Shown: one piece after another, positions 1-64,000 of the stretch
How the letters are laid out: the number at the start of each line of letters is the position of its first letter
Numbering within the stretch: the first letter of the stretch is position 1
From: Paraburkholderia azotifigens
GTDB taxonomy: Bacteria > Pseudomonadota > Gammaproteobacteria > Burkholderiales > Burkholderiaceae
Assembly: GCF_007995085.1 (NCBI RefSeq)
Contig: NZ_VOQS01000003.1
Location: 186,001-250,000 of the forward strand
Length of the DNA stretch: 64,000 nucleotides
Direction of reading: 5' to 3'
Made by a program: the position numbers and the translations under genes
Notes under the pieces: generated by a model
What the model was told of the DNA's origin: nothing
Databases searched by the model: none
The model's input: only the letters and a program-made list of their open reading frames with translations

Positions 1-1538
1 GGCTCGACCTTGCCCGAGAGGATGTCCCACGAACTCACGGCGAGCCCTTCTTCGACGCCCCACGCGGGCACCTGCTGCGTGAAGCTCGAACCGCCCGTCG
101 CGAGCACGATGATGTCGGGCTTCTCGGCGAGAATCATTTTCTCGTCGGCTTCGACGCCAAGACGCCGATCGACGCCGAGACGCTTCGTTTCCATATCGAA
201 CCAGCGCACGATGCCCGCCATCTGCTCGCGCTGCGGCGCTTTCGCGGCCAGCATGATCTGGCCGCCGACGGCATCGCTCTTCTCGAACAGTACGACATCG
301 TGACCGCGCGAACGCGCGACGCGCGCTGCTTCCAGTCCTGCCGGACCCGCACCGACCACCACGACCTTGCGACGCGGTCCGCGCGTCTTTTCGATCACAT
401 GCGGCATCGTCGCTTCGCGCGACGTCGCGGCGTTCTGCACGCACAGGACGTCGAGGCCGTTGTACTGGCGGTCGATACAGTAGTTCGCGCCGACGCACTG
501 CTTGATCTCGTCTTCGCGGCCGTCGCGGATCTTGATGACCATGTGCGGATCGGCGATCTGCGCGCGCGTCATGCCGACCAGGTCGACCATGCCGTTCGCC
601 AGCAGACGCTCGGCCTGGCCAGCATCGCGAATGCTTTGCGCGTGCATCACGGGCAGCTTCACGACCGACTTGATGCCCGCTGCGAGATGCACGAACGGCT
701 CGGGCGGCAACGCCATCGGCGGCATGCAGTTGGCGAGCGTGTTGTGCGTGTCCGCGCCGGACCCGATCACGCCGAGGTAGTCGATCAAACCCGTTTCCGC
801 CATCGCCTGCGCGATTTCCTTCAACTGCTCGTGATCGAGACCGTCCTCATGGAACTCGTCGCCGCACATCCGCAGGCCGACGCAGAAGTCCTTGCCCACG
901 GCTTCGCGCACCGCCTGCAATACTTCGACGCCGAAACGCAGGCGGTTTTGCAGCGAGCCGCCCCATTCGTCGGTGCGGAAATTCGTGCGCGGGCTCCAGA
1001 ACTGGTCGATCAGATGCTGGTGCGCGGCCGAAATCTCGATGCCGTCCATGCCCGCATCTTTCACGCGCTTCGCAGCCGCCGCGAAGTCGCCGATGATGCG
1101 GCGGATTTCTTCCACTTCGATGATCTTCGCGTTGCCGCGGTGCACGGGCTCGCGCACGCCGGACGGCGTCATCAGATGCGGCCAGCTCTCGCCATGCCAT
1201 GCGGAGCGGCGGCCCATGTGCGTCGCCTGAATCATGATCTTCGCGCCGTGACGATGCATCGCTTCGGCGAGACGCGACAGCGGGTCGATGATCTTGTCGG
1301 TCGACAGATTCACCGACTTCCACCACCCTTGCGGGCTGTCGATCGACACGGGGCTCGACCCGCCGCACACGGCGAGGCCGACACCACCCTTGGCCTTTTC
1401 CTCGTAATAGCGGATATAGCGGTCGCCGGGCAGGCCACCCGGTTCGGCATACACCTCCGCGTGCGCGGTGCTGACGATACGGTTGCGCAGCGTCAACTGG
1501 TTGAGGGTCAAAGGTTTGAACAGATTGGGGTAACGCAT
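1..1538 (-). CDS. dgcA: Dimethylglycine demethylase subunit DgcA, partial (C-terminus off window)
   Basis: The reading frame starts at an ATG at 1538 and stays open to the window edge, giving 512 residues. It has an old-yellow-enzyme-type TIM barrel (about residues 1-345, beginning MRYPNLFKPLTLNQL) and then a Rossmann dinucleotide-binding segment (VVVVGAGPAGLEAAR, about 390-405), the layout of trimethylamine/dimethylglycine dehydrogenase-like flavoproteins. DgcA is known to oxidatively demethylate dimethylglycine to sarcosine. Cysteines 348, 354 and 366 match three ligands of the usual iron-sulfur motif, but the second ligand position is Ala351. The gene lies 64 bp after the V4R/DUF5943-like gene, in the order glyA, dipeptidase, V4R protein, dgcA, which resembles the Pseudomonas glycine-betaine cluster. 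Assignment rests on family features plus context. Confidence 0.85.
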   Translation of the reverse strand, partial: MRYPNLFKPLTLNQLTLRNRIVSTAHAEVYAEPGGLPGDRYIRYYEEKAKGGVGLAVCGGSSPVSIDSPQGWWKSVNLSTDKIIDPLSRLAEAMHRHGAKIMIQATHMGRRSAWHGESWPHLMTPSGVREPVHRGNAKIIEVEEIRRIIGDFAAAAKRVKDAGMDGIEISAAHQHLIDQFWSPRTNFRTDEWGGSLQNRLRFGVEVLQAVREAVGKDFCVGLRMCGDEFHEDGLDHEQLKEIAQAMAETGLIDYLGVIGSGADTHNTLANCMPPMALPPEPFVHLAAGIKSVVKLPVMHAQSIRDAGQAERLLANGMVDLVGMTRAQIADPHMVIKIRDGREDEIKQCVGANYCIDRQYNGLDVLCVQNAATSREATMPHVIEKTRGPRRKVVVVGAGPAGLEAARVARSRGHDVVLFEKSDAVGGQIMLAAKAPQREQMAGIVRWFDMETKRLGVDRRLGVEADEKMILAEKPDIIVLATGGSSFTQQVPAWGVEEGLAVSSWDILSGKVE

Positions 1539-1602
1539 TGCAGGCGACCTCGGGCGGTGTTCAGTTCAGGCTCAATCTCTATGCTGTATGCGATCAGCGG
1601 CG

Positions 1603-2148
1603 TCAGTGAGCGGTTGACGTCATTGCGGGCGACACTTCGAATACACAGTGATCGTGATGCTCGGCGGCGCACTGCACTTCTTTCGACTGCGCGCGCGGTG
1701 CGTTCTTGCCGCCTTCAGTCGTGTCGTTCACCCAGTCCATCGCACCCGCGAACCAGCCGGCAAACATGTAGCAAAGCTTGCCTTCCTTGCCCGGCTGCGC
1801 AAGCACGAACGACGAGTGATGCAATTCGATCTTCGCGCGCGCGGTCGACGGATCGGCTTCGACGATCTTGAAGAGGCCCCAGCCGCGTTGCGACAGACGG
1901 TTCAGATAATGTTCGAACACCGCCATGCCGCTCAGGCCGTGCTGCTTCGCTTCCTTGTCGCACCAGTGATACGCCGATTTGTAGCCGGCCTTGTAGAGAA
2001 TCTCGGCGTAGACATCGCGGCCGAGCGCTTCTTCGACGGCCGTGTGATTGTTCGTGAAGAAATGGCGCGGCACGTACAGCATCGGCAGCGCGTCGGTAGT
2101 CCAGACGCCCGTGTTCGGGTCGACGTCGATCGGGAGTTGCGGTTGCAT
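1603..2148 (-). CDS. V4R/DUF5943-like protein of the glycine-betaine operon
   Basis: This 181-residue protein starts at an ATG preceded by AAGGAA. It resembles the small DUF5943 / 4-vinyl-reductase-like protein encoded between the dipeptidase and dgcA in pseudomonad betaine clusters (the PA5397 position). No membrane segment or signal peptide is visible. The C-terminal third has a Cys/His-rich stretch (VQCAAEHHDHCVFEV) that could bind a metal or small molecule, as V4R domains often do. It follows the dipeptidase gene by 28 bp and precedes dgcA by 64 bp, so co-transcription is very likely. Its biochemical role is not established by the sequence; a part in dimethylglycine or sarcosine catabolism is inferred from position only. 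Confidence 0.72.
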   Translation of the reverse strand: MQPQLPIDVDPNTGVWTTDALPMLYVPRHFFTNNHTAVEEALGRDVYAEILYKAGYKSAYHWCDKEAKQHGLSGMAVFEHYLNRLSQRGWGLFKIVEADPSTARAKIELHHSSFVLAQPGKEGKLCYMFAGWFAGAMDWVNDTTEGGKNAPRAQSKEVQCAAEHHDHCVFEVSPAMTSTAH

Positions 2149-2176
2149 CGCGGGGTTCCTTGTTCCGTGGTTTGAC

Positions 2177-3148
2177 TTAGACGTTCCAGACTTCGCCGAA
2201 GAAGCGCATCCAGTTCTCGCCCATCACCTTTTTGATGCGCGACTCGCTCCAGCCCGCGCGCTGCATCGCGGCCGTCAGGTTCGGGAATTCGCCGATCGTG
2301 CGGATGCCTTCGGGGTTCACGACCTTGCCGAAGTTCGTCAGGCGGCGATAGCGGCCCTTGTCGTGCGTGATCCAGTCGAAGAACTCCGTGCTGTAGCCTT
2401 GCGTGAAGTCGGTGCCGATGCCGACCTTGTCTTCGCCGATCACATCGATCGTGTATTCGATCGCTTCGAGATAATCGTCGACGTTCGCGTCCGGGCCTTT
2501 CTTCAGGAACGGCGAGAACATCGTCACGCCGACGAAGCCGTTGGCATCGGCGATCTCGCGCAGCTGGTCGTCCGACTTGTTGCGCGGATGGTCCTTGAGA
2601 CCCGACGGACAGCAGTGCGAGTACGTGACGGGCTTCTTCGAGCAGGCGATCGCATCGGAAGAAGTCTTGGCGCCGACGTGCGAGAGATCGACGAGAATGC
2701 CGACCCGGTTCATCTCCTGGATCACTTCCTTGCCATAGCCCGACAGCCCGCCGTCCGGCTCATAGCAGCCCGTGCCGACGAGGTTCTGCGTGTTGTAGCA
2801 AAGCTGCACGACGTTCACGCCGAGCTCCTTGAACACTTCGATGTAGCCGAGGTTGTCCTCGAACGCATACGAGTTCTGGAAGCCGAAGATGATGCCCGTC
2901 TTGTTCTCTTTCTTCGCGCGCAGGATGTCGTCCGTCGTGCGCACGAGCGTCAGGATCTCGCTGTACTCGCGGATCTGCTGCTTCATCTCCGCGATGTTGT
3001 CGATCGTCTTCTGAAAGTCTTCCCACACGGAGACCGTGCAGTTGACCGCAGTGACGCCGCCCTTTCTCATGTCCTCGAACACCGAGCGCTCGAACTTCGA
3101 AATGTTCAGGCCGTCGATGATGATGCTGCTGTCGTGCAGGTTGCTCAT
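2177..3148 (-). CDS. Membrane dipeptidase family (peptidase M19) protein
   Basis: The 323-residue protein starts at an ATG with GGAGT upstream. It has the M19 / renal dipeptidase fold signatures DLSHVG (about residues 153-158), TYSHCCPSG and IGTDFTQG, matching metal-site and barrel motifs of the amidohydrolase superfamily. The N-terminal His-x-Asp zinc pair of true dipeptidases is replaced by IIIDGLNISKFE, so metal binding is atypical. The same gene type (PA5396 position) sits in Pseudomonas betaine catabolism clusters. It lies 56 bp after glyA and 28 bp before the V4R gene in one operon. The substrate is unknown; dipeptide hydrolysis should not be assumed. Confidence 0.8.
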   Translation of the reverse strand: MSNLHDSSIIIDGLNISKFERSVFEDMRKGGVTAVNCTVSVWEDFQKTIDNIAEMKQQIREYSEILTLVRTTDDILRAKKENKTGIIFGFQNSYAFEDNLGYIEVFKELGVNVVQLCYNTQNLVGTGCYEPDGGLSGYGKEVIQEMNRVGILVDLSHVGAKTSSDAIACSKKPVTYSHCCPSGLKDHPRNKSDDQLREIADANGFVGVTMFSPFLKKGPDANVDDYLEAIEYTIDVIGEDKVGIGTDFTQGYSTEFFDWITHDKGRYRRLTNFGKVVNPEGIRTIGEFPNLTAAMQRAGWSESRIKKVMGENWMRFFGEVWNV

Positions 3149-3204
3149 GGTTGACTCCGTAGCTGTGGGGTTTTGGCGGATCGCTCAGGGCACGTAAGCG
3201 CGGC

Positions 3205-4479
3205 TCAGTAGATCGGGAAGCGTTCGCATAGCGCGAAGATTTCGCGGCGCACGCGCTGTTCGGTGGCGGCGTCGCCATCGGGATGCGTGCGCAGCGCGTC
3301 GAACACTTCGAGAATCATCCGGCCGATATCGCGGAACTCGGCGACGCCGAAGCCGCGTGTCGTGCCTGCCGGCGTGCCGAGACGGATGCCCGAGGTCACC
3401 GTCGGCTTTTCCGTATCGAACGGAATGCCGTTCTTGTTGCAGGTGATGCCCGCACGTTCGAGCGCCTGCTCGACCTGCGTGCCCTTCAGACCCTTCGGGC
3501 GCAGATCGACGAGCAGCAGATGGTTGTCGGTGCCGCCCGTCACGAGATCGACGCCGCCGTCCTTCAGCACTTCGCCGAGCGCCCGTGCATTGGCCAGCAC
3601 GCTGTCGATATAGGTCTTGAAGCTGTCTTCGAGCGCTTCGCCGAACGCGACCGCCTTGCCTGCGATCACGTGCATCAGCGGACCGCCCTGCAGGCCGGGG
3701 AACACGGCCGAGTTGATCTTCTTCGCGATGTCTTCGTCATTGGTCAGCACGAAGCCGCCGCGCGGACCGCGCAACGTCTTGTGCGTGGTCGATGTCACGA
3801 CATGCGCGTGCTCGACGGGATTGGCGTGGCGGCCCGCGGCGATCACGCCTGCGATGTGCGCCATGTCGACCATCAGCTTCGCGCCGACGCTGTCGGCAAT
3901 CGCGCGAAAGCGTGCGAAGTCCAGCTCGCGCGGATAGGCGGAGAAGCCTGCGATGATCATCGAGGGCTTGTGTTCATGCGCGAGCTTTTCGATCTGGTCG
4001 TAGTCGATGCGCATCGTTTCGCGGTTCACGCCGTACTGCACGGCGTTGAACCACTTGCCCGACAAGGCGGGCTTCGCGCCGTGCGTCAGGTGGCCGCCCG
4101 CATCGAGCGACATGCCGAGAATGGTGTCGCCCGGCTTGGCGAGCGCGAGCATCACGGAACCGTTCGCCTGTGCGCCCGAATGCGGCTGCACGTTGGCGAA
4201 GCCCGCATTGAAGAGCTTCTTGATGCGTTCGATCGCGAGGGCTTCGACTTCGTCGACGAATTCGCAGCCGCCGTAGTAGCGCTTGCCGGGATAGCCTTCC
4301 GCATACTTGTTCGTCAGCACCGAGCCTTGAGCTTCGAGCACGGCGCGCGACACGATGTTTTCCGACGCAATCAGTTCGACCTGCGACTGCTGGCGTTCGA
4401 GTTCCTTGAGGACCGACTTGCGTACGGCTGCGTCGCGCTCGGCGAGGGGCTGCGAGAAGAATGGGTTGGCGTTCGACAT
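3205..4479 (-). CDS. glyA: Serine hydroxymethyltransferase
   Basis: This 424-residue protein has the usual GlyA length and full conservation across the fold: [18 protein letters not shown] near the N-terminus and the PLP-binding lysine K234 in [12 protein letters not shown]. It interconverts serine and glycine with tetrahydrofolate in the cytoplasm. The start ATG is preceded by GGAAG. It heads the minus-strand operon that continues into the dipeptidase, V4R protein and dgcA, so this copy probably handles glycine and one-carbon units released from betaine demethylation, as glyA1 does in Pseudomonas. The divergent gbdR-like regulator lies about 500 bp away. Confidence 0.96.
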
Positions 4480-4985
4480 GGCTTCCGTTCAGTTGACCGT
4501 TGATGACTGAAAAGCGAAAAGAGAGTGCGGGGCCGCCGTCCTTGATTCCGCGCTATCCCTTGCCTGGACTGGCTTTGCACTACCTCCACCGACGGCTCTA
4601 TTCTTGTCTTTCGCTCGATACGCCAATTTACGATTTCAGACGCGTTCTTTACTTTTTCCGCCATGCAAGTCCGTTTTGGACAAGTGACCGCTCGTGCTAA
4701 TCGTCGGCATCAATTCATCGAATTGAGCGATCGGCCGATGGTGCGTTGCAGCGTCCCGTCCACGCGACGCGGCAAATGCGGCACCGTTCGGGAGCGGCAA
4801 GGGTTCGTGGACGGTGCGGGCCGTGCACAGCGCAGGTGCGCTGGCGCGAATGCACTGCCGCATGCCCTTTAGCCAGCCAGGGTTTAGCCGTATGGCATGC
4901 TTGTTGCGCTCACTCGCAGAATAAGAAAGGCCGTTTCCCCCACGCGGCCGTAACAGAACATCGAGCTGGAAGGAACGCCCGAATC
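4480..4985. other. Divergent intergenic region glyA / gbdR
   Basis: About 500 bp separate the two start codons. Short frames on both strands have no family signal and no good ribosome site. The region should hold the glyA operon promoter and the regulator promoter. The only specific element I can support is the sigma-54-like site at 4893-4908. Confidence 0.5.
4893..4908 (+). promoter_or_regulatory. Candidate sigma-54 (-24/-12) promoter of the gbdR-like gene
   Basis: The sequence TGGCATGCTTGTTGCG has GG at 4894-4895 and GC at 4906-4907 with exactly 10 bases between, the canonical sigma-54 spacing, and matches TGGCA and TTGC of the consensus. It lies about 78 bp before the ATG at 4986. This is a motif match only; no enhancer-binding site was identified. 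Confidence 0.4.
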
Positions 4986-6002
4986 ATGTCGCCCGATCGA
5001 ACCGCGTCGTTGTCGCACTTCGCGTTCATGCCGCTGCCCAACTTCACGATGATCGCGTTCACGAATGCGATCGAAGTGCTGCGCATGGCCAATTATCTGA
5101 GCGGGCAGTCGCTCTACCGATGGTCGATCATCAGTCCCGACGGCGGATCGGTCACGGCGAGCAATGGTCTTTCGGTCGACACGGGCCCGGCCGAATGCGT
5201 CGGCACGCCGGACATCGTCTTCGTGTGCGGCGGCATCGACGTGCAGCGCGAGACCACGCCTGAGCATCTGTCGACGTTGCGCCGCTTCGCGCGCGCGGGC
5301 GTCGCGCTCGGCAGTCTGTGCACGGGCACGTATGCGCTTGCGAAGTCGGGCTTGCTGGCGGGGTATGCGTGCGCGATTCACTGGGAGAACATGTCGGCGC
5401 TGAAGGAAGAGTTTCCCGACACGCGATTCCTCAAAGAACTCTTCGTGATCGATCGTGACCGCGTGACTTGCACGGGCGGCGTTGCGCCGCTCGACATGAT
5501 GCTGAACCTGATCGCCGCGCGCGTCGGCACGCCGCGCGTCACGCAGATCGCCGAGCAGTTCATCGTCGAGCATGTACGCGACAACAGCGCGCAGCAACGC
5601 ATGCCGTTAGTGGCGCGGCTTGGCTCCGCTAACAAGTCGTTGTTCGAAGTCATTGCGTTGATGGAGAACAACATCGAGGAGCCGCTTTCGCGCGAGGAAC
5701 TGGCGCGGCTCGCGAATATGTCGCAGCGGCAATTGCAGCGCCTGTTCCGAGAGCATCTCGGGATGACGCCTACTCATTACTATCTGACTTTGCGGCTGCG
5801 CCGCGCGCGTGAGCTTCTGCTGCAGACTGATATGTCCATCATGCATATCACCATGGCTTGCGGGTTTCAGTCTGCTTGTCATTTTTCCAAGAGCTATCGG
5901 GATGCGTTTGGTACTGCGCCTACGCGGGAGCGGCGCAAACAGGTGGCGCCGTTGGCGCATCCGGTTTTGGATGTGCTTGCTGGCACACCGTTGCATGCCT
6001 GA
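4986..6002 (+). CDS. gbdR: GlxA-family AraC-type transcriptional regulator (GbdR-like)
   Basis: Translation from the ATG at 4986, preceded by AAGGAA, gives 338 residues; the longer open frame upstream is not needed. An N-terminal DJ-1/PfpI (class I amidotransferase-like) domain (about residues 10-185) contains the nucleophile-elbow-like GSLCTGTYALA. A C-terminal AraC helix-turn-helix pair (about 220-320) includes LARLANMSQRQLQRLFREHL. This architecture is that of GbdR, which senses glycine betaine or dimethylglycine and activates the catabolic genes. Being divergent from the glyA-dgcA operon supports that role. The symbol is by analogy. The 3' end (5800-6000) drifts to lower GC and runs straight into a repeat. 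Confidence 0.82.
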   Translation: MSPDRTASLSHFAFMPLPNFTMIAFTNAIEVLRMANYLSGQSLYRWSIISPDGGSVTASNGLSVDTGPAECVGTPDIVFVCGGIDVQRETTPEHLSTLRRFARAGVALGSLCTGTYALAKSGLLAGYACAIHWENMSALKEEFPDTRFLKELFVIDRDRVTCTGGVAPLDMMLNLIAARVGTPRVTQIAEQFIVEHVRDNSAQQRMPLVARLGSANKSLFEVIALMENNIEEPLSREELARLANMSQRQLQRLFREHLGMTPTHYYLTLRLRRARELLLQTDMSIMHITMACGFQSACHFSKSYRDAFGTAPTRERRKQVAPLAHPVLDVLAGTPLHA

Positions 6003-6635
6003 TAGTTTTTTGCTGCGCTGGCATTCGCGTTTTGCTTTTGCTTTTGCTTTTGCTTTTACCTTTGCTGCGCTGGCATCCGCGATTTCGTAACGGTTTGCTA
6101 GCGTTGCCCCTGTGCGGGGCGGCACCTACTTTTCTTTGCAGCGGCAAAGAAAGTAGGCAAAAGAAAGCCGCTCACACCGCCAATCCTTGTGTTTGCCTGC
6201 GGGCCCCCACGGGTCCCGCACTCCGCACGGCAACACGCTATTTCATGTGTGTTGCCAGCGCCTCTAACAGGCGCATCACCCACTTCAGTCACCCGTAGCG
6301 CAGCCAGCGGCAGCGAATCGTCTGCGCCGCCCAGGTGGCAAACGGTGTGTAGCTTGTCGCACCTTACGCGTTCGCGCTTCTACGACACCGATCCCGCTTG
6401 TCAGTCCGGAGTGGTGCACTTCCATCGCGACAGCCTACACACCGTTTGCCACCTGGGCGGCCGTGGACTTCCTGGTAACGCGTTCCGTGACGCGGGCATG
6501 CGAAGCGGGTGAGGCGTGAGCCAGCAAGCTGGCAACGAGCAACAAATAGCGTGTTGCCGTCTGGAGTGCGAGACCCGTGGAGGGCCCGCAGGCAACAACT
6601 AGGATTGGCGGGGTGAGCCCGCTTTCTTTGCTTTA

Positions 6636-7810
6636 GGAATCTCTGCAAAAGTCCTGGCGTTGACGTGAGGTTGGACTATCCTGGGATCAGGAGAATTCAT
6701 GGAGTGGCGTGATGACACAACTTGGTCTTGGTCTGGATCTGTCAACGAAGCGCACCCGCAAGCGCGAGTTTCTCGATGAGATGACGCGCGTGGTGCCGTG
6801 GCAGAAGCTGATAGCGCTCGTCGAACCGCACTATCCGAAAGGCAAGACCGGCCGCCCACCGTTCCCAGTCGCAACGATGTTGCGCATTCACTTCCTGCAA
6901 CAATGGTTCAGTCTCTCGGACCCGGCGATGGAGGAGGCGCTGCACGACATACCGCTGTACCGGGAGTTCGCGCTGCTGGGCACGGGTATGACGCGGCTGC
7001 CTGACGAGAGCACGATCCTGCGATTCCGGCACCTGCTTGAGGCCCATGAGCTGTCGGCCAGAATGCTGGCGACGGTCAACGAGATCCTGCAGGCGAAGGG
7101 CCTGATGCTCAAGGTGGGCTCGGCGGTCGACGCAACGCTGATTTCGGCACCCAGTTCGACGAAGAAGGCCGGCACGCGAGACCCCGAGATGAGCCAGACG
7201 CAAAAGGGCGGCAGCTGGTACTTCGGTATGAAGGCGCACATCGGAGTCGATGTGGAGTCGGGGCTGGTGCATACCGTGAAGTGCACGCCGGCGAATGTTC
7301 ACGACGTCACGGTGGCGCATGAACTGTTGCACGGCGACGAGCAGGTTGCGTTTGCCGATGCGGGCTACGTGGGCATCGAGAAGCGAGGCGAAACGGGGGC
7401 GGTCCAGTGGCACGTGGCGATGAGGCCGAGCAAGCGAAGAAAGCTGGACAAAAGCAAGCGGCTCGACAGAATCTACGAGAAAGTCGAGCGGCTCAAGGCG
7501 GGCGTGCGGGCGAAGGTTGAGCACCCGTTTCGGGTGCTCAAATGTCAGTTCGGCTATCTGAAGGCGCGGTATCGGGGACTGGCGAAAAACACGGCGCAGA
7601 TCGAAACGCAGTTCGCGCTGATCAATCTCTGGCTGGCTCGCGGGGTGCTCGGTAAAGCGAAATGAAGGGTGAAGACGCCCCCAAAGGCGCAGCGTCCATG
7701 CGCAAGATGCGACCGGCATCGGTTCAACACAGCGTGAATGAGGACGCGAATTCCACTCCGCGCGTGCCAGTTAGAGATCCCAGGCAGAAAACGGGTTGTT
7801 CAGACCTTCC
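6636..7810 (+). mobile_element. IS5-family insertion sequence
   Basis: Imperfect terminal repeats GGAATCTCTGCAAAAGTCC (left) and GGAAGGTCTGAACAACCCG (right, reverse complement) bound a 1175-bp element with one transposase gene, typical of the IS5 group. Flanks are TTTA and CTTA, so the expected 4-bp YTAR target duplication is imperfect. The element sits in one arm of the palindromic repeat, splitting a GCTTTCTTTGC / CTTACTTTCTTTGC hairpin region. Confidence 0.8.
6712..7665 (+). CDS. IS5-family transposase
   Basis: The 317-residue protein from the ATG at 6712 (GGAG seven bases upstream) is full length for the IS5 group. It has the N-terminal domain (GRPPFPVATMLRIHFLQQW) and a DDE catalytic core: Asp in GSAVDATLI, Asp in VAFADAGY and Glu in AKVEHPFRVLK. 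No frameshift is seen, so the element could be active. Confidence 0.92.
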   Translation: MTQLGLGLDLSTKRTRKREFLDEMTRVVPWQKLIALVEPHYPKGKTGRPPFPVATMLRIHFLQQWFSLSDPAMEEALHDIPLYREFALLGTGMTRLPDESTILRFRHLLEAHELSARMLATVNEILQAKGLMLKVGSAVDATLISAPSSTKKAGTRDPEMSQTQKGGSWYFGMKAHIGVDVESGLVHTVKCTPANVHDVTVAHELLHGDEQVAFADAGYVGIEKRGETGAVQWHVAMRPSKRRKLDKSKRLDRIYEKVERLKAGVRAKVEHPFRVLKCQFGYLKARYRGLAKNTAQIETQFALINLWLARGVLGKAK

Positions 7811-7842
7811 CTTACTTTCTTTGCGGCGGCAAAGAAAGTAAG
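7811..7842. repeat. Perfect 14-bp hairpin upstream of nrdJ
   Basis: CTTACTTTCTTTGC and its exact complement are separated by GGCG. A slightly mismatched version in the other orientation lies at about 6127-6160. It belongs to the intergenic repeat, and the IS5 right end abuts it. Confidence 0.75.
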
Positions 7843-8021
7843 TGCCGCCCCGCACAGGGGCAACGCTAATAAACCAGAAGCAAACCGCGGATGCCAGCGC
7901 AGCAAAAACCAAAAGCAAAAAAAACAGAATGGCGACTACGTCGCAGACAAGAAACCCAAACCTTGCTATGGTGAACCCTACCTGCGACGCCCACACCGTC
8001 GCGCCATCCTTGAGAAAGCCC

Positions 8022-10565
8022 ATGGCTGACACCGACAACGACCTGTCGCAACTCAACTCCACGACAATCGCGCCGCAGCAATTCTCCCTCGACGTGCTTC
8101 TGGAAAAATACGCCAAAGGCGAAGAACGCACAGCCGATGACGTCTACCGCCGCGTCGCACGCGGCGTAGCGATGGCCGAACCGGAAGCACTGCGCCCCGC
8201 AATCGAAGCCCGCTTCGTCGAGAACCTGCAAAACGGCGCGCTCGGCGCAGGCCGCATCATGAGCGCAGCAGGCGCGGGCATCCAGGCGACGCTGATCAAC
8301 TGTTTCGTGCAGCCCGTCGGCGACAGCATTCAGGGCGTCGACGATCAGGGGCTGCCCGGCATCTACGTCGCGTTGTTGCAAGCAGCTGAAACGATGCGCC
8401 GCGGCGGCGGCGTCGGCTACAACTTCTCGGCGATCCGTCCGCGCGGCGCGCGCGTGAAAACGACCAGTTCGTCGGCCTCGGGGCCGTGCAGCTATATCGA
8501 CGTGTTCGACGCGTCGTGCCGCACCGTCGAAAGCGCGGGCTCCCGGCGCGGCGCGCAGATGGCCGTGCTCGACTGCACGCACCCCGACCTGCCCGAATTC
8601 ATCGAAGCCAAACATTCGAAGGGCCGCTGGAACAACTTCAACGTGTCCGTCGCCGTCACCGACGAATTCATGCGCGCCGTCGAAAACGACGGGATGTGGC
8701 AACTCGTGCATCGCGCGGAACCCACGCCCGCGCTGCGCGCGGCCAACGACGTGCGTCAACGCGACGACGGCATGTGGGTCTACAGCGAACGGCGCGCGAA
8801 AGAGATCTTCGATCGCATCATGCGTTCGACCTACGACATCGCCGAACCGGGCATCGTGTTCATCTCGCGCATGAACGACGACAACAATCTGCGCGCCGTC
8901 GAAGCGATCCGCGCCACCAACCCCTGCGGCGAACAACCGTTGCCGCCCTATGGCTGCTGCAATCTCGGACCGCTGAACCTGACGCGCTTCGTGCTCGATC
9001 CGTTCGCACAACGCCACGGCGGCAAGCCGTCGTTCGACTGGGACGCGCTCGCGCAACGCACGCGCACTCACGTGCGCTTTCTCGACGATGTGCTCGACGT
9101 CACGCTCTGGCCGCTCGAACAGCAATACGACGAATCGCGTGCGAAGCGGCGCATCGGTGTCGGGTTCACCGGCCTCGGCGACACGCTCGTGATGATGGGC
9201 CTGCGCTACAACTCGCAGGAAGGCCGCGATTTCGCGGTGCGCATCGCAAAGCTGATGCGCGACGAAGCATATCGCGCATCCGTCGAACTCGCGCGCGAAC
9301 GCGGGGCGTTTCCCCTCTTCGACGCCAGGCAGTATCTGGAAGACGGCACGTTCGCTTCGCGCCTGCCCGACGACGTCAAGGAGGCTATCCGCACGCACGG
9401 CATCCGCAACAGCCACCTGCTCTCCATCGCGCCGACAGGCACGGTCAGTCTCGCATTCGCCGACAACGCGTCGAACGGCATCGAGCCCGCGTTCTCGTGG
9501 ACCTACACGCGCATGAAGGTGATGGCGGACGGCAGCCGCGAGCAGTTTGCCGTCGAGGATCATGCGTACCGTCTGTATCGCGAACTGGGTGGCGATGTGA
9601 GCCATCTGCCCGACTACTTCGTCAGCGCGCTCGAAATGTCGGCGCGCGACCACCTCGACATGATGGCCGCCGTCCAGCCGTACATCGACACGTCCATTTC
9701 GAAGACCGTCAATGTGCCCGCCGACTATCCGTTCGACGCATTCGAAAACCTCTATTTCGATGCATGGAAAGGCGGGCTGAAAGGACTCGCGACCTATCGC
9801 CCGAACGAAACGCTCGGCGCGGTGCTGAGCGTGACGCCCGAACCCGCGCCAATGGCCCACGATGCGCTCGCGGAAGCCGATCTGGACCCGCTGCGCATTG
9901 CCATCGATCATCGGCCCAAGGGCCAGTTGCCCGCGATCATCGAGAAGGTCGAGTACCTGACGGCGGCGGGCAAGAAGTCGCTGTATCTGGCCGTGTCGTT
10001 CATCGAGGTCACGGGGCGTGTCGGAGGCGAAGAAGTGACCATCGAACGCCCCATCGAGTTCTTCATTCCCGCCGGTCAGCGCGACGAGTCGCAGCAATGG
10101 ATCACGGCGACGATGCGCTCGCTGTCGCTGGCTGCGCGAGGCGGCTTCGTCGCGCGCAATCTGCAGGACCTGCGCAAGGTGTCGTGGGATCGTGGACAGG
10201 TCAGGCTCGGCGAGGTGCAGCGACTGGACGGGCATCGTTCGCCGCGCTGGCACGATTCGGAAGTAGCCGCGCTCGCCTACGCGCTGCAGCAGATCCTGCA
10301 CCGTCGCGGCTTTCTCGATGCAGAAGGCAATCAGGTGCCGTCGCGTCTGCTCGCACGCCTGCCGCGCGGCGAGGCCAACCTCGATGCATCGACCGCGAGC
10401 AACGCGCTTTCGATTGCTGAAGACGCTGCGGAAGAAGCGCGCAGCGCACAGGAACTGCGCACGATGCATGGGCGCAAATGCGGCAATTGCGGCGCCAATG
10501 CCGTGATCCGCAAAGACGGCTGCGACTTTTGTACGGCGTGCGGAGAAATCGGTGCGTGCGGATAG
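8022..10565 (+). CDS. nrdJ: Adenosylcobalamin-dependent ribonucleoside-diphosphate reductase (class II)
   Basis: The 847-residue reading from the ATG at 8022 starts where conservation begins (MADTDNDLSQL); the upstream extension runs into the repeat. Class II features are INCFVQP (N-terminal redox Cys), NPCGEQPLPPYGCCNLG (active-site region) and a C-terminal Cys-rich tail CGNCGANAVIRKDGCDFC that can form a zinc-ribbon or redox tail. The enzyme makes deoxyribonucleotides using B12 without needing oxygen. It stands alone, with the repeat/IS5 upstream and the accessory island directly after it. No cobalamin riboswitch is visible upstream, although the palindromic repeat could have displaced one. 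Confidence 0.95.
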   Translation: MADTDNDLSQLNSTTIAPQQFSLDVLLEKYAKGEERTADDVYRRVARGVAMAEPEALRPAIEARFVENLQNGALGAGRIMSAAGAGIQATLINCFVQPVGDSIQGVDDQGLPGIYVALLQAAETMRRGGGVGYNFSAIRPRGARVKTTSSSASGPCSYIDVFDASCRTVESAGSRRGAQMAVLDCTHPDLPEFIEAKHSKGRWNNFNVSVAVTDEFMRAVENDGMWQLVHRAEPTPALRAANDVRQRDDGMWVYSERRAKEIFDRIMRSTYDIAEPGIVFISRMNDDNNLRAVEAIRATNPCGEQPLPPYGCCNLGPLNLTRFVLDPFAQRHGGKPSFDWDALAQRTRTHVRFLDDVLDVTLWPLEQQYDESRAKRRIGVGFTGLGDTLVMMGLRYNSQEGRDFAVRIAKLMRDEAYRASVELARERGAFPLFDARQYLEDGTFASRLPDDVKEAIRTHGIRNSHLLSIAPTGTVSLAFADNASNGIEPAFSWTYTRMKVMADGSREQFAVEDHAYRLYRELGGDVSHLPDYFVSALEMSARDHLDMMAAVQPYIDTSISKTVNVPADYPFDAFENLYFDAWKGGLKGLATYRPNETLGAVLSVTPEPAPMAHDALAEADLDPLRIAIDHRPKGQLPAIIEKVEYLTAAGKKSLYLAVSFIEVTGRVGGEEVTIERPIEFFIPAGQRDESQQWITATMRSLSLAARGGFVARNLQDLRKVSWDRGQVRLGEVQRLDGHRSPRWHDSEVAALAYALQQILHRRGFLDAEGNQVPSRLLARLPRGEANLDASTASNALSIAEDAAEEARSAQELRTMHGRKCGNCGANAVIRKDGCDFCTACGEIGACG

Positions 10566-10599
10566 CCGGCCGCAGTTTTTACCTGATATGCGTGTGGGA

Positions 10600-10664
10600 G
10601 ACACCATAAGTTGATATATGGACAGCAAAAGGTGATATATCGGACAGCATAAGTTGATATATTG
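10600..10664. repeat. Iteron-like array of 21-22 bp direct repeats
   Basis: Three head-to-tail units of 21, 22 and 22 bp share GACA(G/C)CA(T/A)AAG(T/G)TGATATAT. A degenerate partial unit (ACCTGATATGCG) precedes and GTCGACATAATGG follows. The regular period suggests a multi-site protein-binding array, such as a plasmid iteron, a recombinase arm site or a Tn7/IS21-type transposon end. Confidence 0.7.
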
Positions 10665-10676
10665 GTCGACATAATG

Positions 10677-10703
10677 GGAACCTTGCATTTCATGCAAGGT
10701 TCC
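10677..10703. repeat. Perfect 12-bp-arm hairpin
   Basis: GGAACCTTGCAT and its exact complement are separated by 3 bases. There is no T-run on either side, so it is not a typical intrinsic terminator. It directly follows the 22-bp repeat array and may be part of the same recombination or regulatory site. Confidence 0.6.
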
Positions 10704-11230
10704 AGCGCCTCTCCTTGAACGTCCGCCGATTATCGATGGCGGGCGCTCTTCACACTTCCTTCACGCGCCGCTTCGCGAGAGATCGGATCACTTTGCTGGA
10801 GTCCGACTCACGACCCGCTTGCGTCGCCGAATCTGCGGTCCCCGCTCAACGCCGCGAATTCTCCATGGTTACTATGCAGGGCAAAAGCGTGAACGGCGGC
10901 GTTCGATGCACCCATGGCCACCTTTCACGCTGACTTAAAACCCACCGAACAATAGCGTGGCTTGTTTCGCCCTCCTGCTGGCGGAACCGGAGGACTGGCC
11001 GAAGATGGAGAAAAGCACCATTCTCAAATAGCAATCGCAATGGACAACTGCAATAGCGAAAGCACCCTATCCCAGAAACATCGGGTCAAGGCACTTGACG
11101 AAAATATTGAGATCGCGCGAGCAAGAACAATGCGTCGTAGCGGGCATTTATCGTTCGCGCATCTAACTCCGCGCGGTCACACGGAGATTGAAGTGCAATC
11201 GTGCCTGTCCACTTCAACGATCCTTTCCGC
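10704..11230. other. No supported gene
   Basis: Only short open frames without family signal or good ribosome sites are present. GC drops relative to nrdJ. I see no feature beyond a small inverted repeat near 10726-10743. Confidence 0.4.
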
Positions 11231-11476
11231 TTACATTCCTGCTAGTCGCAACAACTTGGATGGTGGGCACTGGAGCGCGTCGGCGATCCGGATAAGGTTG
11301 AGGATCGTGAGGTTCCGCTCCCCCCGTTCGATGCGCCCCATGTGGCTCCGATCGATCCCGGTCGCATAAGCCAGGTCTTCCTGCGACCAACCGTGGTCGA
11401 GCCGATACTGACGCAGTGCTGCGCCAATCGCCACCAGGTGGCCCGCATCGTCGGTTTTGCCGGAGACTCGTTGCAT
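11231..11476 (-). CDS. Xre-family helix-turn-helix regulator
   Basis: This 81-residue protein is essentially a single HTH_3 domain: LRQYRLDHGWSQEDLAYATGIDRSHMGRIERGERNLTILNLIRIADAL is a textbook Cro/C1-type fold of five helices. The start ATG at 11476 has a weak purine stretch in front. It lies downstream, on the same strand, of the STAND gene remnant with about 390 bp between. Small Xre proteins commonly regulate defence or mobile-element operons; whether it controls the ABC-3C operon is unknown. Confidence 0.85.
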   Translation of the reverse strand: MQRVSGKTDDAGHLVAIGAALRQYRLDHGWSQEDLAYATGIDRSHMGRIERGERNLTILNLIRIADALQCPPSKLLRLAGM

Positions 11477-11868
11477 CCCCGGATGGTCGATGTATCATGC
11501 ATTTTTGACCACGGCATTTACGACCCATTTGCAAAACAATAATACCTAAGCATCTATCCGACGATGAACTCGACGATAGACTCCGGGAAATTCTGCTGCC
11601 TAGAAGCGCTATTTAGGATGGCACATGACGGCGGCGAAAACGCATTGTTCCATGTTGGCTTACGCATCGTTCGTCGGTGCATGCGGGGAATTTGCAATTT
11701 GTCGTAACGCATTGCGCGCCCCGTCAATACGGACACTTCTCGCGCCGACACGCCGTTTCGAACGGACATTCACACAATCCATCGAATGCCGTACCGTGGC
11801 TGGCGAGCCGCATACGGCGCGCGGGCTCCATCTAGGAAGACGGAAAGCTCCTTCTAACGGATGCGCCC
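11477..11868. other. No supported gene
   Basis: A low-GC spacer between the Xre gene and the STAND remnant. Short overlapping frames have no recognisable features. Confidence 0.4.
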
Positions 11869-13731
11869 TCACATCTGGTCTTCGAGGCTGGTGGCACCAA
11901 GCATTCCGATGCGCTCCCAGTCCGCCAGACCTCGAGGCACTCTGATCGTGAATGCGCCGAACGCGGCGTTCCACTGCTTTCCCGGGCGCTGTCGAAGTTC
12001 ATAAATGGCAAATCCGCCTTTTCCATCTTCGCCTCCGTAACCCGCAATCTTCGTCACGTCACCCGAAATGTCACTCTCGTTGAATGTGCACAGGAGGTAG
12101 GTGCTTTCTTCCACGGCATCGCCTAGCCAAAAGCGCAGTCCCTTCTGCAGCAGCCAATGTCCGCGAAACTGAGTACCGGAGGTTTCTCGATGAGCCCTGA
12201 GATAGTGGTAAAGCCAAAGCATCTCCAGCGTCGAGGGAAGACGTCCCATGCGCGCGGGCTTCGATTCGACCGGATTGGTCAGGTTTGGTCGTCTCAGCAG
12301 GCCTAGCTCCTTGGTCACTTCGCGCGCAATCGAAGAAAGAGGTTCCAGATAGACCGTCAGGTCATCCTCTTGCCGCACTGACGAAAGGAACCGCCATGTC
12401 ACACCACGAACGAGATCGGTGAGGGTGACAACTTCGTCGTCTACGGTGGCTCTGTAGGAGTCCATGAACCACTGATCATTGATGCGTGTGGATGCTTCGT
12501 CGAGGCCACCGGACTGGACAACTGCGGTCAGTTGGGATTTCGATAGACGGGTTGGATAAGCGTCACGTTTGAGCAACGGTAGCAGGCGAGTTGCCGATAC
12601 ATCTCTGGAGAAGATACAGGCAACTGCCTCGTCGCGGCCTTCGGTGGCAGCGTTCCGGCCGATAAGCAGTTGCGTCATCAGGTCAGTCCATGCAACGGAA
12701 AAACATTCGCTCACGCCGTCGAGTGCTGCCGCAACAAACAGATACTCAAGAATAGAGCGGTGCGCGAACTTGTAGCATCCGCTTATATCGCGATTCAGCA
12801 ATGAGCGTGACGTTAACTTCCAGCTTTCCGTGTTATTCCCAAACGCGTCGGCGATTGATGCCAATTCCTCGGGCGCGAGCCTGTCCATGCCTCCGGCCTG
12901 TTGCTGCAAATAAACTCTAATTGCAAGGCTCTTCGAGATGGCAAGCAACGTCGCCTGGTCTATCCAGTCACTTTCACGCTCCAGCCATTTATCAACCATG
13001 TAGGCATATAGGTCGAATATCTCAGTAACGGTCGCCCCGTCTTTAGCAAGGTCGGGCACTAACGCAAGCAACATAGGACGCACCGACAGTTCGGGTATCG
13101 ACGCTATCAGTTCCTTGGCCCGAAGGCGAGCGCGCAGCGCCGACAACTTGAACCAAGGAAGATGAGATCGGATGTATTGATTGATCTGTCGCTCAGAGAA
13201 CGGGGCGAGGTAGAGACGGCGCATCGCGTATTCTCGCCCCTCCCCCGCCTTTCTCGGACCTAGGCGCATAATCCCACTTCCAGAGGGGATCTCGTCGTCA
13301 TGAAGAAAAAATTGCGATCTGCAAGTGACAATCACGTGCTGGAAGCTTCTAGCGTTTTCCATCAACTCGGCAAATCGCGCTTCCTTGTCCCGGATTGCGA
13401 GTGCGTCTTCATCAAACGCATCCAGGAACAGTGTGGTTTCGTGAGGCGTAGGAATTCCTGCAATGATTTCCAACGCATTGGCGCGCCCAAGTGGCACGAT
13501 CGCGATCTTTCGTGATTTCCTGAACCTGGCGTAGAAATTAATGCAGAACGTAGTCTTGCCCATGCCAGAATCGGCGAGAAGTATCAGATGAAGGGGTTCG
13601 CGCCCGGCATCCGTTAGCTTCAGAATCGCGCCTAGCAGGTTGCTGAAGTACCGGCGGCTTACGTCATCGCGGAAGGCCCCTGATGCGTTGATATTAGGCC
13701 CCTCACTTGCCCACTGGAGATTATGCGCGGC
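11869..13731 (-). pseudogene. STAND/NACHT-type NTPase, 3' part (5' end removed by IS)
   Basis: About 615 residues remain. Walker A is ADSGMGKTT, Walker B is TTLFLDAFDE, a sensor-like VIVTCRS follows, and FAHRSILEYLFVAAAL is the winged-helix motif typical of NACHT-type STAND ATPases. The C-terminal 200 residues are unrecognised and could be the sensor. The open frame continues to 13797, but its first ~25 codons are merely antisense to the IS transposase, so the native frame ends near 13710-13731. The missing N-terminus is probably the fragment at 14982-15323 on the far side of the IS. STAND proteins often act as anti-phage sensors; this one is likely inactive. Confidence 0.75.
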
Positions 13732-14981
13732 GCCGACACGTTCACCGAGAGTCTGTTTTCCCTGCGAAAGCTGAACGACTTCGTCCCGAAGTCGCATCCG
13801 TTGCGATCGATCCGCGTGATGGCGAACGAAGCGCTGGCGAAGATGGATCGACTGTTTGCCGGGATGTACGAAGCGGACATAAAGGGCGGGCGGCCGAGCA
13901 TTGCGCCAGAGAAGCTGCTGCGAGCCATGCTGATCCAGATCCTCTACAGCGTTCGCTCAGAGCGACAGCTGATGGAGCAGGTTCAATATAACCTGCTTTT
14001 TTCGCTGGTTCATCGGCCTGGCAATGGATGACGAGGTGTGGGTGCCCACGGTCTTCACCAAGAATCGCGAGCGATTGATCAAGCACGACGCGATCATCGA
14101 ATTCTTCAACGAAGTGGTGGCCATCGCTGGGAAGAAGGATCTGCTCTCGGGCGAACACTTCAGCGTCGACGGCACGCTGATCCAGGCGTGGGCGGGGCAC
14201 AAGAGCTTCGTTCGCAAGGACGGTGACGATCAGGACAACGACGGCGGCAGCGCGGACGACTTCAAAGGCAGCAAGCGCAGCAACGAGACGCATCAGTCCA
14301 GCACCGATCCTGATGCGCGGCTCTATCGCAAAGGCAAGACGGCCAGCGAATTGCGGTACATGGGCCATACACTGACCGATAACCGGCACGGCCTGGTGGT
14401 CAACGCGCGCGTGACACGCGCTGACGGGCATGCCGAGCGTGAAGCGGCCAAGATCATGATCAACGACGCGCGGCAAGCGGTAAAGGATGCGAGCGCAGAG
14501 ATCACGCTGGGTGCGGACAAGGGTTACGACGCACAGGAATTCATCGAGGCCTGCCACGAGATGAAGGTCACACCGCACGTTGCGCAAAACAAGTCGGGGC
14601 GACGTTCGGCGGTGGCCGACACGATTGCCTCGAGCGTGGGCTACGCCATTTCTCAGCAAAAGCGCAAGCTGATCGAACAAGGCTTCGGCTGGGCGAAGAC
14701 CGTAGGGCGCATGCGCCAGGCGATGGTGCGCGGGTTGAAGAAGGTGGATCAGATGTTCGTGTTGAACATGGCGACCTACAACCTCGTGCGCCTGCGGTCC
14801 TTGGCAGAGGTCCGTCCATCGTGAAAGTAAACGCGGAAAATGAGACCAGAAAATGGCCTCAAAACGCTTAAAAGAACATTGAATTCGCATTGAATTCGCA
14901 CAATGTGAAAAATCTTGCGGCGAGAGCCGCGTAATTGGAGCGAGGCCGCTTCAGCTCGGGTGTATTTCAGCAGCCTGCTAG
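13708..14981 (+). mobile_element. IS5/IS1182-type insertion sequence inside STAND gene
   Basis: The element carries a frameshifted transposase (13723-14824). Its right side runs to TTTCAGCAGCCTGCTAG at 14965-14981, which looks like its terminal repeat. I could not find a matching inverted repeat on the left, where element sequence seems to begin only about 15 bp before the transposase ATG. The left end may be truncated, so the boundary is approximate. Confidence 0.6.
13723..14824 (+). pseudogene. IS5/IS1182-type transposase, frameshifted
   Basis: The first part (13723-14031) reads RGADTFTESLFSLRKLNDF onward and the second (from about 14000, open from 14024 to 14824) carries the DDE core: VDGTLIQAW, LGADKGYD and EQGFGWAKT. 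They are in different frames. The break is at a run of six T at 13995-14000: removing one T restores the expected NLLFRWFIGLAMDDEVW. Joining the frames needs a +1 shift, unlike the -1 programmed slippage usual in IS elements, so this is probably an inactivating insertion. Confidence 0.75.
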
Positions 14982-15323
14982 AAGCTGACCCTGCACTGGA
15001 ACGTTGCGGAGATCGGCCTCATCAGAAGGATCGATCGAGCTGGCGTCTGGCCAGACGTAGCCGCTGATAGCGTCGCGAATCTCGTTTTTGCTGAAGGATA
15101 CGACCTGTGTACGCTCCAGCATCTCTCTTGCGGCCTTCGTGGCCGTCATGCCAAGCACGGCCTTCCGCGTCCAGACAATCGCCTTTGTCACAGCTGTGGC
15201 CGACGCAATAGCACCCGTCAAAGCAGCAATCAGAAGCTTTACGTCGGGATCGCTGGCGATTTTCGCAAATTCTCGCCACAGATCGGTCCTCGTTATGTTT
15301 GAAATGTTCGAGAGGTCCAGCAC
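14982..15323 (-). pseudogene. Probable N-terminal fragment of the IS-split STAND NTPase
   Basis: From the ATG at 15323 about 114 native residues are read before the frame enters the IS end, where it gains AGC and a stop at 14967. Residues about 28-50 (LLIAALTGAIASATAVTKAIVW) form one hydrophobic segment, suggesting a membrane anchor. The fragment is on the same strand and directly abuts the IS that truncates the NACHT frame at 13.7 kb, so it is most simply the other half of that gene. Joining is inference; a few codons may be lost at the junction. Confidence 0.55.
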
Positions 15324-15500
15324 TTGTTGTCCTCTTGGGCTTACGTATGCGCACTCTTAGCGCATCATCTAGACAGCGATAAGGGGGAAGCTAGGAAATG
15401 GCCAGCAACGGATCTCTAGCCTTCCTCAGCGAGGTGTACCCAATCAGGTAGATTTCTCTCCGGCATGTATCCGATGCCGCTCACAAGTAACCATCGAGAA

Positions 15501-16710
15501 TCAAACTGCTCGGCTCAAACCATCGTAGAGCGTCGACAGTGGATCGGTGTCGACTTCGAAATCGACTGGATCGGCGTCTCTAGCAACGGTTCTTTTGTGA
15601 AGGAATCGGTAGTTGAGTGACTCGACTTCGACCACACGCTCGCTTCCTTCAACAATTGAGAAGCTGTCCGGAACAAAGCAAGCGACATTGACTCCTTTTG
15701 CCAGACTGCTTCGGAAAGCTACGCCCTCGAATCCACTGTTACGAAACGCGTCACAAAGAGTTTGAGTCAGCGCATAGAAGTCCTTTCTCTCCGGTTGAAC
15801 CGGCAGGTTCAGCAAGGCGCTGAACGACAGAATGCGGCGTAGAAGTTCCAAACGGTCATCGCTAAGGAAGAGACGGATGTCGTATCGAGCGAAATCAGCA
15901 ATAAGTATCGGTCGATCGTTGACGAATTGCGCTGTCGAGACGAGGTGTCCCGGATGCGGGCGTAACTCTGCTACAGCTGTTTCTTCGTCCGTCGCCAGAT
16001 AAAGGATCGATTCCCGATGGCGATTTAATCGTCCTTCACTAGCGACCAACACTGGCGGTGCCGAAATTTCTGTCCCGGTGTATGGCTCGAAGAATCGATC
16101 GTCACGCCCCAAATCCCCACTCGTCGGCGTAAAGCGCTGCTTCACACCTATCCGTGCACGATGGAAAACGGTACCCGGATCGATGTGTGACGACACATAC
16201 CCTTTACCGCATTCAGCAATTCCTTGATTCGCGTTTCAACCTCGAAATGATTCTTCTCGAATACCAAACGGAGAGCTTGAACCAGCTCGCTGTCCAATGC
16301 AGCGCTCAGGCCGTATAACGCATTTCCGTTCCAATACCCTCCGCCCAATTCAATATCCTTTGAGCTTTCGGGATACCAGTCCTCCCAAATGCTCAGGAGG
16401 TGCTGCTCGAAATCAAGCTCCGTCGTAGTTACAGGGTCCAGATCGAAGATGCGCTTACTGGCGTATAACAGGCTTTGCAGTTCATCACCGCCTAAATGGC
16501 CGTTATATTCCCACTCCGAAAAGTGCAGTCGTATCAAGGCACGGACGATACGTCGAATCGTCGGATCGTCCGCGGGCAATCGACGCCCCCTGACTTTCTG
16601 CAAACCTCGCACTCGTCGTGGCTTGCAACACCTCGAAAAATTAGCTCACGCTTCAGGTCGTTTTCAGCACAGCAGTGTTCGCATAGCGTTGAAACGGACG
16701 ACTCGGGCAT
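15501..16710 (-). pseudogene. HEPN/RES-type NAD-targeting effector with two frameshifts
   Basis: Three successive frames make one family-like protein. Frame 1 (ATG 16710 to about 16580) has a zinc-ribbon-like start, CEHCCAENDLKREL and CEVCRKSGG. Frame 2 (to about 16195) has ADDPTIRRIVRALIRLHF and the helical HEPN_RES N-terminal region. Frame 3 (to 15501) is a RES domain with FHRARIGV, YLATDEETAVAELRPHPG and GVAFRSSLAKG, holding the Arg, Glu and Ser positions after which RES is named. Each join needs one missing base, in CCCGCGG near 16580 and AAAGGGTATG near 16190. RES domains degrade NAD or ADP-ribosylate. Alternatively frames 2 and 3 (16148-16612; 15501-16196) could be translated from GTG starts as separate overlapping proteins. 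Confidence 0.65.
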
Positions 16711-16867
16711 ACGTAGACCTATTTACTAGTTGATTGTGCGCCGCCCGCCAGAAGTAGCTCTTAAATCACTCATCTGACCAGAGGCATTCCGATTTGAATG
16801 CTAAGCGCTGTCGCCACGAAGCGTCACTACGCGATCCACAAATACACAGATTGATGAACTGGGACGC

Positions 16868-17431
16868 TCAAAATGAAGCTGGACGAGGGCCCAGCGGCGG
16901 CACCTGCATTGGAACGTTGTGAAGTTCCCGAACCAGATCCCTGTACGCGTTTTGCGCGTCCGGCCCGTCGGTCAGGTCCACATATCTTCGTCCCTGCAGA
17001 TCTGGCGGGACGAAAGCTTCGCCAGCAGAAGATCGACGCACAACGGGAATGAATTTATTCGTTCCAATGTCGCGCACGATATGGCTGCTTACGAGCATCT
17101 GTTCGTAGCCCACCCCTCCCTGTCGTTCGTATCCCCTACGCACATATTGCTCGGTCGCGATAACAAGCACGCGATCACTTTCGCGGACACCGCGGACCAT
17201 AAATGAGCTCAGTTCCTCGCCAAGTCCAAGATGCCACTGATCAAGGACGATATCGATGCCATCGCGCCGCAGTGAAGTCGCCAGCTGCGCGACCCACGTA
17301 CGATGCTCCGGCGAATCCCACGAATACGAGACGAAGACACGTGGAGGTCGCGCTTGCGGCGCAAGCGTCGCGGTGGATGTTATGCCTGCACGTGTAGAAC
17401 GTGACCGAGATCGACATTCTTGACCGCCCAA
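16868..17431 (-). CDS. SEFIR/TIR-like domain protein
   Basis: The 187-residue frame contains a SEFIR domain from about residue 30: RVFVSYSWDSPEHRTWVAQL, then DGIDIVLDQWHLGLGEEL, VRESDRVLVIATEQYV and FIPVVRR. SEFIR is related to TIR and acts in adaptor or NAD-cleaving immune effectors. The only available start is a TTG at 17431, without ATG or GTG before the domain, and it overlaps the preceding gene by 52 bp in another frame. It is therefore either a weakly initiated second cistron or the C-terminal half of a frameshifted protein that began at 17793. Confidence 0.72.
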   Translation of the reverse strand: MGGQECRSRSRSTRAGITSTATLAPQARPPRVFVSYSWDSPEHRTWVAQLATSLRRDGIDIVLDQWHLGLGEELSSFMVRGVRESDRVLVIATEQYVRRGYERQGGVGYEQMLVSSHIVRDIGTNKFIPVVRRSSAGEAFVPPDLQGRRYVDLTDGPDAQNAYRDLVRELHNVPMQVPPLGPRPASF

Positions 17432-17793
17432 TGGGTGCGGTTAACCTCCCACTTTGACTCGATGTCCAGTGCGCCCCACAGGCCAGCGAAAATGTCTGGT
17501 GGTATTCCGGGTACGGCAGGATCGAGCGCAAACGTCAAGCCAAACTCTGACTGCCTACGCATCAGTCCGGTAATCCTGCCGACCCGGGCCGGTGCCTGAA
17601 CATACTTCTCGTATGCAAATAGGGTGGGGAGTGATATCAGCGCATCGAGAGCACTCTCGTCCGAAATGCTGAAACGTTGCTTCACGCTATCGTGCGTGTA
17701 TTCGAAGACCCGGTCGTAGCCCATCGTCCACGATGTACCGGTCCAAGCTTCGTCATTACCGGACATCAGCAGATTGTAGTATTGGTTTTGCAT
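17380..17793 (-). CDS. Putative N-terminal partner or half of the SEFIR protein
   Basis: The 137 residues start at an ATG with GAGAGG five bases upstream. The stretch WEVNRTHWAVKNVDLGHVL near the end resembles sequence that I recall preceding nucleotide- or TIR/SEFIR-type domains in bacterial proteins, so it may naturally be fused to the SEFIR domain. The frame stops at 17380, and the SEFIR signature resumes 17 codons later in another frame. No transmembrane segment is seen. It follows the ABC-3C ATPase by 150 bp on the same strand. Confidence 0.6.
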   Translation of the reverse strand: MQNQYYNLLMSGNDEAWTGTSWTMGYDRVFEYTHDSVKQRFSISDESALDALISLPTLFAYEKYVQAPARVGRITGLMRRQSEFGLTFALDPAVPGIPPDIFAGLWGALDIESKWEVNRTHWAVKNVDLGHVLHVQA

Positions 17794-17943
17794 GGGCGCC
17801 TCTCATAGACATTCTACTTACAACCCTGAGCCGAGTTATGGTTGCTTCGTATCCGGGTGCGCGAACCTTGCGCGACCCACAGCCGGCATAAGCGAGGGCC
17901 GAGCAAAGCAGCGCGACAAACGCACGAAGCTGGAAATGGATTG

Positions 17944-19890
17944 CTAGTTCGATAGCGGCCAGTCTTGCGGGATAAGCTTGACCCCATTTCGCCAACGCTC
18001 GCGCACAGCCGCCTGAAACCGTGGATCATCGCTGAAGTCAGGATGATCCGTAATAATGATCTGGAAGCGGCCTTCCTCTTTTTCGATCACGTCGAATATC
18101 AACTTGTAAAGGGCTTTGACGGCCTTCCGGTCGGTATCGATTTTGGTAGGATCCAAATTTTCGCGCTGTTCGGCATCAGGAGAGAAATGCGCCTGCGAAA
18201 GCTGATCGAGCAGAAGAAATGAGGGAACGGGACGCTTTCGCTCCGCGAACCACTTGTGCAGGGCAAGATGCGCAACGATGTGGTAGCCAACGTGGTTCTC
18301 TCCGCTGCCAATTTCTCGCATCGGGATCGGCCGATTCGGTGTGTCTGCAACAATGGTCAGCGCCCTCGGGTCGAGGCGCAGCGGACTATCAGAGTATTCG
18401 AGGTCTACACGTTCAGCGTAGTCGGAAAGACTGCGATTGACGTTGGATAGACACGACTCCAGACGTTCCTGGATGGCGTCGGTACTGACGGCTTCGTAGA
18501 GCTCCAGTTCCAGCTCTCTGAGCTTTGCAAGCTTGTTGCGTTGCTCACTTACGTCGGGCATCTCCGGAATGTTTTCGACGTACAGGCTGATACGTCCAAC
18601 AACTAGGGCCTGACGAGCCTCCGTGTCCGACGCGAGCTGTAGTCGCTTGCTTGATCGCTTGATGGAGCCGAGCAACTCGCGATTCGCCTCCAAATCGCGA
18701 CGGTTTTCGATGAGTTTTTGTTCAATCTCAACAATTGCGGATTCAATGCGTGGCGTCGCCGAATCCATCGCGCCGCCGCGCTCTCCGATCGTGTCCTTTG
18801 CTGTACGCAGTTCACCGATTGACGGCGCGGCTGACGCTGCCGGAAGATCCTGCTGGCACAATGGACACGCATGATCCTGAGCTGAGGGTTCGAAAACGGA
18901 GATGGCGTCCAACCGGGCGACATGCTCAGCGGCTTCCTTGGCGAATCCGCGGGAGTTGCCTTCAAACGCGCGTGCCCTGTCTATTGCAGCCTGGATAGCA
19001 CGTTGCGCCTGCGTTAACTCGGTACGTTTTTGTGTCAGTCGATTGAATTCGGCCTGATCATCACCATCCGCAACAGGTGGAGCAATCGGAGAGTTCTGTA
19101 TCCGTCTTAGGACTTCCACTTTGTCGGCCCACGAAGCGTCATCCGCGAGGTCGGATAGCCCGACCGATTTAGCCTCTGCCAGCAGGGTGTCAGCACGACT
19201 CACGCCGTCGCCGACGATTGCGGACGCTTCGGCCAGCCGCTTTTCGAGTTGCCGGATTTCGGCGCGGACCTGCTTCAGCAATTGCTGGTTCCGAATGTAT
19301 TCGTCTGTAACGGCGCCAAGAAAGTATGGCAACGTGTCCTTGATCGCCTGGGCCACGAAGCGATCGCTAGCACCGTGAAACAGGACGCCCTTCTGGCCAA
19401 TCTCGTTTTGTGACTGGAAGCAAAACGTAAGCGCGTGATTGAAGGTCGCGGACAGCGGCGGACGTGAGTGTCCTGCCGGCGGCTCGTGCAGATAGTCCGT
19501 TATGCCCACCCAAGACGCTAGCATCGCCGCCAGTCCGGCGGAATTTGTGGTCTGCCGAAGTTCGGCGGCTTGCGGAATATCGAGCGATTGGCCAATCTTG
19601 ATGAAAACTGCCTCGCTCGATTTGCCGTTAGCCGCCGGCAGCTTCCGCGCGATAAACGTCTGCCCGTGGGTTGTCTGCAATAAAAGACCAAACCATGCGG
19701 CGCCCCGCCGGATGATTCCCTCCGGAACATCGAGCGTGGATGAGCCGAAGCAATAGTCGATTACGCCGAGGATTGCAGATTTGCCCGTGCGCGAGTCGCC
19801 GGAGATGATGTTCACCTTTCCGGGCTCCAATGGCAAAACCCGGTGACGGCCGTCATGGCTATATGAGACGATCGCTCTTATCTGAATCAT
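17944..19890 (-). CDS. ABC three-component system ATPase (DUF3732, SMC/Rad50-like)
   Basis: Translation from the ATG at 19890 (MIQIRAIVSYS) gives 648 residues. Walker A is GDSRTGKS (residues 31-38). Two long helical arms flank a Rad50-type zinc-hook CPLC (342-345). The ABC signature-like IGSGENHVG is at 527-535, Walker B FLLLDQLSQ at 558-566, and the switch His is in IITDHPD (613-618). This is the DUF3732 ATPase of ABC three-component (ABC-3C) conflict systems, predicted computationally to sense or act on invader nucleic acid. Its ATG overlaps the middle-component stop in ATGA, showing translational coupling. All motifs look intact. Little experimental work on these systems is known to me. 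Confidence 0.85.
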   Translation of the reverse strand: MIQIRAIVSYSHDGRHRVLPLEPGKVNIISGDSRTGKSAILGVIDYCFGSSTLDVPEGIIRRGAAWFGLLLQTTHGQTFIARKLPAANGKSSEAVFIKIGQSLDIPQAAELRQTTNSAGLAAMLASWVGITDYLHEPPAGHSRPPLSATFNHALTFCFQSQNEIGQKGVLFHGASDRFVAQAIKDTLPYFLGAVTDEYIRNQQLLKQVRAEIRQLEKRLAEASAIVGDGVSRADTLLAEAKSVGLSDLADDASWADKVEVLRRIQNSPIAPPVADGDDQAEFNRLTQKRTELTQAQRAIQAAIDRARAFEGNSRGFAKEAAEHVARLDAISVFEPSAQDHACPLCQQDLPAASAAPSIGELRTAKDTIGERGGAMDSATPRIESAIVEIEQKLIENRRDLEANRELLGSIKRSSKRLQLASDTEARQALVVGRISLYVENIPEMPDVSEQRNKLAKLRELELELYEAVSTDAIQERLESCLSNVNRSLSDYAERVDLEYSDSPLRLDPRALTIVADTPNRPIPMREIGSGENHVGYHIVAHLALHKWFAERKRPVPSFLLLDQLSQAHFSPDAEQRENLDPTKIDTDRKAVKALYKLIFDVIEKEEGRFQIIITDHPDFSDDPRFQAAVRERWRNGVKLIPQDWPLSN

Positions 19891-20402
19891 CGCTGAAGTC
19901 CCAAAAGCGCAAGCGTGGTACCGGATGTTCCGTTTTTCTGTAGCCAGCGGCCCACAAACTGGCCCCGGCGGGCGCAATCCTGCACATCAGGACTCGCGTG
20001 TTTCACATAGGTCGTCATTTTCTTTTTTGCGCTGCCAATCGGAGCCAGGTTCGGCCCGGCCGTCATAAGCGCCCCGTGATGAACGCCAAAAATGATTGCT
20101 TCCCTCACGTAGGGGCGCAATATCTCGACTCCTTTTGCGATCGTGGATCGCTCAAGCGGATTATCCTGAAGCCAGGCGATGAGAGAGGTTCTGATGGTGC
20201 CGGGCAGCTTCGAGCGCGTCTGGCCACGAAGCACGAGGCTTGCACCCACAAACGAAAGTTCCAGCGGCAAACCGCTTTCGCCCGATCCCGTGGAGAGCGC
20301 CTCCTCCCTGTATCCGAGCGCAATGTGCCACAAGACAACGGCACAGAATGCAGGATTCAGGAGATTGCGCTGCTCAATCGTTCGCTCATGCCATGATGTC
20401 AT
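19887..20402 (-). CDS. ABC three-component system middle component
   Basis: The 171-residue protein has no enzymatic motif that I recognise and resembles the small helical middle components (MC) encoded between the effector/CTD gene and the ATPase in ABC-3C operons (starting ERTIEQRNLLNPAFCAVVLW, the kind of opening typical of MCs). It overlaps both neighbours by 4 bp (ATGA at each junction), so the three are co-translated. Its likely job, from published in silico analysis of the family, is to bridge effector and ATPase. Confidence 0.8.
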   Translation of the reverse strand: MTSWHERTIEQRNLLNPAFCAVVLWHIALGYREEALSTGSGESGLPLELSFVGASLVLRGQTRSKLPGTIRTSLIAWLQDNPLERSTIAKGVEILRPYVREAIIFGVHHGALMTAGPNLAPIGSAKKKMTTYVKHASPDVQDCARRGQFVGRWLQKNGTSGTTLALLGLQR

Positions 20403-21613
20403 GACGTACTACCCTCGACGTGCAGGTCGAGAAGTGCTTCCAGACGCCCCGCAAAATCGGGATGCCAGCCAAGCCGTCGCTCGTCGGCAAGCATATGCAA
20501 AGACCCGCGGCATACCCACGGAACACTCACGCCTTTCTTGATAGGCACCAGTCCGTCTTCCGCCCACTTCAGAATTGCCCGGCCTGCCCGCATCATCTCT
20601 TCTTCGCCTGCGGTCTCTTGCAGTTCATCACAAACCTGGGAGCGGATAAGTTCCCACTCGCGAAGCAGCCGTGTTTCGTACTGCTTCAGATCAGTCTCAA
20701 AAAGCAGATCATGACGGGTCCAGAGGGATCTCTGACGGAATGCCTGCAAGTAACTGGTGATCGCATTGTGGATGCGGGACCTGCTGCCGCCAACCAGTTC
20801 GACCTGCTTGTAGAACGGGCGGTCAGCAAACTCTGGCAAGGAATCGAGCGCGACCATCAGCGCATCGATCTCGTGATCAATAGGTAATGAATCAGGCTTC
20901 AACGATTCCTGTATTTCAAGAATCTGTGCATCCATTTCGGCACGGCTAATGCCCTCATCTGCACTTACGAGTCCGTGGACCACGCGGCGCAGCCACCAGC
21001 CCTCAAGCATCTGGACAGCCATTTCATGGTGATGGAGCGAGACATGGTAAAGCTCTGACTGCAACTGGTCAGTGATTTCGTCCACGTTCGGCTGCGCTGG
21101 CACCACGAAGATGTTCTCGAGGAGCGCCCTTCTCGCGCTGTCCTCCAAGGCGAGATAGGCATTGAAGATGTCCGAAAGTTCTTCGTTCGTTGACGTAGCG
21201 GCGGCGTGCTTCAAGAGCTTCGCTGCAGTGTCCACGTTCCGCTTCGACTGGTTGCAGGACAGTGCCTCACATACCGTTCCTTCCGAGACGGTGGACGTCG
21301 TGATCAGGAAATGCGAGACGGCTACCGGGATCTCACCGGACGAAGAACCGACCAGCCAAACGCGTAAGGTCTTCCAGAGCTCGGCGCTTAGGTCACCAAG
21401 GCTCGCGGCGGTATTCAGAGCATGTTTCGTTTGCAACACCGCAACAGGATCACCGTCGACGTGAAAACTGACGTCATCGAGTACTTCAATTCTGACGACG
21501 AAGTCTGCTATCCGGCTTTTTCTGATTGCCCACACCAGCGCAAGCCGCACCTGATACAGATATCCGAGCATCGACGGCCCGGCGTTGAACGCACTGACGC
21601 TAGTCTGCTTCAC
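20399..21613 (-). CDS. ABC three-component system CTD protein with nuclease-like N-terminus
   Basis: I start at the GTG at 21613 because AGGAG lies nine bases before it; the frame can be extended 14 codons to an ATG at 21655 with no ribosome site. The 404-residue protein opens with GYLYQVRLALVWAI, then RIEVLDDVSFHVDGDPVAVLQTKHAL, the spacing of Glu, Asp and Gln-x-Lys seen in PD-(D/E)xK nuclease cores such as DUF4297-type dsDNA nucleases. The C-terminal half is helical and matches the CTD role in ABC-3C systems. It is the first gene of the operon and the probable effector. The nuclease assignment is motif-based. Confidence 0.75.
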   Translation of the reverse strand: MKQTSVSAFNAGPSMLGYLYQVRLALVWAIRKSRIADFVVRIEVLDDVSFHVDGDPVAVLQTKHALNTAASLGDLSAELWKTLRVWLVGSSSGEIPVAVSHFLITTSTVSEGTVCEALSCNQSKRNVDTAAKLLKHAAATSTNEELSDIFNAYLALEDSARRALLENIFVVPAQPNVDEITDQLQSELYHVSLHHHEMAVQMLEGWWLRRVVHGLVSADEGISRAEMDAQILEIQESLKPDSLPIDHEIDALMVALDSLPEFADRPFYKQVELVGGSRSRIHNAITSYLQAFRQRSLWTRHDLLFETDLKQYETRLLREWELIRSQVCDELQETAGEEEMMRAGRAILKWAEDGLVPIKKGVSVPWVCRGSLHMLADERRLGWHPDFAGRLEALLDLHVEGSTS

Positions 21614-21987
21614 GTTTGTTGGCTCCTGGAGTGCCCGCCAGTTACGCGCGATCACTCAACGCGTTGTGGATGCCCACTCCCCAGCAAGAGCGCAACAGAC
21701 CTCGCGGAGGCCGTGACATAAAGCAGGGGTGGTGGTTCGCCGCCACTTGCATGTTGAGCACCGGCCGGCAAATCGGCGGGAGGTAATCACCCCAGTCTCG
21801 CATCTGGCATGCACCCGATTCCGCAACAACCCATCGGCCGTGCGGCTTGCATGCGACAGCGGAAAACTCTCGACTCGTGCGTCGGATTTTGTCGAAGCAG
21901 AGATAGGCGCTCTCACCCGCCATGTTGCCCCTCGGTTTCTTATGTTTTTGAAATAGCGGAGCGATTCTCTCACATTATGTTTATGTG
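21614..21987. other. Spacer carrying the presumed ABC-3C operon promoter
   Basis: About 370 bp between the ABC-3C operon start and the end of the recombinase gene. Short frames on either strand have no family signal. The operon promoter must lie here or further upstream, but no consensus site stands out. Confidence 0.4.
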
Positions 21988-23151
21988 TTACAGAGGGTCA
22001 GCCTGTTCGAGTTCGCGCACCGTCTCAGCGTGCCGCCGGTCATCTTCGGCATGCAGATAGATGCCAGTCGTCTGGATCGATGCATGACGCATGTTTTTCT
22101 GGATGAAGCGCAGGTCGGTACCGGCATCGGCCTGATGGGTCGCCGCGCTATGACGAAGCCAATGGGTCGAAGCGCGGCGCAGTGTCGTGGCACCTGCCGG
22201 ATCGTCCGTCGCAAGCATATCGGCGGCCCGTCGGAACACTTCCTTGACGATCAGATAGACGGCTGCCGGGGTCAGGTGTTTGTGCGGATCGCCCACCACA
22301 CTCATCACTGCGGCCGCCGTCTCGCTGCCCGACGGCGTCGGTGCGAGCCGATGAAAGACCCGGTACCGGGCAAGGTCAGCCATCAGCGCCGAGCTCACCG
22401 GCACCTCGCCTTCGCTGCCGCCCTTGCCGATCACGTGCAGCCACCACTTGCCCCGACGCTGGTAGAAATCGGCCATTTTCGCGTTCGCCGCTTCCGACAC
22501 CCGCAGCCCCGTGTGGTACAGCAGGCGGATCAGCCAGCGGCTGCGCTCATGGTGTTGCTGATCACGCGCGGTGACCCGCGGCCACTGCTCGACGCTGGCC
22601 AGCACGTGATCCCAGAGCGCGTGATCCAGATACCGTTCGACCCGATGCGTGCGCCTCGCGGCCGCGCCCGTCCGGCGGCGCAGTGCGAGCGGATTGCCGG
22701 CCAGATAGCCGGCACTGACCAGATAGGACAGCAGGCCGGACACGATGCCGAGCGCCTGATGCCGGCTGCGCTCGGACAGCGGCCCGTCAATGAGCCGGCG
22801 GGTGCGGCCGCGTCGCGGCCGGGCCGGATCGACCCAGTCGCCCGCGGGCGCTGCGAGAAACTGCTCGTACACCAGGAAGTCCTCGCGCGTAAGGCTCGAG
22901 ACCGGCTTGCCCAGCGCCTGGGTGGCCCACAGCAGCAGCCGCACCGCCTCCTTGCGATAGCTGCGCAGGGTGTGCGGCGAACCCGCATATTCGGCGAGCC
23001 ACAGGCGCACGGCCTCCACGTCCGTGTCGGCCGCGATCTGCAGGTGACCGCCGCGTGCACGATTGTTGCCGTTGCGCCCGTCGAGGGCCGCAGGCAGCGC
23101 GATCGACAGCGCCGGTTCGGGCGATTGAGAGGCGATGGCGGGCAGATTCAT
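21988..23151 (-). CDS. Tyrosine recombinase / site-specific integrase
   Basis: The 387-residue protein has an N-terminal SAM-like core-binding domain (about 45-165) and a C-terminal catalytic domain with the tyrosine-recombinase set: Arg in HTGLRVSEAA, His-x-x-Arg in HWLRHSAATH, His in MRHASIQTT and the nucleophile Tyr in GIYLHAE. It looks intact. It is divergent from the KfrA-like gene across a 166-bp region with two inverted repeats. This pairing is typical of integrative islands, and the enzyme is the best candidate for mobilising the defence block to its left. Confidence 0.92.
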   Translation of the reverse strand: MNLPAIASQSPEPALSIALPAALDGRNGNNRARGGHLQIAADTDVEAVRLWLAEYAGSPHTLRSYRKEAVRLLLWATQALGKPVSSLTREDFLVYEQFLAAPAGDWVDPARPRRGRTRRLIDGPLSERSRHQALGIVSGLLSYLVSAGYLAGNPLALRRRTGAAARRTHRVERYLDHALWDHVLASVEQWPRVTARDQQHHERSRWLIRLLYHTGLRVSEAANAKMADFYQRRGKWWLHVIGKGGSEGEVPVSSALMADLARYRVFHRLAPTPSGSETAAAVMSVVGDPHKHLTPAAVYLIVKEVFRRAADMLATDDPAGATTLRRASTHWLRHSAATHQADAGTDLRFIQKNMRHASIQTTGIYLHAEDDRRHAETVRELEQADPL

Positions 23152-23200
23152 GGTGTGACGCGTTTTGAATGGGGCTTTCGGCAGGGTACACGATAGAAAC

Positions 23201-23258
23201 TTGTGATTATAGGCGTTATCACAAATTTTGTTCTGATATCGTTACGCATATAACGTAA
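23201..23258. promoter_or_regulatory. Two operator-like inverted repeats between integrase and KfrA genes
   Basis: TTGTGAT at 23201-23207 pairs with ATCACAA at 23218-23224. TTACG at 23242-23246 pairs with CGTAA at 23254-23258. The area is AT-rich (ATATAACG, GATGATATAC) and lies between divergent starts, so it likely holds both promoters and binding sites for the KfrA-like repressor or the recombinase. Confidence 0.55.
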
Positions 23259-23317
23259 TACGATGATATACAATTGGGTTTCTACGAAGATTCGCCTTAT
23301 GCGACCGGAGATCCGCC

Positions 23318-24262
23318 ATGAGCCGCGTCAGTGATACCCGCCTTCGCACGCGTGAAACCGCTGCCCGCTTGGTCGCCTCTGGCCGCCCCTCACACGAAAT
23401 CACTGTCGACCTCATCTATGCGGAAATTCGTCAGGGTAGCCGCACCACCATCAATGACGAACTGAAGCTGTGGAAGGACGAGCAGGCGCGCAACGACGCG
23501 CTCAGCGCAGCGCTGCCGCCTGCAGTTGCCGACGCCATGCTGTCGTTATGGGCGCTTGCAGTTGTGCAGGGCGAACAGGTCTTCGCGCGACGCAGCGAAG
23601 AAATCGAAATGGAAGCAGCGACCGCGACCACGCAGATCGCTTCGCTCGAGACTGCAAATGCAGCGCTTCAGGCTGAAATGCGGAGCCTGCGTGTTCAGGC
23701 CGACGAGCAGCACGCGAGACTCGCTGCCGTGTTGACCGACCTTGCGCAGGCGCAAAGCGGGCGGGACGCGGCACTGCGGCAGGCCGAAGCCGCCATTGCC
23801 GACCGCGACGCCGCGAGCGCGCGATCGGAGCAGGCGCTTCGCGAGACGCGACTGACCCATATCCGCGAACTCGAAACTTTACGGCTCGAACACATGGAGC
23901 ATGAGGCTGCATTGCGTGCAGAGGTCATTCAGGCAACTTCCCGACTGGAGGCAGTCCAGAAACACGTCATGCTGCAGACAGAGGACGCACGAGAATCGCA
24001 ACGAAGGGCCGAGTCCGTACTATCAGAGATACGCAAACGCAATGAGCGACTGGTCGGCGACGTCGAGCGGACGTCCGCGGATGCCGCCGAGCAGAGGCGC
24101 CTTGCCGAGCGGCACGAAAAGCTACTCGATCGTGTAACCGAAGAGGCGCATCAGCTACGCCTCGAACGCGATACGCTGGCTCAGCAGATGGCGTTACTAC
24201 ACGGGCAAATGAGGGCGAGCGGAAAGTCGTTGCCGTCCCGTCGAAACAGACCTCTTCGGTGA
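23318..24262 (+). CDS. KfrA-like DNA-binding coiled-coil protein
   Basis: The 314-residue protein starts at an ATG with GGAGAT in front. Residues 1-110 are a KfrA_N-type DNA-binding domain (TRETAARLVASGRPSHEITVD, then IYAEIRQGSRTTINDELKLW). The rest (about 80-300) is an almost uninterrupted alpha-helical coiled coil rich in Ala, Glu, Arg and Gln. KfrA proteins are plasmid-borne autoregulators and nucleoid-like structural proteins. Divergent placement with the integrase suggests it represses both genes through the inverted repeats between them. Confidence 0.85.
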   Translation: MSRVSDTRLRTRETAARLVASGRPSHEITVDLIYAEIRQGSRTTINDELKLWKDEQARNDALSAALPPAVADAMLSLWALAVVQGEQVFARRSEEIEMEAATATTQIASLETANAALQAEMRSLRVQADEQHARLAAVLTDLAQAQSGRDAALRQAEAAIADRDAASARSEQALRETRLTHIRELETLRLEHMEHEAALRAEVIQATSRLEAVQKHVMLQTEDARESQRRAESVLSEIRKRNERLVGDVERTSADAAEQRRLAERHEKLLDRVTEEAHQLRLERDTLAQQMALLHGQMRASGKSLPSRRNRPLR

Positions 24263-24564
24263 CGCATCTCATTGTGCGAGAGGGGAGTATGCCGAGTCGC
24301 ATAGTCCACTCTGGCCATGGATTACCACCTCGCGCGTAACGCCCTCCCGTAACCACTCCAGTGTTCGCGGCACAACAGGGCGGTTCGCGAGGTGGGACTT
24401 TCTCAACCCTGTCACGTACAACTCCTCGAGTATCAAGCCGACGTCGAATAAGTCAAGCTTCCAAGACACTGCCTCAGGTTGCACATAATAACAATTAGCA
24501 ACGTTTTGGGGCCAGATCATCCGCTACTTTCCAACCGCAACCGGCTAGGCCATCTCCAAAAGGT
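24263..24564. other. Island right flank; possible 83-codon frame on minus strand
   Basis: A minus-strand frame (24269-24520, ATG with GGAAA upstream) could encode 83 residues but has no family signal. CCACCTCGCG near 24324 and CGCGAGGTGG near 24385 form an inverted pair. No attachment-site duplicate of the left island end was recognised. Confidence 0.3.
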
Positions 24565-25653
24565 TCATGGCTCCAAGACACCGTCGTGTCCGACTCCCGC
24601 GACGGCCCGAAGCAACGGCGGGTGACGGGCCACGGTCAAGCCCGTGTAGACATCGAGGTATCGCAGCGCCATCGTCCTGGATGTGAAGCGATTTTCGAAC
24701 TGATCCCGCACGCTGCTACGCGAAAGACCATCGAGTTGCGCCACTGCGCGCACTGCTTCGGTTACATCGCCCACAATGTATCCGGTCACGCCGTGCTCAA
24801 CCACTTCCGCTGTCGAACCGCGATTGAACGCGATAACGGGCGTGCCACACGCCATCGCCTCTATCATCGCCAGACCGAAGGGTTCGGGCCAGTCAATGGG
24901 AAACAGCAGCGCACGGGCGCCTGACAGGAACGCGGGTTTCTCGGCCTCATTTATCTCGCCGAGGAAGTCGACGTGAGGCTGCGCCAGCAGCGGCTCGATT
25001 ACGCTGCGGAAATAGGCTTCGTCAGCCTTGTCCACTTTCGCGGCAATCTTGAGAAGCATACCGGCCCGGCCGGCAATTTCGATAGCCAGATCAGCGCGCT
25101 TTTCCGGACTGATCCGGCCCAAGAAGGCCAGATACGTTGGCTGCACGTGCGGCAGCGGCGTCAGCAGCGACGCTGGCACCCCGTGGGGGATCGTATCAAG
25201 CCAGTTTGCGCTGGGAAGCGGCGCCCGCTGCGACTCGGAGATTGACACTACCGGTGCCTCGGAAAATACATCGAACACTGGCCGCAGTTCCGGCAGATCG
25301 AGACGGCCGTGCAATGTGGTCAGGAACGGTGTACCAAGCTGCGAGAAGACCGGGAACGGCAAGTAGCTGAGATGGAAATGCAGTATGTCAAAGTCGGGAG
25401 CTTTGCGACGAACCTGTTCAAGCATCACGAGGTGCGGCGCAAGCGGATCGCAAACTGACGGATCGGAACGTAGCGACTGCGGCCACGCTACCTCGAGGTG
25501 TGCCCGGGTGCGCGAGTCGCCACTCGCGAACAACGTGACATCATGGCCGAGGTCGATCAGGGCTTCCGTCAAATACGAAACTACTCTTTCTGTTCCTCCA
25601 TAAAGCGCAGGGGGTACTGCCTCGTCTAAAGGCGCGATCTGTGCGATACGCAT
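24565..25653 (-). CDS. Glycosyltransferase family 4 protein
   Basis: Translation from the ATG at 25653 (GGAG seven bases upstream, MRIAQIAPLDEAVPP) gives 362 residues, usual for GT4 enzymes. The N-terminal Rossmann half has PALYGGTERVVSYL, the donor-site half has YLAFLGRISPEKRADLAI and the EX7E-type region PEPFGLAMIEAMACGTPVIAF with two glutamates. It probably transfers a sugar from a nucleotide-sugar to a polysaccharide or glycolipid at the cytoplasmic face. It stands alone on the strand, so the acceptor cannot be told. Confidence 0.88.
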   Translation of the reverse strand: MRIAQIAPLDEAVPPALYGGTERVVSYLTEALIDLGHDVTLFASGDSRTRAHLEVAWPQSLRSDPSVCDPLAPHLVMLEQVRRKAPDFDILHFHLSYLPFPVFSQLGTPFLTTLHGRLDLPELRPVFDVFSEAPVVSISESQRAPLPSANWLDTIPHGVPASLLTPLPHVQPTYLAFLGRISPEKRADLAIEIAGRAGMLLKIAAKVDKADEAYFRSVIEPLLAQPHVDFLGEINEAEKPAFLSGARALLFPIDWPEPFGLAMIEAMACGTPVIAFNRGSTAEVVEHGVTGYIVGDVTEAVRAVAQLDGLSRSSVRDQFENRFTSRTMALRYLDVYTGLTVARHPPLLRAVAGVGHDGVLEP

Positions 25654-26077
25654 TGGGCGACTCCATTGCAAACCGATATCGGCGAGCACGCGGGCGACCA
25701 AGGCAAACCTGACGCTGTTTTCTGTCATAACCCTGCGTAAGTCCGCGACGCCAGTGCCTTGGCGAACGTGCTCGAATCCAGCATGCGGCGTTCCCAAACC
25801 GTAAATGTTTCATGAGTGCGCTCGACGCGGCTATCGGTGCGCCACTGCTCGCCCCTCTTTCCAAACCGCATCCGTTGCAGGGCTTTGGCCTTGGCTCGGG
25901 GGGCTGGATTATTGTCACAACGGCACTCGCAGTTTTCGTTGGCCCGTACCCGCCGTCCAACTGGCTGCGTTGCCATGGCCTTCGCGAAACAGTCGCTCGT
26001 GTGCCCGCCGCGGATGCGTCGGTGCACATCACGGGCTTCGGTGCTTTTGGGTCAATTCTCCGTGGACATCAACAGAT
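25654..26077. other. No supported gene
   Basis: A 420-bp spacer upstream of the glycosyltransferase gene. Open frames on the plus strand here lack ribosome sites and family features. Confidence 0.35.
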
Positions 26078-26356
26078 CTACGTTACCGACGCGATTGATT
26101 CAATGTCTGGAGCGTATAGGCAACCGTCGATGAAAGTGTGTGCCCGCCGCTCCGCATATGAAAATGCTTCTTCACGTGACAAGAAATCAAGCTGTTGCGG
26201 GAGGCTGGTGACTGCCGTTGCGGGCAAGCCTGACGAAAGAATCGACCAGGAGACGGAGTACCGAAGCTCCTTGCCATTGAGTGAAACAACGTTGTTCGCC
26301 ATGACCCGGACGTCAATTGTGAATCCGCGATACGGCGCACAGGACTGGGTTTGCAT
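26078..26356 (-). CDS. Small YRGF-type protein
   Basis: A ribosome site AAGGAG lies 5 bases before the ATG at 26356, giving 92 residues; the longer frame upstream is not supported. It begins MQTQSCAPYRGFTIDVRVM, an N-terminal pattern (Y-R-G-F/Y-x-I/L) shared with two other small genes in this window, at 36033 and 54710. Predicted mainly beta at the N-terminus and helical later (SREEAFSYAERRAHTFID). No signal peptide. The function is unknown; genes of this kind sit among stress genes here. Confidence 0.6.
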   Translation of the reverse strand: MQTQSCAPYRGFTIDVRVMANNVVSLNGKELRYSVSWSILSSGLPATAVTSLPQQLDFLSREEAFSYAERRAHTFIDGCLYAPDIESIASVT

Positions 26357-26678
26357 AACTGCTCCTTTTCCAGGTGATCGCCGATATGCGAGAGATATAG
26401 AACGAAAGCGCACCCCGCATTCCTGCCGGTTCAATTCATAGACACGGCCAGTTCGCGGCGCATTGTTGCGCGCGCGTCGAACGTCTGCCAACAACCGCCC
26501 AGATAGGCTTTCGAACCCGAATTTCGCGAAAGAGGAGCGTGATGTGATGTTTGTAGCGCAACGGCTGCTCCCGGGGGCGCAGTGGGGAAAAAAAGAGGCC
26601 TGACATGCCGCATCACCCGGTTGCGTTGTATGACCCATTCAGCCCGACTTCAGCACGGTACGCATTGCCAGCGCCAAA

Positions 26679-27896
26679 TCAGCCCGCATCCAGAGCGTAC
26701 CGTCGGCAATGTTCGAGGTAGCCGACCTCGTGGCTACCCACGAGGTCGACAACGCTTTTCCACAGCCACGTGGGTGCTTCGATTGATTTTGATTTTGTAC
26801 GTCGCAACTCGGAGATCCAGCGCTTGCGATCAGCGTGGCTCATTTGTCGTGCGTGCGCATGGCCCACCACGAGGGCCAGGTAACGCGCGACCTCCATGGC
26901 TTCTTTCGGTCCGATCTGCTCGATCTCCAGCTTCAGATCTTGTGGCAATAGCTCGCGCAGCACGACCGGTCGATCCTGGAGAGTCGCCGAACGCATACGT
27001 TCGCCGAGATGAGGCGACAGGTGGCGGGCGCCCTCAACGACTCGCTCCGCGTTGTCTCTGGGCATCACCGCGTCCGCGTAATGCGGAGCAGCTGCCTGCA
27101 CACCTTCCTTGATATCTATCAGGCACAGGTCGTCACCCTCTATCGCACCACCATCCACATCGAGAAGAACCGCGTAGCGGAGTCGTCCGAGCGAACTGCA
27201 ACCCTTGACCCAGTATGCGGCATCGAGCACCGTCACATCGCCCGTGTCTGGACGCCCGCGCAAACCCGTAGCGAGTTCTGCCAGAGTATGTATCTGAAAA
27301 AGCGATTCGATTTCGGCTCGCTCTTTCTGGCTGATTGGCCAGAAACGATTGCCGAAAGGTATCGTGGGCTGCATATCGTCCAGTCTCTCGCGCGCAAGAT
27401 GCTTCCACGTGCGTCGCACGGCCTCACGCATCACTACACGCACCACCTCTGGTCTCTCGCCAGGCTCCTGCGAGGCCGTCTCTTTCGAGAACGGTTGCAA
27501 ATACCCCTCGAAGAGCGCCTCGATCATGTTGATGGTGGTAATGCCAGGAAGTGCCGACCCTCGCGCGGCGGTCGCCAAAGACAATCCGAGGCGAACGAGA
27601 TCATGCACGGGGTTACCGATGACGGTTTGATCGAGGTCGCGAATCTGAACTTCGATTTTCCCCTGAGAGTTCGCTATCGGGCCACGATTGCCTGTGTGGC
27701 GGTCACCACTGATCCAGATGGCAGGACCTTCAGGCAATCCCCGAATTTCCGCTTCCTTCAACCAGTCATAGAATTTGATCGTGTTGCCGCGCACGTAGGC
27801 GTGCGTAGAGCTGGCCATCTTCACATTGCGTCTGGCCGTCAATACGTCCTGCCGGCGCGCATGGCGTGGGACTTTCGGTTTCAGAGGCTTGCGCAT
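26679..27896 (-). CDS. DUF2252 family protein
   Basis: The 405-residue protein matches the DUF2252 family over its length: an N-terminal segment ending in FYDWLKEAE, then the hallmark WISGDRHTGNRGPI and VQIRDLDQTVIGNPVHDLVRL, and late VVGHAHARQMS. GDxHxxN followed by a downstream Asp resembles the catalytic loop of kinase-like aminoglycoside phosphotransferase folds, so a phosphotransferase activity is possible but undemonstrated. The gene is monocistronic, on the same strand as the small genes after it. Confidence 0.88.
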   Translation of the reverse strand: MRKPLKPKVPRHARRQDVLTARRNVKMASSTHAYVRGNTIKFYDWLKEAEIRGLPEGPAIWISGDRHTGNRGPIANSQGKIEVQIRDLDQTVIGNPVHDLVRLGLSLATAARGSALPGITTINMIEALFEGYLQPFSKETASQEPGERPEVVRVVMREAVRRTWKHLARERLDDMQPTIPFGNRFWPISQKERAEIESLFQIHTLAELATGLRGRPDTGDVTVLDAAYWVKGCSSLGRLRYAVLLDVDGGAIEGDDLCLIDIKEGVQAAAPHYADAVMPRDNAERVVEGARHLSPHLGERMRSATLQDRPVVLRELLPQDLKLEIEQIGPKEAMEVARYLALVVGHAHARQMSHADRKRWISELRRTKSKSIEAPTWLWKSVVDLVGSHEVGYLEHCRRYALDAG

Positions 27897-27998
27897 TGCT
27901 TTACCACGATTCCGGAAAGTAGGGACATTCGCGCTCGCCGCGCATGTCGGGACAGGAGCGATGAACTTTCATGATTGCCGGAAAACGTGCGTCACGAT

Positions 27999-28076
27999 TC
28001 AAAGCCAACCCGCTATCGAAAACAAGGCCGCGCTCAGCCAGACAACAACCTGATACGCCAGCATCCAATTTTTCAT
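27999..28076 (-). CDS. 25-residue single-pass membrane peptide
   Basis: An ATG at 28076 preceded by GGGAGG five bases upstream opens a 25-codon frame ending at TGA 27999. It begins MKNWMLAYQVVVWLSAAL and then runs to a C-terminal Gly-Trp-Leu: a positively charged N-terminus plus one hydrophobic helix, typical of small bacterial membrane peptides. It sits alone between the response regulator and the DUF2252 gene. Strong ribosome site and composition support it; no family known to me. Confidence 0.45.
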   Translation of the reverse strand: MKNWMLAYQVVVWLSAALFSIAGWL

Positions 28077-28163
28077 TCCGCCTCCCTAACCGACTACATC
28101 TGTCGCGCATCAATGAAATGGGCGCCAGCCCCTACTTTCAGGCTTCCGTACGTCGCAAATCGT

Positions 28164-28544
28164 CTACGGGATACTGCGCCCGGCAATCTGAGCCCAGATG
28201 GCTGCCGTGAGACGCTCGAAAGGTGCGGGCTTGCGAAAAAAAAGCGTCCAGCAACGTAGGACGCAGACGGGTTCGGGACCTGCGGACAGCATCACGATGG
28301 GCAGATCACGATGCGCAGGTTGCGCGCGCACCTGACGACAGAATTCAGCACCGTTCATGCCGGGCATTTCATAGTCTGTTACGACGAGCTCAATCGGTTC
28401 GCTCATCAGCATTTCCATCGCCCGCGATGCGTCGCCAGCAATGCTTACGTGATGACCGTCACTTTCGAGCGCCAGCTGCAGCGACGCCAGGTTTTCTGCA
28501 TCATCGTCGACCAGAAGAAGGTTTGCCACGATTTCGGTCTGCAT
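28164..28544 (-). CDS. Single-domain response regulator (receiver only)
   Basis: The 126 residues form a receiver domain: acidic pair in LLVDDDAENL, phospho-acceptor Asp in LVVTDYEMPGMNG (about residue 56), Ser in VMLSAG and Lys in FFRKPAPF. There is no output domain, so it would act by protein-protein contact like CheY or DivK. The segment between the Ser and Lys motifs (GPEPVCVLRCWTLF) is unusual. The sequence does not show which sensor kinase it serves; two histidine kinase genes are elsewhere in this window (36.4 and 59.3 kb). Confidence 0.85.
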   Translation of the reverse strand: MQTEIVANLLLVDDDAENLASLQLALESDGHHVSIAGDASRAMEMLMSEPIELVVTDYEMPGMNGAEFCRQVRAQPAHRDLPIVMLSAGPEPVCVLRCWTLFFRKPAPFERLTAAIWAQIAGRSIP

Positions 28545-28783
28545 GTTATTTACCCCGGCCTCGCGGTCATGGACGACGTGGTCCGGACTTTATGGCTGCT
28601 ACGACAACGCAGTCGATCTCGGTGCGCGCTGCCTCAGGTGTCTCACGCCAAGCGACTGCGAGTTCTTGCAATACGTGTATCAAACCGCAATCGTTGTGCC
28701 GCATCGCGGCGGCAGAAAGGCGTCGCTAGCGATTAGGCCTGACCGAAATATGTTGAGAAGTGAAAACGACGCCGACCATTCGA

Positions 28784-29884
28784 TCAGGCTGAGACCTCCC
28801 GGTCCCCCCTTGTATTGAGACTGATCGAATCGAAGAAGCGAAGCATTTCGCGAGATGCATCAGGTCCGTTACCGTCGGTATAGCTTCCTCCACTATCGCC
28901 GCCGGACCATGCATGGTCGAGACCATGAATAATCCATTGTTCTCCTACGACCCCGCCCTCGTCGTCGTATGAAAGACTGCGCGTATGGCCATAGATCCCG
29001 TCCTCTGTCGCAACCGTCGAAATTTGACGGGACGCGCTTTGTGTTGAGACTGCGAAGGTGCAGTTCATGCGTATCAAATCGTCACAATTGCGGGGATGCA
29101 CGACATTATCCTGATCTCCATGGAAGGCGATCAGAGGTCTATAGGCGCGTTGCTCCGATTCCTTCCGCAACAATTCAAACTGAAAATCGGTTGACCCGTG
29201 ATTCATGACAGACATGGCGGAAAATGCGTCATTCGCAATCCCGTAGGGTAACCCCGAGTGGATCCCGGCGGCTGCGTAAAGATCGGGATAAGTGACGGCA
29301 AGATTGACTGCCATTGCGCCGCCGGCCGACATGCCGGCCACGTAAATGCGGGTGGAATCCGCGTTATACGTGGACATCACCTCGCGAGTGAGCTCGGCAA
29401 TGAGCGCCGCTTCGCCCGACTCGCGAATCTGATCGCCCGGCCGAAACCAGTTCCAGCATCTCGCGGCATTGGCGCTTTGCGGTTGCTCCGGATAAACGAC
29501 GATGTATCGCGCCGCTTCGGCGAGACCGTTCATCCTCGTCCCGGCGGCGAAATCGTCAGGATCCTGGTTGGCGCCGTGAAGCATGACGATCATCGGGAGA
29601 GGTTCGCGTCGGTACGATGTCGGAACATAAACTTTGTAGTTTCGCGATCCCATCTTTCCCCGAAACGTCTTCTGCAGCCATATGGACTCGGCCGGCACCC
29701 TCGTCAGCGATGGCATTGCCGCTGAATCTGCGCATTGCCCATCGCAGTGAGACGGCTCCGGATCCGCCGAAGCGTGCTCTGGCATCATTGCGCAAAAGAA
29801 TTTTGTAGTCGCGTCCACGGGGCCTCGTACAAAAAGCGCGAGTGTAAAATCCTGCGCGAATAGAAACGGGTTGGAATTATTCAT
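28784..29884 (-). CDS. PHB depolymerase-family esterase
   Basis: The alpha/beta hydrolase part covers about residues 85-345: oxyanion region VMLHGANQDPDDFA, nucleophile Ser in VAGMSAGGAMA, Asp in AFHGDQDNVVH and His in IHGLDHAWSGG. This matches the Esterase_phd / PHB-depolymerase family. No signal peptide is seen, and an N-terminal ~70-residue extension (MNNSNPFLFAQDF) precedes the domain, so an intracellular role on PHB granules is plausible. The phasin gene lies just upstream on the same strand, beyond a terminator. I chose the ATG at 29884; an ATG at 29926 is possible. Confidence 0.85.
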   Translation of the reverse strand: MNNSNPFLFAQDFTLALFVRGPVDATTKFFCAMMPEHASADPEPSHCDGQCADSAAMPSLTRVPAESIWLQKTFRGKMGSRNYKVYVPTSYRREPLPMIVMLHGANQDPDDFAAGTRMNGLAEAARYIVVYPEQPQSANAARCWNWFRPGDQIRESGEAALIAELTREVMSTYNADSTRIYVAGMSAGGAMAVNLAVTYPDLYAAAGIHSGLPYGIANDAFSAMSVMNHGSTDFQFELLRKESEQRAYRPLIAFHGDQDNVVHPRNCDDLIRMNCTFAVSTQSASRQISTVATEDGIYGHTRSLSYDDEGGVVGEQWIIHGLDHAWSGGDSGGSYTDGNGPDASREMLRFFDSISLNTRGDREVSA

Positions 29885-29923
29885 GATGTTCTTGTCGGTC
29901 AGCGGTCGCGAATCGCATGCTTG

Positions 29924-29948
29924 CAAAATAAACCCGCCTTCAGCGGGT
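29924..29948 (-). terminator. Intrinsic terminator after the phasin gene
   Basis: Read on the minus strand, ACCCGC-TGAAG-GCGGGT is followed by TTATTTT, a G/C-rich stem with a U-rich tail. It lies about 45 bp after the phasin stop and so separates phasin from the esterase gene. Confidence 0.7.
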
Positions 29949-29992
29949 CTTGTTTGCTTGCATCCAGATCCTGCACGGGAAAGATCTGTCGT

Positions 29993-30565
29993 TTAGCGCT
30001 TGTTGCCGGATTTATTGGGCTGGGGCAGCATCGCTTCGCCCCCGGCCATGAAGTCGCCCGTCGCCTTCGCTGTTTGCGAAACGGCATCCGATGAAGCGCT
30101 TTCTACTGCGTCTTTAACGGTGGTGCCTACCATGTCCTGCGCTGACTTTGCAATAGTGTTCTCCAGGGTTTCAGCCGTTCTTGTCGACGCCGCGTTCGCC
30201 TTTTCTATCGCCTCCATGAAAATCGCGTTGACCTGTCCACCACGACTTTCGTACTGGCGTTGGAGCTCGCGCGCGACTTCAGCGCCTGTCGACAGAATGA
30301 TGGTGTGTAGATGGCGATTATAGGAAGCCGCTTTCCCGGGAAGCTGGGTCAGCATGCTTGATTGCCATTGCGGAAGATCGCCGACGTTTTCAGTGACATT
30401 GTCCTTCGGAAAATTGTTGCTCTCTTCAATGATTGTCCTGATTGTTTGAACGTTCAGTTCCGCGAGCTCCTGAAGTCCGTTCATGTATTTTCCGGTCAGA
30501 TTGACGAATGACTGATAACTGGCTTTATTGAGTTCCGCAATCTGCTGCGGCGAATAAAAGAACAT
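29993..30565 (-). CDS. Phasin family protein
   Basis: Translation from the ATG at 30565 (AAGGAG upstream) gives 190 residues starting MFFYSPQQIAELNKASYQSF, the classic phasin_2 N-terminus. It is helical throughout, with no signal or membrane segment. Phasins coat polyhydroxybutyrate granules and control their size. It is followed by a terminator and then the PHB-depolymerase-like esterase; DUF892 is the gene before. A second phasin is at 37785. Confidence 0.92.
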   Translation of the reverse strand: MFFYSPQQIAELNKASYQSFVNLTGKYMNGLQELAELNVQTIRTIIEESNNFPKDNVTENVGDLPQWQSSMLTQLPGKAASYNRHLHTIILSTGAEVARELQRQYESRGGQVNAIFMEAIEKANAASTRTAETLENTIAKSAQDMVGTTVKDAVESASSDAVSQTAKATGDFMAGGEAMLPQPNKSGNKR

Positions 30566-30634
30566 TTGATACTCCTTGTTGGGATAAAAGGATCGCTTGA
30601 TAGGTGTCAGATGCGGGCGGAGCCGCATCGACGG

Positions 30635-31129
30635 TTACTTGCCCATTGCTTCTGCTGCCACCTTCTCTTCTGCCAGCAACGAAAGCGCCTCGTCCGTCGC
30701 CTTCTCTTCCTTCAACGTTTCAGCCAGCAGCTTCACCGCCTCTGCTTCTCCCAGCTGCTTGCCCAGTGCGATCAGCGAACCGTAGGAGGCGATTTCATAG
30801 TGCTCAACCTTTTGAGCGGCGGCGATAAGCGCGGTATCGAGGACAGGGCCTTTGTCGATCTCGTCTATTTGCTCCTGCCCTTCCTCGACAAGACCTTCCA
30901 TCGCGACGCACTTGACGCGCTTGAGCTTGATTCCACTCGTCTCGACGATCTGATCGATCCGTTGAACCTGCCCCAGCGTCTCTTCGAGGTGTTTCTCAAA
31001 TGCGGCCCTGAGATCCGGGCTGCTCGACGCGCGTGCCATCTTGGGCAGAGACTTCGTCATCTGTTTCTCGGCGCTATAGATATCCGATAGCGAATGGATA
31101 AACAGATCCTTCAGGGTCTTCGTAGGCAT
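30635..31129 (-). CDS. DUF892 ferritin-like protein (YciE/YciF type)
   Basis: The start ATG at 31129 has AAGGAA upstream and gives 164 residues. The four-helix DUF892 pattern is clear: TLKDLFIHSLSDIYSAEKQ at the N-terminus, FEKHLEETLGQVQRID with an ExxE/H-type iron ligand arrangement, and LIAAAQKVEHYEIASYGSL. YciF-type proteins are stress-induced and ferritin-like. It lies 70 bp before the phasin gene on the same strand, probably in one stress-induced unit. Confidence 0.92.
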   Translation of the reverse strand: MPTKTLKDLFIHSLSDIYSAEKQMTKSLPKMARASSSPDLRAAFEKHLEETLGQVQRIDQIVETSGIKLKRVKCVAMEGLVEEGQEQIDEIDKGPVLDTALIAAAQKVEHYEIASYGSLIALGKQLGEAEAVKLLAETLKEEKATDEALSLLAEEKVAAEAMGK

Positions 31130-31222
31130 GACTGTTCCTTGAGTTGAATTTCGGAACTGCACTCAGGATGAGCGCAGCGTGCTCTTGATCTCAGCGTGAA
31201 ATCAGGAGCGAAAGAGAACCGC

Positions 31223-32254
31223 TTAATCGGCAATCGTCAGTGGAACGTCGTCCACGGACATGCAGGATTCAAGATGTTTCGTATGTGGACCGGCGCTCAT
31301 ACGATCAATCGCATTGGTGATTTCATCAGCCAGCGCGTAATGGACCATATGCCCCGCTCCGGGCAGCACTGTCAGGTCGCTGTGTGGCAGATCTCGATGC
31401 AGCCGGACAGACTGCGCTTCGGGGGCGACGATTTTGTCGCCTTCGCCGGCAAAGATACTCACGGGCATTTTCAGTGCGGCGTAATGCGCGTGAAGATGTG
31501 CTGTGGACGGGATCATGAACGCGGCGTCTTCTGCCGCTGCCCTGATCTGTACGGGACGTAACAACATTTCACGGGGCACGACATCGAAAAACCTGTCGGG
31601 CATCGGCGCAGGCGCGAACATCGCCTCCACGCTGCGTCGTAGCATGACACGACCGGTTAGCGGCGAAACCGTGTAACGCAACGCGTCGCCCAACAGCGGA
31701 AGCGCTGCCGGTGCCGCCAACGCGACATCCATGCGGGCCGAAGGATAGTAATAGCCCGAAATCAACACGAGGCCCCTGACATCCGCCGGAGATCCCGTTG
31801 CAAGGCCGAGTGCGACCAGTGTGCCCCACGAGTGTCCCACCACGACCGATCGCGTCACATCGAGCTGCATGAGCGCTTGCTGTATGACGGCAGCCTGGGC
31901 TTGTGCGGTCCAGAGGCGATCTCGCGGACGCTCGCTGTGTCCGAATCCCGGGCGGTCGAATGCGATCACCCGGTGATGTTCGGCCAATCGGTCAATCAAG
32001 CCGCAGGCGATGAAATCCTGTAACTGGACGGTGTTCCCGTGCAGCAACACGACAGCTGGCCCGTTCCCTTTGTCGATAAGGTGGAGTCGAATACCGTCCA
32101 CTTCGATAAAGCGGCCTACGGGTGGATTATCGCGCTCGGCTTTTCGTGCCCGATGCGAAACCCACAGCGCGGTGGCTGCACCTGCGACCGCCGTGGCTGC
32201 GACCGCTCCGAATGTGCCGCGAGATAAACCGGCTTTACTGAAAGAAGTGGGCAT
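31223..32254 (-). CDS. Alpha/beta hydrolase, membrane-anchored
   Basis: The 343-residue protein has an N-terminal hydrophobic segment (residues ~14-33, FGAVAATAVAGAATALWV) that may anchor it, then an alpha/beta hydrolase fold: VVLLHGNTVQLQDF, nucleophile Ser in VVGHSWGTLVAL, Asp in FAGEGDKIVAPEAQ and His in GAGHMVHYAL. The substrate is not deducible. It is upstream of the DUF892-phasin pair on the same strand with about 90 bp between. Confidence 0.88.
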   Translation of the reverse strand: MPTSFSKAGLSRGTFGAVAATAVAGAATALWVSHRARKAERDNPPVGRFIEVDGIRLHLIDKGNGPAVVLLHGNTVQLQDFIACGLIDRLAEHHRVIAFDRPGFGHSERPRDRLWTAQAQAAVIQQALMQLDVTRSVVVGHSWGTLVALGLATGSPADVRGLVLISGYYYPSARMDVALAAPAALPLLGDALRYTVSPLTGRVMLRRSVEAMFAPAPMPDRFFDVVPREMLLRPVQIRAAAEDAAFMIPSTAHLHAHYAALKMPVSIFAGEGDKIVAPEAQSVRLHRDLPHSDLTVLPGAGHMVHYALADEITNAIDRMSAGPHTKHLESCMSVDDVPLTIAD

Positions 32255-32355
32255 GACGTCTCGTGTAGAAGCTACAGGTAAGAAAGATCAGCATTCCCGA
32301 AAAGCGGCGCTTGATGAGATTAGCGCGACCGCGTCTGGCGTGGCCGCGCACTGCT

Positions 32356-32607
32356 TCACTTCTTCCCTTGAGGTGCAGCCTCGTCGGGTGGAACATCGCC
32401 AGGTGACGGCTCACCGGGAGTGTCTTCCTCGGTGACGTCTTCATCCGGATCGATGCCGGGCAGGTCACTATCTCCCTCATCTTCGATCCGCGTCGCCCCG
32501 CCCGTCGCCGGTGCATCGCTTGCAGGGAAGGTGTCTTCGATGGTCTGGTCAACAGCGTCATCGGGCTTTTCGTCCGGTGCGCGTTGTTCAACAGGTGTGT
32601 GCGTCAT
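32356..32607 (-). CDS. Small acidic protein, conserved-type in stress loci
   Basis: 83 residues, strongly acidic and Pro-rich (about a third D/E), probably disordered. DDAVDQTIEDTFPASDAPA looks like the conserved core of a small protein that I recall from Burkholderia genomes. It starts at an ATG at 32607, with GAGG a few bases upstream. Function unknown. Confidence 0.65.
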   Translation of the reverse strand: MTHTPVEQRAPDEKPDDAVDQTIEDTFPASDAPATGGATRIEDEGDSDLPGIDPDEDVTEEDTPGEPSPGDVPPDEAAPQGKK

Positions 32608-32711
32608 GGTTCACTCCTCGAAAGTTTGTTGCTCTCATGTAAGCGCAATCGCTGTACCGCAAGAGCGACAACTTCCTTTTCAACCGGAAAGTGCCCGCAA
32701 CCACGGCAACT

Positions 32712-32990
32712 TCAAATCCGACGCGCGATCTCCTGCCCTTCGCGCGCGTCCTTGAACGCACGATGTTCGCGCCGCGTAACGTATTCCGGTCCCAGCGATT
32801 GCCCACACGCCGGACACGACGGCGTGTTTTCCGAGAAGAGAGTATCAAGGCCGTCGTAGAGCCCGTTGTGCGACAGATCTCGCAGCGTCGCGAGATACCA
32901 GTGCGAACGTGAATCGTCGTACCGGCTTTCAACGATCGAGCCGCAGTGTCCGCACGGACAAGTCACGTGAGTAATTACGCGCAATGCCAT
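32712..32990 (-). CDS. Small zinc-ribbon-like protein
   Basis: From the ATG at 32990 (GGGAGG five bases upstream) 92 residues are read. Cysteines in THVTCPCGHCGS and SCPACGQSLG give two CxxC-type pairs, suggesting one zinc ribbon folded from both ends. No other family signal. It lies between the acidic protein gene and the YrzE-like membrane protein gene on the same strand. Confidence 0.65.
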   Translation of the reverse strand: MALRVITHVTCPCGHCGSIVESRYDDSRSHWYLATLRDLSHNGLYDGLDTLFSENTPSCPACGQSLGPEYVTRREHRAFKDAREGQEIARRI

Positions 32991-33036
32991 GATGCCCTCC
33001 CTCACTCAGCGGGCCTCTGGCCCGCTTCTCGTGGCC

Positions 33037-33753
33037 TCAACGAACGGCGCGGCCTGAAAGTGTTCCACCCGTCGGGTCGCGGCGTAGCGGAACGTTGTCG
33101 GTCGAAACACCAGCTGCTTCCTCGAACGGCGGTTGATGCCTGAAGCCCGCATGGCCGGAAACGATCGCTATGATCGCGCCGACGATCAGTGCCGCGAATG
33201 AGAACCACGAAGCGCGCGCTACATTGCGTGCTGCCGTATCGGCCGTCTGACGCACGTCGGCTTGTGCTTGCGGACTCGATGCTTCGGCAGTAGCGGAAGC
33301 GATTGCGCCCTGGACCCGCTGGGTCAACGCGCTCGCCATCGTATTACCGGTGCCAGACCGATCCATTGTTGCGCCGGCGGTTGCGCCCGTCGACGCTACG
33401 TTTCCGGCGGCGCTCACGGCGGTGCCGAACAGCGACGTTGCTCCATAGATAACCAGCAGAATCATCACCGCCCACGCTAGCAGGCCATGGAGCCAGCCAA
33501 GAACGGGTGCGCAACGACCCGCGAAATACGAGCCTGTAAAAACCGCGATGGCAGTCATGATGATGAGATACGCGCCGGAACTGAAGCCATACCCATCCAG
33601 CGGGTTGTAGCGCGACAGCGGTGCGAACGCTGTCATGCCGATTGCCGTGCCTAGCACGGTCAGAACGAGATATACGATCAGAGAGAGAATGACGCCGGTG
33701 ATCACGGAGCCCCATGACACGCGGGGTAGTCCGGTTTGGGTAATAAGCAGTTT
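33037..33753 (-). CDS. Multi-pass inner-membrane protein
   Basis: From the ATG at 33753 the protein has 238 residues with about four membrane segments: VITGVILSLIVYLVLTVLG (about 18-37), AYLIIMTAIAVFTGSYF, LLAWAVMILLVIYGA and FAALIVGAIIAIVSG near the C-terminus. A Gly/Ala/Thr-rich loop with ATAEASSPQAQADVRQTAD lies between the third and fourth. The pattern resembles PhnA-like / YrzE-type membrane proteins, but I cannot name a function. Confidence 0.75.
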   Translation of the reverse strand, partial: KLLITQTGLPRVSWGSVITGVILSLIVYLVLTVLGTAIGMTAFAPLSRYNPLDGYGFSSGAYLIIMTAIAVFTGSYFAGRCAPVLGWLHGLLAWAVMILLVIYGATSLFGTAVSAAGNVASTGATAGATMDRSGTGNTMASALTQRVQGAIASATAEASSPQAQADVRQTADTAARNVARASWFSFAALIVGAIIAIVSGHAGFRHQPPFEEAAGVSTDNVPLRRDPTGGTLSGRAVR

Positions 33754-34635
33754 CATGGATGTGCCTTGGTAGTTGCGGGGAACTTGGAATAGCAAACACA
33801 AAGATGATTGTGTTCATTTGTAATAGCGCATTGGCCGTTCCCGGCGGTCAACCGCTTCACCCTTTTCTGTCCGTCGCATTTGCAGCTCTCATTCTTGCGA
33901 ACGCGGCTTGATCGATGGACGCGCGCGCATGATCGCAGTCTCATCAATAGCTTGTATTGCCGTGCATCCGTTAACGGGATCGCGCCCATACTCATACGGC
34001 ACCTGCTGATAGCGATGAAGGCAGCGTGTAGAGAGCACTACACTGAGAGAGGTTCGTGGAAATGTTCGGCCCGCGCCGGGGCGACGCAGCGCTTTAAGTT
34101 GCTGATGCCTTATCTAACGGGAGCCGGTATTTTCTACGCTGACATGCCTCTAATTCGGTGTCGTCGCGGCACATCGAGGGATTCCTTCGAGCTACTGCGA
34201 TCACTTCTCATAACGTCGGCATACTTCCGGACAGCCGCCGCGCACTCGCTATTCCCGTCTGACTGAAGCTATACCGCTAGTGCCAATAGAAAGCGTTTGA
34301 GGTCAATACACAGGTGAACAAAGCCACGCACCAGTTCATTGATACAGGTATTGCGGGATGCCGCATGCAACATGCGGGCGATATACGAGCGCCCCCGGCA
34401 AGTTCGAGTTCGAACATCATCTCGACACGCATCTATGCGCCGCTGTCCCGCTTTAGTGTGCTTTTCATTTTATTTTGTCTCGACGGGACCAAAAGCTATC
34501 TGTTGCGACGCAGCAAAATTCATTGTATGCGCATCAACAAGGGCGCAATTGAATTCCCGATTGTTGTTATTCGGATGATCGTGTAGGGGCAGCCCCTGGC
34601 CTTGACGCTGCCCACATGCGCTGTACCTCAGTACT
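33754..34635. other. Long non-coding stretch, no supported gene
   Basis: Nearly 900 bp with lower GC (AT-rich near 34430-34560). Plus-strand frames at 33808-34266 and 34314-34586 lack ribosome sites and any domain signal. The mirrored sequence near 34588-34616 could form a weak hairpin after the Mn-catalase gene. I see no RNA gene signature. Confidence 0.4.
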
Positions 34636-35511
34636 TCATTTGACAGCCTCTCCAACACCGAGATCTGCACCCGTCATCGGGTCTGCCTTCGTATCGGACG
34701 CGGTGCGTGAAGCCATGGCGCGTAAAACTTCGGCCTCGTCGGCCGTTACGTTGACAGTTGCCAACCCGTCGCCACCATCAACCGCAGGCTCTGGTGTCTC
34801 CACGAATTCCCAGTCGGCGCCCTCATTCCACGGACCGCGCGGAGATGCGTCGCCGCTGGACATGTTGTAGTAGACACTGGTGAACTCCGGCACGCCGGGA
34901 AGCTTCCCTTGCGGAAAGTTCGGCTGGATGGAGTGCAGCGCCTTCTCAAATGACTTCTGATGGGCAATTTCCCGCGTCATCAAAAAGCCCAGCGTTTCTT
35001 TGATGCCGGGATCTTCCGTTACGTTGATCAGTCTTTCGTACACGATTTTCGCTCGTGCTTCGGCTGCAATGTTTGAGCGCAGGTCTGCGGTCGGTTCGCC
35101 AATGGTGTCGACGTATGCCGCTGTCCAGGGGACACCGGCAGAATTGGTCAGTGCAGGCCCACCGCCATAGAGCAGCGACGTAATGTGAGAATCGTTGCCG
35201 CCGCCCGTCATTGCGCGATAAAGCTCGGCTTCACTCTCCACCGCTTCAGCCAGTTGACCCTTCGCTCCCTTGTTGAGCATCGCGATAATCGAGCCCACGA
35301 TTTCCAGGTGACTGAGCTCTTCGGTCGCAATGTCAAATAGCAGGTCCTTCCGGCCCGGGTCGTCTTCGCCCACCGCCTGGGTGAAATACCTGCAGGCTGC
35401 ACCCAGTTCACCCTGTGGTCCGCCGAACTGCTCGAGGAGCAGATTGGCGAGGCCGGGATTAGGTGCGGCAACACGCACCGTGTACTGAAGGCGTTTGTTA
35501 TGTACAAACAT
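34636..35511 (-). CDS. Manganese catalase
   Basis: The ATG at 35511 follows AAAGGAGA and gives 291 residues, usual for Mn-catalases. The dinuclear site is visible: Glu35 in PQGELGAACRY, Glu65/His68 in ATEELSHLE, and later glutamate in IAAEARAKIVYE and ExxH in MTREIAHQKSF. It breaks down hydrogen peroxide in the cytoplasm without heme. The C-terminal 60 residues (EPAVDGGDGLATV onward) are a flexible acidic tail. Its setting among stress genes fits a stationary-phase or oxidative stress role. Confidence 0.93.
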   Translation of the reverse strand: MFVHNKRLQYTVRVAAPNPGLANLLLEQFGGPQGELGAACRYFTQAVGEDDPGRKDLLFDIATEELSHLEIVGSIIAMLNKGAKGQLAEAVESEAELYRAMTGGGNDSHITSLLYGGGPALTNSAGVPWTAAYVDTIGEPTADLRSNIAAEARAKIVYERLINVTEDPGIKETLGFLMTREIAHQKSFEKALHSIQPNFPQGKLPGVPEFTSVYYNMSSGDASPRGPWNEGADWEFVETPEPAVDGGDGLATVNVTADEAEVLRAMASRTASDTKADPMTGADLGVGEAVK

Positions 35512-36032
35512 GGTGTTCTCTCCTTTGAAGGCCTGGCACAGACGGAGCACCGCCCATTGCGTGAGGCCAATTGGATTCCGGAGGACGCAACGAATCGCGA
35601 CGTTGATTACGTGCGATTCTTTACGTTTGGAGTCTCAGAACGTATGTTCTGGCGAGAATGCGGCGATGTGCCGCGTGTGATCGGGAAGCTGCGCTACCTG
35701 TGCCGCATGGCGTGTTCCCGGGGCGAAACATCGGATAGACACTTTCCAGATTCGCGCAATTGCTGGTGGCAGCCGTTTCGGATTTGCACTGCCGGGCGCA
35801 TACGGACGGGCGCTGGCATTGGATGCCGCGGCGAGTGGTGAGTAGCGAGTTCAAGCGTGGACGGTCGGGCTGTGTACTGCGACAGGCGATCTCGCCATGT
35901 TCGTACACGATCCGTTACGCCGCACGAGTACAAATGGCGCCCGAAACTCTTAAGCCTGTCGCGTCGATTGGCGGCGAGCGCCGTACCGTGACATCAAATG
36001 GTGGGCCCGAAGTTAATCAAACAGAGACCTGA
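35512..36032. other. No supported gene
   Basis: Upstream region of the Mn-catalase gene. Frames on both strands have no start signals or family features; the catalase promoter is expected near 35530-35650 on the minus strand. Confidence 0.35.
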
Positions 36033-36269
36033 TCAGTCGACTGGACCGAGCAACACATCGATTGCGGCTTGCCCTGCTATTTCTGCTACCAGGTAGGCCC
36101 ACCGTTCAGTGAAGGGGCCATTGCGCAGAGGTATGCGTCCTCCTTTCGCACCGAGCACCTTGAGGTTAGTGCCGCCTTTTATCTGAAACGTGACGTCAAA
36201 GGTGTCGTCAGCTGATGGAGTCAGTTCGACATGAATCTCGAATCCCCGATACTCGATTGTTCGGCGCAT
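36033..36269 (-). CDS. Small YRGF-type protein
   Basis: 78 residues from the ATG at 36269, preceded by GAGG at seven bases. It begins MRRTIEYRGFEIHVELTPSA, the same opening pattern as the genes at 26078 and 54710, and is beta-rich then helical (YLVAEIAGQAAIDVLL). Function unknown. Confidence 0.65.
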   Translation of the reverse strand: MRRTIEYRGFEIHVELTPSADDTFDVTFQIKGGTNLKVLGAKGGRIPLRNGPFTERWAYLVAEIAGQAAIDVLLGPVD

Positions 36270-36359
36270 GGATGCCTCAGGTTTGTCACTGAGACTAACA
36301 CGTCTGCGACGAGGGGGAGCGGGCCGACCGCTGGAAGCCCGCTATCGCGGCGACAACCA

Positions 36360-37481
36360 TCAACCCTGTTTGTCTCGCGGCAGCCTTACACAGAACACCG
36401 TTTCTGCGCGGTTGGAGCGCGCGTCGATCTCGCCCCCATGCGCCCTTGCAATCTGCCGCGCTATGTACAGTCCCAGCCCTATACTGCTGTCGGTATTCTC
36501 TGGCTGGTCCAGGCCGCGTTGCAGCGGGTCAAAGATACAGTCGAGGGTCGACTGCTCAATGGCGGCGCCAGCATTTATTACTTCCATGACCACTTCGGCG
36601 CTTTCGCCTCTTACTGTCACATGTATGGGGGTGTCCTGCGCTCCGTACTTGATCGCATTCAGGACAAGATTGCCAAGCAACTGCTGTAGCCGGTGGCCAT
36701 CCCAGACACCCGAGCAGTCCCCGGTCACATCCAGATCAACCTGACGACCCGGATGCACTGATCGCAACTGTTCCAGTTCGTCGGCAAACAACTGGGCCAG
36801 GTCGACATGCATCGGCGCGATATTCATCCCCAAACCCAGTCTGGTCCGGTTGAAATCAACCATATCGTCCAGCAGGGCCTGCATGCGATCACCGCTTCGG
36901 ATCAGGCGGGACGCAGCCCCGCTCACATTCTCGCCGGCGTTCAGCGCCGCCAGATACGACGATGTCATCTGGATGGCCTGGAGTGGGCTGCGCATGTCGT
37001 GCCCCAGCATTCCAAGGAAGAGATTTCGGGACAGGTCTACTCGCATGGTGAAAAACCGTACGGACTCACCGACCGCCTGATCAATGGCCTCGTTGAAACG
37101 AACCATGTCGTCCACGTGATGACTGTCTGGCGCGCATTCGTCCATCCACAGTCGGAGTACGCTCGCGCGCAAGGCGCGGTATTCGGCAACCAGCTGGTTG
37201 ATGTCGAACCCGCTTCGCGCGCGCAGAAGCGCGTGCGTCTGGGCGGCGGTCTCTGCAACACCGGCCAGTACGGGCGCCTGCCCGGTGGACTTTTCAAACT
37301 GGTCTTCCCGGCTCTGCCGAGTGGACAGATCTTTTGCCACCGCCTCCAGAATCTGCTGCGCATGGTCCCGCAAGGCCAGCGTCCTCATGTCTGCCGCAGC
37401 CGGCAACAGCGTGCGCGCGAACTCCTCCCATCGCGACAGGATGGCATCCATGTTGTCAAGCACGAAGTCGGCTAATCGCAT
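36360..37481 (-). CDS. Sensor histidine kinase with RsbRD-type N-terminus
   Basis: 373 residues, soluble. The N-terminal 145 residues (FVLDNMDAILSRWEEFARTL onward) are helical like the RsbRD_N domain of stress-signalling proteins. HisKA has phospho-acceptor His161 in FLGMLGHDMRSPLQAI. The ATPase domain has N-box NLVLNAIKYG (271-280) and G2-box SIGLGLYIARQIA, but the first glycine box reads NAGAAIEQ where DxGxGI is usual, so nucleotide binding may be altered. There is no adjacent response regulator gene. Confidence 0.88.
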   Translation of the reverse strand: MRLADFVLDNMDAILSRWEEFARTLLPAAADMRTLALRDHAQQILEAVAKDLSTRQSREDQFEKSTGQAPVLAGVAETAAQTHALLRARSGFDINQLVAEYRALRASVLRLWMDECAPDSHHVDDMVRFNEAIDQAVGESVRFFTMRVDLSRNLFLGMLGHDMRSPLQAIQMTSSYLAALNAGENVSGAASRLIRSGDRMQALLDDMVDFNRTRLGLGMNIAPMHVDLAQLFADELEQLRSVHPGRQVDLDVTGDCSGVWDGHRLQQLLGNLVLNAIKYGAQDTPIHVTVRGESAEVVMEVINAGAAIEQSTLDCIFDPLQRGLDQPENTDSSIGLGLYIARQIARAHGGEIDARSNRAETVFCVRLPRDKQG

Positions 37482-37784
37482 GTTTGACCTCAGAAGAAGG
37501 AGAAGATCTTCCTGAGCATTTTTGCGGATTCCACCCTTATAGGCAAACTCAATACACGTTCGCGTCCGTCAGGAGATCCAAAACCGAACGACAGGCACCC
37601 GGGCATTTCCATCCGGCAGAACAGGCATTTAAGAATTACTGTACATCCTGCGGGAAAGGTATACAGTAACCTTGTTGCAGCGCGGCATAAAGCATGCCGC
37701 GTCACTCCGACCTGCAGATCATTAGCGACACACTCGCCTCCGATATCCCTTGGACGTACGTGCCGGGTCGATCAGGAGCACTCA
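37482..37784. promoter_or_regulatory. Divergent promoter region with inverted repeat upstream of phasin
   Basis: Between the kinase and phasin starts, TTACTGTA (37636-37643) pairs with TACAGTAA (37662-37669) across 18 bases, and GCGGCAT/ATGCCGC (37682-37700) forms a small hairpin. Either could be an operator for the phasin gene. No clear -10/-35 pair is visible. Confidence 0.4.
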
Positions 37785-38294
37785 ATGAATACCACCACTG
37801 CTGTTGAGCAATCCGCCAACTTTGGCCTGCGTACTTTGCCGGGACTTTTCGGCTTGCAGAATGAAGCCTTTGAGCGACTGCAAAAACTGACTCACCTCAA
37901 TCTCGCAGCATTCAAGACGATGATGGAAGAAGGGCAATCCGCTCTGTCGCCGCAGAAGTCAGGACTACCGCCTGTCGCCGGTGCGGTCGGCCTGTCGCAG
38001 CGATTTACAGAGCATGCCGTGTCGTATTCCACGCACGTCCGCGAGATCGATTCGCAGTTCATGACCGCAATTGCGCGCGCGGGCGAGGATCTGCGTAACC
38101 AGTACACCGCCATGTGGATAAAGGCTGCCACCAGCTTTGGCCAGAAGACCGCCCCTTTTCGGTCGGACGCTGGCTCTACGGCGATGCAGTCTGCGTTCGG
38201 CGGGATGATGCGAGCCCAACGGATGATGCAAGAAACCATCGGTCGGGCGGCGGGTACCCAGATGCCCGGCACACCAGTAACTGACATCGCGTAA
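37785..38294 (+). CDS. Phasin family protein (second)
   Basis: 169 residues from an ATG with AGGAGC upstream. Helical PHB-granule-type sequence: LFGLQNEAFERLQKLTHLNLAAFKTMMEE and FMTAIARAGEDLRNQYTAMW. It differs from the phasin at 29993 but shares the phasin pattern. It is followed by a strong intrinsic terminator, so it is a single-gene transcript. The Met/Gly-rich C-terminus (GGMMRAQRMMQE) is distinctive. Confidence 0.85.
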   Translation: MNTTTAVEQSANFGLRTLPGLFGLQNEAFERLQKLTHLNLAAFKTMMEEGQSALSPQKSGLPPVAGAVGLSQRFTEHAVSYSTHVREIDSQFMTAIARAGEDLRNQYTAMWIKAATSFGQKTAPFRSDAGSTAMQSAFGGMMRAQRMMQETIGRAAGTQMPGTPVTDIA

Positions 38295-38377
38295 GCGACA
38301 GCGTTGCGCGGTTCACGCGCAACACCAAAACGACGCCCTGCACGAGCAGGCCGTTGGGCGGTCTCACCGCCTGATGA

Positions 38378-38408
38378 AGAAGCCGGCGAGACGCCGGCTT
38401 CTTTTTAT
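38378..38408 (+). terminator. Strong intrinsic terminator of phasin gene
   Basis: AGAAGCCGGCG and its exact complement with a 3-base loop, then a five-T run. It lies about 85 bp after the phasin stop codon. Confidence 0.9.
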
Positions 38409-38459
38409 TCCGTCACGATTAACCGTACCGCGCATTGCATTTTCAGCATTGCATCTCCA

Positions 38460-39659
38460 TCAGGTGTACTGACGCAGGCGCACCGAGAACTCTTTGAGCG
38501 GATTGATACCGCTGTGCTCGGCTCGACGACACCATTCCTGAAGTTGTGACCGCAACTGCTCGCGCGACCTGTTCGACCGTTCCCAGATCACCAACAGGCC
38601 GTCTTGCAGGTCCAGATAGATACGCAGCGTCTGGCTACCGTCGTACATTTCCGCAAACCACTGCTGACGTTGCTGGATATAGGCGCCGGAGCAAGCGCCG
38701 CCAAACCATTTTCTCACCCTGCGTTTGAGCAGAAATCGTTTGCAAAGACCGATGTTTCTCGTTTGACCAAGCTCCTGCCGATACGCGCATTCAGCCGTTC
38801 TGGCATAACGCGCCATCACCTCATAACGGTTGCGGAGAATGGCTTGAACCGTCTCGTCATCGAGCACCGTCTTGCTCTTCACCAGGTGCGGCCTCGGCGC
38901 AACCTTCTTCACCTTTGCCATTCCCAGCGCAGAAAGAATGCAGATGTACATCCATCCGATATCGAACTCGAACCATTTATTCGAGAACCTGGCGGATGTT
39001 GCATAAGTGTGGTGGTTGTTGTGAAATTCCTCGCCGCCTATCAGGATGCCGAGCGGCACGACATTCGTACTCGCATCGGGCGAAGAGAAGTTGCGGTAGC
39101 CCAGAAAATGTCCAACGCCGTTGACCACACCGCCTGCCCAGAATGGAATCCAGATCATCTGGACGGCCCAGACCGAGACACCGACGATACCGAACAGCGC
39201 TACGTCGATCACCATGAGCAAACTGATACCGAGGTTCGGATACTTCGAATAGACGTTGCGCTCGATCCAGTCGTTCGGCGTGCCGTGGCCGAATTTCCGT
39301 AGCGTTTCTTCGTTCTTCGCTTCAGCGCGGTACAGTTCCGCGCCGCCCAGCAATACTGTCCAGACGCCACGGACTTGAGGGCTGTGCGGATCCTCGTCGG
39401 TCTCACACCTCGCGTGGTGCTTGCGGTGAACGGCAGCCCACGTTCCCGTGTGCATGCCCGTTGTCATCCACAACCAGAAACGGAAGAAATGACTGGCAAC
39501 GAGATGCAGCTCGAGCGCCCGGTGTGCCTGGCAACGGTGCAGGTAGACCGTCACGCTAACGATCGTGATGTGCGTCAGCAGCAGAGTGGTGAGCAGGATT
39601 TGCCCCCACGTCAGCAAAAGCAGGCCGTGTGAGAAAAACGTCAATGAGGAAGTAAACAA
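38460..39659 (-). CDS. Fatty acid (acyl-CoA/acyl-lipid) delta-9-type desaturase
   Basis: I place the start at a TTG at 39659 with GAAGGG just upstream, giving 399 residues, the usual desaturase length; the open frame before it overlaps ndvB and has no matching signal. Three histidine boxes are present: HRCQAH, HRKHH and HNNHH, binding the di-iron centre, with hydrophobic helices (LLLLTWGQILLTTLLLTH, ISLLMVIDVALFGIVG) between. It introduces a double bond into membrane acyl chains. It follows ndvB by 65 bp on the same strand, so both may respond to envelope stress together. Confidence 0.9.
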   Translation of the reverse strand: MFTSSLTFFSHGLLLLTWGQILLTTLLLTHITIVSVTVYLHRCQAHRALELHLVASHFFRFWLWMTTGMHTGTWAAVHRKHHARCETDEDPHSPQVRGVWTVLLGGAELYRAEAKNEETLRKFGHGTPNDWIERNVYSKYPNLGISLLMVIDVALFGIVGVSVWAVQMIWIPFWAGGVVNGVGHFLGYRNFSSPDASTNVVPLGILIGGEEFHNNHHTYATSARFSNKWFEFDIGWMYICILSALGMAKVKKVAPRPHLVKSKTVLDDETVQAILRNRYEVMARYARTAECAYRQELGQTRNIGLCKRFLLKRRVRKWFGGACSGAYIQQRQQWFAEMYDGSQTLRIYLDLQDGLLVIWERSNRSREQLRSQLQEWCRRAEHSGINPLKEFSVRLRQYT

Positions 39660-39724
39660 AGTGGCCCTTCTTTCTAAAGCAATCTTGGCATCAGAAACCT
39701 GCTGTCGCGCTAACGAGCCATCGC

Positions 39725-42700
39725 TTACGTGGCCGGCTCGCGCGAGTTCACCTCGACAGCGACAGCCAGATACAGCGAGATGGACAGCTTGTGTACGCCA
39801 GAATCCAGTGGTACACACACGCCTTCAGTAGCGCAATCGACGGTCCTGCCGTCAAGAACAGCATGCATCGCGCGGGCCTCTGAGGTCGACGCCACGCGGA
39901 TCTCATATAGCGTCGAGCACATGTTGATCTTTGCTTCGAAGCCCGGCCACGAGTCAGGAATACAAGGGTCAATCACCAGACAATCCCCTTCCCTGCGAAT
40001 CCCCAGAATGCCTTCGACGCCCGCCCGGTACATCCATCCCGCCGCCCCCGTGTACCAGGTCCAACCGCCGCGCCCGACATGGGGCGCCACGGAATAGACA
40101 TCGGCCGCGACGACGTAGGGCTCGACCTTGTAGCGCTCGACCTCCGTTGGCGTGCGCGCATGATTGACGGGATTCAAAAGCGAAAACAGCGCTGCGGCCC
40201 TGTTACCGTCGCCCAGTTTCACAAATGCGAGAATTGCCCACATCGCGGCATGACTATATTGGCCGCCGTTTTCGCGCAGCCCCGGCGGATAGCCCCTGAT
40301 ATAGCCCGGGTCCTGCGAAATTTTATCGAATGGCGGCGTGAACAGCAACGCGATTCCGTCCTCGCGACGGATAAGATGTTTCTCCAGCAAAGCCATCGCC
40401 TGTGCGGCGCGTATCGGATCCGCCGCGTCTGACAAGACAGCCCACGACTGGGTAATCGAATCGATCCTGCACTCTACGTCGCTATGCGAGCCAAGCCAGC
40501 TGCCGTCGTCAAACGTCGCACGACGGTACCACTCGCCATCCCAGGCCTCACGCTCAAGCGCATCGCGCACCGATGTCGCATGATCGCGCCAGCGCGCGGC
40601 ACGCTGCGCATCGCGCGGTTCGGCGAGCGGCGCGAACAACCCGATCGTGCGCAGGAGCAGCCAGCCGAGCCACACACTCTCTCCCTTGCCGTTAGCGCCG
40701 ACGCGGTTCATCCCATCATTCCAGTCCCCCGTGCCGATTAACGGTAAGCCATGTTCTCCCGTCAATTCGATGCATTGATCGAGACCGCGTGCGCAATGCT
40801 CAAATAACGATGCAGATTGTTCCGCGATCATGGGCTGGAAGAAAGCGTCGTGTTCGCCGGGTTGCAGCCGCGGACCGTCGAGAAACGGCACGATCTCGTC
40901 GAGAACCGCGTCATCGCCCGTGCAGCTGATGTATGTCGCGACGGCGTATGCAAGCCACACGCGATCGTCGGAGACCCGGGTGCGCACGCCTTGGCCTGAA
41001 TGCGGCAGCCACCAATGCTGGACATCGCCTTCGGCGAATTGCCGCGACGCTGCGCGCAGCAGATGCCGCCGCGTTTCGTCGGGCCGCACGTGCGTCAGCG
41101 CCATCATGTCCTGCAACTGATCGCGGAACCCGTAAGCGCCGCTCGCCTGATAGAAGGCCGCACGCGCCTCGACGCGGCACGCGAGCGCCTGATACAGCAG
41201 CCAACCGTTCAGCATCAGATCCATCGCCCGGTCGGGCGTCTTCACCTGAACGGCGCCGAGCACGCTGTGCCAGTGATGTGTCACCTCGGCGAGGACGGCA
41301 TCGAGATTCGCACTGCGATAGCGTTCGATCAATGCCCGTGCATCATCGACGGATGCGCATTGGCCGACGAATGCAACCAGTTCGATGACCTCGCCTGCGT
41401 CCAGATCGACGAAAGTCTGCAATGCCGCGCACGGATCGAACCCCGCGCCGGTCGCGCCGGACAACGGGAGATGACCGGTCAGCGCCGCCGGCGCGGCGGC
41501 TTCGCCGCTACGGCCGAGGAATTCGGTGCGATCCGCGGTCCACGCTGTTTGCCGGCCGCCGAAGTCGGCGAACGCGACGCGTGTGCCGAACGCGATATTC
41601 CATGGATTACGCGCCAGCATCGCGCCAGTCACCGGGTCGATTTCCGTTACGATAAACGGCGCCGACGCGCCTCGCGACGTGCCGAGCACCCATTCGGTCC
41701 ACGCCGTCACGGAGAGGCGGCGTACGACGCCCGACAGATTGCGCAACGTCAGACGGGAAATCTTCAGCGGATCAGCAAGCGGCACGTATTGCAGCAGGTC
41801 GAGTGCGATACCGTTCGCGCTGTGCTCGAACCGGCTGTAACCGTGGCCATGACGCGCGACGTACATGCCACCGTCGCGGATCGGCAGCGCGGTGGGCGTC
41901 CAGATATCGCCCGTCGCCTCATCCCGCACGTAAAGGGCTTCCGTGGCGGGGTCTTCGACAGGATCGTTCGACCATGATGTGAGCTGGTTCTCACGACTGC
42001 TTTCGGCCCACGTATAGCCGCTGCCTTCCGCCGCGACCTGAAAACCGAAACGGGGATTGGCAATCACGTTGATCCACGGCGCAGGCGTGGAGGCGCCCGG
42101 CCCGAGCACGATCACGTATTCAGAACCGTTTTTGCCGAAGCCGCCCAGACCGTTGAAGAATTCCAGTCCAGCTGTCATCGAAGACGGTACGTCAGACTGC
42201 TCAGGCGTTGCTGGCCACAGCGACAGAAGCGGCGGCTTCCTCCGGCGCGGTGACAACGGCTGCCCTGGCATTTTCAACAGCGTCCCGATCTGTGCGGCAA
42301 TCGACCCTCGGCGCGCAATCAGCGCCACGCGGGCGACCGATTGCAAGAGCGTCCTCGACTCCACGCTCATCAGATCCGCACGCAACGTATAGATCGCCCC
42401 CTGTGCGAGTTCATCGTCGAAACGCGGACGTGACTGGCTGCTGCGCACGGCCGTTTCGATCGCCTCCTGCAATGCCTGTATGTATGACGAGGCACGCTCG
42501 TTGACGATCACGAGGTCGACGGCCAGCCGTTTCATTCGCCAATATTCGTGCGCCTTCAACAATTGCCGGACCTGCGCGATATCTTCGAGGTCGCCGATAC
42601 CGAGCAGCACGATCGGCAAGTCGCCCGAAATCCCCAGCGGCCACAAGCCCGCCTGCGTGCCGCCTCCGCGAACGATAGCGTCCGTCGGCTGAGCCCTGAA

Positions 42701-45700
42701 GCGCGCGTCGGCATAGACAATCGGTGCGCCAAGCCGCTGGAAGTCCGCCGCCTGCTCCGCCTCGATGCCGAGATAACGCAATTGAACCTGAGCCTGTGTC
42801 CAGGCGAGCGTTTTGGCACGGTCGAATGCGTTGCGGTCGTGGTGCTGATCGATGAGATCGAGCAACTGCGCGCGTGAGGTGGCCACCATCGTCCAGAACG
42901 TGACACGCGCAATCTTGCCGGGCGGCACCAGCAGACGGTATCGCAGCGCGAAGACAGGATCGAGCACGGTGCCCGTCGTATTGGAGAGCGCCTGGTTGTC
43001 CACTATCGAGGTGGCCGTGCGCGTATTGCGCCCCCTGCCCAGAAAGCGCATGCGATCCGTTTCGTATTGCGGTTCGGCGACGATCTCGCCCTCGACAACG
43101 GCAAAATGCGCGGCCCATATCTGTGTAGCGTCTTGCGAACGCGGACGACGCGTCGCCACCAGCGCCCCGAATTCGGCAAGATGCTCGGTCTGCACGAACA
43201 TGCGCGCAAAAGCAGGATGCGCGATATCGGCGGCCTGCGCGCCCAATGCGAGTTCGGCATAGGAAGTCAGCTCGATATCCCGAACGCCGCGCCCGCTGTT
43301 TGCGAGCGAGACACGACGGACTTCGCCGTCCGCCTCACCCGATACGAGTACATCCATGCTGGTCGTGAGCGACCCGTCGTGACGGCTAAACTCCGCGTGA
43401 TCTTCACCGAACACGACGCCGCTCGTTTCGGGTTCGCCAGCGAGCGGCCGTGCACTGGCAGACCACACCCGGCCGCTGGACATGTCGCGCAGGAATATGA
43501 ACGTCCCCCAGTTGTCACGCGTCGCGTCCTCGCGCCAGCGCGTGATAGCCACGTCACGCCAGCGGCTGTAGCCGGCGCCTGTCGCGGTCAGCATCACGGC
43601 GTACCTTCCATTCGACAGCACATGGGTGATCGGCGCTCCGCCGGCGGACGCAGGCTCCAGGACGCGACGCACGGTCGACGGCGCGGCCCCTTCTTCGGTG
43701 GCAGACGTGCTCACTTCTTCGGCACGCGGATGCGCCACCGCGACGTTGCGCGGCATGCGCTCCTGCAATAGCAGTTCGCTCGCCTGGATCATCGGCTCAC
43801 GATGAAAGCGTGTACGCATCACCCCATCGAGCAAGGTGTTTGCAATTGCAACGATCGTCATGCCCTGGTGATGAGCCATGAAGCCGCGGACAAGCGCGAA
43901 GCTCTGCCCTTCGGCCAGACGCGCACGAGTGAAGTCGAGCGCTTCGTAGTATCCGTAGCGACCCAGCGCGCCCAGGGCGGCGAGTCGTATGTAGTTTTCG
44001 CGGGCAGCCTGCGGCGCGACCATCGTCGCCAGTCCCGTTGCGTAGGGGGCGATTACCCGGTTTTCGGACAGTCCGCGTTTGAGCCCGAGGCCAGGCACGC
44101 CAAAGCTTGAGTACTGGTACGTGAATTCGATGTCACGAGCTTCGTAAGCAGACTCCGAGACGCCCCACGGAATGCCAAGCGATCGTCCATACGATCTCTG
44201 CCGCTCCACCACCAGGCGGTTCGTCTGTTCCAACAGACTACCGGCGGGTTCGCGCGCGACCAGCGACGGCATCAGATACTCGAACATCGACCCCGACCAT
44301 GAAATCAGCGCGGATGCTTTGCCGATTGGTGTGGCCGACCGCCCGAGACGGAACCAGTGACGCGTGGTCACGTCGCCCTTCGCGATCGCGAACAGACTGG
44401 CGAGCCTTGCTTCGGACGCGAGCAGATCGTAACAATTCGCGTCGAGGCTGTTATCCGACTGCGAGTAACCAATCGACAACAGCTTACGTTCCGGATCGAG
44501 CAGAAATGTGAAGTCCATTCCGAGCGCAAGTGCACGCGAGGCATCGGCTAGCGAGGTCAACCGTGCTTGTAGAAGATACGGCACAGTGGCGAGTTGCCGC
44601 CCGTCGCGACTGTGTTCGAAAATGCTTCGCCGCAAGGCTTCGATCCAGAACATCAGGTCTGCACTACTATCGTCTCCGTCGGCGGGCACAATGGCACGCG
44701 TCGCCTCCACCGCCTTTTTTGTCAGCCGCGCCAGCGACCCCGAAAGCGCACGGTACGTCTGCGGACCGCGCAGTTGTGCATGGATTTCGTCGAGAGTCGC
44801 GGCAAGCTGTCTGCCCCGTTCTCCGTTGGCAGCAGGCAGCGCGGCCACAGCCTCGCGCGCGAGTTGCAGATTATCGAGTATCCCGGATCGGGCGGAGGGT
44901 GCGAGCGCTGTATGCACCCATTCTTCGCACGCGTTGGCGAGTACGATCAAATGCCCGGCGAGATTACCGCTGTCGACCGATGAAACGTAAGCAGGCGCCA
45001 ATGCCTGCAGGTTCTGTGTGCCATACCAGTTATAGAAATGACCCTTGAAGCGCGGGAGTTTTTCAAGCGAAGCAAATGCGGCCTCGAGTCGCTCGACGGT
45101 TTCGATCGTCCCCGCCCAGCCGAAATCGCGCGCGGCGACTGCCGACAGCAAATACAACCCTAGATTGGTTGGCGAGGTGCGGTGCGCGACGACGGGCTTC
45201 GGATCTTCCTGGAAATTGTCCGGCGGCAGCATGTTTTCTGCGGGCGTGACAAAGGTCTCGAAGAAACGCCACGTGCGGCGCGCGATCAGGCGCAAATCGC
45301 GCGCGTCTGAGTCCGACATCGCGAGACGCGGCCCGACGGTCGGCGAACGGCTTGCCCACATCGCAAGCGCCGGTGCGGCCAGCCATAACAACGTGAACGG
45401 CAACACGAGCGGCCACCGCGACGGCGCGAATGCAAGCGTGCCGATTGACAGCACAAGCCCAAGCGCGGTGCCGCCCGCCATCTGCCGATAAAAGCCGTGC
45501 AGATCAAGACGAGGGCTGCCCTTGGACTGCGCCGCCGTCGTCCATTCGAGTAACCGTCGATGCGTAACGTACAGCCGCATAAGCGTCCGGACGATCGCAT
45601 CGCCCATGCGCCACGCGTGGTCGACAAGGAACGCAACCGAAAGCAATGTTTGCAATGTCGCGCGCAGCAGATCACCGCCCAGCACGTCGAGGTGATTGCA

Positions 45701-48325
45701 CAGTCGGGTACCTGCACGTCGCGGCACGATCGCGAATAGCGGCGGGATAAAAGCGGGAATGGCTAGCGTGGCGAACATCAGCAACGCGCCCGCCATGCCG
45801 GCGCGGATCGGCATCAACCAGCACAGGCCGAGCGCGGCAACCGTGAGCGGTGCCAGCAGCGAGCGACGCAGATTGTCGAGCATCTTGAAGCGCCCGATCG
45901 CCGGCATTGCCAGGCGGCTATGGCCTCGATACCCAACGATCCACGGCAGCAACTGCCAGTCGCCACGGGTCCAACGATGTTGACGTTTGGCCGTCACATC
46001 ATAACGCGACGGCACTTCCTCCACCACCTCGATATCCGATGCCAGCCCGGAGCGCGCGAACACCCCCTCGAACAGATCGTGACTGAGCAGCGTATTTTCG
46101 GGCACGCGGCCATGCAAGGCTGCTTCGAATGCATCCACGTCGTAGATGCCTTTACCCGTAAACGAGCCCTCGCCGAACAGGTCCTGATAGACGTCGGAGA
46201 CGGCTGCCGCATACGGGTCCATCCCGCCGGGACCGGAGAAGACGCGCTGATACAGTGAACCTTCCTGGCCGACGGGCAGCGAAGGCGTGACGCGAGGCTG
46301 AAGAATCGCGTAGCCGTTGACGACGCGTTGTTCGACTCTACTGAATGTTGGCCGGTTCAGCGGATGCGCCATCTTGCCTATCATCCGCAACGCGGCGTCC
46401 CGGGGCAGACACGTATCGGCATCGAGCGTGATGACGTAGCGCACGTCGGATGGTACTTGCGGCGGGCGCCCGTCGATAGACACGAACGTTGTATCCGTCG
46501 CGCCACGCAACAGCCGGTTGAGTTCGTGCAGTTTGCCGCGCTTGCGTTCCCAGCCCATCCATTTGTTCTCGCTCCTGTTGAACACGCGGCGGCGATGCAG
46601 CAGCAGAAAGCGGTTACCACCTGGAGCTGGCTCATAACGGCGGTTCAATGCTTCGATCGCGTTTGCAGCAACGGCTAGCAAATGCGCATCACCGTCTCGC
46701 ACTTCCTGGTCGGCATCGAGGCCGTCCACCAGTAGCGCGAATGACAAATCTCCACCGGCTCCCGCGAGGTGATGCACTTCGAGGCGTTCGATCTGCTCGC
46801 GCAGGTCAGCCTCATTGCTCAGGAGCGAGGGCACCGCGACCAACGTCCGAAGTCCCGACGGCACACCTGCGGACAGTTCGAGTCCCGGTAACATGACCGC
46901 GCCGAAACTCCACGTCACCGCACGGTTAACAAGCGCGGTTGCGACCTCGGTGAAGGGCAGAAATGCACACAGGGCAAACAACGCGACCACCCACGCGTCG
47001 AGATGGCGCGGCGACTGACTCCAAAGCACCCACGACGCCAGCGCGAGCAACGTTGCGGCCAACGTCAGGATCATGCCGACATAGCCACCCATGCCGAGGC
47101 CGACATTGAACCGGGTAATGCGCAGCCGCAGGGGCGCGCGGAATCCGATTGCCTGCTCCAACGTTCGCCGACCTTCCGCAATCAGGTGGTAGCCGGGGTC
47201 ACCGGCGCGTTCTGTGCGCCCGGTATCGCCCGCCTCCGTCACCGCTGCTTGCGCCAAGTGAAGCGCGAGATCGACGATTTCGAGTTCGGTGGCGGCCGAG
47301 CCGCGCGCCAGTTGCTCGATCGCACTGCGGTAGAGATTGCGCGTCGGGAAGTCCATCGCGCCGAAGGAACTTGCTGCGCGCAGTCGTGCATCGACGAGAC
47401 TCACACTCTCGAACAGTTCTGTCCAGTCGATATCAGACATCAGGCGCATGCTGGTGATCACATTGCGCACCGTGACATTCGATGCACCCTGTCGCTGCTG
47501 TGCATGCTGCACGACTTCATCGACAGACACACCCTGAAGCCTGAGCCGCTCCTCCAGCCACCCGAGCGCGGGCATCGTGCGCGGATCCTGATCGCGCAGC
47601 CGTTTGGCGAGCTGTGCGGCGAACAGCTCCGACAACATCCCCGAGGAACGCGTGGAGATATCCGCTTCCAGCGCCGTGCGGGCATTTCCCGTTTGCAGCA
47701 GGCGGCTGGTGAGCGCATCGGCGTCATCGCGTGCGCGCCGACCTGCCGTAATCTGGTCAGCGAGTCGCCGCAGATTCTCGATCAGGACGACGCGCAACGT
47801 GATCGCCACTGCCCACAATTCCCCGATCGTGAGCGGCCGAACACGCTGGTATGCATCGATGAAACGTCGCAGCACACGCGGGTCGAAGTGGCTGTCTGTA
47901 TGCGCAACGAACGCCCATGCCAGGCCGAATACGCGTGGATAGCCGGCGAACGGCCCCGCAGCCAGCTTAGGCAGCTGACGATAGTAACCGGGAGGCAGGT
48001 CGTCGCGAATCTCACGGATCTGCTGCTCGACCACATGATAGTTGTCGAGCAGCCATTCAGCAGCGGGCACCACGCTCCCGCCATGCTCCAACTCTGCAGC
48101 GCTCGCACGGTAGGCCGCGAGCAGGACGGCAGCGTTGTCGTTGAGGCGGGTGTGCAACGATCGCACGGCAGGTGGCCTGTTCGTCACCGACTGTGCGGCG
48201 GCGAGGCTCTGCGCATGCTGCTCGAGGCGCTCGACACTGAACAGTTCGTCGCGCACGGGCGACGTGTCCGTCCACGGCGGCGAGGCGGGTCGAAATCGCG
48301 CGACATACTGAATGAACGTGTTCAC
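39725..48325 (-). CDS. ndvB: Cyclic beta-1,2-glucan synthase (NdvB/ChvB/Cgs type)
   Basis: 2866 residues, the expected giant size. Start: a GTG at 48325 with AGGAA six bases before; the same GTG-AAC start region is conserved in an ndvB fragment at 63054, supporting it over an ATG at 48343. Domain order: membrane segments near 410-465 and 800-985, GT84 core between them (YVITLDADTCLPRDAAL about 633; QHRWTRGDWQLLPW about 782), glycoamylase-like region about 1290-1530, then tandem GH94/phosphorylase-type parts with catalytic-type DWNDGMNRVG at about 2535. It makes and cyclises periplasmic beta-1,2-glucan for osmoadaptation and host interaction. No frameshift is visible. Confidence 0.93.
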   Translation of the reverse strand: MNTFIQYVARFRPASPPWTDTSPVRDELFSVERLEQHAQSLAAAQSVTNRPPAVRSLHTRLNDNAAVLLAAYRASAAELEHGGSVVPAAEWLLDNYHVVEQQIREIRDDLPPGYYRQLPKLAAGPFAGYPRVFGLAWAFVAHTDSHFDPRVLRRFIDAYQRVRPLTIGELWAVAITLRVVLIENLRRLADQITAGRRARDDADALTSRLLQTGNARTALEADISTRSSGMLSELFAAQLAKRLRDQDPRTMPALGWLEERLRLQGVSVDEVVQHAQQRQGASNVTVRNVITSMRLMSDIDWTELFESVSLVDARLRAASSFGAMDFPTRNLYRSAIEQLARGSAATELEIVDLALHLAQAAVTEAGDTGRTERAGDPGYHLIAEGRRTLEQAIGFRAPLRLRITRFNVGLGMGGYVGMILTLAATLLALASWVLWSQSPRHLDAWVVALFALCAFLPFTEVATALVNRAVTWSFGAVMLPGLELSAGVPSGLRTLVAVPSLLSNEADLREQIERLEVHHLAGAGGDLSFALLVDGLDADQEVRDGDAHLLAVAANAIEALNRRYEPAPGGNRFLLLHRRRVFNRSENKWMGWERKRGKLHELNRLLRGATDTTFVSIDGRPPQVPSDVRYVITLDADTCLPRDAALRMIGKMAHPLNRPTFSRVEQRVVNGYAILQPRVTPSLPVGQEGSLYQRVFSGPGGMDPYAAAVSDVYQDLFGEGSFTGKGIYDVDAFEAALHGRVPENTLLSHDLFEGVFARSGLASDIEVVEEVPSRYDVTAKRQHRWTRGDWQLLPWIVGYRGHSRLAMPAIGRFKMLDNLRRSLLAPLTVAALGLCWLMPIRAGMAGALLMFATLAIPAFIPPLFAIVPRRAGTRLCNHLDVLGGDLLRATLQTLLSVAFLVDHAWRMGDAIVRTLMRLYVTHRRLLEWTTAAQSKGSPRLDLHGFYRQMAGGTALGLVLSIGTLAFAPSRWPLVLPFTLLWLAAPALAMWASRSPTVGPRLAMSDSDARDLRLIARRTWRFFETFVTPAENMLPPDNFQEDPKPVVAHRTSPTNLGLYLLSAVAARDFGWAGTIETVERLEAAFASLEKLPRFKGHFYNWYGTQNLQALAPAYVSSVDSGNLAGHLIVLANACEEWVHTALAPSARSGILDNLQLAREAVAALPAANGERGRQLAATLDEIHAQLRGPQTYRALSGSLARLTKKAVEATRAIVPADGDDSSADLMFWIEALRRSIFEHSRDGRQLATVPYLLQARLTSLADASRALALGMDFTFLLDPERKLLSIGYSQSDNSLDANCYDLLASEARLASLFAIAKGDVTTRHWFRLGRSATPIGKASALISWSGSMFEYLMPSLVAREPAGSLLEQTNRLVVERQRSYGRSLGIPWGVSESAYEARDIEFTYQYSSFGVPGLGLKRGLSENRVIAPYATGLATMVAPQAARENYIRLAALGALGRYGYYEALDFTRARLAEGQSFALVRGFMAHHQGMTIVAIANTLLDGVMRTRFHREPMIQASELLLQERMPRNVAVAHPRAEEVSTSATEEGAAPSTVRRVLEPASAGGAPITHVLSNGRYAVMLTATGAGYSRWRDVAITRWREDATRDNWGTFIFLRDMSSGRVWSASARPLAGEPETSGVVFGEDHAEFSRHDGSLTTSMDVLVSGEADGEVRRVSLANSGRGVRDIELTSYAELALGAQAADIAHPAFARMFVQTEHLAEFGALVATRRPRSQDATQIWAAHFAVVEGEIVAEPQYETDRMRFLGRGRNTRTATSIVDNQALSNTTGTVLDPVFALRYRLLVPPGKIARVTFWTMVATSRAQLLDLIDQHHDRNAFDRAKTLAWTQAQVQLRYLGIEAEQAADFQRLGAPIVYADARFRAQPTDAIVRGGGTQAGLWPLGISGDLPIVLLGIGDLEDIAQVRQLLKAHEYWRMKRLAVDLVIVNERASSYIQALQEAIETAVRSSQSRPRFDDELAQGAIYTLRADLMSVESRTLLQSVARVALIARRGSIAAQIGTLLKMPGQPLSPRRRKPPLLSLWPATPEQSDVPSSMTAGLEFFNGLGGFGKNGSEYVIVLGPGASTPAPWINVIANPRFGFQVAAEGSGYTWAESSRENQLTSWSNDPVEDPATEALYVRDEATGDIWTPTALPIRDGGMYVARHGHGYSRFEHSANGIALDLLQYVPLADPLKISRLTLRNLSGVVRRLSVTAWTEWVLGTSRGASAPFIVTEIDPVTGAMLARNPWNIAFGTRVAFADFGGRQTAWTADRTEFLGRSGEAAAPAALTGHLPLSGATGAGFDPCAALQTFVDLDAGEVIELVAFVGQCASVDDARALIERYRSANLDAVLAEVTHHWHSVLGAVQVKTPDRAMDLMLNGWLLYQALACRVEARAAFYQASGAYGFRDQLQDMMALTHVRPDETRRHLLRAASRQFAEGDVQHWWLPHSGQGVRTRVSDDRVWLAYAVATYISCTGDDAVLDEIVPFLDGPRLQPGEHDAFFQPMIAEQSASLFEHCARGLDQCIELTGEHGLPLIGTGDWNDGMNRVGANGKGESVWLGWLLLRTIGLFAPLAEPRDAQRAARWRDHATSVRDALEREAWDGEWYRRATFDDGSWLGSHSDVECRIDSITQSWAVLSDAADPIRAAQAMALLEKHLIRREDGIALLFTPPFDKISQDPGYIRGYPPGLRENGGQYSHAAMWAILAFVKLGDGNRAAALFSLLNPVNHARTPTEVERYKVEPYVVAADVYSVAPHVGRGGWTWYTGAAGWMYRAGVEGILGIRREGDCLVIDPCIPDSWPGFEAKINMCSTLYEIRVASTSEARAMHAVLDGRTVDCATEGVCVPLDSGVHKLSISLYLAVAVEVNSREPAT

Positions 48326-48545
48326 GGGTACTTCCTGCAACATCGGTGAATTCGACGGCCTGGGGGATTCCCATCGGCGCGATACCCTTGACAGGCAAAC
48401 CGCATACCACGGGACGTGGTCACATGGCTCGCCCAGTCGATGATCTTCCCGTCACCGGTACTGACACCACACGTTGGGCAGACATACACGTTGAATAAAC
48501 AGGCGTTTCTTTGTTTCTGGACGATCCCCTGCGCCGTACTCTCAA

Positions 48546-48803
48546 CTACCGGTAACACGAACGGCTTGCGTCAGCCAGACAGCTTTGATACGCCATTTGA
48601 CACGCCTGGATGCACGTTCTCTGCTGGTCGGCGACGTTATCCGTCGCGCTCCCTCGCCCTGTGGGCGTGCATTGGCATCGCGCCAACGTTGAATTACAGA
48701 TGCTGCTCTGAACGGATACACAGCGTTGATCAACTCCCGCAAATGCGTTCGAAGAAAGCAACGCCAGGACAACGACCATTGAGCCGACCACCTCGATACG
48801 CAT
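48546..48803 (-). CDS. Small secreted cysteine-rich protein
   Basis: From an ATG at 48803 with GGGAGCA upstream, 85 residues are read. A cleavable-type signal peptide MRIEVVGSMVVVLALLSSNA ends FAG. The mature part holds eight cysteines: RCVSVQSSICNSTLARCQC, then TCIQACQMAYQSC and SC near the end. This spacing suggests four disulfides in the periplasm or outside. It lies upstream of ndvB on the same strand, about 220 bp from its start. I do not recognise a family. Confidence 0.6.
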   Translation of the reverse strand: MRIEVVGSMVVVLALLSSNAFAGVDQRCVSVQSSICNSTLARCQCTPTGRGSATDNVADQQRTCIQACQMAYQSCLADASRSCYR

Positions 48804-48933
48804 ATGCTGCTCCCGGCTCAGGATTAACCGATGCCTGGCTCTCGAGGGTCGTCTGGTGGAAGAAAGCCAACCCTTCGGCGATCGAGATGCAAGACGCCCG
48901 TGAACACGGTGCGCGCGCCTGTGCTGAACGTCG

Positions 48934-48947
48934 GTACGGTGCCGTAC
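48934..48947. promoter_or_regulatory. Palindrome upstream of crp-like gene
   Basis: GTACGGTGCCGTAC is an inverted repeat (arms GTACGG/CCGTAC, 2-bp spacer) 150 bp before the Crp-like gene. The same sequence, with flanking similarity, occurs at 55696-55709 upstream of the disrupted crp copy. Confidence 0.5.
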
Positions 48948-48975
48948 GGGCACGCACCTGCGCCGACGTGCGACG

Positions 48976-49005
48976 CATGAAAACCTGGTCACGGGGACTT
49001 ATAAT
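48976..49005 (+). promoter_or_regulatory. Candidate promoter of the Crp-like gene
   Basis: A perfect TATAAT at 49000-49005 lies about 95 bp before the ATG. An equivalent TATAAT sits about 85 bp upstream of the disrupted copy (56053-56058), and both are preceded at about the same distance by GCATGA. The -35 hexamer is weak. Confidence 0.5.
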
Positions 49006-49098
49006 CTGCAGGAGCGCGCCCGCGCCGCCGCAGGTTGCGGAGAGCGCGGCTGCGACACCGTCGCGGGGGTTTTTCCGCAGGAGGTCGAGGAGCGGTAC

Positions 49099-49818
49099 AT
49101 GGCAAACGTGGATCCTGCAAGGAAAAATCATCTGCTCGCCGTTCTGCAAGAAACGGAATGGGCACGGCTGTCATCTCATCTGGTGCGCGTCGATATGCCC
49201 TTGGGGCAGGTCGTATACGAATCCGGTGATCGCCTCGATCACGTCTACTTCCCGACCACTTCGATCGTCTCATTGCTCTACGTAATGGAAGACGGCGCGT
49301 CTGCGGAAATTGCGATCGTCGGCAATGAGGGGCTCATCGGTATTGCACTGTTCATGGGTGGCGATACAACGCCGAGCCGGGCGATCGTGCAAAGCGCCGG
49401 CGAGGCGTACCGGCTTGATGCGCGGATTCTGAAAGAAGAGTTCCGCCGTGCCGGCCCGGTTCAGCGGCTGCTGCTGCGTTACACCCAGGCGCTCATCACC
49501 CAGATGGCACAGACAGCCGTGTGCAACCGTCATCATTCGATCGATCAGCAACTCTGTCGATGGCTCCTGCTCAGCATCGATCGCCTGCCGTCCAACGAAC
49601 TGAAGATGACCCAGGAACTGATCGCCAATATGCTGGGTGTGCGGCGCTCCGGCGTCACAGAGGCGGCGTTGAAACTGCAGGATGCCGGGCTGATCCGCTA
49701 CAGCCACGGGCATATTGAAGTTCTAGATCGCCCCGGACTGGAAGCACGCGTATGTGAGTGCTACAGCGTGGTGAGACGGGAATTCGACCGCCTGTTACCC
49801 GATCTGAAAGCCGTATAG
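49099..49818 (+). CDS. Crp/Fnr family transcriptional regulator
   Basis: 239 residues. The N-terminal cyclic-nucleotide-binding-type beta-roll (about 20-140) includes YESGDRLDHVYFPTTSIVSLL; the C-terminal winged helix (about 150-225) has MTQELIANMLGVRRSGVTEAALKLQDAGLIRY. No Fnr-type cysteine cluster is visible, and the cAMP-pocket residues of true Crp are not obvious, so the ligand is unknown. It stands alone between the ndvB locus and the PRC-barrel gene, each on the other strand. A second, broken copy is at 56142. Confidence 0.9.
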   Translation: MANVDPARKNHLLAVLQETEWARLSSHLVRVDMPLGQVVYESGDRLDHVYFPTTSIVSLLYVMEDGASAEIAIVGNEGLIGIALFMGGDTTPSRAIVQSAGEAYRLDARILKEEFRRAGPVQRLLLRYTQALITQMAQTAVCNRHHSIDQQLCRWLLLSIDRLPSNELKMTQELIANMLGVRRSGVTEAALKLQDAGLIRYSHGHIEVLDRPGLEARVCECYSVVRREFDRLLPDLKAV

Positions 49819-49991
49819 ACGTTATGCCGTGTCAGCCCGCAAGACGCTCCCTAGATCTCGATGATCACCTTAAGCCCCCCGCGTATCCGCTGCGTGGGAG
49901 GCGGCCCACGATGGACAACTGCTCTCATTGCCGACATCTACATCGAGTAGGCGGAAATTACGGCAGTTGAATTGACGCAACATGGCGCGTT

Positions 49992-50819
49992 TTATGGCGC
50001 CGCAGAGGCGGCTGCGCCAGCTTGTTTGAGTCGCAATGCCGCCCTTTCCTCCGACCAGTACCCCGCCTTGCCATAGAACGCGTACAGCTGCGTTTCGAAA
50101 TCGCGCTCTAGCGGAATCCTGTTGTCGTAGTCCGGGCTGTCCTTGATGGCGTCGCGTGTCAGCTGTGTCGAAACAGTGGACTCGAGCCAGTCGATCAGGA
50201 AGATCCACTCTGTTGCCAGCAGCACCTCCCTCGACGCCCACCAGCTTTGCGTATCGACGGTGAGATAGCGAATAGTCCAGGCCTCATCGTCAAAAATGAA
50301 TCCGGACACGTACCCGATATCGCCATCGGCCGCCGCGACGTGGTAACCATCCACCGCGTCCGTGCTATGCAGATGGCTGTCGCCTGGCGGCTTGTCGCCG
50401 AACAACGCGAGTTGCGCGAGCGTCTCCGGTGACACAGCCGATAGCACCGCACGGCTGAACGCCGGATAGCTACCCGCGCCCCACACGTCTACGCCGCCCC
50501 AATACACGGGGTAACCGTAATAGCGGAGATACTCGGCTTCGTCTTGACGCGAGACGGGGTTGTCAGTGTCGACACGAGGACTGTCGCTCACCTGCTGCCG
50601 TGTGAGATCGACGTGGACGCTCAACGCCCCCGGATCCATGCGGATAACCGAATAAGGCGAAATCAGCACGCGCCGCCCGTCGATCCAGTTTCCCGTTTTG
50701 ACAACCAGGTAGCGGATACCCCACGCATCGTGATCGAAATAGACCTCTTCGACACTACCTAATTCGCCATCGCTCGCGGCCACCCTACATCCCTTCAGAC
50801 TCTCGATACTTCGCAACAT
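49992..50819 (-). CDS. Tandem PRC-barrel domain protein
   Basis: 275 residues with two PRC-barrel repeats: GCRVAASDGELGSVEEVYFD onward (1-75) and GYHVAAADGDIGYVSGFIFD onward (about 155-225), joined by a Pro/Gly/Trp-rich linker. No signal peptide. A C-terminal stretch YDNRIPLERDFETQLYAFYGK is conserved with the partial paralog at the right edge of the window. PRC-barrels are small structural domains often linked to RNA or photosynthetic proteins; the function here is unknown, and stress association is from context. Confidence 0.85.
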   Translation of the reverse strand: MLRSIESLKGCRVAASDGELGSVEEVYFDHDAWGIRYLVVKTGNWIDGRRVLISPYSVIRMDPGALSVHVDLTRQQVSDSPRVDTDNPVSRQDEAEYLRYYGYPVYWGGVDVWGAGSYPAFSRAVLSAVSPETLAQLALFGDKPPGDSHLHSTDAVDGYHVAAADGDIGYVSGFIFDDEAWTIRYLTVDTQSWWASREVLLATEWIFLIDWLESTVSTQLTRDAIKDSPDYDNRIPLERDFETQLYAFYGKAGYWSEERAALRLKQAGAAASAAP

Positions 50820-51011
50820 GATTCGATACTCCTGCTACGTGTGGGACGGCATCAATGAATGCCTTCGCCATTGCCGGACGAAGGATGAATATCCGTCGCG
50901 ACGACATTGTCCGTTACAGCGTCTAGAGGTGGCCGCGCAAAATCGGACAGCGGGATAAGTGGAACGGCCGGGGCCCGAGCCAGCGATAATGCAGGCAAAG
51001 GAACCGAGGAA

Positions 51012-51320
51012 ATGACGAAACGAACCCGACGCACGCACTCAGCGGCGTTCAAAGCGAAAGTGGCCCTGGCGGCTGTCAAGGGGGAGCGCACGCTGGCCGA
51101 ACTGGCGCAGCAGTTCGACGTGCATCCGAACCAGATCACGGAATGGAAACGGCAGTTGCAGGAGCGTGCGGCCGACGTGTTCGGTTCGGCGGGCGCGGTG
51201 TCGAGCGAACCGCCGGTAGACGTGACGACGCTGCACGCCAAGATCGGCCAGCTCACGCTGGAGAATGATTTTTTAAGCGGCGCGCTCAACAAAGCGGGAT
51301 TGCTGAGCGCAAAGCGATGA
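51012..51320 (+). CDS. IS3-family transposase OrfA
   Basis: 102 residues with the HTH_Tnp-type N-terminus [20 protein letters not shown] and [21 protein letters not shown]. Start ATG preceded by GAGGA. The stop overlaps orfB's start (ATGA), allowing coupled translation or a frameshift fusion as in other IS3 elements. Confidence 0.92.
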
Positions 51321-52147
51321 TTGACCGTAGTCACGCGTTGCCGGTATCGCAGCAAGTCAGGCTTGTCGGTATTGCAAGATCGAGCGCGTATTACCAGGCG
51401 CGGCCGCTCAGCGGCGACGACCAGCGGTTGATGCGCCGAATCGACGAACTGCATCTGGAGTTCCCGTTTGCCGGTGCGCGGATGCTGGCGCGCCTGTTGC
51501 GGCGGGAGGGTCACGAAGTTGGCCGTCGCCGCGTGCGTACGCTCATGAAGCGCATGGGTGTGGAAGCGCTGTATTGCAGGCCGAACACGAGCCGACGCAA
51601 CGCGAAGCACAAGATCTGGCCTTACTTGCTGCGCGGCCTGAAGATCGACCGGGCCAATCAGGCCTGGGCGCTCGACACGACCTATATCCCGATGGCGCGC
51701 GGCTTTGTGTATCTGACGGCGGTGGTGGACTGGGCCAGCCGCAAGATCCTCGCGCACCGCGTGGCGATCACGCTGGAGGCCGTGCATGCCGTTGAAGCGC
51801 TGGAAGAAGCGTTCGCCCGCTATGGGCACCCCGACATCGTGAACACAGATCAGGGCAGCCAGTTCACGGCGGGAGCCTTCACCGAGGCGGTGCTGAGCCG
51901 AGGCATTCGGCTGTCGATGGACGGAAAAGGCGCCTGGCGCGACAACGTGTTCGTCGAACGAGTGTGGCGAAGCGTCAAGTATGAGGAGGTGTACCTGAAG
52001 GCATATGAGTCGGTCAGCCACGCCCGGCGCTCCATTGGCCAATACATTGAACTGTACCACCGCAAACGTCCTCATTCGAGCCTGGCGGATCAGACGCCCG
52101 ATGAGGCATACTTCGCGACGCTGCCAGCGATCAAATCGGCAGCATGA
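51317..52147 (+). CDS. IS3-family transposase OrfB (integrase core)
   Basis: 276 residues with the DDE integrase core: Asp in [14 protein letters not shown], Asp in [14 protein letters not shown] and Glu in [19 protein letters not shown]. It has full length and no frameshift, so the element may be active. Confidence 0.93.
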
Positions 52148-52785
52148 TCGCCCCGGACGTTCCACTTAAAAATCTCGGGACCCTGTCCGAAGAAGCGGCG
52201 CCACCTCTTCTTGAGTCGGGTCACCTTTGTACCGTCCACCGTCGCGCCGGCCATCAAGCCGCCATTCGTCAGCACGAATGCGTTGATCTGACCGGTTGCC
52301 GTGCCCGTGTCGACATTGCCGTTCGCGCCGACCTTCAATACCGCCACCGATGCATCAGCCCCCGCTGACCAGCCTTCGCTACTGCGAAAACGTTCCAGCG
52401 CATTGGCCGTCATGAACAGAAAGACAATCGCTTTCGATTGCGCGCCAACCTGCAATCCGACCGAGGCACTTGTCGTGCTGTAGTAGCCGACTGATTTGCC
52501 GCCCACGCGTAATGCCCCCTCGCCATACTGTCCGCCCACCCCAAAACCCGCATTGAGTACGGACGGAAAGATCAACATGCCAGTCGATTTCCCGACCAGT
52601 TCCCGGGAACCTGGCGCGACGTTGTAGAGCCGCGTGAGAGTCGAGTCGACTCCGGCGTCGATGGAATGGCGTTTGTCATTCTGTCCCATCGAATTGGCTG
52701 AGGTCGTTGTCGTACAGCCTGACAGTGCGAAGCCGATCGCGAGAACCGAACCCGGTGCGCCCCACATGAATGTTCGTCGTAGCAT
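52090..52785 (-). CDS. SYLF/Ysc84-type lipid-binding lipoprotein
   Basis: From the ATG at 52785 (AAAGGGGAAA upstream) 231 residues are read. A lipoprotein signal, VLAIGFALSGC with lipobox Cys at about residue 24, is followed by the SYLF domain: MLIFPSVLNAGFGVGGQYGEGAL, VGYYSTTSASVGLQVGAQSKAIVFLFMT and INAFVLTNGGLMAGATVDGTKV. SYLF domains bind phosphoinositide-like lipids in other proteins; here an outer-membrane or periplasmic role is likely. The last ~25 codons lie in IS3 sequence, so the native C-terminus has been replaced. Confidence 0.88.
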   Translation of the reverse strand: MLRRTFMWGAPGSVLAIGFALSGCTTTTSANSMGQNDKRHSIDAGVDSTLTRLYNVAPGSRELVGKSTGMLIFPSVLNAGFGVGGQYGEGALRVGGKSVGYYSTTSASVGLQVGAQSKAIVFLFMTANALERFRSSEGWSAGADASVAVLKVGANGNVDTGTATGQINAFVLTNGGLMAGATVDGTKVTRLKKRWRRFFGQGPEIFKWNVRGDHAADLIAGSVAKYASSGV

Positions 52786-53013
52786 CGCAGTTTCCCCTTT
52801 GTTTTCGGATGTTTCCGACGCTAGCCCATAACAGATCGACAAGCGGTACGACACCGTACAGACAAGCCATCGCCCGCTCAATAAGGTGAACCCTCAGAGG
52901 TAGAGAAACGGGTTCGCCTCGACTGGATTCGCGACCGCGCAGAAAACGTAGCTCACGCCAGAATCAGGATGGGTTGCGGGCGGTCGAGCCACCAGCGCTC
53001 AGAAGGATTCGAG

Positions 53014-53172
53014 ATGGATATGGGCGTTCTTGTACTGATCGTCGCGGCGGTACTGCTGGTCTCTGCGCTGCCAAGATGGCCACATAGCCGCAAGTGGGGA
53101 TACTTCCCGACCAGCGTGCCGGGAGTGGTCGCGATTGCCGTACTTGTACTGGTTTTGATGGGAAAGATGTAA
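53014..53172 (+). CDS. DUF3309 family small membrane protein
   Basis: 52 residues starting at an ATG with GAAGG upstream. Two hydrophobic segments (GVLVLIVAAVLLVSALP and VPGVVAIAVLVLVLMG) flank a WPHSRKWGYFPTS turn, the signature layout of DUF3309. It is followed 62 bp later by another small membrane protein gene. Function unknown. Confidence 0.85.
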   Translation: MDMGVLVLIVAAVLLVSALPRWPHSRKWGYFPTSVPGVVAIAVLVLVLMGKM

Positions 53173-53234
53173 GACACGCGTTCTCGTTAGAAGTTGATCC
53201 GGCCAAATCTAACGCCACAAATCCAGGGAACACT

Positions 53235-53390
53235 ATGACTTACGCGATGTGGGGAATTTTGACAGCCATGATGTTGATTTTATCGGTCTCCTTTCACCGG
53301 TATCGGAAAAGCGTCGCGCGAAAGCAGGAGACTCGCTGGCTAAACGAGCATCACGTGATCGACAGGCTGCGCGATAGACTCGGTTTGTAG
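53235..53390 (+). CDS. Small single-pass membrane protein
   Basis: 51 residues from an ATG with AGGGAA upstream. One membrane helix (YAMWGILTAMMLILSVSF) precedes a basic cytoplasmic tail with helical LNEHHVIDRLRDRLGL. It is co-oriented with the DUF3309 gene. No family known to me. Confidence 0.5.
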   Translation: MTYAMWGILTAMMLILSVSFHRYRKSVARKQETRWLNEHHVIDRLRDRLGL

Positions 53391-53502
53391 TCATGCCTCG
53401 CGTATGCACAGCAACCCCGGATAGCCCGGTTCTGCGCGGAGTGATTTCCGGAAGCACCGGGCATGTCACGTGGTAAAGACTGGCCCTGGAGGAGCGGACG
53501 AG

Positions 53503-53712
53503 ATGACCCTGAACTACGCAGGCAGGTCGCACGATGAAGCCATGGCAGTGCGACACAAACAGAAACAGAAGGCGCAGGAACAGGCAGGCGGCGTCATGGC
53601 AATCGAAGGTACGGAGGCCGCGACGCCGGGCACAGTTGCGGCGAGCTGTCCGAGCAAGGCAAGCAGGTATGGCGAACTGGAAGCGGAATCGACGGCGGCG
53701 GGAAAGGAGTGA
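53503..53712 (+). CDS. Hypothetical small protein
   Basis: 69 residues from an ATG following a GGAGGAG-type ribosome site. Hydrophilic, with a repetitive HKQKQKAQEQAG region; no domain recognised. The strong ribosome site and its position after two small genes on the same strand are the only support. Confidence 0.35.
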   Translation: MTLNYAGRSHDEAMAVRHKQKQKAQEQAGGVMAIEGTEAATPGTVAASCPSKASRYGELEAESTAAGKE

Positions 53713-53911
53713 TGCGATCTTGTCAATTCGGCGTCAGGCACAATGGAGCAATTCATTTCCGTCCGTATCGCTCGCCAACCAGCAAGTGTATTGAATGAAG
53801 CCATGCAAACGTACAACGCCGCCAGGCACTGTACGCCACCGATGTTGTGCCACTTATAGAGCCTGCCAGAGCGACCTTTTACCGGCTTTTTGTTTTTTGA
53901 ACCGCCGATGG

Positions 53912-54118
53912 TCAGGATCGCATCGAGCCGCTGCCAGCGCCTAGCCATTTCCTCGCGTGCCTGATCCATTGCTTCGGCTTTCTGTATGGGATCTCCACGG
54001 CGTCTCGCTCTTCAAATTCCGCGGCAACCGGCATGCCATCATCCGTCGCACGCTGCATGGCTTCTCTGCGTCTTTTGCTTTCTGCCAGCTCTTCCGCATT
54101 GACCTGGTCATCGTTCAT
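53912..54118 (-). CDS. Hypothetical small protein, possibly frameshifted
   Basis: 68 residues from an ATG with AGGAGTG upstream, beginning MNDDQVNAEELAESKRRREAM. Near 53995 a +1 frame change would continue as DPIQKAEAMDQAREEMARRW, a more natural helical sequence than the present C-terminus, so a single-base indel is suspected. Function unknown. Confidence 0.4.
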   Translation of the reverse strand: MNDDQVNAEELAESKRRREAMQRATDDGMPVAAEFEERDAVEIPYRKPKQWIRHARKWLGAGSGSMRS

Positions 54119-54220
54119 AATCCACTCCTGTGAGACATACTGGTTCGCCGACAGGCGGTTGGCGCCGCCCTGATAGCCGGGACGGCGCGACACATCGTAA
54201 CGGTGTTCGTGGCGCACGCG

Positions 54221-54670
54221 TCATCCGTCCACGAAGACCCGTTGGGAAACAGGCATGCTGGACAACTGTCCTTCATACCGGCTCGCAAGTTCGTGTACGA
54301 CAGCCAGCGTGATCAACGCAGAGCGTGTGATGTGACGTTCTCTTGCTGCCAGATCGACTTGCTGCAGCAGACTTTCGAGCAGACTGAACTGGATGCCCAC
54401 GGCCTGCGAGGTAACCCGCGCGAGATTGATGTCGACAAACATCCAGATTCCCTCTCCATCGTCCATGTCAAGCACATGCAATTCCGATGTACTGCAGGTG
54501 GGAGCGGGTATGAGTTGCTCGCTGCGGTCATAGGCCAATTCGACAGCCTCCTGCGCGTCGCTCTTCAGTTCATCCATCGAATTGCCGTGCGCAGCGGCAC
54601 GGGGGAAATTGGGAAAACTGGCGCGAAAGCCAGTGTCGCCATCGCGGTGCACATAAAGCGGATATTGCAT
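54221..54670 (-). CDS. HicB-like antitoxin family protein
   Basis: 149 residues from an ATG with GGAGGGGAGCAG upstream. The N-terminal half (MQYPLYVHRDGDTGFRASFP onward, with DAQEAVELAYDRSE) is the HicB/DUF1902 fold, and the C-terminal part carries a ribbon-helix-helix-like region, ERHITRSALITLAVVHELA. No HicA mRNA interferase gene is adjacent, so it looks like an orphan regulator rather than a complete toxin-antitoxin pair. Confidence 0.75.
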   Translation of the reverse strand: MQYPLYVHRDGDTGFRASFPNFPRAAAHGNSMDELKSDAQEAVELAYDRSEQLIPAPTCSTSELHVLDMDDGEGIWMFVDINLARVTSQAVGIQFSLLESLLQQVDLAARERHITRSALITLAVVHELASRYEGQLSSMPVSQRVFVDG

Positions 54671-54709
54671 GTCCTGCTCCCCTCCGACGGAGGACCGACT
54701 GGCATTCAG

Positions 54710-54982
54710 TCAGAGTCCGCTCGCCTGAACGTTGCCGTCGACGCTGTCCTTGCCGTATTGCATCGCGAGGTCGATGGCATCACCCGCGGTGGTGGGACTT
54801 GTTGTAGTGAACAACGTCGCATAGCGCCGGGCCTTGGCCTCGCCTGGCTGAATGGTGTCGATGCGCACGACAGACGAAAACCGCCGCGGACCTTTGGCAT
54901 ACGGGTCACGATGCAGCGGAAACTCCTGATGAGAGTACGCGCGTAACTCGTACCCTCTGTATTCGATGGTGGGAATGGTCAT
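54710..54982 (-). CDS. Small YRGY-type protein
   Basis: 90 residues beginning MTIPTIEYRGYELRAYSHQ, the third member in this window of a small YRGF/Y-opening set (others at 26078 and 36033). It lies 39 bp upstream of the HicB-like gene on the same strand, likely one transcript. Contains a helical AGDAIDLAMQYGKD. Function unknown. Confidence 0.65.
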   Translation of the reverse strand: MTIPTIEYRGYELRAYSHQEFPLHRDPYAKGPRRFSSVVRIDTIQPGEAKARRYATLFTTTSPTTAGDAIDLAMQYGKDSVDGNVQASGL

Positions 54983-56141
54983 GACGACGCGCTCCGTAAA
55001 TGGTGCTGACCGTCATTGAACTGTGCCTATCCGGATGCGAAAAAAGGGCGGCCAGAGGTACATCTGGATCACTTCACAATGCGCCTGATGATGCCGCAAA
55101 GCAATCTAAATCGTGCGGATTTAAAAATGGAGGCCAGCGTCTTGCCGGCCTCCTCATCGGACGGCGAGTCCGTCCAACGACCTGCTCGTGCAGGACGTAG
55201 TTTTCGTGCTTGCGCGTGAGTTGGGCATCGCCATTACCTACGCGATGTCCGATCCAGCGATACCCGGCGCGAGTGCCGGCTGCGCGCGTGGTGGTGCAGC
55301 GTCATCCCCTCAGACCGCATCAGCGCGCCTCCGATTGCGGACTACATCGCAGTCGGCGGTACAAGCACGATTGCGTAGCGACATATCGCCAAGCTTTGGT
55401 TCGAGCACGCGACGCAGCTCTGTGCACACCCGACAAGCGGATGGAACAGCCGACGCCGGTTTTCGCGAATCGAATCGTCCAACAGCGCAATGGCATTGCA
55501 ACGACTCTCTCCGCTACGATCGCGGCGGAAAAATATAGGGCGGTCCGGTGATGACCATGGGGACCACTCCTTGCTTGTCGAGTGGCCCGAATGAGCAATC
55601 GGCTGAGTGCGTTGTGGGAGACTGTCCTGGGCACCTTTCCTTGTGGAAGATACGAAGCGTCTGTAGCATGATGCGCGGGCCTGTGTCGAACGTCGGTACG
55701 GTGCCGTACGGGCTTGCGTCCGCGTCGACGTGCGATCGACGCACGGGGGGCGGCCAGCGCAGCCCCCGGAGCTGGGAGCGCATTCACGCCCCCTGCCTGT
55801 CATCGCCGCACAGCGCGCATCCGACTGGACCTGATGCCGCAACTGACATCCGAGCCGGTATGCGATGCCAGGCCTACCTGTCGTGCGCGTATGAATTCAC
55901 GCCTTCAATTCGCAGCATAGACCGACGGCCTCCTGATTCTCCCGTGCAAGAGCACGATCAACAGGCATTCTCAGTTTTTTCGCGGTTCTATTCGCCCTTT
56001 ATGCCCGTAAATCGCCGGAACACGGCATGATGTCGCGCTGACGCACCCGAACTATAATTTGAGCCGGGCTCTCCCGTCGCTGTGGAGAGCGCTGCTGCGA
56101 CCTCGTCACCCGGTTTTCATCAGCACGTTGACGAGCGGTAC
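54983..56141. other. Rearranged spacer with upstream region of a second crp copy
   Basis: No gene is supported over about 1.15 kb. From about 55660 the sequence is similar to the region before the Crp-like gene at 49099: GTACGG-TG-CCGTAC at 55696, TATAAT at 56053 and GACGAGCGGTACATGGCAAA at the start codon. The rest holds only short frames. Confidence 0.5.
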
Positions 56142-56149
56142 ATGGCAAA
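56142..56149 (+). pseudogene. Second crp-like gene, 5' tip, disrupted by IS21
   Basis: ATGGCAAA is identical to the start of the Crp-like gene at 49099 and is cut by the IS21 element. The reading resumes after the element at 58713 as GCAAACGTGGATCC, matching the intact copy. The 5 bases GCAAA are present on both sides as target duplication. Confidence 0.8.
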
Positions 56150-56317
56150 TGCGTATTTCGGACGAACGTGACCGGCCGTTTCGGGATGGTGACCGGCGAT
56201 TTCGGCAACGTGACCGATCATTTCGGAAACGTGACCGAGCGGACCGGAAGGCGGGATTGGCGTTGCGCATGACATCAACCACGCGGGCTATGCTCGCCGG
56301 CTTTGGCCGGAGAGACG

Positions 56318-57841
56318 ATGCCCGCGCACCGGATGAACATGCGCATGATCAAGGACGTTTTACGACTTAAATTCGACGGCGGCTTCTCGCACGATCGGAT
56401 CGCCGCATCACTGGGCATATCCAAGGGCGTGGTCACGAAGTACATCGGACTAGCCAGTGCCGCCGGGCTGGACTGGGCAAGCGCCTGCGATATGGATGAA
56501 GGCGAACTCGAGCGGCGGCTGCTCGGCAAGCCCACGGGGCCAGCAGCCTATGCCCAGCCCGACTATGGACGCATCCATCAGGAGCTGCGTCGCAAGGGCA
56601 TGACGCTGACGTTGCTATGGGAGGAATACCAGGCTGAGTTCGCGGACCGGCAGACCTACCGCTATACGCAGTTCTGTGGGCACTACAAGGCGTTCACAAA
56701 ACGCCTGAAGCGCTCGATGCGTCAGATTCATCGCGCCGGCGAGAAGCTGTTTGTCGACTTCGCCGGCCCCACGTTGCCACTGACGACTGGACGCCGCGCG
56801 CACATCTTCGTAGCGGCTATGGGCGCATCGAGTTACACGTTCGCATGTGCGACGCCGGCCGAGACAATGGAGGACTGGCTGGGCGGGATCGCTCGCGCGC
56901 TGACCTTCTATGGTGGTGTGCCGCAGTTGATCGTCCCGGATAACCCGCGTGCGATGATTGCCGATCCCGATCGCTATGAACCTCGCGCCGGCGACACTGT
57001 GCTGGACTTCGCGCGTCACTACGGCACATCATTCCTTCCTGCGCGCGTATATCGTCCGCAGGACAAACCGAAGGTAGAGGTTGCGGTCCAGGTGGTCGAA
57101 CGCTGGATCATGGCGCGCCTGCGTCATCACCGGTTTGACTCGGTCCACTCGGTCAATGAGGCCATCTGCCCGCTGCTCAGGAACCTGAATGAGAGGCCAT
57201 TCCAGAAGCTGCCGGGATGTCGTGCCAGCGCGTTCGCCCAGCTGGACGCGCCGGCACTGCAGCCGCTGCCGGCACAGCCCTATGAGCTCGCGCGCTTCAA
57301 GACCGTGACGGTTCACATTGACTATCACGTCGAGATCAACAAACACCGCTACAGCGTGCCGCACGCGCTGGTCGGCCTCAAGCTCGATGCGCGTATCACG
57401 GCGGGCACTGTCGAACTGCTACATCGCGGTCGCCGCGTCGCCAGCCACGCACGTAACGATCGCGCAGGCAGCTATACCACTGTTGTCGAGCACATGCCTG
57501 CGGCACACCGCGCTCATCTGGAATGGACGCCGCAGCGGCTGATTCATTGGGGACAGCAGATCGGCGCGGCAACCGGCGCGCTCGTCACCCGGCTGCTGCA
57601 GGAGCAACGCCATCCGGAACACGGCTATCGGGCGTGCCTTGGATTGCTGTCGCTCTCACGTCGCTATGGCCGTGACCGTCTCGAAGCCGCCTGCGCGCTG
57701 GCGCTGGAACTGGGCGTACACCGTTACCGCCACGTGCGCGACATCCTGGTCAACAACCGCGACCGGGCGGCGGTGGTAACGCCTGCCGACTGGACCAGCC
57801 CGAGCCACGCGCATGTACGCGGCCCCAGCTACTACCAATAA
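56318..57841 (+). CDS. istA: IS21-family transposase IstA
   Basis: 507 residues from an ATG with GGAGAG just upstream. N-terminal HTH (FDGGFSHDRIAASLGISKGVV), DDE integrase core (Asp in KLFVDFAGPTL, Asp in LIVPDNPRAMI, Glu in KPKVEVAVQVVERW) and a C-terminal beta-domain. Intact, with istB 11 bp downstream. Confidence 0.94.
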   Translation: MPAHRMNMRMIKDVLRLKFDGGFSHDRIAASLGISKGVVTKYIGLASAAGLDWASACDMDEGELERRLLGKPTGPAAYAQPDYGRIHQELRRKGMTLTLLWEEYQAEFADRQTYRYTQFCGHYKAFTKRLKRSMRQIHRAGEKLFVDFAGPTLPLTTGRRAHIFVAAMGASSYTFACATPAETMEDWLGGIARALTFYGGVPQLIVPDNPRAMIADPDRYEPRAGDTVLDFARHYGTSFLPARVYRPQDKPKVEVAVQVVERWIMARLRHHRFDSVHSVNEAICPLLRNLNERPFQKLPGCRASAFAQLDAPALQPLPAQPYELARFKTVTVHIDYHVEINKHRYSVPHALVGLKLDARITAGTVELLHRGRRVASHARNDRAGSYTTVVEHMPAAHRAHLEWTPQRLIHWGQQIGAATGALVTRLLQEQRHPEHGYRACLGLLSLSRRYGRDRLEAACALALELGVHRYRHVRDILVNNRDRAAVVTPADWTSPSHAHVRGPSYYQ

Positions 57842-57852
57842 AGAAGACCACC

Positions 57853-58620
57853 ATGATGATGCAACAGACACTGACGCAATTGCGCACCCTGAAGCTGGAC
57901 GGCTTCGCTGACGGCCTGGAAGAACAATTGACGCAGCCCGGTGCGGCCAGCCTGAGCTTCGAGGAACGCCTGTCACTGCTGGTCGACCGGGAAGCCAGCT
58001 GGCGTGATGATCGCCGTCGTACCCGATTGCTCAAGCAGGCGCGCCTCAAATATCCGCAGGCCGCTATTGAGGATCTCGACACGCGCGCTGGCCGTGGCGT
58101 CGATCCGCGCTCGCTCACGAGCCTCGCACTCGGTGACTGGGTGCAAGCGGGCTACAGCCTGCTCATAAGCGGCCCAACTGGCGCGGGGAAATCGTGGCTC
58201 GCTTGCGCCCTGGCCCAATACGCTTGCCGGCGCGGGCATTCAGCCTTGTATCTGCGCGTGCCGCGACTTGGCGAGGAGCTTCGCGTTCTGCACGGCAACG
58301 GCGGCTTCACAAAATGGCTGCTGCAGGTTGCCCGCGTCGACGTGCTTCTACTGGACGATTGGGGAATGGCGCCCCTCGATGCGATGGTTCGAAACGATCT
58401 GCTCGAGATGATCGATGACCGCTCGGCGGGAAAGGCGACCATCGTCACCAGCCAGTTACCGATTGAGCACTGGCATGGATGGATCGGCGACGAGACTATC
58501 GCCGACGCAATGCTCGACCGCCTCATGCAGCGTCATCATCGGATCACGCTTACCGGTGAATCCCTCAGAAAGGCATCCCCAAAACCCAACGTCCTGGAGC
58601 CCGAACTCGACCAGAACTAA
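57853..58620 (+). CDS. istB: IS21 helper ATPase IstB
   Basis: 255 residues, an AAA+ DnaC-like ATPase: Walker A ISGPTGAGKSWLACAL, Walker B VDVLLLDDWGMAPL and sensor-like VTSQLPIEHWHGW. It assembles target DNA for IstA. It lacks frameshifts, so the element looks functional. Confidence 0.95.
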   Translation: MMMQQTLTQLRTLKLDGFADGLEEQLTQPGAASLSFEERLSLLVDREASWRDDRRRTRLLKQARLKYPQAAIEDLDTRAGRGVDPRSLTSLALGDWVQAGYSLLISGPTGAGKSWLACALAQYACRRGHSALYLRVPRLGEELRVLHGNGGFTKWLLQVARVDVLLLDDWGMAPLDAMVRNDLLEMIDDRSAGKATIVTSQLPIEHWHGWIGDETIADAMLDRLMQRHHRITLTGESLRKASPKPNVLEPELDQN

Positions 58621-58712
58621 CAAGGAAATCTACAATCAACACCGCGCAATGCCAAACCCCGCCGAATCGGTCACGTTCCCGAAATCGGCGGTCACGTTCG
58701 CCGAAATACGCA

Positions 58713-59344
58713 GCAAACGTGGATCCCGCAAGGAAAAATCTTCTGCTCTCGGTTCTGCCGAACACGCTTACCAACATGGAACTGGTCGCGTCGACGGACG
58801 ACCATGATGCGGCTGCTCACCCGCGTTTCTTGAGACGAGCCTTCGCGTTACGCTAAGAAGTCTGGGTCTTGCCGATCACTTTCACCACGCGGCCTTTCAG
58901 CGTAACTGCCCGATTGCCCATGACTCTGCCACTGGATGGTCAATTGCGACCTGATATGGGGAAGCGTGGGAAGCATGTTGATCGGAGCGATGCTTGGCAC
59001 CATCGTAGGCAGACTTGTTGTATATCTGCGGACACGGAATTCCCTGGCTGTTGGGTTTGGTGAGTGGAGTTCCTGCCACTAGGTGGAATCGCCATCTGTG
59101 TTTGCTGGCATGCGGTGACAATCGATGCACTGTTGCGTCGGCATGCCTCGCGAGCAGTCGTCCGTTACCGTACAGATCGCCGGGACAAACCATGAGACTG
59201 TAGGAGTCAACCTGCCACCAGCGGTTTTCTGACCGGCCCTCACGAGAGCAGGTAGATTCGGGAAGCCGACGCACGCAAGGACAGGCTGCCTTGTGGCTAT
59301 CAATTGCCGCTGCACCTTCAGGTCAAGTGCAGTTTACGTGTTGA
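58713..59344 (+). pseudogene. Remnant of the disrupted crp copy (5' codons) and non-coding flank
   Basis: About 48 bp (58713-58762, GCAAACGTGGATCCCGCAAGG onward) match the crp-like gene after its start codon; similarity ends at GTTCTGCC. A further ~60-bp stretch similar to the same gene (around codons 28-47) is at 60254-60312. The remaining sequence up to 59344 has no supported gene. Confidence 0.6.
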
Positions 59345-60205
59345 GTGAAGATGCTACTTCGTCCGACATTCCTTCGACTTTCCGCTGGCGCGGGCTCTGT
59401 CTATCGGACGGATTCGACCATGGCATGCATCGAAGGTCCGGCCGCCCCCGCTACCATCTTTCCTTCCGGCAGGCCACCGCCGGTCTTCAGGGGGCGGAAG
59501 GCCCCCGACGTGATGGACGAAATACTCACGATGATCGCACATGAATTGCTCGGTCCGTTGTCGCCACTGCGACTCGCCGCACACTCTATTCGCCGGGCGT
59601 CGCCCGACCAACCTGACGTCATCCGGGTGATCGAGACCGTGGAACGGCAGATCGATGCAGTTTCGCTGCTGGCTGAAGACCTGATGGATACCCAAGTTGA
59701 CCACGGCGTGCTTCGCTTGGTCAAGCACGAAGTCGGTTTGATGGATTTTCTCGCCGATCCCCTCGACGCGGCAGCGTTGGCGACCGCTGCGCGCAACCAG
59801 TCCTTGACTGTCGTAATTGCGGACTGGACTTTGCGCATCGATTGCGATCCCATCCGTCTCACGCAGGCTGTCAACAACCTCCTGCACAACGCAGTGAAAT
59901 ACACTCCACCAGGCGGTCATGTTCGCGTCACCGCGCAGCCGGAAGGCCACGATCTCGTCCTGTCCGTCAGCGACGACGGGCGCGGTATATCCGCAATATT
60001 GCTGCCGCACATTTTCGACATCTTCGCTCAATTCACCCCGACGATAGCAGCCAGTGCCGACGATCTGGGAATCGGGCTCGCCGTCGTGAGGGCGATCGTA
60101 GAGGCGCACGGCGGTGCGGTTCTGGCCCGCAGCGCGGGAATCGGCGCCGGCAGCGAATTTACGGTCTGGCTACCCATGGACAAACCGCTATGCCACACTA
60201 ACTAA
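59345..60205 (+). CDS. Soluble sensor histidine kinase
   Basis: 286 residues on the longest reading (GTG at 59345; ATG codons at 59351 and further in are alternatives). HisKA: His66 in ILTMIAHELLGPLSPLRLA. ATPase: N-box AVNNLLHNAVKYTPPG, G1-box VSDDGRGIS, G2-box DLGIGLAVVRAIVEAHGG. No sensor or membrane domain precedes the HisKA, so input must come from partners or from a lost N-terminus. It lies between two fragments of the broken crp copy, in the rearranged area. Confidence 0.85.
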   Translation: MKMLLRPTFLRLSAGAGSVYRTDSTMACIEGPAAPATIFPSGRPPPVFRGRKAPDVMDEILTMIAHELLGPLSPLRLAAHSIRRASPDQPDVIRVIETVERQIDAVSLLAEDLMDTQVDHGVLRLVKHEVGLMDFLADPLDAAALATAARNQSLTVVIADWTLRIDCDPIRLTQAVNNLLHNAVKYTPPGGHVRVTAQPEGHDLVLSVSDDGRGISAILLPHIFDIFAQFTPTIAASADDLGIGLAVVRAIVEAHGGAVLARSAGIGAGSEFTVWLPMDKPLCHTN

Positions 60206-60253
60206 CTGCGCATGACAGCATCTGCCGTAGACCGATCGGGGCCTTCTTGCACC

Positions 60254-60312
60254 GCATCTGGGTGCATGTCGATATGCCCTTGAGAACGGTCGTTTATGGA
60301 TCAGGTCATATC
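60254..60312 (+). pseudogene. Second fragment of the degenerate crp copy
   Basis: CATCTGGGTGCATGTCGATATGCCCTTG and following bases align with the crp-like gene at about 49178-49235 (CATCTGGTGCGCGTCGATATGCCC) with one indel. No open frame is maintained. It shows that the broken copy originally extended across this area. Confidence 0.55.
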
Positions 60313-60391
60313 GACGCGAGCTGCACTATCTGCGCCCATGTACACATCAGTAGGAAAGCGCACAGCGATGCTCGTGGCGATAGTCCATCAT

Positions 60392-60655
60392 TCAAGAGAT
60401 TGTGTACCTGTTCTGGGGGCCACCGTTATAAAGGGTTCTGGCGAGTCCCAGAATTTGATCCCGGTTGTGGTCGAAGGTTGCGAGCAACGAGGACTCGCAG
60501 GAATCCGCGCCTGGGTTTAGCTTCGTCAGCATCGAGTCATCGACCAGAAAGGCTATCTCGCGAGCGTTGTCGTAGCCCCAAAAGCACACACAGCGCCTCG
60601 AAGCGTCGTACATGCGACTGGGATTAGGAAAGTTGAGCACCTCTGCCTTTTTCAT
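60392..60655 (-). CDS. DUF1488 family protein
   Basis: 87 residues with the DUF1488 pattern: FPNPSRMYDASRRCVCFWGYDNAREIAFLVDDSML. Small soluble proteins of this family have unknown function. Its ATG directly follows the stop of the gene at 60656 (TAGATG), so the two are co-translated. Confidence 0.8.
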   Translation of the reverse strand: MKKAEVLNFPNPSRMYDASRRCVCFWGYDNAREIAFLVDDSMLTKLNPGADSCESSLLATFDHNRDQILGLARTLYNGGPQNRYTIS

Positions 60656-60841
60656 CTATTCACGAAGAGAAGGATATCGCCACTTGCTTGCGTTGACGTT
60701 GATGTGAGCGTCCATGTCGAGCCGCTTCTGGGCACGCTCGTTTTCCGCCCGCTCCCGCGCAGCGACACGCGCCTTCTGCTCGATGACGTAGGCGCCTTGT
60801 CCTGTAGGCGAACTTGAATACGCTTTGATTTGCATTGGCAT
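60656..60841 (-). CDS. Hypothetical small protein upstream of DUF1488
   Basis: 61 residues from an ATG at 60841 with GGAGCC upstream. Basic/acidic helical middle (EQKARVAARERAENERAQKR). Coupled to the DUF1488 gene with no gap. No family recognised. Confidence 0.5.
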   Translation of the reverse strand: MPMQIKAYSSSPTGQGAYVIEQKARVAARERAENERAQKRLDMDAHINVNASKWRYPSLRE

Positions 60842-61086
60842 GCTGGCTCCGCTAACAAACTGAGATTATTAGAGCGGAGCGGCGACCGAGCGTCATCGTC
60901 AACACCTCGGCGGCATGACCGACTGCCGGAGCTTGCCGACACACGGTCTCTCCCCCCACGGCCCTGCGCAGCATGGGCTGCGCAGTGCCCGCAGATCACG
61001 CTATATCGCCAGGTTGATGACAAGTACCATTCAAGTACCGGATGTGACGCGATGAATCCTGCGTGCGACCGCGGCCCGCCCGAGAC

Positions 61087-61404
61087 CTACTGTCCTGGCG
61101 CCTTCATTCCCTCGGCTTCCAGAGAAGCATTCCGCTCCTCGCTGGCCTCGATGGGTTCCATTGCCTCGTCGACAGTGGCTGTCGCTCGTTCCGTGGCCGA
61201 CGTGGCCGCGTTGACAATTGCGCCGCATTCTCCGTCTTCGTCGCCCGGGGGGCGCAGCATGTCGTCGAGCATGGCCTCCAGCTCCGGTGTGTCCCATGGC
61301 GCGCCGCGCTGTCTTCTCTGCTTTATGTAGTGCCTCACTTCCGCATCATGCTCCTGAGTCAACGGAAGACCGCGAAAGGTACTTTGAGGGGTGGCTTCGA
61401 CCAT
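61087..61404 (-). CDS. Hypothetical small hydrophilic protein
   Basis: 105 residues from an ATG with AGGGAGCA upstream. The first 50 residues (RGLPLTQEHDAEVRHYIKQR, then PWDTPELEAMLDDML) look conserved and helical; the tail is acidic and Ala/Glu-rich (ATERATATVDEAMEPIEASE). No domain recognised. Confidence 0.6.
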   Translation of the reverse strand: MVEATPQSTFRGLPLTQEHDAEVRHYIKQRRQRGAPWDTPELEAMLDDMLRPPGDEDGECGAIVNAATSATERATATVDEAMEPIEASEERNASLEAEGMKAPGQ

Positions 61405-62019
61405 GATATTGCTCCCTGCATTTGTGCATATTTCAAGTGTAGTCTCATTGTGTTAAAAGGCGCGACTATCGGTCGGTGCATCGCCACCCATCCAGCTGAT
61501 CCGTGACTGGATCCACATGCCATTGATGCTTGTGTTACCGCCGGGAGGAGCGTCATGCGACGCGATGCACGCGCCTGACGACTTGAGCAGGAACCTTTTT
61601 CTCACGGGGAATGACGTGTGCCGAATCTACCGGCGTCCTTCACCTTCTCTGAAGATGCTCTCCCAGTTCAGCACCGCTTGCACTGGGTATCGACTGACAA
61701 ATTAGGATTCTTAGTGTTTTAAAAGTGGCGTTCGCGGTGCTATCGCGAACACCCTCGTTGGATGGTGCCAACAAGGCTCGCGGCTCGAAGGCCCGACGTA
61801 GCAATCGTGCGATCGGGTGGTACCTTGTCACCGAGCAGGGCCGCGAGAGACGGTGTCCAAAGATACGCCTGAGCGGCTTGCTGAGCGTCGCGCTGATAAA
61901 CAGGCGTACTGTGTGCCGGCAGGATGAAGACGGATCGTAAAAGAACCATACGACGTCATGTGAGGCGCCGTGAAGAAATCGCGACGACGGAGTGCCCGCA
62001 AGTGCGGGCACAGGCTGGC
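61405..62019. other. No supported gene; hairpin at right end
   Basis: About 600 bp without a convincing frame. GTGCCCGC (61992-61999) and GCGGGCAC (62004-62011) form a strong hairpin just after the cold-shock gene on the minus strand; it lacks a U-run, so it is at best a weak terminator. Confidence 0.4.
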
Positions 62020-62223
62020 CTACAGCGGCTTGATATTTGCTGCCTGTAGTCCTTTTGGACCACGTTTCGTTTCGTAGCTAACCTTCTGGTTTTCGGCCAG
62101 GGTCTTGAAACCTTCGCCACTCACTTCGGAGAAGTGCGCGAACAGGTCCTCCCCACCTGTGTCGGGGGTAATGAACCCAAAGCCTTTGCTATCGCTAAAC
62201 CACTTTACAGTACCGGTATCCAT
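62020..62223 (-). CDS. cspA: Cold-shock protein (CspA family)
   Basis: 67 residues starting [21 protein letters not shown], with RNP1 KGFGFI and RNP2-like DLFAHFS motifs of the single OB-fold cold-shock domain. It binds single-stranded nucleic acid as an RNA chaperone. AAGGAA precedes the ATG at 62223 by seven bases; an ATG two codons further upstream is less likely. A typical family length. Confidence 0.95.
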
Positions 62224-62605
62224 AAACATTCCTTGAAAGACAAAGTGTCAGCTCCAATGGTGGAGTGTCCGAAGAGTCAAGGAGTGAGAGGACAACGAAT
62301 ACCGCTGACGCAGCGAGCCATTGATGAGCAGCAATCGACCTTCTTGAGCTTCGCGTCCCACCATACGCTGGTGATGGCAATCAAGCAAGAAGAATGTAAA
62401 TGCGCGGCTCGTCCTGTTCGTCGCGTTCGCGCATGCCAAGCATTGATGGGTATCTTCCACATCTAAAGCGCGCCGTGGGCGACTGGCGCGGTCTGCCTGT
62501 TACCGTACAGGGCTTGTCGAAAATAGATCGCGACGGAAACAGCAAATGCGCACAGAATGGACAACAAGGCGGCCGCTTTCGCGGTCGAAGTAACTGGAGA
62601 ACACC
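62224..62605. other. Divergent upstream region of cspA and a small basic protein gene
   Basis: 380 bp between two divergent starts. No family-like frame. The cspA promoter and leader should lie here on the minus strand; no clear cold box was identified. Confidence 0.4.
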
Positions 62606-62746
62606 ATGGCAAAGGGTCAACAACGCGGCAATCGCGAGGCAAAAAAGCCTAAGCAGCCGAAAAAAGTACCGTCTCCTGCAGCGGATGTGTCCTGGACGAC
62701 AGCCACGAGGACCTCCGCTACCAGCTCACCAGCGAAAAAGAAATAG
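62606..62746 (+). CDS. Small basic Lys/Ala/Pro-rich protein
   Basis: 46 residues from an ATG with CTGGAG upstream. Starts MAKGQQRGNREAKKPKQPKK and ends in KKK, like a small conserved protein that I recall from many Burkholderia and other proteobacteria (MAKGQ-RGNRE-KKPK). Probably disordered and nucleic-acid-binding, but unproven. Confidence 0.6.
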   Translation: MAKGQQRGNREAKKPKQPKKVPSPAADVSWTTATRTSATSSPAKKK

Positions 62747-63067
62747 CCAGCACGTGAGAACGCAGACCGAGATCTGCGTCTTCTGATTCCCTTCTTCCGC
62801 GCGCACCGCCCGTCCAGGTGCCATCCGGGTGGCCAGGGGCCGGCCCATTTCCTCTTTGCTGCCGGATTTGTCGCGCGACACACGCGACGTACCGCACGCG
62901 CGGTGTGCCGGAGTTCGTCATGCCGGCAATCCGTGCTCACAACCACGGGTCATCGTAGCGATGGCGTCCCGCACGCCTTTCAACAGCGTCGCGCGCGGGG
63001 GCGCCGCTTTGCCTCGTCCGTTCGAATTACCTAACCGCAGGAAAAGGGCGTCTGTGAACAAATTGCT
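62747..63067. other. Spacer ending in an ndvB 5' fragment
   Basis: No gene. The right part carries the upstream sequence of the ndvB fragment (GCAGGAAAAGGGCGTCT before GTG), similar to the leader of ndvB itself. Confidence 0.4.
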
Positions 63068-63097
63068 TCAGTACGCCGCGCGATTTCGGCCACGCCT
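63054..63097 (+). pseudogene. 5' fragment of a second ndvB copy
   Basis: GTGAACAAATTGCTTCAGTACG and the next bases to CGCGCGATTTCGGCC match the start of ndvB (GTGAACACGTTCATTCAGTATG, then CGCGCGATTTCG). It encodes VNKLLQYAARFRPR versus VNTFIQYVARFRPA in ndvB. Homology stops where alcohol dehydrogenase sequence begins, at about 63098, marking a recombination junction. Confidence 0.7.
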
Positions 63098-63604
63098 ACC
63101 GGGCTGCACTTTACCGTTGAGCACGCCGCATTCGAAGCCGGTCGGCAGGATGTCGCTCAGCATCACCAGCGACTCGTCATCGGCATCGTCCGGAATCCGG
63201 TACAGGCTGGTGTCCGCGTAAGGAATACGGACGTATTCGGCCTGCGTGCCGTCGATCTTATTGCCCAGTATCCATCCACCGCTCGTGCAGTGCGAATACA
63301 TCTGCTTGCGGCAATACACGCATTTCCCGCACGAGGTGATGCACGAAATCAGAACACGCTCGCCCGGTCTGAATGTCGTCACGGACGGGCCGATCTGATG
63401 GACCACGCCTAATCCCTCGTGACCCAGCACACGGCCAGGCTGACAACTCGGGACGTCGCCGTTGAGGATGTGCAAATCCGTGCCGCAGATTGTCGTCCTC
63501 GTTACCTTCACGATCGCGTCCGTCGAGGCCGAGATTTCCGGTACGGGACGCTGTTCGAGGGCCTTGTCTGACGATCCTTGATATACAAGTACAAGTGCTC
63601 TCAT
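63068..63604 (-). pseudogene. Zinc-dependent alcohol dehydrogenase, truncated
   Basis: From the ATG at 63604 (GGAGA upstream) about 169 residues match the N-terminal half of medium-chain Zn alcohol dehydrogenases: catalytic Cys in TTICGTDLHIL, GHEGLGVV, structural zinc cysteines in SCITSCGKCVYCRKQMYSHC, and DILPTGFECGVLNGKVQPG. Just there the frame runs into the ndvB fragment and ends as RRGRNRAAY, so the Rossmann NAD-binding half is missing. It cannot be an active oxidoreductase. Confidence 0.85.
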
Positions 63605-63617
63605 TTCGATCTCTCCG

Positions 63618-64000
63618 TCATGGGGGCGGGCAGTCACTACAGGTTGATGAATTCGTGCATCGTGATTGGCAGTGCCCTATGGGGCCGCAGACGCTACGCC
63701 ACCCATTCCTTTCAGGCGCAACGCCACCCTTTTCATCCGACCAGTACCCTACCTTGCCATAGAACGCGTACAGCTGCGTTTCGAAATCGCGCTCCAGTGG
63801 AATCCTGTTGTCGTAGGCCGGACTGCTTTTGATGGCGTCGCGTGTCAGTTTTGTCGAAACAGTGGACTCGAACCAGTCGATCAAGGATATCCACTCCGTT
63901 GCCAGTAACGCTTCCCTTGACGGCCACCAGTTTTGCGTGTCGACGGTGAGATAGCGAATGGTCCAGGCTTCATCGTCGAAGATGAATCCGGACACGTGGC
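63618..64000 (-). CDS. PRC-barrel protein, partial (second copy, N-terminus off window)
   Basis: The frame is open to the window edge. VSGFIFDDEAWTIRYLTVDTQ and YDNRIPLERDFETQLYAFYGK match the PRC-barrel protein at 49992 almost residue for residue over about 100 positions. After YWSDEK the C-terminus diverges (GGVAPERNGWRSVCG) in a way that suggests an indel relative to the other copy. It supports a duplicated ndvB-crp-PRC block. Confidence 0.8.
   Translation of the reverse strand, partial: HVSGFIFDDEAWTIRYLTVDTQNWWPSREALLATEWISLIDWFESTVSTKLTRDAIKSSPAYDNRIPLERDFETQLYAFYGKVGYWSDEKGGVAPERNGWRSVCGPIGHCQSRCTNSSTCSDCPPP

Follow-up and report, generated by a model that had tools for sequence, protein, structure and literature searches.

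A probable type II Lamassu operon on a Tn7-like transposon behind nrdJ in Paraburkholderia azotifigens

The lmuA-lmuC-lmuB operon and its products

Three genes on the minus strand, joined by ATGA overlaps at both junctions, lie within the Paraburkholderia azotifigens DNA analysed here, a stretch of 64,000 nucleotides hereafter called the window. The first gene is lmuA (20399..21613; 404 aa, GTG start), followed by lmuC, which encodes the MC3 middle component (19887..20402; 171 aa), and lmuB, which encodes a DUF3732 Rad50/SMC-like ATPase (17944..19890; 648 aa, ATG start). This layout, spanning 17944-21613, agrees with the original prediction and was confirmed when the frames were re-read. A mechanical list of open reading frames contains longer forms of lmuA (418 aa from 21655) and lmuB (677 aa from 19977). 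For LmuA, the length of 404 aa is preferred because it agrees with that of the homologues, most of which (among the 120 listed, of 647 found) measure 402-406 aa.

The operon had been predicted to encode an ABC three-component (ABC-3C) system, and a search with DUF3732, MC and CTD models had been proposed as a check. Pfam and PADLOC profiles match all three proteins as predicted. LmuB matches PF12532 (DUF3732) at 2e-51 and the PADLOC LmuB model at 3.6e-129. LmuC matches PF20131 (MC3) at 2.6e-25 and the PADLOC LmuC model at 1.4e-5. LmuA matches PF20283 (CTD7) at 1.8e-34 and the PADLOC LmuA model at 1.4e-57. Each protein also matches a subunit of solved Lamassu complexes in PDB profile or fold comparisons. 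Given the strength of these Pfam matches, and because 11 of 12 related loci have all three genes arranged in this order, a chance origin of the set is excluded.

All of the ATPase motifs originally described are found in LmuB. These are Walker A (GDSRTGKS, residues 31-38; 19777..19800, minus strand), the zinc hook (CPLC, residues 342-345; 18856..18867, minus), the ABC signature (GSGEN, residues 528-532; 18295..18309, minus), Walker B (LLLDQ, residues 559-563; 18202..18216, minus) and the switch histidine H616 (18043..18045, minus), which lies within ITDH at residues 613-616. A detail missed in the original prediction is that Q replaces the catalytic E of Walker B. This DQ pair is present in 20 of 20 aligned LmuB rows, and CPxC in 17 of the 20. 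The rows comprise the window, 10 of the 12 related loci (the truncated L004 and L011 were left out) and 9 of 19 loci from the genus, where 7 further DUF3732 places yielded no locus. The Q-for-E replacement has been reported earlier as a general trait of LmuB, according to the passages available from PMC10586767. In a PDB search, LmuB matches 9hqu_A at 3.6e-61 across residues 3-644.

The operon might alternatively encode a Rad50-like DNA repair complex with no role in defence, as the Walker, zinc-hook and signature motifs of LmuB are those of Rad50-like ATPases. We consider this explanation extremely improbable. DUF3732 is sporadic in the genus, with occurrences in 26 of 144 genomes, and the operon lies beside other defence genes, SEFIR in the window and Gabija at locus L056. 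Moreover, it is Lamassu models and solved Lamassu subunits that the three proteins match.

LmuC is linked to its family by profile and by fold. A search of the PDB with its single sequence found nothing, and a profile search matched LmuC chains of solved complexes at 1.4e-4 to 9.5e-4. The predicted structure (pLDDT 89.5) has only two PDB fold matches below 1e-3, both of which are LmuC chains, with 17-18% identity to solved LmuC chains in the fold alignment. A close relative annotated as DUF6521 carries PF20131/MC3.

LmuA appears to be a two-part effector. Its CTD7 domain occupies residues 267-389 (20447..20815, minus), and residues 11-391 match the LmuA chain 9nxx_A of a solved complex at 1.1e-19 in a profile comparison. 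The N-terminal part matches 9hqu_C, from another solved Lamassu, weakly. Within it lies a putative nuclease active site, E43-x-L-D46-D47 ... Q61-x-K63 (21425..21487, minus), which we read as such on the assumption that it follows the pattern of PD-(D/E)xK enzymes. E43, D46, D47, Q61 and K63 are invariant in 36 of 36 aligned LmuA homologues, and the site lines up with E..DD and QxK in 9hqu_C and 9nxx_A. Pfam nuclease models do not match the N-terminal part, and the predicted LmuA structure is poor (pLDDT 53.6) and was not used, so the assignment rests on the aligned residues. These residues suggest that the N-terminal part is a Cap4-like nuclease.

The three genes are under purifying selection. 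When compared with the three nearest loci (L055, L056 and L002), dN/dS is 0.06-0.12 for lmuA and lmuB and 0.13-0.30 for lmuC. Relatives of the operon are present in several Burkholderiales genera. With open frames, retained motifs and these dN/dS values, the operon is intact, as had been proposed.

Decayed neighbours and the transposon behind nrdJ

The operon was also described originally as the one intact system among decayed genes. Two neighbours bear out part of this. A SEFIR/TIR defence gene (16868..17793, minus) lies in two frames, of which a 187-aa frame matches the PADLOC bSEFIR model at 7.8e-64. The open 308-aa copy at locus L055 matches the window in both frames, showing that the window gene is frame-broken. 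Farther left, an NTPase gene (11869..15143, minus) is split by a transposase element with DUF772 and DDE_Tnp_1 domains (13723-14824), which we take to be of the IS5 type. A 717-aa homologue from genome G077 matches on either side of the element, at 13638-11929 (7e-105) and 15143-15000 (7e-4). The match of this gene to nSTAND3 (PF20720) is below threshold, at 4.8e-4 and 20.3 bits against a cut-off of 27.2. A RES gene is at most a possible further case: the frames of its relatives span 203-501 aa, and the 357-aa homologue L073 spans only the 231-aa frame and not the 154-aa frame upstream.

Since the neighbouring SEFIR and NTPase genes are broken, the operon might likewise be silent in this strain while intact in sequence. 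Decay within the family is seen at locus L004, where the LmuB match lacks the first 97 residues and LmuA and MC3 matches are absent. The low dN/dS values and the retention of every motif argue against such silence, which we regard as improbable.

Farther left still, the window contains nrdJ, encoding an adenosylcobalamin-dependent ribonucleotide reductase (7842..10565, plus; TIGR02504 at 575.9 bits, cut-off 399.95). A transposon of 90,485 bp starts 27 bp past its stop codon, and the window from 10593 rightwards lies inside it. The left end (10593..10671, plus) consists of TGTGGG and three repeats of ∼22 bp; the right end has a less regular set of repeats. TGTGGG is inverted at the two ends, which are flanked on both sides by a 5-bp target-site duplication, ATGCG (left copy at 10588..10592, plus; right copy at G000:C3:287078-287082). 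In the passages available from PMC10702557, Tn7-like ends are characterised by inverted TGT...ACA termini, 22-bp TnsB-site repeats and a 5-bp duplication, and all three are present here. The island of the original prediction corresponds to the left-hand portion of this Tn7-like transposon. The far end of the transposon lies outside the window and was not visible in that reading. A search for long inverted repeats around the island gave only short, imperfect pairs.

The genes tnsB, tnsC and tniQ are located together at one transposon end. TnsB matches Mu-transpos_C in Pfam at 4.8e-8, and in the PDB a TnsAB fusion at 1.8e-79 and TnsB at 2.2e-63. TnsC matches TniB at 8.6e-30, and TniQ is identified at 1.1e-9. 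A TnsA-like protein scores 2.5e-6 and 27.1 bits, against a curated cut-off of 110, and has neither a Pfam nor a PDB match.

Of 141 genomes of the genus, 4 contain the end motif, always 27-29 bp behind nrdJ, and a reversed control pattern gave zero matches in the same search. The left-end repeat occurs in its own genome at this place only. Among 12 other genomes, the nrdJ-side site is empty in 7, and the remaining 5 lack a continuous empty-site alignment. The 5-mer flanking the nrdJ-side end in genome G038 differs from the one flanking its tns-side end (L152). Because these ends share no common flanking bases, completeness is proved for the element of our own genome (G000) only.

An ordinary integrase island with coincidental Tn7-like ends would account for the tyrosine recombinase found within. 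However, the inverted ends with their duplication, the one-sided position of the tns genes and the recurrence of the same end behind nrdJ in four genomes, set against the empty control, have already largely refuted this idea, and its residual probability is very small. The Tn7-like transposon, once delineated, accounts for the defence-island position of the Lamassu operon and for its possible mobility.

A recombinase/KfrA pair beside the operon

A tyrosine recombinase gene (21988..23151, minus; PF00589, 1.4e-22) adjoins lmuA, and its divergent partner encodes a KfrA_N protein (23318..24262, plus; PF11740, 2.7e-14). A recombinase with 88% identity adjoins the same operon in genomes G064 and G082. 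The pair recurs elsewhere beside other genes, several of which are defence genes. For neighbour proteins hand-picked from 11 of 18 places (L054, L060, L064 and L066-L069 were left out), PADLOC matched 8 of 10 and 3 of 10 proteins in two sets from genes downstream of the pair, and 2 of 10 upstream controls, both generic ABC ATPases. Several of these matches involve generic models of helicases or ATPases, and some are a good way downstream, such as Gabija, which follows Lamassu at L056. Defence genes beside the pair are therefore a lead that carries no statistic. As such, the pair offers a handle for finding further defence genes.

A Tn3-family transposon was also considered and rejected. Searching for an end pattern of the Tn4651 type gave 11 matches, where chance alone predicts 11.8, and our own genome contains no member of the Tn3 transposase family. 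A Tn3-family transposase does adjoin the pair in C. taiwanensis. A tblastn search with KfrA across 72,556 plasmid records returned 14 records, none from Pseudomonas, which leaves kinship with TnpT unsupported.

A broader scenario can be offered tentatively, at somewhat less than even confidence. In a Paraburkholderia lineage of Tn7-like elements, TniQ may recognise the conserved nrdJ 3' end, and the element may bring a defence slot in which the recombinase/KfrA pair adjoins exchangeable systems (Lamassu, Gabija, E1-E2-JAB with patatin, and a DpdE-like helicase). Whole immune modules would then be swapped behind one conserved recombinase.

Proposed mechanism and comparison with known systems

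The window operon is very probably an intact type II Lamassu (ABC-3C, DdmABC-like) system carried as cargo of the Tn7-like transposon, and a mechanism can be proposed. By analogy with the family, two LmuB ATPases would dimerise through the zinc hook, and this dimer, together with LmuC, would keep LmuA inactive through the CTD7 domain. Aberrant DNA, such as the ends, hairpins or stalled forks of phages and plasmids, would be bound by LmuB along with ATP, and LmuA would be released. Because Q replaces E in Walker B, the state is probably governed by the binding of ATP and not by its rapid turnover. Released LmuA would form a tetramer and become an active nuclease that cuts DNA indiscriminately, so that infection is stopped and the cell is lost. 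The release and tetramer steps are taken from other Lamassu systems, as described in the available parts of a review (PMC12409362). The transposon would spread the system. Its TniQ, which is TnsD-like, probably reads the conserved nrdJ 3' end and directs insertion 27 bp past the stop codon, leaving nrdJ intact. The nearly fixed distance to nrdJ makes this protein-guided choice of target directly testable.

It is also possible, if rather unlikely, that the operon acts mainly against plasmids or rival mobile elements on behalf of the transposon, rather than against phages. The operon is transposon cargo, and the related DdmABC makes plasmids costly for the cell, according to the portions of PMC12409362 at hand. 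However, the same portions report phage defence by DdmABC, and the present data do not separate the two roles.

The original prediction held experimental data on such systems to be sparse, a view that is outdated. In the sections available from PMC10586767 and PMC12409362, ABC-3C belongs to the Lamassu superfamily, DdmABC is Lamassu type II, and both phage and plasmid phenotypes have been published. Solved Lamassu complexes, including 9hqu (Salmonella enterica) and 9uxh (type II Lamassu with DNA), offer counterparts to all three subunits. The window operon is a further complete type II system in a family for which the mechanism is currently being worked out.

The recombinase/KfrA pair resembles, in arrangement, the TnpS/TnpT resolvase pairs of Tn4651-type Tn3 transposons, which combine a tyrosine recombinase with a divergent partner (PMC7157771, as far as its accessible passages go). 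Unlike those transposons, the genome carrying the pair here has no Tn3 transposase. The element as a whole is like the Tn7-like transposons with defence cargo of Benler et al. 2021 (PMC8649781, in part), with repeated TnsB sites at its ends, a tns core, a tniQ/tnsD-type selector and defence genes. In contrast to those elements, it is located behind nrdJ. The main text of PMC8649781 mentions neither Lamassu nor ABC-3C nor ribonucleotide reductase, and a Tn7-like site adjacent to nrdJ is not named in the literature passages searched.

By description (available passages of PMC12409362 and PMC10586767), the operon is most like DdmABC of Vibrio cholerae. There, too, an SMC-like ATPase whose Walker B has Q in place of E is encoded together with a small middle protein and a nuclease, putative in the case of LmuA, that bears a C-terminal domain. 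DdmB is a DUF6521 protein in those passages, the name also given to the close relative of LmuC. The three-gene Lamassu system is of an already known type, and its transposon setting is the less expected part: DdmABC resides on VSP-II, whereas the window operon resides on a Tn7-like transposon.

Composition and integrity of the operon

Three minus-strand genes joined by ATGA overlaps are found at 17944–21613, and they encode proteins of 404, 171, and 648 amino acids as originally predicted. The 404-aa product of lmuA (20399–21613) carries a C-terminal CTD7 domain (1.8e-34) and matches the PADLOC LmuA model at 1.4e-57. The 171-aa product of lmuC (19887–20402) matches MC3 (2.6e-25) and PADLOC LmuC (1.4e-5), and the 648-aa product of lmuB (17944–19890) is a DUF3732 ATPase (2e-51; PADLOC LmuB 3.6e-129). 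Profile matches thus exist for both the middle and the CTD protein, the two on which the proposed ABC-3C identity was said to depend, and the assignment stands.

All three proteins have relatives among solved Lamassu complexes: LmuB matches 9hqu_A (3.6e-61, residues 3–644), LmuA matches 9nxx_A (1.1e-19, residues 11–391), and LmuC matches 9uxh_D (1.4e-4) when a 34-sequence profile is used. A single-sequence PDB search with the middle protein gave no match. When its AlphaFold2 model (pLDDT 89.5) was compared with PDB folds, just two matches fell below 1e-3, both to Lamassu LmuACB chains, from the entries "type II Lamassu, LmuACB with DNA" and "Salmonella enterica Lamassu LmuACB in nuclease sequestration state."

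The N-terminal region of LmuA contains E43-x-L-D46-D47 and Q61-x-K63, which are invariant in 36 of 36 homologs and align with the E..DD and QxK residues of 9hqu_C and 9nxx_A. DdmA is described as carrying a Cap4 nuclease domain (excerpts of PMC12409362). We infer from these residues that the N-terminal part of LmuA is likely a Cap4-like nuclease, a reading kept at this strength because no Pfam nuclease model matches the region and the structure model is poor (pLDDT 53.6).

LmuB carries all the predicted motifs (Walker A, zinc hook, signature, Walker B, and switch histidine). In an alignment of 20 LmuB rows (the window, 10 of the 12 related loci, and 9 of 19 genus loci; rows L003 and L023 share one genome), every row has DQ in Walker B, the CPxC hook is kept in 17 rows, and Walker A is absent from one truncated relative. 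Glutamine in place of the catalytic glutamate is reported to be general for LmuB (excerpts of PMC10586767). The three-gene order is kept in 11 of 12 related loci, with the LmuA match partial, at a contig end, in two of them (L007 and L011). The twelfth locus (L004, P. phenazinium LMG 2247) has a 97%-identical LmuB match that lacks the first 97 residues, and neither LmuA nor an MC3 match was found there; this is the same Lamassu system in decay. Comparison with the nearest three loci, L055, L056, and L002, gives a dN/dS of 0.056–0.081 for lmuB, 0.097–0.118 for lmuA, and 0.132–0.296 for the middle gene. The far loci L005 and L008 give 0.080–0.181 where computable, with silent sites saturated (dS >2) and one value undefined.

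Decayed neighbors and the recombinase/KfrA pair

The description of the operon as the one complete system among decayed ones was upheld for two neighbors, part of the island genes having been examined. The SEFIR/TIR gene (16868–17793) is split over two frames, and a copy adjoining the same Lamassu operon in genome G064 is open (308 aa). The NTPase gene (11869–15143) is interrupted by a transposase element; its nSTAND3 match of 20.3 bits lies under the cut-off of 27.2, and a 717-aa homolog matches 13638–11929 and, weakly (6.9e-4), 15143–15000. At 15501–16612, a 231-aa RES-domain protein is overlapped upstream by a 154-aa frame with no family match, and this region is either one broken gene or two.

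Directly upstream of lmuA lies a tyrosine recombinase gene (21988–23151), followed by a divergent KfrA_N gene (23318–24262). This pair recurs in Burkholderiales and Rhodanobacter (L053–L070, L125–L131) beside varying genes, several of them defense genes and others not. Homology to this part of the window stops just past the recombinase (22011–22054) in 14 of 18 places (16 genomes). In L053 and L054 it reaches towards or into lmuA, and in L055 and L056 it spans the operon. PADLOC scans beside the pair identified E1-E2-JAB with patatin (L061), a DpdE/ZorD-like helicase (L062 and L063), PDC-M30A (L058), and PDC-S06 (L053), and Gabija follows Lamassu in L056 (GajA 2e-199, GajB 5e-146). The scanned genes of L057, L059, and L065 gave no PADLOC match, and the neighbors in L066–L069 look ordinary by eye. 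Since the scanned proteins were chosen by eye, the association of the pair with changing defense genes is a lead.

Relative to L055, dS is 0.17–0.37 for the lmu genes, 0.64 for the recombinase, and 1.1 for KfrA, a pattern that would fit an independent arrival of the operon beside the pair. The comparison with L056 (0.40–0.66, 0.57, and 0.99, respectively) disagrees as to the recombinase.

A Tn7-like carrier inserted behind nrdJ

The island forms the left part of a Tn7-like transposon. Its left end (10593–10671) consists of TGTGGG and three repeats of about 22 bp, with ATGCG just before it, behind nrdJ (7842–10565; TIGR02504, 575.9 bits, cut-off 399.95). An inverted TGTGGG lies at position 287077 of the same contig (G000:C3), followed by ATGCG. 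The 5-bp target duplication ATGCG therefore flanks 90,485 bp, and the element extends from 10588–64000 of the window on to G000:C3:287082; its sequence was examined on both sides of G000:C3:250000–256100. Just inside the right end are genes for a TnsA-like protein (2.5e-6; 27.1 bits, with the cut-off at 110; a PDB search gave no match), TnsB (Mu-transpos_C 4.8e-8; PDB TnsAB fusion 1.8e-79), TnsC (TniB 8.6e-30), and a 758-aa TniQ (1.1e-9).

The cargo also includes a DUF2252 protein (26679–27896; 2.2e-70). DNA at 24537–26443 is 96–98% identical to extra contigs of 607–853 kb (over its full length in G052, over less of it in G134 and G106), whereas the nrdJ DNA of these genomes is 86% identical to the window, so this segment is probably plasmid-derived. 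On the minus strand, 39725–48343 is one uninterrupted frame of 2,872 codons, and two adjoining frames at 56303–58620 resemble IS21 istA/istB by eye.

The end motif occurs in four of 141 genus genomes, always without mismatch (reversed control, zero), and in three of the 398 genomes that make up a family sample; the fourth carrier, G126, does not belong to that sample. Only the element of the window's own genome (G000) is proved complete, because the two ends found in G038 have different flanking bases and no second end was located in G095 or G126. Another contig of G038 (L152 7171; L133 11817–11843) bears a tns operon with proteins 58–63% identical and its own TGTGGG end; the bases flanking this end differ from those on the nrdJ side. 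When flanks were joined by script, a continuous alignment across the empty site was obtained in seven of 12 other genomes and none in five. The 12 are distinct genomes, and neither G000 nor the three that carry an end here are counted among them; the test took 13 of 30 loci, together with L122–L124, which are other stretches from three of the same genomes, and the three end-bearing loci.

The nrdJ stop codon and the end are 27, 27, 29, and 27 bp apart (G000, G038, G095, and G126, respectively), although the spacers differ in sequence. This near-constant distance points to protein-guided insertion, with TniQ probably the guide. Tn7-like transposons with defense cargo are already known (PMC8649781), and the main text of that paper contains none of "ribonucleotide reductase," "Lamassu," or "ABC-3C." "Ribonucleo" is absent from the main texts of PMC10293859 and PMC10702557, and "ribonucleotide reductase" from the 10 papers listed among 33 in a further literature search. 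The search covered main texts, so the nrdJ site may already be in print.

Proposed mode of action and relation to known systems

Judging from how the solved relatives are titled and from their sequences, an LmuB dimer with LmuC would hold LmuA. The trigger may be DNA ends, hairpins, or stalled forks, as described for other Lamassu systems in excerpts of PMC10586767, PMC12904381, and PMC12409362. LmuA would then be released to form a tetramer (addendum to PMC12409362), and indiscriminate cutting of DNA could result in abortive infection, as outlined in portions of two reviews (PMC10586767; PMC12409362).

ABC-3C and DdmABC are assigned to the Lamassu superfamily (PMC10586767, in part), and three-gene clusters of this kind constitute Lamassu type II (PMC12409362, in part). 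The operon is a further Lamassu type II system, of a kind already known.
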